A DNA stretch of 64,000 nucleotides from Mesodorylaimus sp. YZB2_4 (lineage: Eukaryota; Nematoda; Enoplea; Dorylaimida; Dorylaimidae), in the NCBI GenBank assembly GCA_030248295.1, contig JASANH010001446.1, positions 620,001 through 684,000 of the forward strand, read 5' to 3'. The notes beneath the pieces were generated by a model, which saw only the letters and a list, made by a program, of their open reading frames with translations, was not told the DNA's origin and ran no database searches. Each line of letters opens with the position of its first letter. The stretch's first letter is position 1. Below, piece after piece: positions 1 to 64,000 of this stretch. The position numbers and the translations under genes are program-made.

Positions 1-3000
1 GCAATGCACGAGAAAATGGATGAAGAAATGGGCAGTACGGTCGAGATCACATTGGGCGATCAGGATTTGACAAGAGGGCGTGGTGGACAAGATGACGATG
101 GCGAGCAAGAACGTAAAAGGCGACGGCGCGAAATCGCCATGAAACAGCGGCAACGCGCCATGGAACAAATGCAACGACTGCAAAAAGACTTTATGAAAAA
201 CAATCGAGCTTTATTGGAGAATGCTGGTGGCAGTGGGAAAAGTGGTACGACTGGCGGAAACAGTGGAGTGGATGACGAAGAGGAAACAGAAATGGAGATC
301 GGCCAGTTGGCGGCTGACGAAAGTTTCCCGGTATCTTTGGGGCCAGCGAGAAGCCAGTTGATCGAGCTGGGTACGAGGAAAGCGGCTTGCGTTTTGTGTC
401 AAGAGAGTCAAGAAGTGACATTCAACGGACGGGCAATCGTGTATGCGGCATTCGTGCAAACTTCAACTTTATTTTCTAAGCGTCGTGGAAAAATGATTGA
501 AAATCCGGAGCAGCATGATCCATTGTACGCACCGGCTGATCTTCATATTGGTGTTTTGACGTCGACGTGCGGTCACACTATGCACTCGGATTGTTGGCAG
601 CAGTAAGTGATGCTCGTGTTTTCACCATAGTCAAGGAAGGACTAAAAAGTTGTCTTTTAGTTTCTATGACAGCGTAGTGAGCAAGGAACAGCGGCGACCA
701 TTGCGGTGGCGTTTCAGTTCGTTTTTCGATGTGGATAATGGAGAGTATTTATGTCCGTTGTGCAAACGGTTGTCGAACACTGTGTTACCCGTTTTACCGC
801 CTCTAAAACGTTTGAACTTTGAAAGGTAAGCGCTATTTCTGGCCCCTCCATATATACCTTCAGAACAATGAACGATGTTATTTGTAGCAGCTCGCAGCAA
901 GCCCCTGATGTTCTTTACAAAGATTGGTTGTCCGGCTTGGAAACTGCGGTTGTGGCTACGTTGTCGAATGGCCGTGGTTCTCGTACGACGTCGACGTCAT
1001 CGGCGAGTGGACCCGCGGCCTGCCAGCCTCCAAGACCGGGCGGCCCTCACTCCTGGCGAGTGAGGAACAGTAATTCGGATTCATCAACGTCTTCGTCGTC
1101 GTCTTCGTTGGTCGAAGCCATGGACCTGCAGCCGCAGCCACCTGCTGCTGCCGATGAACCGAATCAAGCAACGGGAAGCGGTAAGGCAGAAATGGATTTA
1201 GTATGTTCGGGGCCTTAAATGTGCATCTCTTTGTAGATGTGGCTATTGTGGGAGTCGGAATGGGATCACTGGTCGACCTGCTACCAAATTATAACTCCGT
1301 GATCGCTGCTTTGACGCAAACGATGCCCACAACGGTCGTTGAACAGTTGTCGCGAGTGTGGCGACGCTTGAGCAGCTTCAACGAAAAGTAAGCCATGAAC
1401 AAAATTTGTTAGCCTTCAATGGTGCAATGAGCTTCTTTTTTCAGTGTACCAATGTCATCTTCGTATTTCGAAATGCTGCGGACATTCTCACAAGCTGTAT
1501 ACAGTGTAAGTTGAGGTTCATCTAATCGTAAGAGGCGCGGTGAAACGGAACTAAAACGATCCGATTTTTAGCATGGTCTTAAAGTAGCGCCGTTCCACGA
1601 CTCGCCTCGTGCCCCGGTGATGTCTTGGTTAACGACAGCATTTACGGTCCGTTGCATAGACTCTTGTTTGGCTTTCGACGAAAAACCATTGTTTGGAGCT
1701 TTCTCGGCTCGTCAGGTATGCATTGCTTTACTGCAAGATAATGAAATGATTGCACGCTTGGCTATATTTTAGCGTGATTGCTTGTACGCCATTGTACGAT
1801 ATGGCGCCGTTTGTAATCTGGTGTCGAAGCCGCCAGTTATTCGGAGGCATTTAATTCGATTGTTGCAGCCGTTCCTGGCCACAAGCACCGACGCAAAGAT
1901 AACGATTTTGGATATGGACTTGTTCACAACGGTGGTAAGAGACCTGAACTGGAAGGCAATAAGACAGTCTTTGACGTGTGAAAATGTCTTACGCAGTAGT
2001 CAGTAGTGCTACCTCTAATTGTGGGCACTGGACTTGTTATCTCGGGATTGGGGTTCGATTCTCACTAGGGCCTCGTGTTTTATTTTGTGCCTCAAGTACC
2101 TATTTCTTGACTACAGTTCTGCCAGCATAATCTGATGATGGCGAATTTCAGGTCCAATTGACGTACGCTATTGGCTGGCTTCACGCTGATGACGACGATG
2201 CGTGGACGATCCCTGTGGGCGGTGTCAATGAATACCATGTATTCCGATTGGTCTTTACCGCCTACTTGATGCAGCTTCTGTTGACTATGGACTACGATAA
2301 TCACCACACCACTGCGGAACGGATGGAGAACATGGACGATACGAGCGACGCTACGGCCGATGACGAGAACGCAGTGTCTTCTCTTCTGGAAACAATCTAC
2401 AAGACTATATTCGGCGACGAATCAGTCCCGGCTGCACTCGCCGCACGTTACTCGTACATCTGGCCAGGATTAATTTCCCGTGTAAAAATCGGACTTGTGC
2501 GAGGATTTCTAAGACCTGCCGCGTTGTTTTTCCACGCCTTGACTCACGTGCCGCCGCCAGAAGCGTTGAAGGATCCCAGTATCAACGAATTTGGGCCGCT
2601 ATGCCGATTCTTGGGTGTCCCAGTCGTACTTTCCGATGTAGTGACGAAGTTTTTGGATATGGAAAGCTTGTTGAGGTTTGATTTTTGCTAGTTTGCGTGA
2701 ATTCGATTTTTAAAACTTGGATTTCATTTTCAGTTGGTGTCGTCAACCTCGAGTGAAAGATGTGATCATGAAAGAAGAATTGACACGTCAGCCGTTGACA
2801 GTTAATCTTCTGGTCCAGCTGCCGTATGATTTCAGTGAGCTGATTAATAAGGCGGCAATGTTCAAGTGAGGCTGATAATAAGGATGTCCTGTACGGTCTT
2901 TCAACAGTGCGTGATTCATTTTTAGTTGTCCGTCGTTGAACAGTGACGAGTCCCGCTCGCCGACCATGTGCTTGGCGTGTGGCGCACTACTGTGTTCGCA

Positions 3001-3398
3001 AAGTTACTGTTGCCAAAAGACCTTGGGCGAGCAACAAGTGGGCGCGTGTACTTACCACGCCCACAACTGCACGGCGGGTACTGGCGTATTTCTAAAGTAA
3101 GCTTGTTGTAATCCTCGATCGTGTCAGATTTAAAGCTCGCATCCGTTTCAGGGTCCGTGATTGTCAAATAGTTCTCCAATATCAGCAACAACGAGGTTGC
3201 ATCATGCCGGCACCATACGTTGACGAATACGGCGAGACTGATCCCGGCTTCCGTCGTGGAAACCCGTTGCATTTGAATCGAGATTTGTATCGTCGCTTGC
3301 AATTATGTTGGCTGCAGCAGAATGTACCCGAGCAAATCGTGAACAAGATGGAAATGGCAGGAACGCAGTGGATGGCTCAAGAGTGGCAGCACTTGTAA
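1..3398 (+). CDS. UBR1/UBR2-type E3 ubiquitin-protein ligase (N-recognin), C-terminal part
   Basis: Partial gene, already open at base 1. Eleven exons: 1-602, 661-825, 864-1180, 1237-1387, 1445-1505, 1572-1715, 1773-1934, 2152-2675, 2734-2865, 2926-3096, 3152-3398; all phases close. Exon 1 holds a charged, coiled-coil-like stretch (RKRRRREIAMKQRQRAMEQM) followed by the atypical RING-H2: CVLCQES, then CGHTMHSDCWQ, completed in exon 2 by CPLCKRL. The last two exons carry the conserved C-terminal cap of UBR1/2, with a Cys/His cluster (MCLACGALLCSQSYCC, CTYHAHNC) and PYVDEYGETDPGFRRGNPL just before the end. These proteins recognise destabilising N-terminal residues and ubiquitinate the substrate in the cytosol or nucleus with an E2 such as UBE2A/B. 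The UBR box and ClpS-like domain must lie upstream of the window. Exon 3 is unusually Ser/Pro rich. Family assignment is sure; UBR1 versus UBR2 cannot be separated. Confidence 0.93.
1990..2095 (+). repeat. tRNA-like (SINE-type) fragment in UBR intron 7
   Basis: The 217-bp intron between 1934 and 2152 is the longest in this gene. It contains GGTTCGATTCT at 2052-2062, a near match to an RNA polymerase III B box. No convincing A box or clover-leaf is present, so this is at most a degraded tRNA-derived repeat. Confidence 0.25.
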
Positions 3399-3401
3399 GA
3401 A

Positions 3402-3407
3402 AATAAA
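3402..3407 (+). terminator. AATAAA polyadenylation signal of the UBR gene
   Basis: A perfect AATAAA starts 3 bp after the TAA stop at 3396-3398, so the 3' UTR must be very short. It is the first such hexamer after the gene. Confidence 0.5.
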
Positions 3408-3675
3408 GAGATGGTCAAACAATTTTTTAAGAAACAAAAGGTTTTTTGTAAGCTGTAGCTGAATACTAATATGGAGATTCATATGCGTGTAGGCAAGGGC
3501 GTAATTAATGATTTGAATGGGCAGGTGATAGATGCTTGTATTTAAAATAAAGTGTCCTGGGTGTGAATCTGGGTTCCCACAAAAGACTGTAAATTTGTAA
3601 GTTGCAATGAAATGATGCATAGGATGGTTATATGACTGAAAGATTAAGCGTTAAAGTAATGGGTAAAAGAAGGAT

Positions 3676-3870
3676 TTGCCCCGTTTCGGCGAGTGTCACT
3701 TTCTAGCCGGTTACCCGTTTCAGCCAGTGTCCCGTCCCGGCCAAAAAATTTCCAGTCCATCCAGTGTCCCGATTCGGCCAGGATCCTTTTTTGGCCAGGG
3801 TCCTCTTTCGGCCAGTCCCATTTCAGCCAGAATGCCGGTTCAGCCAGTCCCGTTTCGGCGAGCAAGGTGG
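3676..3870 (+). repeat. Minisatellite, left arm, ~17-bp unit
   Basis: Degenerate tandem units of the form CC(C/G)(G/A)TTTC(G/A)GCCAGTGT. One unit is expanded near 3740-3765 (run of A and a CCATCCAG variant). Same family as 4870-5035 but opposite orientation. Confidence 0.65.
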
Positions 3871-3879
3871 TTGCGACCC

Positions 3880-4333
3880 TGAGCTTACTTGATTGACGTG
3901 ATTGCTTCTTTGCAACCAGTCCAAAAACGTATTCAATGCTAGGAGCGGGAGGGCAAAGTCGCGATGCAGTTTCGAGCGCCAGCCTTCTGCATGATTCGTC
4001 GTCTTAGGTCCAGGTAGACCACGCCAGCGATCAACTTTCCGCCAGACATTATCGAAATGGTTCCAGGCTGGCTTATTGAAGCTACTAAAAAGCCAAGTGT
4101 TTTGAAGAAAAGGAAGCTTTGGCATCTGCGAAAATTGCAAATAATTAATGGGTTTTCCCTTACTTGAAAATATTGAATGAATTCGAGTAGTCGATCACGT
4201 GAGTGCGGCTCATTCAACAGCGGCATCGATTGCACCAAATGATTCCAAGCGACATGTGTTAAATCAGACGGAAGCAAAGCCATAGCTTTAACTGTGTGCA
4301 CCCATCGCTTTAAACCAGTGTTTTCGTTGTCTT
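3880..4333 (-). pseudogene. MULE-type transposase C-terminal remnant
   Basis: Minus-strand reading: WVHTVKAMALLPSDLTHVAW and RDRLLEFIQYFQ, then a GTAAGG...CAG intron, then NKPAWNHFDNVWRKVDRW and KTTNHAEGWRSKLH. In MULE (MuDR/Foldback) transposases the region after the catalytic core has an A-L-x-x-L/F-P helix, an aromatic W-N segment and a T-N-N/H-x-E-G-W-H-like motif; all three are recognisable here in order. The catalytic DDE core, zinc-binding domain and a proper start are absent within the element, so it cannot encode an active enzyme. It sits between the two inverted minisatellite arms, which is what links it to the element. Confidence 0.55.
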
Positions 4334-4869
4334 AAGTTACTTTCGAGCCGTGATTCTGGATCAATCGAGTTAGAGATTGCCCGAAATGAAATAAGCAGCC
4401 TAGAGGTTGGGTATTTTACACGTTTCTAACGGCCTGGTAGGATGCTAATTCAAAATCAAGTATAAAACTCATCAAGTATTATCTCATCGCCAAGTATGAT
4501 TCATCATTCAAAATCAAGTATAATTCTCATCGTTTTGCAACAGAACATCGATCCGATCTCTGATTGCCGCAAACATTCTTTCGCACGTATCTCTCCGCTT
4601 GTTCTCCAGCAGAGCGTGGCACAAAGCTATATCTGAGAAACATGAATGCAATTTGAACCCATGGTCACTTAGATTGGTAGCTTACATTCTCCAATTTTGA
4701 AACCGTGCAGCGAATAGAACTGGATATGCATTAGGGACTATCTCAAACGTCCCATCGTCAATTACATATTCTGACATTCCTAGAGTTCACAAATCAGTGT
4801 CCAAAGAAAATAGGAGGGTGTCTGCATCTTGATGCAACAAAAAGCATCCGTTTTCGAGAGGATCCTGCG

Positions 4870-5035
4870 CTCCTTGCAGCCTGGCCGTAAAGGGACGCTG
4901 ACCCTATCGGGACTGGCTGTAAAAGGAAACCGGCCGAAACGAGAGACTGGCCAAAAAGGGACGCTGGCCAAAAGGGGATTCTGGCCGCAACGGGTCGCTG
5001 GCCGCAACGGGACGCTGACTGAACGAAGATGGGAC
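4870..5035 (-). repeat. Minisatellite, right arm, ~17-bp unit
   Basis: About nine tandem units such as CTGGCCGCAACGGGACG, reverse-complementary to the array at 3676-3870. Unit length varies 15-18 bp. Confidence 0.65.
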
Positions 5036-5040
5036 CAAAA

Positions 5041-6015
5041 GAAGTATTCAGCAACAGAACGGTCACCAGGTTGGCCGGTTTAGCTCCTGAGGTAGCCAAA
5101 GTGAAAGGCGTGTAGTGTCTGTTGTCTGTGCCTACCCTTGCACCACTTGCACAGAGTTCACCGGTTACTGGTTATCACAGTGCCAAGCCGAACATTCTAG
5201 ATGATCGAAGAACGAAGGCCGAATGACATTTCGGTGATCTGCAAAGTGAACCAAAGTCGTCGCGTATGTATATAAGGGTGTGTTTCTAGTTATCTTGGTC
5301 AGTGTCGTGCCATCATCTTGCCATGTAAAGGAACGTATTAAAAAAGGCGCTAGTGCACCTCAAGTGACCCTATGATGAGTAGAGTGATCGCTAGTCAAAG
5401 CAATAGCAAGTACGTGGGTGTAGCTTCTTTTATGCAAGGCACTTTGTCATTTTACGTCTTTTGGAGACTGTTGAACTATAGATGTCGGCTACTATGAAGA
5501 ATGGATTCAACCGTCGAATCAGCTGTCCACCTGCATCATTTCTCTATTCGCCAGTAACTTACCGTAGTCTCCTGAGATATGTGTACCTACATATCTTAGG
5601 GAAGAGGGGTAGGTGCCGGATTCGAACCAAGCCGCCTGATTTCTCATTAGCAGAACATTCATGAAATAAAACTGGGAAAGGTAGTACATGTGGTTTGATG
5701 CGTCTTCGGAGCAGGCCAGTCCAGGCTGACAAAAGGTGATCGAGAAAGATCCTGCCTGGCTACTGGCTGGTCACGTGTACCCACGATTTTAGGGTTGACA
5801 AGTAGACCATCATAACTAGCCTCATTTATGTTACCAGCATGGGGAAGGTGGCTGCTCGAAAATGCTCACATCTGCAGCTCTTGTATGGTGGATATTTCAG
5901 GAGCTGTGTTGTGAAAAATGTTATTGTACCTGCAGGACAGGTCCCTCTTTCAATTAAACAATCTCCCACTTTAGGCTGGAATTTTGACGAATGTGCAGCT
6001 TCGCGAGACTTTCTT
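5041..6015. other. Intergenic, no gene recognised
   Basis: Short open frames only, none with family features or consistent splice phases. A TATATAAGG box at about 5270 followed by TCAGT could be a core promoter or an LTR fragment, but no transcription unit could be attached to it. Confidence 0.4.
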
Positions 6016-6017
6016 GC

Positions 6018-6992
6018 AGCAATGGGGCGCAACGAAATTCGGGATGTAGCCTGTTGCGCCATTCCCAATTGCGCTGTGTCCCATTTGCGCTGTTCCCAAT
6101 TACGACATAGCTGAATTGCGCCGTATCCCACATGCGCCTAGTTTTACCATAGGCAGTTGGTCTTTGTTATTAAAAAATTGGAACTTGTCTTTCAACAAAC
6201 TAGCAAAAAAGTGTAAACCAAAAACCCCTGATGCAACTGAAACTAGAAAGACTTTAAACTTGCCAGGTTGTAGGAAACCCCTTAAATGCATTGATATGCA
6301 TCGATTTCACTGTTATCAAATTTGTTTTGCAACGTCAAAAGACGCTTACTTCTGTCCGCAATAACATCCTGATTGAACTAATCGTAAGAGTCAGCTTGAA
6401 CTAAGGCCTAAGGGTCAAAATTTTGAATTGGAAAGCCCGAGCCGGCCCTGAGAGAAGCCCTGTCCGTGATAATCGATAAAAGTCCGATCTGACGTGCAAC
6501 AATCAAGCCAGTCGAGATGGTTCGGCATTCGCCCCCCGCCATATTGCTTGGGAGGCTGGACTCGTCCTGGGTTCAATTCCCACTGAGAGGAGCTCAGTTT
6601 CCGACCAAGCTAGCCTGTAGATAAACTGACCTTGCGCGCCAGGCCGTGGGTGACTCAACCAGTCGAGGTGCTCCAAATGGAGAGATGGAAGCCAAACGAG
6701 GGGACAGTCTCATTGTCAGTTATAGAACACCGACAGGGGTCAAAGCCCACCCGCAATCATCCGAAGAAGTCGGTGTCGGGTCCAGGCTGCCCTCGCTTCG
6801 CTGATATCAGGTTTATCACGTGTTAATCCAGTTTGAAACGGGCTCGCCGAAATGACGCTAATGGAAATAGCGCAAGTGCAAACGGCGCATCTGAGGCACA
6901 GCGCAAGTGATAACGGCGGAACTGGGTGACGGCACAGTCGGGGAATGGCGCAAATGGGAAAAGCGCGACTAGGACCGGCGCAATTGGCCTAC
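6018..6992. mobile_element. Second foldback-like element with inverted tandem-repeat arms
   Basis: The left arm (about 6020-6135) repeats a ~15-17-bp unit of the type TTGCGC(C/T)(A/G)TTCCCAAT. The right arm (about 6838-6990) repeats the reverse complement (AATGGCGCAAATGGGAAAA, GGCGCAATTGG). The core has no transposase but carries a SINE copy at 6508-6803. The architecture matches 3676-5040 with a different repeat unit, so this is probably a non-autonomous relative. Boundaries are approximate. Confidence 0.45.
6508..6803 (+). repeat. tRNA-derived SINE, copy A
   Basis: Shares long stretches with 23405-23828 and the reverse of 59765-60240: TTCGGCATTCG, GGACTCGTCC(C/T)GGGTT, ACCTTGCGCGCCAGGCCGTG, AGGTGCTCC, GAAGCCAAACGAG, AACACCGACAGGG. 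The tRNA-like head has a B box variant (GGTTCAATTCC). The 3' part seen in the other copies after about 6800 is missing. Confidence 0.7.
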
Positions 6993-8015
6993 ACCCCCGA
7001 AATTCAGACACAGGAGTTTTGCGTGCCTGGCGCTTTTGACCCGATGCATGGAATTTATAACCTGCTTTCTTTGAGAATATGCACGCTCCCACGTTGCCGC
7101 ATAGGCCGCGTGTACATTTCCAAAGAAAAGAGATGCTTCTAAACATTAGTAGCTCTCTTAAAAAAGTAAAGATGAATTTGATGACTCATCCAAAGGACGG
7201 GAATTTGGGTCTGAGCTGGAGTTTGGTGAGCACTGGTGTTCTCCTGCTGCAGATGCTTTCCACATATCCTCAAATTATCCAGCAGTTAGCCGAAGCAGAA
7301 TAGGGCAAGGAGCCTAGGTAACACATGCTCGGAATGTTGAACACAGAAGTGTATAGTGGAAGAATAATATTTCAGTTTACATGCAGGGAAACTTTTTTCT
7401 CTCGTTCAGTCCCTGTTGGGGCATATTCTAAAAACAGTGTTCAGAGTTTTAGCTCTTTGTCGTGAGCCAGTGAGGCGTGAGGTCCTGTCGTCTGTCAGGT
7501 TGCCTAAGAACTGAGCTATGTAACTTTAGGCAAAAAAATTGTAATGACAACTAAATACAGTATTTGAAGCCGATTAATTTAATTATAACTGCTCATGAGA
7601 GTTGGCTCCATCTTATGATTTATACATGAGGAAATGATCTATTTCTCGCGTGTATACGCGTGGATCTGTCGATGTGTCCACGCTAGCCTTTGCTCACACT
7701 GCTTTTTGATTTGGAGCACCCGCATTGTCTTTCTGTTGCCTCGTGTCGGTGGGGAGTCGATAGGACAGGATAATCTTATTTTCCTGATCTACTGTATGTA
7801 TATTACCTTGTGTAGTGGATGCATGTGCAAAAGCTGCTTCAGCTTTAGGCAGATTACAACGAGCCGCCTGTGCCAGAAGACTGCACTTTCAGTTACTTGA
7901 ATCTTCCCTGATCAGTATTATCACACTACTGTAATCCCAAGGCGACCGGGAATATTGGACTGCATAAAAGTAGTAGGGACGAGAGAAAACAAAGAGCAGC
8001 AGAAATCGACCATAA
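6993..8015. other. Intergenic, no gene recognised
   Basis: AT-rich spacer between the repeat island and the convergent minus-strand gene ending at 8016. I see no exon with recognisable content. Confidence 0.4.
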
Positions 8016-9284
8016 TCACAGCCAAATCACGCCATTTGTGCCTTCACTTCCTTCCCATGGAACGCCCTCCGAAATATCGCTTCCAACCGATTTCTTTAAA
8101 GATGGCATAGCCTTGCTTAATATCAGCTTGAAGGCACACTCGCTTGCGGCTTGCTTGAGCGATGATGGCGCGATCCATCGACGTACAACGCCTTCATAAT
8201 CCGTGATACCGAGCACGCAGTTTCCACTCGGATGAGGAGCCACCCGTCCAATGAGTCGAAGTGGTGGAACGGCAGTCGTCCCCCACTCTTGCGGTAGAGA
8301 AAGAGCATCGAACGTTTTCAAAGCATGCAGATAGCTCGCCCCCAGCTGCGTTCGCCGAAATGAATCCAGCCATTTAGTCAACGTTTCTAAGCACCAAGTC
8401 CTCGCGTAGCTGAATGAAACGCATAAATGAGCGTCAGAATCGTCCAAACTCGATTCGTCGCAAAGTGCCAGCACGAACTCGTGTCCAGTATGGAGAGTGT
8501 ACCGATACCATCGGCTGCCAGTTGGTATTGATATCGTGTCCCAGGATGTTGGCTGAGTGGGCACGCCGCTTTTCGTGCTAAGCGGGAAATCGTACTTGCA
8601 GTCGATAAAGTTCGTGTGCCATCCTTCTTCAGACTCGATCTCAGCGTGATAATAGACGATATGAAGTTGAGGCAGTGGTAACTTTAGAAAGTATGCGCAG
8701 AAAACGTGCGAAAATCGATTAGGCGATTCGACATAATACTCTGACGCTTTTCCAATGTACGAATCGCACAGGACGATGCAAAATTCTCGAACCTGACTCT
8801 CGTCTAAATCGGCAACACGTCGAAAAGTACTCATGATCGTGCGCGGGGTTACGTAGGCCGTGAAACAGAAGTCCCATTCCTCGGGGCTGAACTCGACATT
8901 GCACAAAATCTTTTCGCCAGCTCGAAGCGGTTGGTATCGGCGGACACTGAACAGCTTGCGACCATTTGGGAGAGGATGCTTGAAATGTAAGGTGATGCTG
9001 GAATCCGAAGACGTTACTGGCTTCTTCTGACCTTCGATATCAATAAACTGGGGACACACTGCACAATATTCGATCAGCGGATCCATATCCTTCGTGAAGC
9101 CAGCCATCGACGGTATAACCAATCGCCAACCATTGAGCGTCGCTCCAGTCTTTATCACCCGCTCGTAGTCAGTCATCGGCTTCTTTGATCGATTCCTCCA
9201 AATGCTATGAACTAATGTACCGAGCTGGATCGCGGCTGCCATCGAAAGCGGAGCGAGCGCCCACCAATTCACGATCTCCGACAT
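8016..9284 (-). CDS. Unknown intronless protein with N-terminal membrane anchor (422 aa)
   Basis: One long open frame of 422 codons, unlike the intron-rich neighbours. Residues 8-29 (ALAPLSMAAAIQLGTLVHSI) form one hydrophobic segment followed by a basic RNRSKK stretch, which suggests a short lumenal or extracellular N-terminus and a large soluble part facing the cytosol. The rest is a mixed alpha/beta-looking sequence with many aromatic residues and eleven or so scattered cysteines, and no motif I can name. The frame has no internal repeats and is free of the low complexity seen in spurious frames, so it is very likely coding. It could be a retrocopy or a lineage-specific family member. No function is proposed. 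Confidence 0.7.
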   Translation of the reverse strand: MSEIVNWWALAPLSMAAAIQLGTLVHSIWRNRSKKPMTDYERVIKTGATLNGWRLVIPSMAGFTKDMDPLIEYCAVCPQFIDIEGQKKPVTSSDSSITLHFKHPLPNGRKLFSVRRYQPLRAGEKILCNVEFSPEEWDFCFTAYVTPRTIMSTFRRVADLDESQVREFCIVLCDSYIGKASEYYVESPNRFSHVFCAYFLKLPLPQLHIVYYHAEIESEEGWHTNFIDCKYDFPLSTKSGVPTQPTSWDTISIPTGSRWYRYTLHTGHEFVLALCDESSLDDSDAHLCVSFSYARTWCLETLTKWLDSFRRTQLGASYLHALKTFDALSLPQEWGTTAVPPLRLIGRVAPHPSGNCVLGITDYEGVVRRWIAPSSLKQAASECAFKLILSKAMPSLKKSVGSDISEGVPWEGSEGTNGVIWL

Positions 9285-10155
9285 AGCGAGAAAGGATCAG
9301 AAAGGACCAGTCTGGAGGGTCCAAGTCAGTGCACTGCACAAAACATGCGTGAACATGGATCAAAGTGTATCCATGTGCGTGAACCTGTTTCTGGAAGACA
9401 GTGTGAAGTATGGATACTGTGCACTATGCGCCATGTGAGTATAACAACACTTGGTCCAACTAACAAAATACAGTACTATCCGAGTACACGGTCTACCTAT
9501 ACCGTATGCGGCGCCTCTGGCTCTAGCCCTAGCAAGCAAGCACGGCTTCACTGTCACTATCGGCACTACAATAGTGATATGTACCGCGCGAGAAAGCTGA
9601 ATCCGTACAGAAGCGCACACTACACGTGGTATGTACGCGGGAGATACCAACTCTACTGACACTTTATATCGAAGGCCGATGCCTACATCCTGAGCACTTG
9701 TAAGTAATAGTCCATAGACAGAAAACTTCTGTATTGTAACTGCAGCCCTGTATCAATTTCTACTCACAAACTGGTATGTAGTTTTGTCAGCCTTGCATTT
9801 CCCAATGCAAAAACTTTGAGTCCGGTTACTCTATTCTGGCAAAATACAAAGTTATTTCAGATATGGCCTGGTGTCGTTTTTGCTGGCTGACCTCATTATG
9901 AAGACACCAGCAGGAAACATCCGTGTCCGTTTTCGGATGAACCGGAGACGCAAGAGTTAGTTTCGCATCAAACGTATTAAATCTGCGTTGTTAGTCAACT
10001 CGCTCGAGTCAACCATTCTTTGTTCCAATACCCTCTGTTCCGGATACGGACACGGAACCGCTGTGTTCTTATTCGGCACCCAAATGCGAGCGGGTTCATA
10101 AGTCGACTACTCAAACGAAAGTCAGGCCCAGTGTTCTGCATTGTATCTAAGAACA
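9285..10155. other. Upstream/intergenic region of the 8016-9284 gene
   Basis: Contains the upstream region of the minus-strand gene. Long open frames on both strands at 9345-9662 overlap each other antisense and have no family features, so I treat them as chance. Confidence 0.35.
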
Positions 10156-10392
10156 ATGCTTTGGTTCGTTTTATGGTGGTTCACTACATTGGTACTAAAA
10201 TTAGATCCACGTCGAGCTATACGTGCTCGACAAGATATCAAAGATCCAAAAAGGATTGCCTCGTGTCCTGATGGTCATAGCGATTCAATTGAAAGCAACA
10301 GCGATGAAACATTGCCGTTGTATGACCAGACATACGAATACGAACAGCCGATCGAATTTTCGACTTCGCCAGTTTTTATTATGATAATTTGA
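10156..10392 (+). CDS. Possible small membrane protein (78 aa)
   Basis: ATG at 10156 opens a frame with an N-terminal hydrophobic helix (MLWFVLWWFTTLVL), a basic region (RRAIRARQDIKDPKR) and an acidic, Tyr-rich tail (LPLYDQTYEYEQP). This positive-inside arrangement and the sorting-signal-like tyrosines resemble a small single-pass protein. There is no homology I recognise and it may be a chance frame or a single exon. Confidence 0.25.
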   Translation: MLWFVLWWFTTLVLKLDPRRAIRARQDIKDPKRIASCPDGHSDSIESNSDETLPLYDQTYEYEQPIEFSTSPVFIMII

Positions 10393-10744
10393 AGGCGATA
10401 CTGACAATGAGTTCTTCGTCAAGACGGCTACGCTCGGTTGCATAGTATGTGGCAATAGATCACAAACGCGTGCATTACGGCTGCAGTGTCTGCAGACTGT
10501 GTGAATGGTTGAACGGCTGGACGGAGGTCAGCGAGGCGACCCCAGGCCCTTTTGGTGGCCCTTAAAAATTGGGATTAGTTGCAATGATGGAGTGAAAGCG
10601 CTTTATGAATGCTGTAAATATGACATTTGCGCAAGTGCGAATTATGGAACACGATTCCCACTCGGGCACGACACCATATACGCCGTGGATTAAACGAACA
10701 GGTAAATGGAGTGAACACATTTGTGCTCCTGAAGAATCAGACGA

Positions 10745-10831
10745 GCGGTGGTTGGTCGCCTCACGGCCTTGCTTATCATGCCGTGACTCCTAGCCAGCTA
10801 CAAGCAAACCGGGTTGGAACTTGTTCGCGTG
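10745..10831 (+). repeat. SINE 3' fragment, copy D
   Basis: GGTCGCCTCACGGCCTTGCT, TATCATGCCGTGACT and AGCAAACCGGGTTG match the tail of the SINE at 59765-60240 read on the minus strand (GGTCACCTCACGGCCTCGCT ... GCAAAACGGGTTG). No head is preserved. Confidence 0.55.
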
Positions 10832-11168
10832 GCAAGCAGTGCATCGTAGCAAAATAAGTTTGTCCTCCATTTTTGAGGCGATAGATCTCTTATTTGAGCC
10901 GCTGACTCATCTTCCGCTTGGGCCAGAAATTCAGGATGGCGTGATGGCAATTGTAGAAAGATGGGATTATGACACAAGACTTGCTCTGCCTAGGGAGGTT
11001 CTGATGCCGTTTGCCTAGAATGCACCCGGGTGCACGGCTTAATACTGACAGAAGAGCTACCCAAGCAGGGTGAGCAATAGAAATAAATGCAAAACAATAA
11101 AAATTATGTAGCATGGCGATAAAGTAAAATAGTAAAATCAGATTTTTGTCGCAGTAATTCGAAGGATG

Positions 11169-11272
11169 AACGCTGCTGCGCTCCAGAAATAGCAGTATAG
11201 TTCCGAGATTTTGGTGGGGCGAATTTGTTCCACCAAAATCTCGGAGGAGCAACTATTTTGTAGGAGCAGCGT
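11169..11272. repeat. ~100-bp foldback hairpin (MITE-like)
   Basis: AACGCTGCT at 11169 is mirrored by AGCAGCGTT ending at 11272. The inner stem CCGAGATTTTGGTGG (11203-11217) pairs perfectly with 11230-11244 around a 12-nt loop; the outer stem has mismatches. Confidence 0.55.
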
Positions 11273-13958
11273 TTTTTAGTAGTACGAAGTTGGACAGATC
11301 GTTGAGAGATCGTCTCAATAGGCTGTGATTTTTAGTGTTTAAATCTTGCCGCTACGATCGTGAATTTCTGCTCAGAGAATCTCACGATCAGACTTGATGA
11401 GAAGCTGTTTTAACATGGATGAAGTAGATGGCGGCTCTTCGTTTTGAGGCACTTTTTTGCAAAGAGGCAGAAACTGGCAGTGCAACCATTTATCGTGAAG
11501 CAGTTGTGGGTTTTTTAAATGTTCATATACGGGAAATTTTGGGGTAGTGATGAACTAAAGCACAGCCATAGGCATCTTTCGGCAGAACCTACTGCATTAG
11601 TCTTCCTTGAAACATTTCGTCCTTGAAATTTTTGTCAAGATACAGGCAAAAGCCGCGTCACGTGAACTCTACAGTAACTGCAGGCAATGACGGAAAACGT
11701 TCCTAACCTAGCCCAGCTAGACAGGTGCCCAAGTTTACGATATAGTACTTATCACGTTGCTGGTCCAGAATCTGACTCGCCCCAAGTAGGGTAGAATAGG
11801 TCAGGTGACAGATGACATCTTCATCATCTTCTTGCTAACCGTCTCTGGCATCCATTAGTGAGTTCACTAAAACTTCGCAGGGCTCGTCACAAATCTGACA
11901 TTCACGTGCCTTGCCTCAGGACAGGTGCATCCCACTTGTTTAGTCAAGCAAAGTTAGTTTTCAGTTGCGCCATCTTGCATCAACATTTGTATGTCTGTTT
12001 TCGCTTGGCCTACAATGTCTGGTTGCCACGCACTGAGTGGGCGGTCTATACTTGTTATTGCGCCAGAAGACAACTTCGCCGTCCTCCTCTGCTCTCCTAC
12101 AAAACAGTCAGTTCCCTACATTTCCATGTTTTTCTTTAGCGCGCATTGACACGCTCGGTTCGCATTCGAAGAACTTCTCAGTATTGAACTCGTTGCACTT
12201 GTCCAGCGTTCGTCCAGAGTGTTTACTCGTATCGTATTTTGCCATAGAAGCATCCAAAAACATGTCCACAACGTTCTATTCTTGGTCCATAGCCAGACAA
12301 ATGGATAATGGGTGCTCGAAAGTGTCCCCTTCTATTTCCGATCCTATCCCTCAATTCTGGGGTGATATCGAATTGAGGCCTATGGGACGAAGTCGATCTG
12401 AACAGAACAGATCAACCACTGGCAAAACGGTGGGTGGTCGCTTGGACAGTCAAGCACCAAAGATCAGTGATAAGGTTGTGAGAAATTAAGTGAATGAGTA
12501 TTTGGCAGTGGTTTTCATGTGTTCATTTACTTTCGTTCATGTTTATTTCCATCTTCATGTGATCATGTTTGGGCTGTATTTATCGATCGACTGAGCTTGC
12601 CTGCCAAGTGTGGACGGACTCCAGTAAACATGTACAGTGTGCAACAGCCACGTCGTCTATCTGTGACCTAGATACAAGCTTTTTGCTTCTTCTTAAATCA
12701 AGATCGTGAGCTGGGATTTCGTGAGTATTGCTTCCATCTCTTCCTGGTGACTCTTGCAACTCAGTTACATATAACCTAACCATAAAGCCTAACCAATTTT
12801 TAAGGGAAAATGGATAAAAATACCCCCTAACACTGGCCCGACCAGGGACGTTGAGCCTCCCCGTCATGTCTCTCGTTACTCGCACTTTGTCATCTTTTCT
12901 TGCCTCTTTAATTAATCCAAAGTCCATTTTAGGCGCTGTTTGGTTGTTTGGTATCTGCGTTTGAGTAGATGTATAATAAACTTATATTTTCCCTACGTCT
13001 GGTGACAAACAAGTCGCACGAGTCCCTCCTAAGTTTTGTAGTGTCGCTCGTACACTTGGCACTGGGGGCATGTCGTCCATTTTTAGATCTAGTTTCCGTA
13101 CTTGTCATCTGATGGGCACCACCCGCAGAGACTTTAGAATTGTTCAATAGTCATTTCCTTTCAAAGACGTTTTAAACATCTCGACCCATTTATTCGCTTG
13201 GAAAAGTGCAAAAACGTAAAACTGGATTATAGACTCGTCTGTGTCTGTGTGAAATAAAAAAGACCAGGGTCGCACAGGCTTCCTAGTGCAGTAATTTTAG
13301 ACTATGTTTGGTGCTTTAGGTAACAAATTTCAATAGGCGACGTAATTTTGATTCTATTTTTGACTCGACAAAAGGCAGTTGGAAAATCCATAAAAAATAA
13401 CTTTAAGGATCATGCAGCGGGTGAAAATGCACCATGCAACGCCCTCAAACCGGATTATGTGTCTGCAAATAGTAATTTTGCACTGATGTAAAGTGTAACT
13501 ATGGGTACTCCCAAAATTCGTACCTGTGCTCCCAAAACTTGATGTGCATCCAAGCGAGGTATCAGCACCCACAAGGTGTCAAGCTACCAGCAGCCTTTCA
13601 TCTGAAGAACGCTTTCTGGATATAAAAGAAACAAAAACTAGCTTTTCTTAAGAGACGCGTCTCTATGTAAGTAGTCTAATGCACTTCTTCATAGGAGCTC
13701 TTTAATTTTGTTCAAACGAAAGGCGGTTGGCATCAGTAACAGCCAACAAATGTGTGCGCATACTTTTTCTAACTAAACTAGTTCCGCTTGTCCAAAACTG
13801 GAGCAATGACAAGCTGCCATCAACGACCAGTTCAGCTTTCTTTTTCACGCTTGCGCTCCGGCCCAGGCCCACTACGGATGGCACAGTTCACTTTTCGCTA
13901 GGACGATTCAGGTGGCACGAGCCGAGTGGACGTGGGCTTGCGGATAGAGGTGACTAAA

Positions 13959-15364
13959 ATGAACTCGATCGCTGCTTACTTTCATGATTCGACCTCCCTA
14001 TCGGTCACGTTTACACTAATTGCCTTTTTCCTCCTCCTCACTCCTCCCTGCGCCTCACCAACCGCTCTTCAGTTGAGGAGAAAAAGAGCTGCTTCGGCCA
14101 GGTAGGTGAAATAGGAAAACAGTCTGATGACAGGTACCTACTATAAGTGTTTTTCGTCACCGGGAATTTGCTGATCCAAATAGCACAAACAACGTGTCAG
14201 TTTTTATCATTCCATTTTCAGGCACCGGGCCTTATGCGCTGTCGACATCGTGCGCGCGGCCGAAAATACGGGTAGGCAGCAACTGTGTAACATACACGAC
14301 TATTTCTACGTAGCGCCCATTTACTTGGGTACTCCCCATCAGACAGTATGGGTACAGCTGGATACAGGATCGGCCGACACTTGGGTCTCGTCCAATGAAT
14401 GCCGAAGTCGAAGTTGTCTTCAAGCAGAGCGATTTAATCCGGGAGCATCGTCCACTTTTCACAGGATTGGTCGGAATCGATTCCAGTTTGTCTACGGATT
14501 GGGCGATGCGGTCAGAGGATACCATGGTCGAGATCAGTTGTGTATCGGATCATTTTGCTTAAGAGACCAAGATGTGGGAATAGCCACATTGGTGACCGAC
14601 GAGGATTTGGTCATCGATGGATTAATGGGTAAACTTGAGTGGTGCCAACTTGAATATAGATTTATATCTGCCCCGTCTTTTCAGGCCTCGCCTACCCGGC
14701 GCTGTCTGTCTTCGACAAACCTTTTATGAACTCTTTGGGATCCACCCTAAAGGAATCGATATTTGGGGTCTGGTTTAACAGAAACACTAACGTAGCTGAA
14801 GAAGGAGGCGAGATCACATTTGGATACGCAAATCACGATCGGTACATCGGCTCACTCGAGTACATACCAGTCATCAACAGAACCTACTGGACCGTGCAGC
14901 TCAGTGATGTAGTGCTCGATGACGGAAGAACGGCCAGAAGTGTTGGTTGTCCCAGTGGCAAGTGCAGAGCTGTTTTTGACACTGGCACCAGTTTCATTTT
15001 GGGATCTGGCAACGAGACGGTTCAGCTGGTGAGGGGTTGGCATAACGAAGGTTTGATTCAACGTGACGCTGAGGGAAAATGGAGTTTGAATTGTGTGCAA
15101 ATGGCTCAGTTACCCAGACTCACATTTGTCCTAGGCGGAAAGTCGTTCGTACTCACACCCGAGCAGTATACGTTTACAGAAGACTATGATCGTCCGTGCG
15201 ATCGCAAGTTGGCCATCGACGGTGATGTTAGCGATTTGCCATTTTGGGTACTAGGCGACGCGTTCCTAGGTGCTTATTATACCGTGTTCGATTTTAAGTA
15301 CCATCGGGTCGGATTAGCGAAAGCGAAAACGGCCACCCCCGTCGACATCCCCAGGGCGGGATAA
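13959..15364 (+). CDS. Secreted pepsin-family (A1) aspartic protease 1
   Basis: Three exons (13959-14101, 14222-14628, 14685-15364) give 409 residues with closing phases. Exon 1 encodes a signal peptide (VTFTLIAFFLLLTPPCAS) and a basic, possibly furin-cleaved prosegment (LRRKRAASAR). The mature part begins near LCNIHDYFYVAPIYLGTP. Both catalytic motifs are present: LDTGSADTW and FDTGTSF, with the flap tyrosine in VYGLGD and the C-terminal WVLGDAFLGAYYTVFDF. It lacks a transmembrane tail and is likely a secreted or lysosomal endopeptidase. Compared with cathepsin D it has an extra cysteine in LCN, probably paired with PCDRKLAIDG, a feature shared by the other three paralogues here. Confidence 0.92.
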
Positions 15365-15828
15365 TTGATCATTAGCGAGTAGGGAGCTCGTGTTAGCGAT
15401 TCGTTTTTGCTAGTTATATCTAGGGTCCAGTTGACGAATGGTAGTCATTGTACAGTTTTGAATTTGCGATTGCCATGCGGACTGTCGCCACCGCCATTTT
15501 AATTATTGCTGTATGTTGTAACCTAAATTGCTAGATATGTACACGAGATAGAGAGAATGGCGATCTATAGTGAAACTGAATAATATTGCCACAAAAACCG
15601 TAGCTGTGGGCAAGTACGTAAGAGAGTCTAATTGCTCAGAGCGAACGGGGCACGATGGGGTCTAAATACCGGTATTACATATCGAACATCAAGCTCTCAA
15701 TAATTTCTAATTCCTCACGTCAGATTCAGCTTCATTCACACGCAAAGAGACGGCCGTTAGTTTATTTTCTTCAAGAATTCCTTCACATTTTTTGGCAGAG
15801 TCAGATGATCATTTAACGAACACACCAT

Positions 15829-18432
15829 TCAGGCACCAGCAGATTCGTTCAGCTTGCGATACATGTCTTCGATTTGACTTTTGAAGATTTCTTTCAGCGT
15901 TTGTCGCTTGGACTTCATGGTCGGAGTCAGCATTCCGTTCTCGATCGTGAACGGTTCGGGATGCAGGTGCACTTCTTTGACCAGCTCGAAGGACAGCAGA
16001 CCAGCCTTCCTGCCTTCAACCTCCAGATCGGCCAGGATGGCCTTTTTCACTTTCTATAAGAGTTCCCGCATTGCAAGAGATGCTGCATTCACCTGAACGT
16101 ACAGCAGACTGGTCTAATCTAAAAAGCTACCTCGTTCTTGCACAACTCATCCATGCTCCCTTTGACGCCCAGTTCGGCAGCAGCAGCTCCTGGCAGGACC
16201 TCCGGATCTGGGGCAACAATGGCGACCAGACACGATTGCAAGCTGTCACCGTGCACGAAGATTTGCCCAACGAATCGACTTTTCACGAAGACATTCTCCA
16301 GTTTCTCTGGAGCGATGAATTCCCCCTGAAACAGGAATCCTGTCTTTCTGACGTCGACGAAACTGATGGTTTACCTGAGAGAGTTTGAACATGTGTTTTT
16401 TGCGGTCCACCAGTTTCAAGGTGCCTGATTCAGTCCAGCGTCCAACGTCGCCCGTGTGCAGCCACCCGTCGGCGTCCAGTGCCTCGGCGGTCTTTTCAGG
16501 CTCCTTGTAGTAGCCCTTGAACACGTTCTCGCCTTTGATGCACACCTCGCCGATATTGTCTTTCACGAAGTACCCCATATCGGGCACGTCGACCAATTTG
16601 ACTTTGCAACACGGCATCGGTGGTCCGACGTGTTCTAAATTTGAAATGTTGTTAATAACCAGAAAAAGGCCATGTCAGCATAACAGGTAGTCTTACCAGG
16701 TGTGTGGTCTCCCTCAAAGGTCACCGAACAGGCAGCAACGCACTCCGTTTGCCCGTACCCTTCCAGCACGACGCATCCCAAGGCACAGCGAATGAACGTC
16801 AGCGTTTCTCCGCTGACTGGGGCGCTTCCTGTGATTAAGAGGCGTAAGCGACCTCCCATGTTGTTGCGCACTGCCTTGAACACGAAGCGATCCCACAGCG
16901 AGTCGTTGCGGACCACACGTCTGAAACGAGCGTGCCGTGATCGAGAGGCGCGATGATAATTAAAACACTTACTCGCGGAGCTGTTGCGTTTTCGACTCAA
17001 TCGCTTTTCGAATCAGCCATCGCTTCACAAAGTTGCGACGGGTCTGCATCATGACTTTGTCATAGATGCGATTCAGCAGACGGGGCACAACCGGCATCAA
17101 TGTTGGCTTCAGCTCTTGCAGATCTTCCATGAGGAGCTTAATGTCGCCACGGTAAAAACCGACCCGTCCACCGCACATGTAGACCGCAGATTCAATCAAT
17201 CGCTCGAACATGTGCGCCAGAGGAAGGAAAGACATCATGGTGGCGGTTCGATCGATCACGGCGTACTTGAGCACTGACATACCCGTGCAGTCGGCTACCA
17301 CGTTCCCGTGCGTTAGCATAGCACCCTTGGGCGTGCCCGTTGTTCCGCTCGTGTATGAAATAGTACAGAGATCTTCGGGCGTCGGGGGCGTTGGCGCCGG
17401 AGGATTTTCCATCTGAGAGCCATCTTTTTCCAGCTGCAGAAACTGAATGATTTGGACACCAGTCTCTGCAGCTTTCTTCGTCAACTCTTCATCAGCGGCT
17501 TCGATGAGAACCAGCATCTTCAGGGACGGACACTGGTCTCGCTTTGTCAGCAGAGATTGGGCCTTCTTCGGCTTGTCAACCACGACCAGGCTGATTTGAG
17601 CTGCAAAAGGCAGGCGAAATTGCAAGATACGGACAGATCAGTCAGGAAGAGGCTTACCTTGGTTGATAATGTAGGAACAAGCGTCTGGTCCGAGCGTGTC
17701 GTAGAGCGGAACCAGCACCATGTTGTACACGTAGCAAGCCTGTTCCGTTATTATCCACTAAAAGAGCAAAGAGTCGAAGAATACATACTCCCTCACTAGT
17801 GTAAAATATTGAAAGGGAAAGAAAGATACTCTTAGTTACCTCGGGACGATTCTGCGAGTAGATCCCAACGAACGTCGACTGTCCGACCGCCAGTCCTTTC
17901 GACACGAGACCACGAGCGAGTTGCTCGCTTCGAGCGATGGCATCCTTGTAGCTTATCCAGCGATAGGGCATCTTTTTGTCTTCGCTTTCAGCCATCCTCC
18001 ATCCCAAGCATTCCCCACTGGTCGACATCTTCGCTCCACGCCGGATGCCTTCGTACAATGTTGTCACATCGTCATATTGTCGCTTCTGCAACTCGCCAGT
18101 CTCGCCGATGAGAACGGACACGCGGGTTCCTGGCTCGCTCTATATATATATGTACAGTATATAAGACCAATACGACCAATTACGAAAGAATTAAGGCCCA
18201 TATTTTTCCCGGCCTTCTGCTCCCGTACCCTGTTAATGTGGGCCCTCAATGAAAAGCCAAGAAAACTGCAGCTAATATCCCGCAAGCGTCGAGGAGACCC
18301 TGATTCAACATACCTCCAACCTAGTACATTCGAAAGCCTGCTACTTACGGGAAGTTCCACCGTTTGCTTGTTCAAATCGGCGAGCGGGTCGATTTTGAAG
18401 CATCCGTGATGCACGGTCTCCGAGAGGTACAT
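15829..18432 (-). CDS. Long-chain fatty acid-CoA ligase (ACSL1/5/6 type)
   Basis: Eight exons (18349-18432, 17840-18139, 17658-17757, 16973-17600, 16697-16920, 16375-16634, 16131-16325, 15829-16053) encode 671 residues, all phases closing. Landmarks in order: YDDVTTLYEGIRRG, the P-loop-like YTSGTTGTPKGAMLTHGN, FLPLAHMFERLIES, the gate region PVVPRLLNRIYDKV, LEGYGQTECVA and the FACS signature DGWLHTGDVGRWTESGTLK with DRKKHMFKL. The enzyme activates long-chain fatty acids to acyl-CoA with ATP for lipid synthesis or beta-oxidation, normally at ER, mitochondrial or peroxisomal membranes. The model starts at MYLSETVHH, only about 28 residues before the first shared region, so the usual N-terminal membrane anchor is missing or in an unfound upstream exon. 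Confidence 0.93.
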
Positions 18433-18671
18433 TTTCACGATTCGAAAATTGCTACCCTACTTGGCCGATCCGCCCTACGATTCGAGTAAATGCGCGTTTT
18501 ATTGCAGAGGTTCGACAAGAGGAGAGCACAAACCCAACTACTCGCTGTTCAAGACAGTCTAGTAATGATCAGCATAATGACGAGCCAAACAAAAAGGCAG
18601 TGAAAATGTAAAGTAAGTCATTCTTGTAGTCAATTCTCGTAAAGCGGCGATCAGCACAGCTGAGGCACCAA

Positions 18672-18798
18672 GGGCCAATTTCACAATCGCCATGTCGACA
18701 TGTCCTAAATATTAGGACACCGTAAGTCCTATCTTAAATCATTGCGATTTGATCGTCCTAACATTAGGACATGTCCTAGCTGATTGTGAAACTGGCCC
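18672..18798. mobile_element. 127-bp MITE, PIF/Harbinger-like
   Basis: Terminal inverted repeats GGGCCAATTTCACAATC and GATTGTGAAACTGGCCC bound the element, and CAA directly flanks both ends (18669-18671, 18799-18801). Inside, GTCCTAA.ATTAGGAC palindromes recur. A 3-bp duplication and GGGCC termini fit PIF/Harbinger MITEs; the superfamily is inferred. It has no coding capacity. Confidence 0.7.
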
Positions 18799-18940
18799 CA
18801 AGGCACTATTTGCCTGTAAGCGCTAGGCGGTGGCAGCCCAAGCAGGTCCCTCTGCTGGATAAACATTCATTCTAACAGATACAGAAAGGGCAATTTTTAT
18901 TCTTTATACAAACTTATGGACTCAATGACGAAACAAGATC

Positions 18941-20191
18941 TTATCTCCCTTGGCCACGAAAAAAAGCACCAGGACTTGGCGGTGGCTTTGTTCCAATCAA
19001 TGATGGTTTGAATGACTGAGCGAATCCAACTCGGTTATTACCAAAATCGAAGACAGTGTAGTACTTTCCTAGAAAAGCTCCGCCTAATACCCAAAATTCA
19101 ACATCTTGTACATGCCCATCGATGGCTAACTTCCTATCACAAGGGGCAAAGGCATCTTCAGCCAATGTATAGTCTTCGGGCGTCAACGTATAAACGCGTT
19201 TGCTCAAAGTGAACACCAGATTTGGCAATTGTCTCATGGTACGACAATCCAGACTCCACTTCATATTCTTGTCTAGATAAATTAAACCCTGCCTGTGCCA
19301 TTTCGCGATCAGGCTGGCTGTTGCGTTATTGGGTCCAATAATGAAACTAGTAGCAGTGTCTATTATGGCCGTACAAGGATGTGGGCACGCGTTTAATTTT
19401 TCGATAGCACCAGAATTCAAATCGCTTAAATACGTATCTTCCACATGAATGGTCCAAAATGTTTGATTGACGACAGGCACGTAACTGATCTGACCAAGGT
19501 ATCGTTCAGTATTTGTGTAACCGAACGTGATTTCCCCACCTTCCGCTAAAGGATCGGTATCACGATTGATCCACACCGCAAAGAGGGGTTTGTCCAACAA
19601 AGGTCGTATTCGCCCAATAAAGGAGGATCCGAAAATGGATAACTTTGGATAAGCTAGCCCAAGCAGTCCGTCAATGAATGCATTGCCTTGATTGACGGAA
19701 GTGGCGGCAGCGAAGTCCATATTTCGCACACATAATTCGCCCATACAAATCTTATCTTCTGCTCTATAGCCTTGCATGGTGGTGGTGGTCTCGCCGACCC
19801 CATAAACTGATTTCAAACGTTCATTCTTTGATTGGAAGGTTAAGGAAAGACTGGGCTCAAATCGTGGGAATACCAAGCAGGTCGTTGTTCGACAACCGCT
19901 AGTCATGATCCACGAATCGGCGGAGCCAGTATCGAAGTCTAGCCATAGTATTTGTTCAGGCTCCCCAACTTGAACTGGTCCCACATAGGCGTAATCATGG
20001 AGGTTGCATAAATGTTCTACTCCGCGTCCAGGTGGCCTATTTTCGGGGTCGACCACACAATGATGACGATAATGAGGATGGAATTGTCGTTTTTTGATGC
20101 GTCTTTGCAAGGTCATTTTGTAAGAACAAGTGAGATCAAAAAATGCAAAAGTGATAATTATAACGTTAAGATACGCCAAGGAGCAATACAT
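18941..20191 (-). CDS. Secreted pepsin-family aspartic protease 2, altered second active site
   Basis: Intronless frame of 416 residues. Residues 1-24 form a signal peptide (VIIITFAFFDLTCS), followed by a basic prosegment (RRIKKR) and LCNLHDYAYVGPVQVGEP. The first catalytic motif is normal (DFDTGSADSW, residues 87-90). The second reads IIDTATSF (278-282), with the invariant Gly of DTG replaced by Ala, and the later LGD becomes LGG. The Asp and Thr are kept, so loss of activity is possible but not proven. Closest local relative is the 13959-15364 protein (shared EGGEITFGY, CDRKLAIDG, KYYTVFDF). The absence of introns against two in that paralogue suggests retroposition or intron loss. Confidence 0.88.
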   Translation of the reverse strand: MYCSLAYLNVIIITFAFFDLTCSYKMTLQRRIKKRQFHPHYRHHCVVDPENRPPGRGVEHLCNLHDYAYVGPVQVGEPEQILWLDFDTGSADSWIMTSGCRTTTCLVFPRFEPSLSLTFQSKNERLKSVYGVGETTTTMQGYRAEDKICMGELCVRNMDFAAATSVNQGNAFIDGLLGLAYPKLSIFGSSFIGRIRPLLDKPLFAVWINRDTDPLAEGGEITFGYTNTERYLGQISYVPVVNQTFWTIHVEDTYLSDLNSGAIEKLNACPHPCTAIIDTATSFIIGPNNATASLIAKWHRQGLIYLDKNMKWSLDCRTMRQLPNLVFTLSKRVYTLTPEDYTLAEDAFAPCDRKLAIDGHVQDVEFWVLGGAFLGKYYTVFDFGNNRVGFAQSFKPSLIGTKPPPSPGAFFRGQGR

Positions 20192-21714
20192 TTTGACACT
20201 CGTTTTTGCATAAGCAATGCCAAAAATACGTGCCTACAGAAAGGAGACTAGTGTGAGCATGCCGTAGAACAGCCTTGCTCTTCTTCGAGCGCATTGCCAT
20301 TCTAAGGCCAAGACCCATTTCCGGTTTGTGGAACAGGTTTTCGTGACCAACCCTGTTCCCTTTAAAACAGTCACCTTCGATAAGAAAAATAGTTTTATGC
20401 CATCGTCCTCATTTATCCCACTGGTCACCAAACGGCGGCGGTACGTAAGCGTAATAGGATGGCCCCTACTGTCATTTTGAAGTTCGTCCTTGTTTTTCTA
20501 TGATCAGAAATGGGGCCTACAAAAGTCGTCATCAGTCGATCGGGTGGCACACGGGTACTTGAATCATTTATCATGTGGACCAAGGCGACTCGCGTATTTG
20601 ACATCACCCTATTCCGCTTAGTGCTGTCCCCTTTGCACGGCCAGATTATCTAGAAATAGCACACCTTGCTGACTTCTTTCGCATTTACCCAGATACTCCA
20701 ACCGGCACTACTAATTTATGTTAGTCCCAGTAAATTTTTTTGCAAGTTTTTCTCAAATTCAATCGAGTAGGGACGCCGAGCGCGTTGTCAGCCTCAACGC
20801 AACTAGGGATGTGTGTACTGCAGAGGAAATTAAAAAAACAACGGCATACTCGTGAAAGGTTTCCAATGATTGAAGTACTGTAGGGTGATAGAACGAGTAG
20901 AAATAGTATTTTACTATGAGAACCGAAGACCAGCTGCCAGACTGCGAATGCTCTGATTTCTTCCTGATTACGCAAATACTTTTGCCTTTGCATGCTACGC
21001 AATATCATCCGTTGTGCTCAGTTAGAGGCGGTCTATTTTCAAAAATCAAATATCGTAAAACAGATTTCAAATGGCATTGAGCATTTGCGCAGGTTCCATT
21101 TACATCATGCACGCACCAACACGAGTAAAGATTTCGGCTGGCCTAAAATTGCAGACGCCTATGTCAATGGCGTCGAATGAAATTCGAGCCAGGATCATAC
21201 AATTGGTCCGTTGAAAAATCTGAGTACAATACACAGCAGCGACCTATGTTACACCCGTGTACCCTCTAAAGTATACAAGGGATGCCGGGTGTGGAATCAC
21301 CGCAGCATATAACCGCATATGGTGGCTGTAACCGGTTTCTTCGAAATTTCTGAGCCAAGGACGTCGCGTACTTTTGGCCTTGCATGGGCATGATCACAAT
21401 ATGGAAAGACGGCAATAGGCACGAGTCCATCTTCGCCCCTCTAATTCCAATGCTGTCTAGTTACAGGAGCGGGTAGGCGGTGTTTACTGCCTGTAGAATG
21501 AGTAGTTCTTTTCTGAACTCAGACGCACCCCTTTCTACTTCTAGTATTGTACTAGTTTCGCAACCGTGCACACCAATGATCACACGCCAAAGAGAATACG
21601 TTGGGCGTGTACGACTCACGCACCCGAGATTACTCCAACTCGGTCATCGTCCAAGACTTCGCTTCGTCATCCTTTTTCCAGCCATCGGTCACTCGGCGGA
21701 CTGACTACCCGAAT
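20192..21714. other. Shared upstream region between proteases 2 and 3
   Basis: About 1.5 kb between two divergent protease genes. No exon is recognised; the short frames lack domain features. It should hold both promoters. Confidence 0.35.
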
Positions 21715-23136
21715 ATGGGCATGTCGACTGCTAGACGGCGATGGATATTACTAATCGTCTATTTCATTCTTTTGTTCGTTAAGGAATTAAGTATCGAACC
21801 TGTGCATTTCCCGCCACCCCTTCCTCCCCATGGCGACCACAAGTCATGCGTTGGAAGGCTGGACAGCTCTCCTTTCGGAGCTGGCTCTGCCAGAATAGCA
21901 TTATGCAATATTGGTAATTATGCTTATGCTGCTTACGTGAAAATTGGAACACCTGGTTACGGAGTGTGGTTAGAAATCGATACTGGATCGGCTGACACTT
22001 GGTTTATGACGTCAGATTGTTCTAGTCCAACTTGTTTATTGAGAAAACGATTTAATGTTCGCAATTCTTCGATGAGTCTTGAAAAACTTGGCAGAACATT
22101 TAATCTGACATACGGACCAGGCATCCTAGTGCAAGGCCACGTGGTTACAGATCGGTTATGCCTGGCAAAAGATGCATGTCTGGGCAACCGTACTTTGGGT
22201 GTTGTACAGAGGATCTCGCAAAGCCTAATGTATTCTGATGGTGTGCTAGGCTTGGGGTTTGGGTCACTGGCGAGACTTGGTCATCGTGACTCGTCTTTAC
22301 TCCCAGAATTGATGACTGTTGACTCATCACGGAGCAAAAATTATCCTGCAAGGCCTGTATTTGGACTGAGGCTGAGAAGAAATACACCGAACAGCGAGGA
22401 GGGCGATGGTGGAGAATTGACAATTGGGTACGTGAATAGGACTATTCGAGGGCCGGTTTTGCTCGGAATTCCCTTGGCGATTCATAACAGCGGGTATTGG
22501 ATGACCACTATGTCCCAATTCGAGCTCCAGTATTTTTGTGAAGAATCGTTGCCAGACTCTTTTTGTAATGACAATCGAATTGTGCCGCTGGTGACGGACG
22601 CAAGAAACGGTGCTAAAGCCATATTCGATACAGGAAGCACATACATATTGAGTTCTAGTCAAAAGTTGCAATTGGAGTTGGACCGGTGGCTACAAAATGG
22701 TTGGGTTGAATCAAATAAGGAGCACTTGGTCACGAATTGCCGTCAGTTACGCAACCTGCCCACCCTGCGTTTTTCATTTTGCTCAACCATCAACTGCACT
22801 CATTTCGTGGTCACGACCTTGTCACCCCAGCAGTACACCTTCCCACTCGGACTCGATTCTTGCCGGAGGCGAGTGGGTGTGCAGTACATCGCTGGATTGC
22901 CATTTACAGTGTTTGGGACGACGTTTCTTAGCAATTTCCACACAACGTTTGACTTTGGAGAAAAACGAGTTGAGCTGGAACCGTTGAGCTTCAAAGAAAG
23001 CAACATGGAGAGCTCGCTTGGTACGAATGTAACTTTGAATAGGGCCGAGATTCCCGGACGAGACCAGCCGGTTGATGGGTTTCTGGCCTGTCTAGCAACA
23101 ATTGTCGCAGCCGTATTGTTGACCCCGCTTAGATGA
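21715..23136 (+). CDS. Aspartic protease 3, probably GPI-anchored
   Basis: The frame is open from 21601, but the ATG at 21715 is preferred because it directly precedes a signal peptide (RRRWILLIVYFILLFV); this gives 473 residues without introns. Active-site motifs are EIDTGSADTWFM (DTGS at 89-92) and AIFDTGSTY; the flap is TYGPG. The Cys of ALCNIGNYAY and the Cys of DSCRRRVGV match the extra pair of the paralogues. An inserted loop with several cysteines (YFCEESLPDSFC) precedes the second motif. The C-terminus ends in a hydrophobic stretch (GFLACLATIVAAVLL) followed by only four residues, which is the form of a GPI-attachment signal, as in yapsins. It is therefore likely tethered at the cell surface. 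Confidence 0.88.
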   Translation: MGMSTARRRWILLIVYFILLFVKELSIEPVHFPPPLPPHGDHKSCVGRLDSSPFGAGSARIALCNIGNYAYAAYVKIGTPGYGVWLEIDTGSADTWFMTSDCSSPTCLLRKRFNVRNSSMSLEKLGRTFNLTYGPGILVQGHVVTDRLCLAKDACLGNRTLGVVQRISQSLMYSDGVLGLGFGSLARLGHRDSSLLPELMTVDSSRSKNYPARPVFGLRLRRNTPNSEEGDGGELTIGYVNRTIRGPVLLGIPLAIHNSGYWMTTMSQFELQYFCEESLPDSFCNDNRIVPLVTDARNGAKAIFDTGSTYILSSSQKLQLELDRWLQNGWVESNKEHLVTNCRQLRNLPTLRFSFCSTINCTHFVVTTLSPQQYTFPLGLDSCRRRVGVQYIAGLPFTVFGTTFLSNFHTTFDFGEKRVELEPLSFKESNMESSLGTNVTLNRAEIPGRDQPVDGFLACLATIVAAVLLTPLR

Positions 23137-23174
23137 CTTCTACGATGGATAAGAACACTTCTTCTCTCTATAAG

Positions 23175-23180
23175 AATAAA
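23175..23180 (+). terminator. AATAAA polyadenylation signal of protease 3
   Basis: First AATAAA after the stop codon at 23136, 38 bp downstream. Confidence 0.5.
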
Positions 23181-23404
23181 TGTTTGTCCAGGTCATTGGG
23201 CATAGCTTTTTGTATTTAGTTGCAAATAGAACAACGCTATTGTCAGAAGTTGGCCTACCGATTATCTGCTTCCAGCCAGTTAGAGAAAGAAGCTCGCTCT
23301 ACTCTGTGCTCTCTGGGTCAGCGCTAAATTTGACCAACTGCGTTAGATCAGGAGGGAATTCGTCGATGGATCATGTTTTTGTAAATTAGGTTTGCAACAA
23401 AAAG

Positions 23405-23828
23405 CTGTTGCGGCCGTTGGGGCAGCGATTTGGCATTCGTCGCTCCTTATTGCTTGAGAGCGAGTGGCTGAACTCGTCCCGGGTTCGATCCCCGGTGATG
23501 GAGGTCGGTTTGCGAACCATAAACCCTCGCTGACGTTGCGCACCAGGCCGTTGTGACTCACCCGGTACCGCCGAGGTGCTCCGAGTGAAGTGGCGGAAGC
23601 CAAATGAGTAGACAGTCTCGGCTGCCGAACACCGAAAGGGTTCAGCCCACCCGCCATTGTCCGAGGAAGTTGGTGACCAGTCCAGCATGCCCTCACGTGG
23701 AAGTGCACCTGGTGGAGGTCCACTCGCAGAGGGAAGCTATTGTGTGTGCTGGTACCCGCACAGCCCTGCTTATGAGGTTTGACGGCTATAGGCAAAAAGG
23801 GGCTCCTGCCGACAAAAACAAAAAATAA
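23405..23828 (+). repeat. tRNA-derived SINE, copy B
   Basis: The head has an A box-like TGGGGCAGCGA (23418-23428) and a perfect B box GGTTCGATCCC (23482-23492), then the family body (GGTCGGTTTGCGAACCATAA, GCACCAGGCCGT, CCGAGGTGCTCCGAGT) and tail (GGCTATAGGCAAAAAGGG) ending in an A-rich stretch. Inserted between protease 3 and the phosphatase pseudogene. Confidence 0.8.
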
Positions 23829-24396
23829 CAAAAAGCAGTAAAGCTGTAAATTGAGCTAAGTTATGCTAACAATACTGCTCAGCCCGAAGCCAGCATCCGC
23901 CAAGGGTTGTCGCAGAAGTGTAGCTCGAGAATCAGAAAGAAAGACCAAGAATTATACACCGCTGAAGAAGATTGTACTCCATCTGATCGTGAAGAAGAAA
24001 CCGCTGTTGGCGTCAGAAATCTCGACCCTGCTCGTCGAGGTCAAAACGATGCTGAAGAGAAACCGACTTGATCGAAGTCGAAGCGCCGGGCCACGTCTAC
24101 GATGACACTCACGGCCAATTCAAGGACGCCCTGAGAATCTTCAACAAGCTCGGCCGGCCGATGCAACAGAAGTACATGTTTCTACGCAAGTACATAATGA
24201 TAAGATTCGTAATCCTATCACGAGCTTTGAAGTCCGAATTTTAGGCTATTACATGGACAGAGCGTGGTGGTGTGTCTGCTGTTGGCCATGAAGTTGTTTC
24301 ATCTGAGGTTCGTCTACCTGCTGCGAGGCAACCACGAGGCCAGGGAATTCAACAAGGTCAACGGCTTCACCGAGGAGCTGTGGCTGGAGTTCAATG

Positions 24397-25336
24397 TGTA
24401 ATAGGCATGGACTAGGCATGTGTTATGTCCTCCGGCCTATGTGTGTACTGGTTCAGGGAACCGGTCCGCCTCTCCTATGTCAGGGCCAGCACGAGACCGA
24501 GAGTGAGGTTGAGGTCGAGTGGCTGGTCTGATTGCAGACATCGGTTGAGAACTAGTCTGGATCACCTGATCTGAACTGCTCTGTGAGCACTTCGGGCTCA
24601 GGCCCGTCAGAACCCCTTTGACGGCCGACACGTGCGGCTGCTCCCCGAATTGTGAGTCTACACGGCCCTTGTGGTGTGGTGGCTAATAAACGATATTACA
24701 AGGTGTCCGTGGACTGCGTGGTACTGTTCCTGACTTGGGCCATCCTCTGGTCAGCCCTAGTTTGCCCTAGGGCGAGCCAAGGATTTCACTGGCGTCGCGA
24801 ACAGGACAGGTGGAAGCGATGTCCCCATCGCTTCCACCCGGAAGAAGGTGGAGAAACAGGTTCACGTGTGGTGGTACCTGGCATACAGTTGCTCACAAGC
24901 GTCCGCCGGAACAACCCCTGGGCCACGAAATGCACAAAGCATACGTTTAGCCTCCAAGTCCGAAGACCTGGCCTGTAAGCTACCCAGGCAAGGGAGTTCC
25001 CGACACGAGTCAACCTCGATGCTCGGTACACACCAACACGCTCCTCCCGTGACGCCAAATGTAATAGGCGGAATAGCCCTACATTGGAGAAGATACCGCG
25101 GGGAGCGGATGGACTCAAAAACCCTCCAGGCAGGTCACCTAGTCGTAGGTGCCCGAGACATCAACCCGACGGGTTGCAGCCTCGCCTGGAGGAGCGTATC
25201 GAGCGGCCAACGAAGGCAACTGATACGCTGTATGCGGCGGCCAGTCAAGGCAACCGCATACTGCTCCGTGTATAAGGCGGCCAGTTAAGGCAACCAGATA
25301 CACTACCTTCTCCACAGGCCAAACACGCCCACTACA
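24397..25336 (+). mobile_element. LTR-retrotransposon remnant inserted in the phosphatase pseudogene
   Basis: Starts TGTAATAGGC, ends CACTACA and is flanked on both sides by AATG (24393-24396 and 25337-25340), a candidate 4-bp target duplication. The first ~392 bp look like an LTR (AATAAA-like signal inside, end near TTTCA at 24788), followed at 24790 by TGGCGTCGCGAACAGGAC, which resembles a Lys-type tRNA primer-binding site. TGTAATAGGC recurs at 25060 and opens a second terminal block of about 277 bp. The two blocks otherwise differ, so a rearranged or composite element is likely. No gag or pol is readable. The second block contains three ~40-bp tandem units (25198-25302). Confidence 0.6.
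24809..24838. repeat. 13-bp perfect hairpin next to the putative primer-binding site
   Basis: GGTGGAAGCGATG pairs with CATCGCTTCCACC around a TCCC loop, starting 2 bp after the primer-binding-site-like sequence. Confidence 0.55.
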
Positions 25337-25770
25337 AATGTAAGTGCCTGCGCTTTCTGCTACTGCACAGGACAAGTACTTTCCTTTAAAATTCTAGTGG
25401 CTGCGTTGCCGAATGGTCGAGCCCGAGCCCCCATATCGGCCAAGAAATTGTGCAGTTTCGACCTCCCCATGCCCCTAGACAACGAGGTGGTGGCTGATCT
25501 CCTCTGGTCTGATGGTGAGCTGATGATCGGTCCGATATCCGAGTTAGGCCTATTTCTAACGCTCTTTAGGTTTCGCACTCGCGGTCTTGGACATCAATTC
25601 GGTCTGGACGACTCCCTGTCTCGTCACGAAATCGACTGCATCATCCGTGCGCACCAAAAAAGCATGGGTTGGGCATGAGCATGATTCGGTGACAGTTTTG
25701 GTGACAATTTCAAGTGCGTGATCGTCTTCAATGCTCCGAACAATGGGGGGGGGGGGGCGAATCCAACAAC

Positions 25771-27102
25771 AACGCTGCGGTGGTGACGACGAGAAACAGC
25801 TAATAGCAAGCGTGACCATTCTGAAAGGCATGTGGAGGGCGATAGGAGAAAGGTTGGCATTGTGATCGTGCCAAGTGATCAATGTCTTTCGTGCAAATAT
25901 ATCGTGCGTATGTGATATTTGTCTGGTGAAATGGTTGGGATGAAGCGTACGGAATGGAAATGGCCACGATTGGTTCAAGTGGCTTAATTCAACCCAGCTC
26001 GAGCAATAGGAAAGCTCTTTGCTGCAGGCTCTTCCTCTCTGATAAGCGTAAGAATGGTCATATCACGAGATGTGCAAATATAAGCGTAAGACTACTGTAA
26101 TCCTTTGCAAACTGTTCATGCAAGCCAGGGGGTGCTTGAGGAAATGAAAAAGTACGATATTTGAGGAAAACTGGATTTCATTATTTCCAGAGCAGCAGTA
26201 CTCGTTCAACATGCATTGTTCCCTTGTCGGTATTGAATGGGTACCTCTCTACAGATGTCCAATCCTTCATTTGTCCTAAAATGTCACAAAAAAACGGCTG
26301 TCTGGTGTAAGCGTTGCTGATCCTAGGCTCTTAAAAGTCAGTGCTTCATCTTCAATGTGGGCCGGTGTTGCCACTTGAGATTTAAACACCCGTAACTTAG
26401 CCTTCCTCTTTTCCAACTCCAGCTTGCAATAATCCCTCCATTAATTGTACCCTCCGATGGCGAGTATTGATTGCTGCCTTGTCGCTATTACCAAAACTAC
26501 GGAAGCATTCGCGAGTGTCAGTTCCAAGAACTTTGGCCTCGTGCGTTCCTTCACTGCTGTTCATGTCTTATAACATTCTTCTCGGACTTCGCACGCGTCG
26601 CTGGTTTCTACTAAAGGCTAGCGGAATGATTTTTGTGGAAAACTTGTCTTTTCCAGGGCAGGAGATTAACTTTTATTTGAGCGCTCACCCACTTTTAAGG
26701 CACTTTGAAGGCGAGGGTGTAACGGTAAGTTATGAGGCACAGGCATAGTTCTTGGCTTGGCAGAGTAGGTGAGGATAAAAATAGCACTTACTAAAGTGAA
26801 TGTAAACCGGTACTCTGACTGACGGTGAGAGTGGAAGGCGAAACAGAACTGCACAGCGGGACCTTATTCGACCTCTTCTAGAATAACACAAAGGTGGAGC
26901 TAGCTGGCCGTACAAGCCACTTCATGCCACTTGCAGTCTTAGAAATCAATGTGACACGGCAATATGGGCGTAGTGGTTTCCGGTTCACCTAAGCACCACT
27001 CAGCTCCATTTATCAACTACTGATATTCGTTTCTATTAGAGCCTAACGGAGGAGGAGATGGTGTTGGCTTTAATAAACGCGTAGACCCATCTTCTCAATG
27101 CC
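25771..27102. other. Intergenic, no gene recognised
   Basis: Begins after a run of G (about 25746-25757). Open frames at 26467-26748 show no family features. Probably contains the promoter of the Kunitz/EGF gene. Confidence 0.35.
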
Positions 27103-29044
27103 ATGACATTATTTGCTGCGAGGCAGTTTTTCTCGGCATTGTTCATATTGGTCTGCTGGTTTTGTCTCTGGTCTCACTTTTCGCCCATCGTCCGTTGTGC
27201 CTTGTTGGAACGAAAATTTCAAGCCCCTACTTTATGCTTTCGTGATCCAGATCCAGGACCTTGCTCGTTCGTGCGCCGAATCTGGTACTTTGACCACCAA
27301 ACCCGCCGATGTGCTAGATTTGCCTACGGAGGATGTAGAGGCAATGCTAACCGATTCGAGTCACGACGCGCTTGTCTGAGGATTTGTACCGGAGCTGGAT
27401 CTGGAACTGATCTGATCGACAGTGGTGACGATGAAGAGAATGACGCATCTATGACAAAACCAGAAGGTGGTGCACCACCCGTTATTGCGATTGATACTTG
27501 GGATGCCATCTGTCTGCAAGAACCAAACGCGGCCTTATGCCCGCCAGAGAAAGCTGTACAAGGACGGTACTGGTACTTTTATAACTCATCTTCTGGGTCT
27601 TGTGAAGAATTCTTATACTACGGATGCGGCGGGAATAATAACCGATTCGCTACTGGAACCGATTGCCGAATGGCGTGTAGCCATTTAGGTTCTAGGTGGA
27701 AAGTACAAAGTAGGTTGCCAAATTCTGTATGGGTGCCCAAACAAGCGCCTGAGTTTCCAGTTCTCTGGCCTACTGCGTGAACACTGAAGTAGTGTTCGCA
27801 CCTATCACTCATCTGTCACTCACGGATTCTTCTAGCTTGCGACAACTGCGATACTTCGACATCCTTATGCAGTCGTGAAACTGATTGGACATTTTGGTGC
27901 CGTTGTCGAGAAGGCTTTCATCGTGATGCAAGTGGCCGATGCGTGGGTAAGCACACATCATAAAATCCCTCCCTGGCTCTCGCATCTGTCTTACTGTAGA
28001 TGAAGACGAATGTGACACGGCGTCTGGAAAAACTACCAAATGTGATCATAATGCTTGGTGCATCAATACCCCTGGCTCCTATTTGTGTACTTGCATGGTA
28101 TGAATGCTTGACCCCACGTCCGAGTCTTTGATTCATATGCGCCATATACTCAGGCTGGTTTCATGGGCGACGGTCATAAGTGCAGCAAAGGAACAGTTAT
28201 TGAATTGCCAATGGCTCCAGTCACAGTGAAGTCCGCTGCCACGCCGACTGCCTACAACTTTTCTGGTAAGTCATGCTGCATTATTCGTCTGCGTAGTGCG
28301 CTGGTATTTTTAGGTGCCACCATAAAAATTAAAGCCATTACGGCCCCCGCCGCGCACTTCGCCACAACAGCTCCTGCTGTGAAGCTAATCACCTACGAGC
28401 CTTGGTTACCGTCCCATTTCACCCCCACTATCCCCCAGTGGTACGACTGCCAACGATGTCACAAGAATGCCACCTGCTGGTATGGAATATGCCAGTGCAA
28501 GCAAGGGTTCACTGGAGACGGGGCCGTGTGCGGAGGTAAGCAGACCAGACCTGTCTTCTTCTTCATCTTCCTCAAAGAGATAATATTGGACTGCAGATAT
28601 CAACGAATGCCTCACACGCACTGCCCGATGTGCCCCTGAGGCCACTTGCTTCAATACGGAAGGGTCGTATTACTGTAAGTGCCCTGGTGGATATGCTGGC
28701 ACTGGATTCTTCTGTATAAGAGATAGAAGTACGTACCCACTGTAAAGTGATTCTCGCCATTAGGCTATTTTGGCCGTCTTGTTCTGAAACACTCTTAGGC
28801 GTCTGCTCAGAACCACTCGACAGTCAGTACAGAGAGCAGTGCGGCGAAGCCTACTTTCAACGACGGTATTACTACGATCAACGATACCGCCAATGTCGGA
28901 TGTTCTGGTACGACAACTGTCACGGATCCAGCCGCAATGTATTTCCCGATTTGGACACGTGCCGATCATTCTGTGAGCGCGCAAATGGACCCGAGCCCCC
29001 TTCTCAATTCAAACCAGAGCGTCAAACAGTTCCAATCAAAACGA
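27103..29044 (+). CDS. Secreted Kunitz-Kunitz-EGF-EGF-EGF-Kunitz protein (N-terminal part)
   Basis: Seven exons (27103-27709, 27836-27946, 28000-28097, 28154-28265, 28314-28535, 28597-28728, 28799-29044), most introns phase 1. A signal peptide (FFSALFILVCWFCLWS) precedes Kunitz 1 (GPCSFVRR, YGGCRGNANRF) and Kunitz 2 (YYGCGGNNNRF). Then come an EGF-like exon (CDNCDTSTSLC...CRCREGF), a calcium-binding type EGF (DEDECDTASG...CINTPGSYLC, split over two exons), a Thr/Ala-rich spacer with a short EGF-like unit (CQRCHKNATCWYGICQC), another cbEGF (DINECLTRT...CFNTEGSYYCKC) and a degenerate Kunitz 3. The last exon ends on a phase-1 donor at 29044, so coding must continue; the first downstream same-strand phase-1 acceptor with Kunitz coding is at 32089. 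Likely an extracellular-matrix or cuticle-associated protein, reminiscent in composition of MEC-9 or papilin. Confidence 0.85.
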
Positions 29045-29274
29045 GTAAGTCCATGAATATACCTGCGGTTGAAACATCAGCCAGAGTGGTTGGCGTCTCC
29101 CACTCCTGAACGGCCGAACAGGGTCACAACGGGATAAGAAATCTGCAGTTCTTTTGTACTTTCGTGACGCATCTATCCGTAAGAATAAGGATCAATAGCG
29201 TCTCTAGCGCGATATGCGGAGCACCGTCCATATACTGGCATACAGTACATGCTAGTATTTGATTACAAGAAGAT

Positions 29275-31479
29275 CTACAGTTTCAAGGCGCAGCGTGTAA
29301 CATTGCGACGTGCATTGGCTAATCCAATGGCATTGCTGCCATAATCGAAAACAGTATAATACTTTCCCATAAATGAGTCGCCTAGCACCCATCGTTCCTT
29401 GCCACCCTGCAGACCCCAGAGGGCCACGACCCGTGTGCATGACGGTGGTGCCGTCGAAGAGGAAGCTGGTGAAGGAAAAGTGTAGTGGAGCGGCTCCAAT
29501 GTGAACGGGCGGTTGTTGATTAGGAAGGTGAGTACTGGCAGTTCAGGCACCTTGTCGCAAGATACCTCGTAGTAGCCCAGCTGACGGTTCATGATAATGA
29601 GCGATTTGCCATGAAGATCGTCCAACATGGCTGCCAGGTCTCCGTTGCCGATAACAAAACTCGTTCCAGAATCGATAACGGCTAGTGTTCCACTCTATAA
29701 CACAATCAACGGTCGGATGCCCCTGCTTGGACAATACTGCATGAATGCTCACGCTTACCCCAATAGTCTGTTCTCCACTCGTAGCATAGGTGGCCGTCAC
29801 TGATTGCAGCATAACAGTCCAGTATCCTTGATCGACAACGGGTACACGAAAGATCTCGCCCTCGTAATGAGCGGGATCAACCGCACCCAGTGTGATCTCT
29901 CCTCCTCCCTGACAATGAACATCTGGATCTCGATTCAGCCAAAAGGCGAATATTGGTTGTCTCAATAACTTTTGCCTGATCATATTCGTAAATAAAGGGG
30001 TCCCGATAGTGGTCAGGCCGGGAAATCCTAATCCAAGTACACCATCGATCAAGGTAGCGCCCGTCACGTTGATTTTATCCGCAGCTCCTACGATCTGCTC
30101 AGCTACACAGATATTGGCCAGACATACTGTATCGCGGACGACCCGGCCTTCAACATGCGACCCGTCAGCATAGTCATTACGAAATGCTCGGTCAGTTAAA
30201 ACGGCCGTTTTGGATTTCTCTATATCATAGAAATCACGCAGCCCTCCTTGACTCCTGGTCGTCGTGTTTTGATGGGGCCTTTGACAGAAGACACCATCGA
30301 CACAAGATGTGGAGGGAACCCAAAGAATCGAGGAACCCGTATCGAAATCAACTTCGAACGTTTGTGGCGGCGTGCCGATGGTGATCATTCCATAATAATA
30401 GACATCGTCCACATTGCACAGCCCGCGAAAGGCCATTTGGCGCCTGGGATTTGACTCGCGCGATTTTGGCACCCCTACAAATAAAAGTGAATTTAAACTT
30501 TTTTCGTGATACGCCAAGAAAATTTGGTAAAGGCAGCTCCTGAAGGGACCCCTTTGCTTTGTGTAAATTTACCCTGCTGAAAAAAGTTGCCTTTTATGAT
30601 TGTACAGCACGAGTACGGTACTAGTGGGTACTCAACCTAGTCTACTCCCATACCGCGTGGCCATGGTTCATGACTTTGAACATCATTGGGACAAATGGAC
30701 TTTAGTACCTTGCAGTATTTTCGTGTGAAATGTTGATTTGGACTGACTTTCGCCAGCTTTTCCTCCCAACCTGCTCACTGTTCATCATCCAATTCACGTG
30801 TGGTAAGTGGGATGTGGCATATTTGGCATGCTCATATGCACTCAATCAAGTCGGACGGAATGTTCACTCTCACCCACGTGTTGGCATTTGGTGAAAGGCT
30901 CTGTCAACGTCACGAGGCTCCGTTACGCAAAAAAATATTTTTGTTACTGGCGGGCACACTCTGCGATTTGCACGTATGTCTACTTACAAAGGGGATGACG
31001 CATGGCTTGCATAAGTGATCCTGGTGTAAGGCTTTTCATCGTAAAGACAAGGGGGTAATATCGGCTCTTCCATGCGGACCCACTTGCACTCACTCACCTG
31101 GCTTCTTCCCGCTACTTTTCCTTACATCCCTGCAGCAATAACCAGCTCCTTTTCGATAAACTGGGAAAATTTTGATCCGCTGTATTGGGATCGGCGCTGA
31201 AGGTGTTGATGCATCTGAGCTGGTAGACGTGGTAGTAGAGATGGCTGACATGGTACTGGTGTCAGCCGAGAATGGTGGTGGTTGTGGGAAGTCTACAGGC
31301 AAGTCATCTTCAGTTTGTCTTCCACTGTCAACTTCTCTCACTATGTCGGTTATTGCTTCCGGTTGAGAAGTCGTAGTGCCGAGGTCATCTGCAGCGGCAA
31401 ATACGAGTAAAATCTTTAATTCCAGGGACAGAGAGCACAGCAAGATGACCTTGACCAGATCGAACCATTTCAAACTCAT
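29275..31479 (-). CDS. Secreted aspartic protease 4
   Basis: Three exons (31098-31479, 29759-30474, 29275-29694) give 505 residues with closing phases. Exon 1 has a signal peptide (VKVILLCSLSLELKILLVFA) and a long Ser/Thr/Pro-rich prosegment (SADTSTMSAISTTTSTSSD), much longer than in the other three paralogues, then GYCCRDVRKSSGKK. The mature domain starts at RGLCNVDDVYYYGMITIGTP. Catalytic motifs are DFDTGSS and VIDSGTSFV (Ser in place of Thr, as in several A1 proteases), with WVLGDSFMGKYYTVFDY at the end. The gene lies between the two Kunitz exon blocks on the opposite strand, and may be nested in one intron. Confidence 0.9.
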
Positions 31480-32088
31480 GATCGTTGTTTATGAAAAATA
31501 TTTTGATTCGCTCTCGTAGTAGCCTAGGCTTTTCATTTACGAAGACCCTGTAGCTTCGTCGCGACTGTTGCTGGCTGCACTTTGATCGAAGAAAGAGGGA
31601 GGGCATCTTCGAGATAGTGGCAAAGAAAACGACTCGACGCCGCGTCAGCCAGCTGTTGGAGGAGTAAATGATTAATGAGGATGAAACGAGGGCATTGTTC
31701 AAACCAGCAAAGTTTCTGGGTGTTTGTCAATTAGCGAGGAGGAACTTGAGAATTTCGATAATGCAAGCGCTTCTTGGTGGGCGCTCGCCCTGTGATTCCA
31801 TTGCGTCTTTGTCTCTGGATAATAGCCAGGTGTAATGTTGGCAAAGTGTCGTCGGTGATTGAGGGTAACCCAAACATTTTCTTCTCTCTCTGTGATAAGG
31901 TCTGGCCGGGCACCTTCCAGCACCCTTGTTGTGTCGACGTGTACATGTCGATGAAAGAGTCGATGCAAACAGGAAGCGGCGGAAAAGCAGAGCGTGTGTC
32001 TTAAAAGAACTAAAACTAACCGACGTGCACCGCTTTTCCGAAAAGCATCCTGAGTTGCAGCTGCGAATGCAACTTTTGTGTTTTTTAG

Positions 32089-33545
32089 CAACCATCTATC
32101 GCCGATACCCGTCAGCGTTGGTTACATATGCGCCAACTGGTATTGACCAATCGCCGCCACCTTCTAGTGTGGGCTCGCACTGTCTGATGCCGTGCCAGCC
32201 GGGCACTTGTTACGGCGCCTATTTCATGTATTATTATAACGCAAGTAGCAGAGCTTGTGTTCCGTTTATTTACACTGGTTGTGGTGGAAATGCGAATCGA
32301 TTCTTGACTAAGTCTAGCTGCGAGGAGACCTGTCTGATGCCACCTCATACCCCAGGTAAACACACTGAAAACTCATTTCCACAGGCCTTTCTTGATGACA
32401 TCTCGAAACCTTGATCTGGCACTTCTTACAAATCGCAGCAGCTGCCTACTATCCCCTTCCGATTCTAGAACTCGACTGTCTGCAACCGGTTGACTATGGC
32501 TACGGTCGGTACGACAGAAAGTGCCAACCACATGCTAGTTTCGCGTGGTTCTACGACCAAGATGGCGATGAGTGTGGCCGATTCTGGTATCAAGGATGCG
32601 GCGGAAACGTGAATCGATTCGTCACAGAACATGAATGTAAGTCAAAATGTCTCGGACGATCTCAGAAATTGAGGCATCATCCTAAAATGATGCCATTTCG
32701 GAATGTTAGAGGTGAGAGATGTCCACGCTTGATCCAGTGTGAAGTAGGAGTATAAATCCGTTGGGCTTCGATATCAGATTGTTTCCAAGAAAAGAAAGAA
32801 GGCTACTGTTACTACATTCCTAATAAACCGCGTTCCCGCTTCTATTACGACTACACCGATCGCCAGTGCAAAGAATTTATGTACAATGGCTGCGGTGGGA
32901 ATACGAATCGGTTCGGAAGTCGAGAGTTCTGCGACAGCACCTGCCAACAGACATTCAAGCCGAAGTCGAGTAAGTTGCGACTATCAAACAGGGACGGTTT
33001 TAGCATAACTTCATTTCAGAGCAGTGCATGTACTGGGCCGACATAGGGCCATGTAATGACATGCAAACCATGTGGTACTTCGACCTGAAAACAGGGACTT
33101 GCCACTCATTCCTATGGTCTGGTTGTGGTGGTAATTTGAACCGATTTCGAAGTAGAGAGGATTGCGAATCTGTCTGCGTTTCCAGAGAAGAAAGTAGGTC
33201 TTCTTTTTTCTTAATTACTTCGCAAAATCAGTGAATTCTGCTTCAGATCCGTGCGCTCTTCCAAAGCAGCCCGGTCCATGCGCCGATGCTCTACAGCGAT
33301 TTTACTACGATCCCGTGTTCACCATATGTCGACCGTTCATCTATGGTGGTTGCAAAGGCAACGACAACAATTTCCATTCCATTGATGAGTGTCGTATAAG
33401 ATGCGAACGATTCGAGACTGAGTTACCTACGCTAAAAGGTCCCGACTTCAAAAGCAATACTTTAGAGAAGTACAAGAAACAAGTCAAAGGTGGCAAGCGG
33501 AAGGCAGCTAGAAGACGCACTTTTATGAAGAACTCAAATGATTGA
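32089..33545 (+). CDS. Five-Kunitz-domain secreted protein, probably the 3' half of the 27103-29044 gene
   Basis: Exons 32089-32355, 32439-32711, 32778-32969, 33020-33193, 33247-33545. Each carries one Kunitz domain and every intron is phase 1, the classic exon-shuffling arrangement. Each domain shows the C-terminal half G(C)GGN.NRF...C...C; Kunitz 8 has YGGCKGNDNNF. The last exon ends in a Lys/Arg-rich tail (KKQVKGGKRKAARRRTFMKN) and a stop at 33543. The first exon accepts in phase 1 at 32089, matching the donor at 29044, so one protein with eight Kunitz domains is the simplest model. The alternative is a separate gene starting at the ATG at 32067, whose N-terminus (MQLLCFLATIYRRYPS) is a poor signal peptide. 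Confidence 0.85.
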
Positions 33546-34654
33546 CTTGATGTGATCAACGTTGCGAATGAGGAGCTTTTTGAGAACTACCAAAGGCTTT
33601 ATTGATATTGAGTATTGAGTGTAGCTGCTGTGTATTGCACTGTGTCCTTGCTTGATTGTAGTATCATAGATTTAGCTGTGCTCGGTGATTTTGTGATGCA
33701 AGAGGTTTCTGGTTTGCTGCTTTATTGTGGCTGCTTGCTAGGGTCAGTGAATTACGACATGGTTTTCATTTTGATAGTACGATACAGTATGTCCTTTGGG
33801 AAACATTTGATCGTTGTTTCGATGGGGAGTTTTGAATATTTTTAACATAGATGGCGTTTGCAAGTCAGAAGTCACACCTCTAAAGGTCTGATGCGAACAA
33901 AGCCATATTTATCCCTGCGTCTGGTCATCAAACGGTTAGGCTCGTGGAGGCAGTCGCTGGCTGGATGAGGGCAAAATAGGTCCTGCTCAAGGCGGAAAAA
34001 AGTAAGGAAGCTTAATGTGCTCCACGACTCGTATTTCTGAAGACGGTGCAACCATGCCTGGTAGGCGAGGAAAGAATGCGACCGACATAAGATTTGCCTC
34101 ATCCCACAGACTAACAATTAGTCTCGCGACTATGCCTGCGGCTGAAACACCGTCCTGAGGGGTTGGGGTCTCCTAGCCAGGGGAAATCAACAATTCTGTC
34201 CTACTTGGCATGACCCGCCAGACAGTGAGGTTACAGCGATATCAAGATGGAGGATCTACAGTATAGTAACTAGGAGGAGCTAGGAGGAAATATATGGAAT
34301 AACTGTCCGCATATTTCGGGTTTTAACTTCAGAGATGATGAAGATGACAAAAATCAGTCTACATAGACCCCACAAGTGGGCCATAAAAAACTGATGGTAT
34401 ACGCTTTTGCTTTTGGTGGTATTATTGGTGTTTCACGTTATTATGTCTGAAATCAAAGTAACACTATTCGTGCATATTCTTACGCGTATAGTAGAGCAAA
34501 ATACGAAGTAGAAAAGGGTCGACTCAGACCGTAGGAATCACATTCAACGGGTCATCTTTTTCAAATCGTTCTTTTTCTAATGCTCTTTCACGCGTACAGA
34601 AAATACTGCACGTAAGCCTCAGTGAAATAAGCTCAACCACAAAACTACAAGCCC
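33546..34654. other. Intergenic, convergent gene ends
   Basis: Between the 3' ends of the Kunitz gene (+) and the CHK gene (-). No coding exon is recognised; frames at 33615-33845 and 33872-34117 have no family features. Confidence 0.4.
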
Positions 34655-36011
34655 TCATTTTTCAAATGTCTTCATTGCATCTTCATAGCCAGCCTTGATA
34701 CGTTCAATGAAGAGCCTCTCGTCCTGTTCCCGTTGTTCCTTCTCGCTTTTGACCATATATTTTACCATAAGGGGAAGACCGGCCAGCGTGTGCATAGATT
34801 GAACAGCGAACTGGCGATGATAATTCTCCTCTAGCTGTTTATAATTGGCTGTCAATTTGTCACCAGCTATTGACTTGACCGTGTCGTAGTAATGATGTAA
34901 GATTTCCTGAATTCGTTCTCGACGAAGCTCGTGTGTGACACTCCAAGATAATAGGCGTGCCAGATCAGCCATAGGGGCTCCCCTGCAATAGTGATAGGCC
35001 TGGCAGCTTGAAGGAGATTACAAGCCTTCTTTGTGTTTTGATAATATGTATACCATATGAATCAATATTACACGCGTCTCAAAAATTTCATACTTACTTC
35101 ACAGCTAATTGAAAATCGATCAATGCAGCGACGCGGTCACCTACCGATCCATCGCTGCGTTTCTCAAATAAAATGTTATTGGCCCAAAAATCGCCGTGAA
35201 GCAGGACATCGTCCATATATTCACGATGTTCCACGGCCAGTTGGGACATGGCTGATATGCTTGCATGCTTTAGGATTTTGTCCACATCCATGGTCCCAAA
35301 TGTGTCTAAGTACTTCTCCTTGACCGTCTCATAACTATGCCGCATGGTGTGTTCGAACGGCTTGAATATTTCTTCTCGCTTCTTCATGTCGTCCACATGA
35401 TTGCGCCAGTCGACGGTCGTCACTAAACTCCAAGCATGAAGTTTCGCCACGGCTGCAACTGCTTCTAAGACTTGGTTCATTGACAAAGCGGCCACTAAAC
35501 AGGGAATCACACCTGCTGTCTCACTGAAAAGGAAGAAATGAAATCAAGTAGCAGGAATCTTTCTAATCTTAGAGTATTACCTTAGATCTTCCAAAATTAT
35601 GAACGCCAGCGATCCAGCATCCCCACGAGACAGGGCATAGCATTTAGGAGTCGGAATGGGAGGTGAGCTACCGAACAGCACATAAATAAGGCACTCAGTG
35701 TCGTGAAATAGTTTAACCCCATTCGACATTATCTCTTTTTGTTGTTTTCTGTGTTCTTCCGTCGATACCATCTCATCGAATGCTGATGATAAAGTATCAC
35801 TGGAACACACTTTCACGATGACTGATGAGGGCAATGAATCTTGCGTCTCCCATGTTAGTTTCACTCGAAGGATATGGGACATAAATCCTTGACCAGCAGC
35901 GACCTTTTCCGCTACTGCAGAACGCAATATAGCAAGTGGACCAAGTGCTTCTTTTAACGATTCTGCCAAATGCACCCCAGTGATCGGAGTGTCGCACAGC
36001 TTCGCGTCCAT
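34655..36011 (-). CDS. CHK kinase-like protein (DUF1679 / ecdysteroid-kinase-like clan)
   Basis: Three exons (35581-36011, 35098-35523, 34655-34982) encode 394 residues; phases close. The protein-kinase-like fold of aminoglycoside/choline phosphotransferases is indicated by an N-lobe strand pair (SSVIVKVCSSD), a hinge (AFIILEDLR), the catalytic loop VLLHGDFWANNILFE (HGD...N) and the metal-binding IDFQLAVKGAPMADLARLL. This last element ends exactly as in the nematode DUF1679 and insect EcKinase families (IDWQ...G.P..DLA). The likely reaction is ATP-dependent phosphorylation of a small hydroxylated molecule such as a steroid or choline-like compound; the substrate is unknown. No signal peptide, so cytosolic. 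Confidence 0.88.
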
Positions 36012-37257
36012 TCTTGCAACTCAAAAATAGAGGAGAGAAATTGAGAGCTCACCACCTCGCAGACCAGTGCAGTCAAGCTAAGATTTTATTCTTGTAGACT
36101 GTGGGGCAGGCGATGCGGGAACGAATTTGTTCAGATAATACAGAGTCGCAAGGACACCAAAGACTGGTCTTGCGATATCCGGCTCAATAAGGCGAACTCA
36201 ATAAGGTGAAGGAGGAGGGGAGCAAAGCATCGAGGTTTGTTTGCATAAGAACGCCAGCCAGGTAGCACAATTACAGGCCATGCTACAACGCTGGCCTGGC
36301 TGGCCGGGCGTTGGCTGTAAAACGACGCGGTTGAGAAACAGAAGACGCATGGCGCAGAAAGTTGCAACAGTAAGGCACCAGGCAAAAAAGAGAACATCTT
36401 GTCGGTATAAGAGCACACTCTGACTCTCAAAAAAGGATCGATAAATACACCAATACACAGATTTGGACAGCAAATTCTGGGCGGGCTATGTTATCAGTGT
36501 CTCCATACTCGAAAGGACCAAAATATAGAGTCAAAAATTGAGGGTTTCAGTTTGTGAAGCAATTCTTTGGCAGGCAGCGCAGTTCAGTGTAGGTGCACTG
36601 AACCCAATTTTGCTATCAGAAGATACGGAAGAAATGACGTTTTTAACAGCCAAACAACCACTATATACTTATTACCAAAGACGCCTTATCAGCAAAGTTC
36701 GACAACATGATACATTTAAAGCGAGTGCATAAAGGCCTGCTGCGTGGCCTCATGAGCCATACGTTTAACATTTATCTTTCCGCTTCGCCTTGCAACGTTT
36801 TTACGAGTGAGAAGTTCAGGCTTATGTATGTCGTCATAAAGACGAAACCTGGGCAGTCAGGATATATGTACATGGTCATACATACGTGATCAGGCTGTCA
36901 TATTTCCTATTAGGGTAAATAACGTGAGAATTTCTAAAGTGCGGTGCCAGGCGCCGCTATTCTCAGCACATATAGCTGACCAATGACTTCCTATAACATC
37001 TAGACGCGTAGCATATCGAGGCGCATTAGGCCATCCTAAATAGCATAACGTTATGACTCAAAATGCTCCGTCCACTCCTGAGTTGTAGTGCCTATAGAAG
37101 ATACACTTTTATGTTGTTTACAAAACACCAACTCTCGTGTCAAGAATGCAGAGGAAGAAGATTCGCAGAAAATGTCTGCCCTGTACGCAGATCGAGAGTC
37201 TTCAACGGCGGTGATAACTAGGTCCTCCTTTTGGTCCCGTCAAGCACGTCTGTTATA
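36012..37257. other. Intergenic, no gene recognised
   Basis: Upstream region of the CHK gene and of the small secreted gene. A short direct repeat (CTCAATAAGG twice at about 36183-36206) is the only structure seen. Confidence 0.4.
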
Positions 37258-38448
37258 ATGAGGTTTGCCTTGGCTGCAATCGCCGTTCTTTGCTCGATGC
37301 CTGGTTTTGGAGAAGCATGTCGACCAGGTACGTACTGTGCTGTGTTACTGTGAGGAGCGCCGCAGACTTTTTATTAGAACCATCCCCACGCACTGAAATA
37401 TGTACCCCGAGGCGCCGTGTAGAATATGCCTTTGATGGGAAAGGTGATTAACGATTCCCCGTACCAAGTAGTTCGTCAGACGGTTGTACATAGTCTGTTG
37501 CGCACCTCCCTAGAACGCGCTGGCCCTACAGAAACGTTACAGCGGTGACCCTCGGCAGGTGTGAATTAACGGAACCATAGCTTCTTCTTTTTCCCCTTGC
37601 ATACCCTCCCCTTCCCGTAAAAGAGAGTTGCAGAAATGCTATATAACGGCTTCGTGGCCAGGTGGGGTAGGCATCTACCTTTCACTCCAGGGTTCGACTC
37701 GCGGCCTGATAAATCATTTCGTGTGTAAAATGTCCCTACACCCTCGAGTGCGCATGAGCGTTTAATGATGTCGTAAACCATGAACATGGATGGAGTAAAT
37801 ACAACATACAGTAAGTTTATCACACTGCAAACAGGTATCCAGCCAAATTACTGCGTTCAGTTCACTTTGGCTAATTATACTTACAATGACACGTTTATGC
37901 GCGATGCGATTACTTACTCTGCGAATCCAGCACCAGAGTACCTCCAGTTTTACAAAGATGTCAACATCGGATTTATAAAGGCTATCCAATTCGACGTAAG
38001 CGGTCCTGTGATTTTATCTGTAGTCTACAAAAGTTTCTTCTTCAATTTTGCAGATACTGAGAGTCATACAAGCAAAGGGTCTATGCGATCGCATTATGAC
38101 GGGCTCGGTCACGTGCTTCAGGTAAGACTGGAAAGCTAACTGTGGACCCGTGACCGTTCACATTTGGATAATTCTCCGCTTTCAGAAATGCCACAGTGTC
38201 ACATCCTGAGTACAGACTCCCCTTGACCAGGGTTCACATGACGTTGGCGACTTCACTTAGTCGGTCAGAGTTTAACAGCCTCTTAGCGGAGATTTATCGC
38301 TCACCTTTGCCAGATCCTACGTTTTATCGTCTGCAGGATACGCCAACCATAACTGATGGTGGGTAATTTGGATACATGACCACTGATCTGGAATCACACA
38401 ATGTTTCTTGCAGTGAGCCAAATTGGCTCAAAATGCGGCTGTTTTTAA
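37258..38448 (+). CDS. Small secreted protein of unknown family (168 aa, five exons)
   Basis: Exons 37258-37327, 37835-37995, 38054-38121, 38186-38358, 38414-38448 total 507 nt and read through without a stop, with GT-AG boundaries at every junction. Exon 1 is a clear signal peptide (MRFALAAIAVLCSMPGFGEA). The mature part has six cysteines (ACRPG, NYCVQF, LCDRI, VTCFR, KCGCF) and N-glycosylation sequons (NYTYNDT, NATV), ending KCGCF at the stop. No family is recognised. Most of its exons are too short to show up as long frames, so the splice-phase closure is the main support. Confidence 0.65.
37640..37745 (+). repeat. tRNA-like SINE-type repeat in intron 1 of the small secreted gene
   Basis: TGGCCAGGTGG (37655-37665) fits an A box with one mismatch and GGTTCGACTCG (37691-37701) a B box with one mismatch, at tRNA-like spacing. 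The body differs from the 6508/23405/59765 family, so this is a second tRNA-derived family or a tRNA pseudogene. Confidence 0.45.
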
Positions 38449-39119
38449 ACAGAACCTGACAAGAACTGTGAAAATAGCGGCGAAGAATGTTGTAGTAATA
38501 ATCTTACTAGCAGTTGTAATCTTTGTGGTGACTTATCAGTCCTGACTGCTCATTAAAGTGACCGCTGATACTATATTGGGCTTCTTTTTCTTTGATGAGA
38601 TGCGGTTTTTATATTGTTTGTTAGGGGGACTGAACCTGCCATGTTTCTGTGAGGTTCTTGATTCAACCATGTAACTGTGTCATCTTCTGCCACTACGTGT
38701 CGTACGATTAGCAAGAGCCCGCGGCAACAACCGCTGCTTTACTACGTACATTTTAACTTCTGTAAAATATCTCCGCATCTCTCCAAACGAGTTTCCTCGA
38801 ATCAACAATGAGACGCACGTTTGACACTTCACCGCACATTGCACCATTAGAGCCACTTTGAATTTGCATCCTAGGATTTACGCAGTACGAAATCTATCCG
38901 CCCTAAGCAAATCTAAAAGCTCTACTACATGTCTGCCTACATCGTACACATCAAGACACAACCTCACCAGAACCGGACCGCCAACAGTAAAAGTTCTAAT
39001 ATAGGACTTAAGTCAGACTAAGAAATACAAAATTGAAAAATTCGGCCCCCCCTATTTCATCTTACATTTTAAAAACAATCACTGAATTAAAAGGCTAGAA
39101 GCGAACTGAAAAATAAATA
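38449..39119. other. Intergenic, convergent gene ends
   Basis: AT-rich spacer between the 3' ends of the small secreted gene and the K2P channel. Nothing else seen. Confidence 0.4.
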
Positions 39120-41662
39120 CTAAACTTTAGTATCCTTCATATGTTCCATAATCATATGATAATACCATTCTCTGGGCGTACGTACAGTGCTGCATCTCGA
39201 AGTCACATCCAGACTCTCTAAGCTGGCCAACACCTTCTCACTAGTGTAGCTCAATGTTCGAGGTTGTTCTATCCATTTTATGTAATAAATATCATTGGGA
39301 ATAAAAGGTTTAGCTCCAGCGAAATAACGTATATTCGGTTGTCGTCCATGAACTAAACATTCCAACAAATATTCTTCGGGCAATGTGGCCATCTGCCCTA
39401 TTTGTTCAGCAGTTACTCCAAAAGAGCGTTGTAGAAATGCTACATAGCCGAATACGTCACTCAAATTCACCACTTTACCACCAAATTGAATAAGAGCCTG
39501 CCTTTGCAACATTTGTTTAACGTTACGACCGAAGAAATGCAAGTCGCGAATGTATGTAGAGCCTACGAGATCGATGCACATGGTAGTGATAATCAATCCT
39601 AATACAATGTATGTGATGGTGGCCAGGATAAATGTTTGGTTCTCGGGAACAATATCTCCAAAGCCTGAAAAAGAAAGAATGTCAGGTTAGAGTTGTATGC
39701 CGTCAAGAGCTGACTCTGAGGAGTCGAGCAAGTATCTTGGTTTTAGATCGTGGAGACTCATTATCGGGTCCATCAGTGGGGTAGATCCAACGATTAAGGG
39801 AGTCGAAGCCCATAATTCAGAGAAACTTGCCTATTGTAGTGACTGTGATAAAGCAGTAATAAAATGCGCCAAAATAGCTCCATTCGGTACCGTGTTCCCA
39901 AAGTGGTATGAGGGCGGCGCCCAGCGCCGTATATCCAACAAGGATAATCAAAAGAAATGTGGCCGATATAGTTTCATCGCTCTCTGAAAATTGGTCTTCA
40001 GATCGACCTTCTGACGAGACATCATCGCCAGCCGCTGAAGCCGCTGAAGTTCCAGGCACTTGTTGAGTTTCGTCCTCGACTCCACCGTTCGGATTGTGGT
40101 TAGCCTCTCCGGGCGCCTTACTACCTTTCCTTTTCGCTGCCCGACGCGCCATCCAAGCAGCACGACGTCGTTGCATCCGGCGAATAAATTTGGCACAACT
40201 CTGTTTTACCATACGTGCAAATTTGGCGTAGTACTGATAAATTTTGATCACGTATATGGACAAAAATTTACCCATGTCAGCGATCGTTACTAGAATCAGT
40301 GGAATACCTATTAACGCAAATCCTATGCATATGATCTGACCAGTCGGAGTCTGCGGCACCAGGTGACCATAGCCTGAAACAAAAAGCGCCAGTATAGGCA
40401 GACCACAGAGACACTTGGACCATCGGAAATAGATTTTTTTCCTTCACAGAATCACGCCGTTAAGATAATCTGCTGCACTCTGATTCTTCCAGACCCATCA
40501 GTCAGTTTGGTACTCGTATATTCGTTTTTGGTATGAGTGTCCATAGTCGCAACTGGCCTTGAAAAAGCATGGCAAAATCCATTGACCACACCCGCATCAG
40601 GCATGCACTGCTAGTATACCGCTGTGTTCTCCTGGGACAGCATCGTCACTGGTAATGATCGGTCGAATAAACGCGGAAAGCTCAATATTCCCTAGCTGTT
40701 TTTGCCAGGATAAAATTGAGAAAAACAAGTTATTCATAATTCGATAGACTAGAAAATATGGGGCCTTGCCTGCGCCACCGTAGATAGCATCTCGTCCCCA
40801 AAGCTTCAGCTTTGTAATTACTTCAGATCAGATTGACAAGATTGAAAAAAGAAGTGAGAAACATTGATCCAATGTTTTGGCCTTTGTATTAGTCTCTGGT
40901 CATTTATGCACATAGCGCTGCTACAGATTAGGCTAACAACGTTATACTCGGAAAGAGCAGCATGTGCAAGACGCGCCAACTAGGCACTTTTTGTAACAGC
41001 TTTTGAAGACTTTCATATGTACAGCGCTGTAAGAAAACCTGGGGACCTTGCTAGGAGAGGGCCAGGCTCAAGATTCTATTCAGAATACCAGGCGCTCATC
41101 GCCACTCTGCCGTTTGAACACTGACTGGCCCCAAGTGTGACTTACCAATGGTTGTAATGACTGTAGCAGAAAAGAAAAGGCTAGCAGAAAACGTCCACTT
41201 GACAGTGTGTTCTGTCAAGTTATATTTAATATCGTCCATAGTGACATGGTGGTCAGTAAAGGCCTCGCGTAAAGTCTCCATGAAACTAACCAAATCGCCA
41301 TTCACCATCTGCGTCCATAATTCGGCGTCGACGCTCGCATTTTGACTCAAGGTCCACAACTTAGATGCAAAGTCTTGTTTAAATCGTAGAATCTGTTCAA
41401 GGCTTTGCTTTTTTTGATCAACTTCATATGGTCGTTCAATAACGTAAAAAATCACCGCTCCAAGCACCGTGTACAATATGGACATCAGTACTAAGCCCAC
41501 GTGCGGTAAGATGATCTTTGCTCGCTGCAAATAGAAAAAACAGATGGAAGCACGTTCATTGGGAAGGGTTTGCTGGCGGTACAAATTTATTGATGATTGC
41601 ATTTCATAACTGAGCCTGTAGGAAAATTCTGTGTACTTTTGGTCCTTCATTGAGGCCGACAT
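39120..41662 (-). CDS. Two-pore-domain potassium channel (TWK/K2P)
   Basis: Three exons (41146-41662, 39831-40373, 39120-39664), 534 residues, phases closing. Order: cytosolic N-terminus, TM1 (HVGLVLMSILYTVLGAVIF), a long extracellular cap with a glycosylation site (YNLTEHT), pore 1 ATVITTIGYGHLVP, TM2 (IICIGFALIGIPLILVTIAD), a large basic then acidic intracellular loop (RRMQRRRAAWMARRAAKRK), TM3 (ATFLLIILVGYTALGAALI), pore 2 ITVTTIGFGDIVP, TM4 and a C-terminal domain of about 145 residues. The filters TIGYG and TIGFG are standard for K2P leak channels that set resting potential at the plasma membrane. Intron 1 starts with GT; intron 2 has a GC donor (GCAAGT at 39830). The start could be the ATG at 41662 or 41650. 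Confidence 0.93.
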
Positions 41663-42480
41663 GCCTCCTCTCTGCGTACATTACACATAGCCCTGCGTAC
41701 ACATACTTGATTTCTGTCAGTCTCTTCATCATCGTGGACAACGAAGCAAAAATAGGCTCGCATGACCATTCTGAGGATTGATTCTCAGAAAGAAGTACTT
41801 CCTTTTTGTGGCTCCAAAGAAAGCATCAGCCAATTTAGAAAGTGGCACCAAGAATGGTCTTCTAGCAACAGAGAAAACTATAAAAACTACAATTTATCAC
41901 AGTCTTGCTGGGACAGATTGACCTACTCACTGTTCTGCGTACGCACAACACAATATCGTCTCACACGAAAATCTTGCGTCACTCCAGCCATATCTTGTAA
42001 ATATTTAAAAACCTATCGGCGCAGTACATTTTAGGGACTGCTGTGGTTTGTGCGCGCTTGCCGGTTTGATACATACAGTGCTTGAAAAGGAATCATGTCA
42101 AAAATACACAAGCACTTCCTGAACAGAAATTTGCCGACAGAAGGTTCGAGAGGCGAGATTTGTTCACCATATTGGCTCTTTTCTATCGACCAAATGTTCG
42201 TCGCTGAACAATTTCGTGGAGGGAAAATTGAATTAAAACAAGCCGTCTTAGCCGGCGAAAGGCCAATTAAATAAGCTTTTTATTGACTTTGTAAGAATTG
42301 CTAGAACCAACCGCTGTTCGATACTCATTTGTTTACAGTGTGACAATGGCACCGTGTGCGATGCCACCTGTTGACTCTAGGTCCCGCAACATGGCAGACG
42401 TCCATGATTCTACTTTACCTGCTCTAGTTGCTTACTTCAAGTCAAATCAGAGTCGGGTCAATGTCAAATGGTTGACTCAC
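41663..42480. other. Intergenic, no firm gene
   Basis: Upstream region of the K2P channel. A minus-strand stretch near 42345-42412 (SAMLRDLESTGGIAHGA) is open and flanked by splice-like motifs but could not be placed in a model. Confidence 0.3.
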
Positions 42481-45032
42481 TTGCTTCCAATTCTTTTTGC
42501 TCTCTCCATCTCTGGGCGAAGTGCCAACTTGTTGTTGAGCAGCGAGTGTAGCTCGTCGCAGTGAAACTCCTTGCGCAGCAGCAGCTGAGAATCCAAATCT
42601 AGCAGCACCTGGAAATTGACCATCGTCACCTTCGAGAGCCGCTCGGCGAGCCGACGCTAATGCACCGATGTTATTGGGCAAAAAATCACTGGGCATCGAT
42701 ATGTCCTCCGCATCTCCACCGTCGGCGTGCAGGAACAGGTTCAGCCGTTCGGCACTGAAAGGTATAGAAGCTTTTTTGATGGGAAGTGAGGAGGACGAGT
42801 GAGGTGTGCTGCAGATATTGGGACGCACACAAACCATGCGAGAGGCGTGCAACGTACTAGTCGGAGGCAGATTTGAGCATAATAGTGATAATGGCCTGAT
42901 AGTACGATTAATTAGGAGTGGGTTAAGTCGGACGAGTCGCAACAGGCCACTGACCAGGCGTATCCTCGGGCCGAGCCAATGGCGACACGCATGGTCGCCC
43001 TTATTCACATGCCAACTTCAGAGTTCGAAAGACGGCTGCCTCGAGATGACTGCTGCCCGCGTGGAAGTCAATTCGGGCGTCTAAACGTGAACTCAAAAAC
43101 GGCGCCATAGGAGCTGAAGTTGGTGGAAAAGCTCCTATTTTCTCACATTCGCGTCCGCCCCTGCGGTCTTTTTCCTTCTCTGTCTCTGGCGCGCGATAAT
43201 CGTCGCCGTATAAGCTGGCGCTTACCCGGCCCATTCGGCGCCCATTGGCGGGGCGGGGGCCAGACCGAGCAGGAAGGCTCACTCAGTTCCCAACAACCGT
43301 TTCAAATCAGAAGTGGCCGCGTGTGGGAGCCGTCGAGTAAATTAGCGCTGGCGCGCCTGACTACGTGCTTAGATGACTCCGGCGTTGAGCTTATGGCAGC
43401 GCAGTTAAAGCCAGACTGGCACATTACTACGTTTCCTTTTGGTGACAACCGGCTCTGGACGCCGATTATGAACCGTGTGTACATGCCCAGTCGGAGCCAT
43501 TTTACTTGATCCCCGTTCCGCGAGCCTTTCTCATTTTAATCGCACTCGTTTCCTGAAGGCATTCTCGCTTCTCTGTTTTTTCGCGCCATCCAAACCCTAG
43601 AAGCTTATGTGCAGCCTAGTTTACATTTAGTGCTCCTATTGATTAGAAGCGCGCTGTTGCATTGATCAAAAATCAAACACAGCTTGGACATGACAAATTG
43701 GAAGACGAACCGCGGCTTCGGGTGCAATTATTCACTTCGTTCTATGCCTTTTCTGGGCCGCACTCCAATTGTTTTTGACTGGAAACTTCGAACATCTGCT
43801 CGTGTAAGTGCTTCCAAAAACCAGGGGCTACGCTTAAAGAACTTCCATAAGCGGCCAAAAGAAAAAGAAGTCGAGTTGATAAAGATCATGTTACTTACCG
43901 AATGCGTGTCAAGATACTCATCACCACCACGACAGTCATCACACAAAGTCTCTATTTCACTCAAAGTAAAAGTGGGTGGCTGCCTGTCCAGAGAGGCAGT
44001 ATGTGCAAGAGGTGCTTATGAAAAAGTATTCCCACAATCCAATCGAAGGTACCTGGATAAACCGCAGGTAGTAATGAAACGAGCTGTTAAATCTGCTGCA
44101 GCTTACGGGCTAGCGACATGGAAATACTTTAGACGATGAAGAGACTTTGCAGACAGGCATGCTACAGATGCAGGGACCAAAAGCAAGGATGCAGGAAGAA
44201 AGTGAGGATGACAATCCATAGTGTGGTCATTTCGATATCACCGACATTTGTAGTGATAACATACCTCGCAGTGATAGCTATGATACACTGATATGAACTT
44301 CTGATAAGAAACTGTTACCTCAGTGTGCTGACACTGCGAAGTGAAGGCCATCGATAAATGGGTTGTTGTTGCTCGATTGTTTCACGCTCGTGATAAGCGG
44401 CAGATTCACGGTGATAAGCGGCCACGATTGCCGGCCAGCTGGTGGGAAAGGACTGTTGCAAATTACCCAGTAGCTCGGGCGCCAGTGGCGGCGGTGGAGG
44501 TAAGGAGGCAGCAGCTGCTGCTGCTGCCGTATGGTACTGTGATAAGCGATGTAACAGCAGGCGCTGTTGAGCATCATAAAATTGATGCATGCCCGAAGCC
44601 GTATTGGTCGACCTTCTGTGCGGGGACGCGTATCGACGCGGTGCCTGTGGCGGCGTATTAGGTAGCATGAAGCTGCCATAACCACCGCCCGCTCTCGCCG
44701 CGTACATCATTTTGAAAAAATTCAATTTAGACGAACCACGATTTGGATTTGAATTAGCATTGACCAAACCTATGCCATTACTGATAACCGAGTCATTTCG
44801 TCTTCACGCTATTAGAGCCGTCTCCGCGCGAAACGGCTTTTTTCTTTCCACTGTCACCACCATGGACAAACTGACCGACTAGGACATTTTTGGGATATGG
44901 ACGAAACGACGAGGCGAGGAGGCGACCGAATGATTGGGAGCCGTCCACGAGCCAACAACAAAGCCCACCTTTTAAGATATTCATCGAGCGCTTCGTCTCG
45001 CTTGGACGCGCCCTGCTCGCCTTACAAGCCAT
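42481..45032 (-). CDS. Tentative low-complexity protein gene, model incomplete
   Basis: Three exons join with consistent phases: 44969-45032 (MACKASRARPSETKRSMNIL), 44319-44769 (basic/aromatic, with an eight-Ala run followed by SLPPPPPLAPELL) and 43899-43983 (LSEIETLCDDCRGGDEYLD). A further open segment 42481-42756 (SMPSDFLPNNIGALASARRA) is bounded by CAG and GTGAGT but its phase does not match exon 3, so at least one exon is missing between. No known domain. The poly-Ala/poly-Pro composition is typical of regulatory proteins, but nothing shows a function. Confidence 0.3.
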
Positions 45033-45049
45033 TTTGGCCGTGACCAAGT

Positions 45050-48000
45050 GACCGTATAGATAAACTGGCGAATAAGGAGCTGGTCATGTAGGAAATCAAG
45101 ACTTTATCGACCTCTCCTCCCCTTCCTATTTCAATATGCATACTTCTAGCAAGTCCGCACTGCCTGGCTGGTGACACGCACAAAAAACTGCTTATGCAGG
45201 AGAGCGTTCGCTCTCGGTTGGACCTCGCTCGAATTCAATGCGGTTCGTTTGTGCTGTCAGTAGCCGCTGATGAGAGACAAGCCTAAATATAACAGACACG
45301 TGTGTACAGATACTTACTGGCGAGCCTGCAGGTCATCGCCCAAAGCGGGCATGAGCTTCATTACGTTAGCCATGTTAGCCATGTTTTAATGCCCTCGAGC
45401 CTTTTCGTCGGTTAGGAATCGAATAGAAGCGAACATCTTCTCCCAAACGCCGGAAAGCGACTCAGCCTAGTCGCTAGCTTCATAACTCGCCAAAGATGAA
45501 TATTCATTGGTCACTAAAACGCTGATTGGGCGATTGGGCGTGCGGTGCCCACCAACGTTCCACTGGAGGCACGCTGGCTGGAATGGAAGTCACAATCGGC
45601 AGTGGCCAATTCCGATGAGCACCTCCTTATTTGGACTAGTCGAGACTGATTCCAAAGAGCGAATATGAATAGGCAAGGTGGGCAGAGACTGTGTTGCTCC
45701 TCTGTCTCCGCTTCTATCTCTCGGCTCCTTGGCGGTGGTAGGTGACCTCGAGGGACAAAGCAATAGAGCAGATTATAGCACGAAAAACGACTTGAACTGA
45801 CAAAATCGCAGAACAGAGGCAAAAATCGTTGGTGCCGGGTTGGGCGGTATTTTCAACAGCGCACATGCGTAGCAATGGTCGACAAAGAAAGGGTGGTAGT
45901 TGCAAGGTCTCGAGTCCTAATTGCGAACGGAAAACGAAACTCGGGTAGACAAGAGGCGAAGCTTGTCGAAAAAGAGAAAAACGCTCGCAAACATCGAAAC
46001 AGCCGTATCCGATGCCTGTTGTCGGCAGGGTGGCTAATGGCAATCGAGTCCCCTCGTTTCCGTTTACCGTCCAACCTTGGCCCAAGTCACAAGCTAGATT
46101 GACCGAAGGCGAGTTGGAAGTAGAAAAAGGCTCGCGCTCGTCACATTTCCTATACATTCATTGTTAACTAGTTTGCATTGGTCTCCATTTTCGGCAAACA
46201 GTACCTGACCACCATTTCGTTTGTGGCCTGCCCATGCCGTCACTAGCAGCTCGTCGTGGGCCTTCTATCGGGTGACAATCAATTAGAGGTAGTTATCTAA
46301 AGGGCCCACTCGCACACCATTTCCTCATCATTCATTCCCATGAAGAGCCAAAGCTGCGCTCGGAAGAAAAAACTGAAAAGCGCATATTCACTTACTGCTT
46401 TATTTGTATCAAGCCTCCTCCTCCTTCTTTCAGCCGCGATGGTGACAAATAAGCTCGTTTGGTTCGAGGACGTCTTCTTCCTCGAGAACGAAGCCGCCCT
46501 GATGCGCTGTAATCGGACCTGGCTGTGATGGTTCCGGTCGTGCTCCCGCTGGCGCTGTACATGGCGATAAGGGCAGGGACGTGGGAATAGATTCCACCTT
46601 ACAACAGCATTATCTAGCCAGCGCCTGGTCCGGCACTGTTCCTTGCTCATACGAGGCTTGCGTGCCAGGAAAATGCTAGCATGTTGACGCAGTACAGTGT
46701 CGGCTGGCTTTTCGAGTTTGTGCGTCGACGTGCGGCCGTGTTGCCGCTTTGGAAACCGTAGAAACTGGTACATGGTAAGCGTCATCCAGGTCTGACATTC
46801 GGGTCGATAGCCGCCCCATAATAGACCATACAAGCTGATCAATGGCGCCACCTACTTATCAGAAGCCGATGACGCGTACATATTTTAAGCCATGGCTTGG
46901 CTACGAAACCCGATGCTTGGAAACGTATTGTTCCGTGGCCGCGACGACAAACTATCCAATTCTGTGAATAGCAATATAAACACTTCCAACTATGTTTACC
47001 TCAATTAATAGCGGCAGTAGCTTTTCTTTCTGCCGACACGCTTCTTCCCTACTCACACTCTTATGAATTTACGAGACGACCACTTCTTAGCTGTCCTGTT
47101 CATGAGCGCGAGAGAGGCACTGCTGAACTAAAAATAAAGCCAGGCACTAGAAACGAGCGGTAGAATACCTACTAGTCTACAAAAATCATGGGGTCTTTGC
47201 AGCGGCGGGTGACGAGGAAGCAATCCTGAACAAGGTATCTCACCAGTCAAAATAAAGAGAAGAGAGGAAGACAGAATAAAGCGTACTGTATGCCAGTATG
47301 GAACAAAGACGGAACCTTGCGGGAATTTCATGTGGCCAGGGTGCACCACTAACTGGCCAGCACTTACAGTTAGCCTTACTTTCTCGCCGAACCTATTGGA
47401 CATCGACGAGCTGTACTGTAGTTGCCAGTGCACTCGAAACGCCCGTCTCCATGTACAGCACACCGCCAATGTGCATGCATGCAAAGGGGAATGCGCTCAC
47501 AATCAGCATCATACTGTACTTACAAACTTGAGGTGAAGCAAGGCGTGTCCGGCGATGCCAGACATTCGAACGCATATCGTCTTTGTCGTAAATGATCCGG
47601 TAATGTAAAATCCAGAGTTTGGGAGCCCACGACTTTGGTCGCTTCGCCGTTGGTCTGTCGATTAGGAAGGGCACCTGATTCACTAGCGCTTTCGAGACTA
47701 ATTTTGTTTTGTGACGGGCTGTCCTGGGAGCCTGGCCCTTGCGCCGTTTCGTTCCAACTATGTCCAGCATCTGTCAAGTTCACCGGCGTGGCTGGGAGTC
47801 GGCGCCTTTTGAAAATATGTTTGAACATTTCAGCGAGTTTGTTTTTGTGATACCACTGCTATTTGGAGGTTTCCGCTTCAGAACGAATTCGAGCCAGCAA
47901 AGCGAGAGCAGGAAGAGGCAATTGACTCTTTGGACTGGGACTGGGGACGCCAAGGCTATAAATGCCAACGCCATCGGCCAAGCTGCTTTTAGGCGTTTTC

Positions 48001-49800
48001 GTGTTGTTGATACATAGTCTTAAGAATGGTCGATGGGCCGACCAAGCCGGCAAGTACGAGTAATGTCGATGAGGGAATTGAAAGTTTCTCATCTACTATT
48101 TTTTTGGTTTCAGCCTCGCTGGTGCCACGCTTTCTCACACGTTCTCTGCAATCCCTTTCTTAGCTGATAGCCTACCGGAATATGGTCTCGGTAGCTTTCG
48201 GCGGGCCTCCGCAGGGAGCTGGTGCCGTCCTCGCTCAACAGTGCTTACGTAATACGAAGAATCGGTCAACTGCTGCGAGCCGCTAATGTTCTAACATTAT
48301 TTCCATCTCCTCTTCCTGCCCCTCGCACTCATCAACTCCTCCCCGACACGTGTAACTGACCTGACACGTGCAAGCTGGCACAAAGCTGAGGAACGAGAAA
48401 TGATAGTATGGCCTATTACTTGCAGCTCGAGAAGGAATGGTCGAGTTTTCTAGGAGCGAGTGCAGCTGTATTCCCTGGAAGATAAACGATAGGATTATGC
48501 ATACAGCAGGACTTGGGATGGGACGAATTTTTAGGGGAGTGAGCGTTAAAAGTGAAGTGAGTAAGGAATATGTCTATGATTACTATTCACTAAGTGGACT
48601 TGTGGGACAGGCGTGGGCTAAAATCTTGCACGATACTTTATTGGATGGATCATTGAAGGGCCATCATAACAATAGCAATAAGAGCCCCTCGAATGTGTCC
48701 CCTCGAATAAGTCTTCTCGTGGGCAAACTTTGAAATAGTAAGCCCGCGGAGTCTTATATTTGAGAAAATGGCTTGGCATACTAAATACAGCATGACAGGC
48801 ACCATTACTCAAAGAGAATGGCGATGAGCGTGCGATGCACAAGATGACAATACTGGATTGACGTTTGGTGACCCCTGTGTAGTGATCAGATGACACCTTA
48901 GACATACATAAGATACAGCGTGTGTGTGATAAGGAGGCACTTTGTCCCTGCTTTTCCACATGCTGGGTGTCAAAGAACATGATTGAATGACCAGCGATTA
49001 TGTTGGTATTATGGTTCGATGTAAGTAACTATGGAACAAGCGAACACTGATTCTGCTATTTGAAAAACACCGCAAGCATCGCAACCTTTAGCATCCATCC
49101 ATGTATCGGAAACTTGGCATGCTCGCTAGAGACAGTAGAAACTGTAGAAGCCAACAGTCAAAACTGAATATTTTTCAACCAAGATTTTGGTTATGGACGC
49201 TATGTGACCCTCGCCAGACTTCACTATTTGGCGCAAGGTCAAATAGCAGTGCAGCTTGGCTGGACAATTTTATTACTTCGGTGAGTTTATCCGCGCTCTC
49301 TCCAAAAGAATGCATTACAAATCCATTCACCATTTCCGCACTGAGAAAATCCCTCCCACTCTGAAATGGCATAGTCCGATTGCTACTGAAGGTAGGCGGA
49401 ACTCAACTCTCTTTTCTTTATGTCGTTCCGTGCAGACATAAAGACGCCAATGCATGTTATAGCACTAGGGGTAGAGGACCCACTAGTTTTATAATACTCG
49501 CATATTGCTGACTTTACTCGACCTCACCGGACGCCAACAGGCTTTTAGACTGAAAAAGGTACCAATGACAGGTTATCAGCGCAACTGTATGTAGTAAACA
49601 AATAACAAGGGAGCTTGTCTACATAACCGATCGGCTGATGTAATTAAAAGGGCCCAAGGCACGAAGGCCGTATAGTGGCATTTGCATAGTACACAACTAT
49701 TTCATGTCTTGCATCCCCCTAACAGTTAGGTTCAACCAGAAAATCATGTCATCGGTGTGGTTGACGACACCTACATTCCACAGACCGATACTCTAATCGT
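45050..49800. other. Long stretch without a firm gene; possible minus-strand exons at 47510-47860
   Basis: The best candidate is the minus-strand segment ending near 47525: after a TAG acceptor at about 47865 it reads WYHKNKLAEMFKHIFKRRR, then an Asn/Ser-rich region and HLRQRRYAFECLASPDTPC. A Cys-rich piece (CERIPLCMHAHWRCAVHGDG) lies just beyond, in the same frame but separated by a stop. Frames at 45714-46157 and 46297-46851 look like chance. I could not close any model here. Confidence 0.25.
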
Positions 49801-49817
49801 AAGTATCTTTGATCACG

Positions 49818-50547
49818 ATGTATTCATTACAAAAAATTGTTCGCTATTTAATATGGTCAGCCGCCGCGTCAGGTGCTGTCCTTTTCACTATGATAATACT
49901 ATTGGAACAGTCATCCATGCACTCACTGCCTAATCTCTGGGACAATCTCTCCAGATCGGATGAAAGCGACCATTTATATTGGCCAATGCAACCATCGTCC
50001 TCGCCTGGACTGAGCACTACTAGCCGAATGTTGACCCACTATTCCAGAATTTCCCAGCTAATCTCAATTGCATTATTTCCCACAATCGTCAACCGGTGAG
50101 CCATAGTTCAGCCATATTATTCCATGCGCGATCGATCGACTGGGAGGATATTCCGCCTGACAGGCAGCTCAGCCAGTACTACGCGTTCATTCTACATGAG
50201 TCGCCGCCACACACTTATCACGATTTTCGTGCAGCTGGTCAGGGCAGTTTCTTCAATCTCACGATGACCTATCGATACGATTCAGACCACGATGGCCCTA
50301 TGGTTATGGTTATGATTTCCCTCGCGTCCAACACCTCGTCTCATACCTCGATCAGAACATGACTGCCTTCCTCCAGTACTTCGAGTGGCGAGAAAAATAT
50401 CAGGTCGTATTCTCCAAGACAGAATTAGATCCTGGCTGCGAATTGTGCCGGATCGTGAAAGAGAAGAAGGAACGAAAGATTGAAAATATGTTTCACTGGT
50501 GGCACGTTGATGTTGATGCTTGGTGCCACAGTTACCATGAAGAGTGA
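49818..50547 (+). pseudogene. Alpha-(1,3)-fucosyltransferase (GT10) with internal deletion
   Basis: The N-terminus has a type II anchor (GAVLFTMIILLEQ). In a second frame come the first GT10 blocks: NRQPVSHSSAILFHARSI, YYAFILHESPPHTYHDF and FFNLTMTYRYDSD. At about 50297 the frame changes and the sequence jumps to the extreme C-terminal block: DFPRVQHLVSYLDQNMTAFL, QYFEWREKY, CELCRIVKEKK and FHWWHVDVDAW. The central part of the catalytic domain, including the GDP-fucose binding FENS..EDYVTEK-type motif, is absent, and no intron space exists for it. So this is a broken copy of a Golgi fucosyltransferase. Confidence 0.75.
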
Positions 50548-51218
50548 AGGTTTGAACATAGCCGAGTAAGGGGTCTGTGATGGGTAACTCCAGTGCTGCC
50601 CAATAATGGCCCAGGAAATGCTTTACGTTCCTGTTTCTACCTGTTAGAGTTGTTCAGCAGATTTTTGGTTTCTGTCATAATTTAAGAATGATAACTTTTG
50701 CGCATGAGAAACTCGCTCCATCTCGATTAGAAGCGATGCTTTTCATGCGCAAGGAAGCAGCCCTGTTTTCTAATGTTAAGTACAGTTCACGTTCCTGCTT
50801 TACCACATCATGAAACGCTAGCTTCGGTGATCTCAACGGATTCTCTCAATCACTGTTTTGTAGTTGGCTTCCGAGAACGGTCCCTACTCAGAAGGCTTGG
50901 TTGGGTGCCTCAGTTTTGGCGCGGTGCAATGGGTCCATCAGCCACTCCTTACAGTACTGCGGACCCAGACTTACTCAAGGAGATCTTCCCTCTGGTTCCT
51001 ATGTCAGTCTAGGTGGCTGCTCTATGATCTGCATCACTCCCTTTGCCAGTTGGTGTCTCAGCGACCGCGTGGTGCGTAATCGAACCTTCAGCGTATGTAC
51101 CAGTGGTTTTACTTATTCTCGGCCAAGGGTCGCACGAATTGCGATATCATTTCTACTCGTATAACCTTTTGATTCACCAACCAGACTGCCACGGTTTAGA
51201 GACCTTCACGACAAACTA
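50548..51218. other. Spacer between the fucosyltransferase remnant and the aGPCR
   Basis: Overlapping plus-strand frames at 50773-51333 show no family features and run antisense into the last aGPCR exon. Nothing supported. Confidence 0.4.
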
Positions 51219-54200
51219 TCAGAGTGCACTCGGATTGGGGGAAGACGTCGACATCTTCGAAAGAGCTGGCGACCACTTGGATGTGCTGGTTGTTGTGCGA
51301 GTACTATTTGCTGGGGACCGCCGCACTCTTTGAAACCATTTTGCATACGAAAACAGGTATAGGAGGGCGATTATGAATCCTTGCAAACCAAAAGCGAAGC
51401 AAAATAGATAGTGAAGTTCAGTTACTTCAGGAGAACCAATTGTAAAATATTGGAAAACCTGAAAATACCACATTTAATTTTTGTTATGCCGGACAATTGC
51501 GATTTTCTTGTCTTTTACCCATGGAAAAGCCAGAACAACTTGCACTGTCAACAATACCACACATTTTCGCGCCACATCCACATGTTTTTTTCGTGACACG
51601 GCCATCACCGTTTTGACAAAAAAGAATTTCTTGACCAGTAAGACAGTCAGGACGATATCACCCGCAATGAGCAGTGAGAGCGGAAACATGACTGCCATCC
51701 CAACGTAGCGAGGACGGATCCAACAGCTGCAATCAAATGCAAACATGACGCTTTGGATAGAGTGGCAAACTTTGTAAACTGGTCAAAGGAAACCGTACAA
51801 TCCATCGCCACGATCAAAAAAATCTTTGCACGCCGCATATTCGATTGCTGTAGTAAAGAGTGGAAAGGCTAAAACGGAAGCGCCTTATCCTTTTTGTGGC
51901 CGGAAATTCTAGTCTGCTTACCAAAGCTCATGGCTAAACCACTTTTTCGTTGCGTAATTAGTCGAAGCATATTCTCGTGAAATACAATATAATGACTTTT
52001 GAAGGCGTTTAAACCAGCCAGTGCTGCCCAGCACATCTGTGCCAGTAAGACAGTGTACAAAATGGCTGCTGAGAATTTGCATTCAGATTGATTTAGCCCG
52101 AGGCAATCTTTATTCGATAAAAAAACGAAGAGAACGAGGAACGTGAGCATAGTTGCCATCATTGGCTCGTATGGACTGCTATTCTGATGTGGAGGCGGTA
52201 TTCGGACCAAGGTCTGCAAAAGTCTGGAGCGGGCGGGGGACGCTCCACGGAAACAATATTTCATGTACTTAAGAATAATGTGCAGCAATATCGCTGCAGC
52301 AAGGCTGCTGATTGAAAGAGAGGCTAGGATGTTGGATAAGAGGGATAAGTTCGGGTCGCAAAGTGCGGGATCTTTTTCCGAGATATCCTACAAGAAAATG
52401 TAGATAACTTGAAATTAAATTGATATCTTCGTCAAAGACATTTTCGAAGAAGCAAAAACACTTGAAGGCTAGTGGAAGGAGTCATTTTACTAGGCGTTTT
52501 CTGAGTTTTTCCCCTCACAGTCTTGCTTAATCAAAAGACAAAGAGATCTATAAGGCGATTGCTCACTACCCTTGGTCTTACAAATCTCCTTTCAGACTGG
52601 AAATTTCTGAAATCGTTGGAATGTGATAGGAGTGACAAAAATAAAAAATTACCACCATCAGTGAGAAGTCTGTTAGATGATTGCACTCGCAAATGTGCAT
52701 TCCATTCTTGAACTCGACGAATCTGCATCCAGCAGGAGACCAGTGTTCGTCATTCCAAAATTTGCACTGGGAACGAGCGTGCAAAAACTGAAGCAATAAG
52801 ATAAAATAGCATTTTTCTAAGAGTCAAAGTAAATGTTCAGTTACTTGTGTTTTTTTCATATTGGAACGGAACCCGATTATCACAGGATTCGTCAGACGAT
52901 AAGGGTGTTCCAAATAAAGAGTATCTTGTATTTCCAAGAATACATCGACGGTCACGATGGAATCCATATCAGACTCACTTGTGATGGAACACGCAGTTTT
53001 TGCGGTTTCATTAACTTGGAACAGGCTATGATTGTTGTAAACGACGAAACCTACGCGCCCTATTTTTTTGAGAGAATCCTCCCCCCGCCACCTCCTTTTT
53101 CCCTCCGTTTGTAGAGAGTCTTGCCAACGGATTTGCTCAAGTGGCAAGAAAGCAAACACCACTGTATCATCAGCCCAGTGCCAGATTTGAGGCTCACCAG
53201 GATCGTGAGTCAGAGTGATCGCTGTGCCATTTGCTCCTTTGATGTATCCTATTCCTCCAGTGTCTCCGTTGCAAGGATGATCACGCAGTGCTATGGCTAC
53301 ATGTCGGCCATTATATTCTAAATTTTGACGGACGGTGTTTTTCCCAAGATTGCTGACAGCTTTTCGAATCCTAAAAAGAACGATTTGCTGTGTTGATCTT
53401 CTGGTGCCAGACCTGCATCATGAAAGTACACTACCTTTTTGCGCTGTCTCTGTTCATCACATTAGGATCCTGGTCCAACATCTTGTCCGTAATTTCGAAA
53501 GACTGGAAAAAGGTCTGAAGGAAAAATTCGAAATGAGTATAAGATCGAAACATCCTCGAATCACTCATACATCTTCCGACAGATTTGGAAAAGCAGTAAA
53601 TTTCTCCAAGAGCTGGGACGTTTTATTGATTTGGTCTTCGTCCATGGCTTCACTGTGATTCATGACGATTGTGGTCAGCTCTTTCAAAGCACCTTGTGCG
53701 CTCGAGGAATTATTGACAGGTAGCTGAATCAAACCAATGAACAATGATTAGATCAGAACCATCTAATGCGACAAACCTTACTTCTTCGAGGTGCTTTAAC
53801 TTTTCAGTCAAACTTTTCATAGCAGCTTCATCCGTGATTGGAATGAGCTGTGTTGAAGGATCGAATGTTGCAGATTCGGCAGAGAATTCGAAAGTCGTTG
53901 CAGACGGGGTGGCCGATGACTCGTCGACGGATGTCAATGACGTTAATGGTGAACTAGATGTGCTGTATGATGTCGTAGTATTTTGAAAATAATCTTCTGG
54001 TGTAATATTATTACAGTTTTCTAAAGTCGTTGGAGATGGCCCTTCTGTGATTGACTGTCGTTTTAATCGAAGCCGCGGTTCTGGCGTGGTCGTCACTGGG
54101 CATTGAGTCCAGGACAACCAAGACCATTCGCAAAGAGCAAACGCATAAGCCCCGCGTGGATTAACTCCATATGAGATAATTGTAAAATCGGTGCTGAAGC

Positions 54201-55599
54201 ATAATACTGATTTTGCTTTTGGAAATTCATAATGTTTTTGTCTAAAGTCTCTAAATTCGCGAGAAAATAAAGGACCAAGGATCTCAGATTTATTCACTGG
54301 CGAGCATGAAATGTCCCGACTGCCACCACGTGGAGCTGCTTTGGATATAACATCCCAGTAATTTAAAAAAATATCAGAGTAGGGTGCGTTGCTTACAATC
54401 AGACACTGATTTTGATATTGCTCGATTGGAGGAATAAGGGTGAAAAAGTCATTCGTGACGGCTCCGTTTAGCCATTTGGTTTCGTTTGTAGTCGCAAGGC
54501 TCGTTACTTCTGATGTGTCCCTTTGGTTCAAAATCTGGTGGCTAGCATAAACTGAAGCATACTGCGATAGATTGGGGTTGCAGTTTGGCTTATAATCACT
54601 CAGCTGAACAAGAAGGCAAGGCCTTGTGCAGGCTGAAACTTTTGGACCCATAACTGTCAGAATGTGGGACTCGCCATAATCTAAAGTCGCTTGCGTCGAT
54701 TCTCCCAGGATAGAAAACTTGGTGTTGTTACTGGAGCTTAGAACTCGGTACACGGAAAGCTCCCTTTGATAAGGCATAAAAAAGGTAGTGCCCCATCTCG
54801 ATACTGGCGGCAACATTTCCGCTTCAAAATGATTACTGTTGTCGACAGCTTGTCTCCCAACAATGACAGCGATGGGATGCTGGCTTTCAATGATCGAACC
54901 AGTGAGATCGTAATCACTGACAAACGTCCATGTGTTCCAGGCTTCAGATAAAATAAATTCTCCTGATCTTGTATTCTTGTCAGCCTTGTGTTCTACGATC
55001 GTCACAGCCACACTGTTTTGATAATCAACGCCATTGACCAGCACAATCTGAGTCTTGGTTTGTGAAGCACCACAACGACCTTGACCCGTCACCACTATGT
55101 AACGCCGTCCCAAACTGGTAACGGGAAGAACGAAGAATGCGTCACTTTTTTTACTGCCTGCTACAATGGCTAATTGTGCGGTCGACTTGATGCTGATTCT
55201 TCCATTGTCGTATCTCCCAATAGGGCAACTGGGAGTTTCCTTATTAGAATATCCCACCTGAATTCCTTCAGGTAATTCTTCCTCCAAGACCATGGTTTGG
55301 CCGTGATAAAGTTCACGGTGTATTTCTGCCTGATTTTGACTTTGCGGGAAGAAAATGCGAGCTTTCGACAAATCCAGGCCTGGATTGGAGAGAGATATGA
55401 ACAAGTTAGCATATTCCTTGGAATAATGGACTTGCGGCATCGCAAAAATGTATTGGTGTTCTATAGAATGTAAACAAGAAGAGACTTAGTCTTAAGATTA
55501 ATAAAAGAAAACCAGGTGCTCACTTTCCAGAAGCTCGTCGCTTCCTGCAACTGCCGAGAACATGCACAAGATCACACTGATTACCAATTGGACTTCCAT
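51219..55599 (-). CDS. Adhesion GPCR with IgGFc-binding ectodomain
   Basis: Ten exons (55524-55599, 53782-55460, 53571-53723, 53435-53514, 52845-53370, 52653-52787, 51922-52387, 51799-51868, 51519-51726, 51219-51458) total 3633 nt and close to 1210 residues. Residues 1-20 are a signal peptide (VQLVISVILCMFSAVAG). About 30-470 match the IgGFc-binding N-terminal domain of FCGBP/zonadhesin-type proteins (KEYANLFISLSNPG, GRRYIVVTGQG, SQHPIAVIVGRQ, WGTTFFMPYQ). A Ser/Thr-rich linker follows, then a GAIN domain (LKELTTIVMN, GRVGFVVYNN) and a canonical GPS: CKFWNDEHWSPAGC ... CECNHLTDFSLMV, with the HL/T cleavage site. Seven helices follow: TM1 ILASLSISSLAAAILLHIIL, TM2 MMATMLTFLVLFVFL, TM3 KFSAAILYTVLLAQMCWAAL, a short TM4 before the ECL2 CWIRPRY, TM5 MFPLSLLIAGDIVLTVLLV, TM6 CVVLLTVQVVLAFPW, TM7 FCFAFGLQGFIIALLYLFSY. 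It is a self-cleaving cell-surface receptor. The TM4 exon is the least certain. Confidence 0.85.
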
Positions 55600-55732
55600 T
55601 TACAGTTCTTCTTTCCTGTTTCCTCAGGATGGCAGTCAAAGCGGAAACGCACTACACAGCCCGCTTCTACCAAACGACAGTGAACTTCAACTTGCTAGCC
55701 TTCACGAATCAGTGAGCAATAAGCCATTTTCG

Positions 55733-55771
55733 ACAATGTCTAGTGTGATTCCCAATCACACTAGACATTGT
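55733..55771. repeat. Perfect 18-bp hairpin
   Basis: ACAATGTCTAGTGTGATT, a CCC loop, then its exact reverse complement. It lies 134 bp upstream of the aGPCR start codon. Confidence 0.8.
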
Positions 55772-56802
55772 TAGTCACGTTGTTACCACGTTTGATTTTT
55801 ATGCTCGGCTTTGGCCTTGCGAACACACCCGCATGATCAACACCCTGGCCTTTATGTGTCAGCTATAATTTCTTATGTGTTTGAAAAGGCTCCAACTATG
55901 CATCACTCGGGCTCTCACCCAGTCCGCTTAAACCGCAGTAGACGAAGGCGAGAGCTGTCATGATTGGGAATGTAAGCGGTTAGAGTTTATGCGATATCCG
56001 AGATACGTGAACATTTACTCGTACTGCCGCTCGCAACGTAGGCACGCAAAATGATCATGCTCTAGAATTGCTCAAGCTGCTAATAACTTCAGCGGCAATC
56101 TTGCATCTTCTCTAATCAAAAGTTTATATGCATGACGGCCACGTGGCTACTCTGCTTCATCGGATGACCGCAAGATACAGTATCAAGCGCTGCATAATGC
56201 CTTATCGCTCTACATATACAGTATAGCCACTCTGTTCTGTCGCATATTTCTTCCCAGCATGCCGTCCAGTCTTGCAGTCGAGGACGGGGTGGGGGGGGGG
56301 GAGGTCCAGGCATGTTTTGGGCAAAAAGTCTATTAGTATTCTAGTTCTGTATCCGTATTTTTCCATCATCTCCTAATCAACACTCTGATACGGCAGGAAT
56401 ACTAACTGATTCTGGCCGCACTCTGTTTTTGCCTTAATTCTGAAATGCAATGCTAGCACGCCTATCTAATTGCTCTCATTCACTTTCTAAGTGCATCGAT
56501 CATCTCTCACCATCTTTATCCAAATCTAAAATTTATACGTTAATTTGACGCGCTCGTCTTTTTCATGCGTTATTTCTGGTTTCAACTTTGACTAAAGACC
56601 GCAACTGCTCTTATTGGCATTGACTATTCCTCAGGTTGTGCGCTTATGAACATTGTCTTAAAGAACTGAAGAAGAAAGTGGGAGTGTTGTTCTGTCTTGC
56701 GTCAGTGTACCGTTCTATACTCAACCCGTCTCGCCTTCACAGAACTGCGCAGTGTCAAGAATCATTACACTGACGGACAATGACGCATTGGGCAATTGAA
56801 AA
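55772..56802. other. Bidirectional upstream region of aGPCR and TMEM245
   Basis: About 1 kb between divergent genes, with a G-run at 56288-56301. No exon seen. Confidence 0.4.

Positions 56803-64000
<7,198 letters not shown>

Follow-up and report, generated by a model that had tools for sequence, protein, structure and literature searches.

The window, a stretch of 64,000 nucleotides from contig C18 in the 145 Mb genome of the nematode Mesodorylaimus, contains on its minus strand a gene that appears to encode an adhesion GPCR (aGPCR) with an IgGFc-binding domain as a head before a GAIN-GPS-7TM core. Taken as a whole we consider it likely that this is a nematode receptor of a family in which heads were exchanged; a matrix-sensing mode of action is possible. 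That IgGFc head and aGPCR core are fused in one gene is very probable. The first-pass annotation had proposed one such receptor; this is supported by domain scans, by matches to solved structures and, above all, by a paralog on another contig (C79).

The gene model was assembled manually from open frames and splice signals. The single 10-exon gene with closing splice phases, as claimed before, could be rebuilt: the reading frame has 3633 nt, i.e. 1210 codons plus stop, without internal stops, and all nine introns are of the GT-AG type. Eight introns measure 53-72 bp and one 265 bp. At the end of exon 8 two donors are possible and the frame-keeping one was chosen. An intron at 52846-55460, named earlier, is absent from the model; the actual intron after exon 5 is 52844-52788.

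Table 1. Features of the IgGFc-bearing aGPCR gene; positions are those of the window.
Feature	Position	Strand	Basis
Whole gene model, IgGFc-bearing adhesion GPCR, 10 exons, 1210 aa	51219..55599	-	phases close
Exon 1	55599-55524	-	manual model
Signal-peptide-like start, aa 1-19, hydrophobic segment MEVQLVISVILCMFSAVAG	55543..55599	-	hydropathy
Exon 2 (559 full codons), one unbroken frame from N-terminal head and IgGFc domain through Ser/Thr linker to first GAIN helix	53782..55460	-	
IgGFc_binding PF17517, aa 132-401, profile positions 1-243 of 297	54334..55143	-	Pfam
RLKR, furin-like motif at head/linker border, aa 490-493, possibly by chance	54058..54069	-	pattern scan
Ser/Thr/Pro-rich linker, aa about 494-565	53842..54057	-	composition
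End of exon 2, AAMKSLTEKLKHLEE, paired with KTAANLTELLWELAQ, which closes the corresponding paralog exon	53782..53826	-	
Intron 2, 58 bp, phase 0; position and phase as in paralog intron 8	53724..53781	-	
Exon 3	53723-53571	-	manual model
Exon 4	53514-53435	-	manual model
Exon 5	53370-52845	-	manual model
Rest of GAIN, exons 3-5 and their introns	52845..53723	-	subdomain A by paralogy only; B by ADGRL3/latrophilin-1 GAIN match
Exon 6, GPS-bearing	52787-52653	-	manual model
GPS motif, aa 845-881	52659..52769	-	Pfam PF01825
Predicted self-cleavage site L876/T877 and start of tethered agonist TDFSLMV	52671..52676	-	by eye
Exon 7	52387-51922	-	manual model
Exon 8	51868-51799	-	manual model
Exon 9	51726-51519	-	manual model
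Exon 10	51458-51219	-	manual model
Seven-transmembrane region, aa about 897-1167, exons 7-10	51351..52348	-	structure matches, paralog, hydropathy

When the whole protein was scanned with Pfam at E<=1, two families emerged, IgGFc_binding and GPS, each above its cut-off. The IgGFc_binding match had an E-value of 6.6e-26 (91.7 bits against a cut-off of 25.6), and a genome-wide profile search hit the same place. This confirmed the proposed N-terminal domain, for which similarity had been expected within residues 30-470. The signal peptide of the first-pass annotation agrees with the hydrophobic start of the chain, as judged by hydropathy and not by a trained predictor. Exon 2 had no match at E<=1 among solved structures. 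Behind the head, Ser, Thr and Pro make up 48% of aa 491-565. To our knowledge nematodes have no IgG; the domain name should not be read as a function.

The GPS match had an E-value of 1.6e-8. By the rule for GPS self-cleavage established for aGPCRs, the HL/T motif at aa 875-877 is intact as seen by eye. No GAIN match was obtained from Pfam at E<=10 on separate parts of the protein. Thus, of the GAIN/GPS assignment made earlier the GPS was recovered directly, whereas the GAIN domain is assigned tentatively from structures and the paralog: subdomain B aligned to the GAIN domains of ADGRL3 and latrophilin-1, and subdomain A was placed through the paralog only. The claimed 7TM region fared similarly. 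In a hydropathy scan with a single fixed threshold six helices were above and TM4 was below; TM4 is interrupted by intron 7 and was placed via the paralog alignment. Pfam 7tm_2 was unmatched in the whole protein at E<=1 and in the 7TM part alone at E<=10. Yet, in a search of solved structures with aa 501 onward all 20 distinct sequences at E<=1 were adhesion GPCRs, with ADGRF1 as the best match (E 9.4e-8, alignment from GPS to TM7). A profile from two members, the protein and its paralog, retrieved 28 matches at E<=0.1, again adhesion GPCRs throughout; the best, ADGRL3 (E 2.8e-16), was aligned in two stretches, GAIN-GPS with TM1, then TM2-TM7. The class B 7TM expected of an adhesion GPCR is therefore seen via the structure matches and the 7tm_2 match of the trimmed paralog core, and the signal-peptide-like start and the long ectodomain are present as well.

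How was the head joined to this core? A query with the GAIN-7TM part against the own genome yielded strong loci on C79 and C177 and weaker ones on C72, C58 and C130. The C79 paralog (locus L036) was modelled with 16 exons and 1200 aa without stop. Pairwise blastp aligned both proteins over aa 482-1169 of the IgGFc-bearing protein with 29.6% identity (E 3e-64). From the GAIN start onward the exon-end phases are 0,0,2,0,0,1,2,0 in both genes, equal in 8 of 8 positions; because the C79 model was built manually with the IgGFc gene in view, this is not a blind test. The exon following the junction encodes 51 aa in the IgGFc gene and 50 aa in the paralog and is in phase 0 at both ends. HL/T is common to both, with a gap-free alignment there. 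The heads differ. Where the IgGFc gene bears its IgGFc domain, the paralog has VWA (Pfam, E 1.9e-25, two stretches). In the full-length paralog the GPS was below the Pfam cut-off (12.8 bits, E 0.18) and 7tm_2 was not matched at E<=1.

The junction had been placed at the phase-0 intron 53782/53723. An intron of this phase is there; the module boundary, however, is the Ser/Thr linker within exon 2. The last 15 residues of exon 2, AAMKSLTEKLKHLEE, paired with KTAANLTELLWELAQ, ranked top of 546 ungapped exon-2 windows (shuffle p 0.007). With 10, 13 and 20 residues the match also ranked first (p 0.003, 0.001 and 0.002), with 25 residues it ranked second of 536 (p 0.007; 20,000 shuffles per length). 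Taken alone this putative helix match is modest; combined with the shared intron it becomes a strong argument. Because of both, GAIN can be said to start within exon 2, i.e. in the open frame of the IgGFc domain. The equivalent C79 exon ends in a GAIN helix and carries, besides this, the last part of the second VWA region together with a Ser/Thr linker. Thus the first GAIN helix shares an exon with the end of the head in both paralogs, and most likely we are dealing with one gene. In its closest relative within the genome this position is occupied by two VWA domains; judging from sequence, the family has therefore swapped heads in the linker immediately preceding GAIN, and the receptor appears to be modular. 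The C177 copy is 93.1% identical to C79 over 2902 bp of DNA. It starts at the linker/GAIN border, is headless and degraded, with stops within exons, and no VWA match was found in the upstream stretch examined. Therefore, the core can duplicate without a head.

Two neighbouring genes might have been joined by mistake, a secreted IgGFc protein made from exons 1-2 and an aGPCR starting downstream. If intron 2 is retained, the exon-2 frame indeed reads 23 more residues to a stop at 53712-53710. Against this stands that part of the GAIN start is within exon 2, with the paralog match running up to the shared phase-0 intron. The 58 bp of intron 2 leave no space for a promoter and a signal-peptide exon, and between aa 24 and aa 897 nothing exceeded the threshold of the hydropathy scan, i.e. 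a second signal peptide was not seen. We consider a misjoined pair highly improbable. The same in-frame stop could serve a single gene with two products, a receptor and a soluble IgGFc head that would act at a distance from the cell, and RLKR, which we take to be a furin-like site, would offer proteolysis as another route. C. elegans LAT-1 has variants consisting of the extracellular region only, according to part of a 2026 aGPCR review (PMC13197933). However, chance stops are common in unspliced introns, and the R-x-K/R-R motif is no rarity: RVRR at aa 1175, within the predicted cytosolic tail, is another instance. The paralog lacks the motif. A soluble second product is therefore rather unlikely.

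Is it a working GPCR? A GPS protein of another kind, polycystin-like or a receptor with lost G-protein coupling, would fit with a divergent 7TM which Pfam does not recognise as 7tm_2 in the IgGFc gene. Yet the structures retrieved were adhesion GPCRs without exception and the best alignments spanned GPS to TM7. In addition, the trimmed core of the paralog matched 7tm_2 in Pfam (E 2.3e-11), and the TM3 and ECL2 cysteines are conserved between the IgGFc gene and the C79 paralog, as seen by eye on the alignment. This makes a non-GPCR quite improbable, and the protein is best regarded as an adhesion GPCR.

A profile search of the genome gave at least 42 stretches of PF17517 on 14 contigs, two of them below cut-off; exons of one gene were counted separately, so the number of genes is smaller. 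Of eight IgGFc loci examined four continue into Ser/Thr-rich or repeat-rich stretches. These are L001, L002 and L005, from seven loci read with short flanks, and L047 on C11, an open frame of 4345 aa with repeats bearing DDDGDGLIDEDL. GPS loci number at least eight including the IgGFc-bearing gene; both lists are lower bounds, and in that of GPS the weak motif of the C79 paralog is lacking. None of the seven further GPS loci listed lies on a contig with a PF17517 match among the at least 42 stretches. A Pfam scan upstream of six of these seven (C130, C249, C321, C16, C2, C72) detected no IgGFc. On C79 the PF17517 matches are about 365 kb away from the paralog, and among 47 listed 7tm_2 stretches the one nearest to any PF17517 match is at a distance of about 67 kb (C151). 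As far as searched, the IgGFc-headed aGPCR is the only one in this genome. That the head was copied recently from some other IgGFc gene was considered and rejected: tblastn against the own genome returned only the self-match at E<=0.01. Because the head has no close tblastn relative in the genome, the exchange was not recent or the head is fast-changing. Collections of viral and prokaryote contigs, i.e. not animal ones, contained no relatives in the former and 12 pattern matches in the latter, none confirmed. The same genome has 133 profile matches to Col_cuticle_N, i.e. cuticle collagen, which mark it as that of a nematode.

In the mode of action which we propose, the receptor chain would travel to the cell surface. 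The GAIN domain would cut itself at HL/T and the two pieces would remain joined. On an exposed surface the IgGFc head may bind a matrix polymer, be it mucin-like, cuticle-associated or of another kind. A pull, or the binding itself, would loosen the N-terminal piece and free the tethered agonist TDFSLMV, which in turn would activate the 7TM and a G protein. For self-cleavage, surface display and activation the basis is the dissociation and tethered-agonist model of aGPCRs, as given in part of the 2026 review (PMC13197933); by analogy, GAIN self-cleavage with tethered-agonist signalling is rather probable here. A mucus or matrix ligand of the head is possible, short of probable. We infer a mucin-like or cuticle-associated ligand because FCGBP, the best-known bearer of the domain, belongs to a type of protein described as gel-forming (PMC7333891), and because other copies in the genome adjoin Ser/Thr-rich or repeat-rich stretches. 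The mucus-, cuticle- or matrix-sensing role suggested by the first-pass annotation would be a reasonable one. With more doubt, the subfamily might be viewed as a plug-in sensor in which a constant core takes up swappable heads (VWA, IgGFc) via breakpoints in the Ser/Thr linker, the IgGFc member sensing the state of, or the pull from, a mucin-like or cuticle-associated surface coat. If true, a domain of gel proteins would serve directly as a receptor.

What is gained from such a receptor? In animals lacking IgG, a receptor bearing an IgGFc-binding domain would offer G-protein signalling as a direct read-out for finding the ligand of the domain, and the present one is a testable candidate for sensing mucus or a surface coat. 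How aGPCRs exchange their ectodomains is recorded here in compact, natural form: two paralogs have one core and unlike heads, and a degraded headless copy starts at the same linker.

The known relatives differ in their heads. Latrophilins/LAT-1, ADGRL3 and ADGRF1 have an alignable GAIN subdomain B, GPS and 7TM. Latrophilins bear a rhamnose-binding lectin; in the IgGFc-bearing protein no SUEL/RBL lectin was matched by Pfam at E<=1. The likely latrophilin of this genome, on C72, has two SUEL_Lectin matches below the Pfam cut-off. Similarly, an ectodomain of the Flamingo/CELSR type (cadherin, EGF, laminin G) was not matched at E<=1; EGF, laminin G and HRM were matched elsewhere, at C249. FCGBP is secreted and has VWD repeats. 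Zonadhesin, which the first-pass annotation named as another bearer of the IgGFc-binding domain, probably has VWD-type domains rather than PF17517 in common with FCGBP. With FCGBP and other PF17517 proteins the receptor has this domain, over cut-off, in common; it differs from FCGBP-type proteins by its membrane receptor core and by having no VWD match after the head (Pfam, E<=1). The C79 paralog is alike in the GAIN-GPS-7TM core, the phases from the GAIN start, HL/T and a Ser/Thr-rich linker; it is unlike in its two VWA domains as a head, its GPS below cut-off and the 7tm_2 match of its trimmed core.

The first-pass annotation knew of no described aGPCR with such an ectodomain, and a combination of IgGFc_binding and adhesion GPCR was likewise not found in the literature searched; an uncommented animal record in a protein database may exist. 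As mere terms, IgGFc and adhesion G protein-coupled occur together in four papers, on a clam transcriptome, a bird-virus transcriptome, a human population and a urine proteome. IgGFc and VWA are absent from the main text of the papers on amphioxus (PMC2246102) and sponge (PMC4302439) and from the searched part of the 2026 review (PMC13197933), and IgGFc from the main text of a study reporting lineage-specific gain of aGPCR heads in choanoflagellates and animals (PMC12716839). For C. elegans, the aGPCRs listed in the searched part of the review number three: LAT-1, LAT-2 and FMI-1 (PMC13197933); therefore, the present nematode seems to hold types that the standard model is not known to have. 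Kringle, Somatomedin B, C-type lectin and SRCR domains are named as aGPCR heads in the main text on amphioxus (PMC2246102), and SRCR in that on the sponge (PMC4302439). For the nematode Bursaphelenchus, a section of PMC9085898 describes a protein with two CTLD, GPS and 7TM and mentions VWA alongside C-type lectins. The aGPCRs of amphioxus, sponge and Bursaphelenchus thus follow the same principle as the receptor described here, varied N-terminal domains on an aGPCR core.

Splicing of intron 2, which separates the exon carrying the IgGFc-binding head, the linker and the first GAIN helix from exon 3, bears on the receptor product: upon retention the frame stops after 23 more residues, and the predicted product would be devoid of GAIN and 7TM.

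Coordinates of the features
Feature	Location	Position	Strand	Basis
Intron 2	window	53724-53781	minus	
VWA-headed receptor gene	L036 (C79:1-10000)	950-6099	minus	gene model, Pfam domain scan
Its copy	L037 (C177:203001-213000)	about 6230-9101	plus	
IgGFc protein	L047 (C11:1109001-1115000)			
PF17517 cluster	C233	14012-89735	one strand	
Aspartic-protease-like open frames (several)	window	14184-30568	both	named by eye
Kunitz-like frames	window	27085-27780, 31899-32414		named by eye
Frames resembling two-pore potassium channel exons	window	39120-41680	minus	named by eye

Elsewhere in the genome, the IgGFc protein on C11 has an open frame of 4345 aa that runs on into long tandem repeats with NDCDG and DDDGDGLIDEDL motifs, which are possibly calcium-binding. 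A cluster lies on C233, which holds 13 of the 42 PF17517 stretches listed (a lower bound, with exons of one gene counted apart); the cluster is a local gene expansion.

The receptor on C79 carries two VWA domains as a head, joined to the same GAIN-7TM core as in the IgGFc-headed gene. Its copy on C177 (93.1% DNA identity across 2902 bp) is degraded and headless, with the breakpoint at the linker/GAIN border. To our knowledge, a two-VWA ectodomain is unusual for an adhesion GPCR, as is the IgGFc head.
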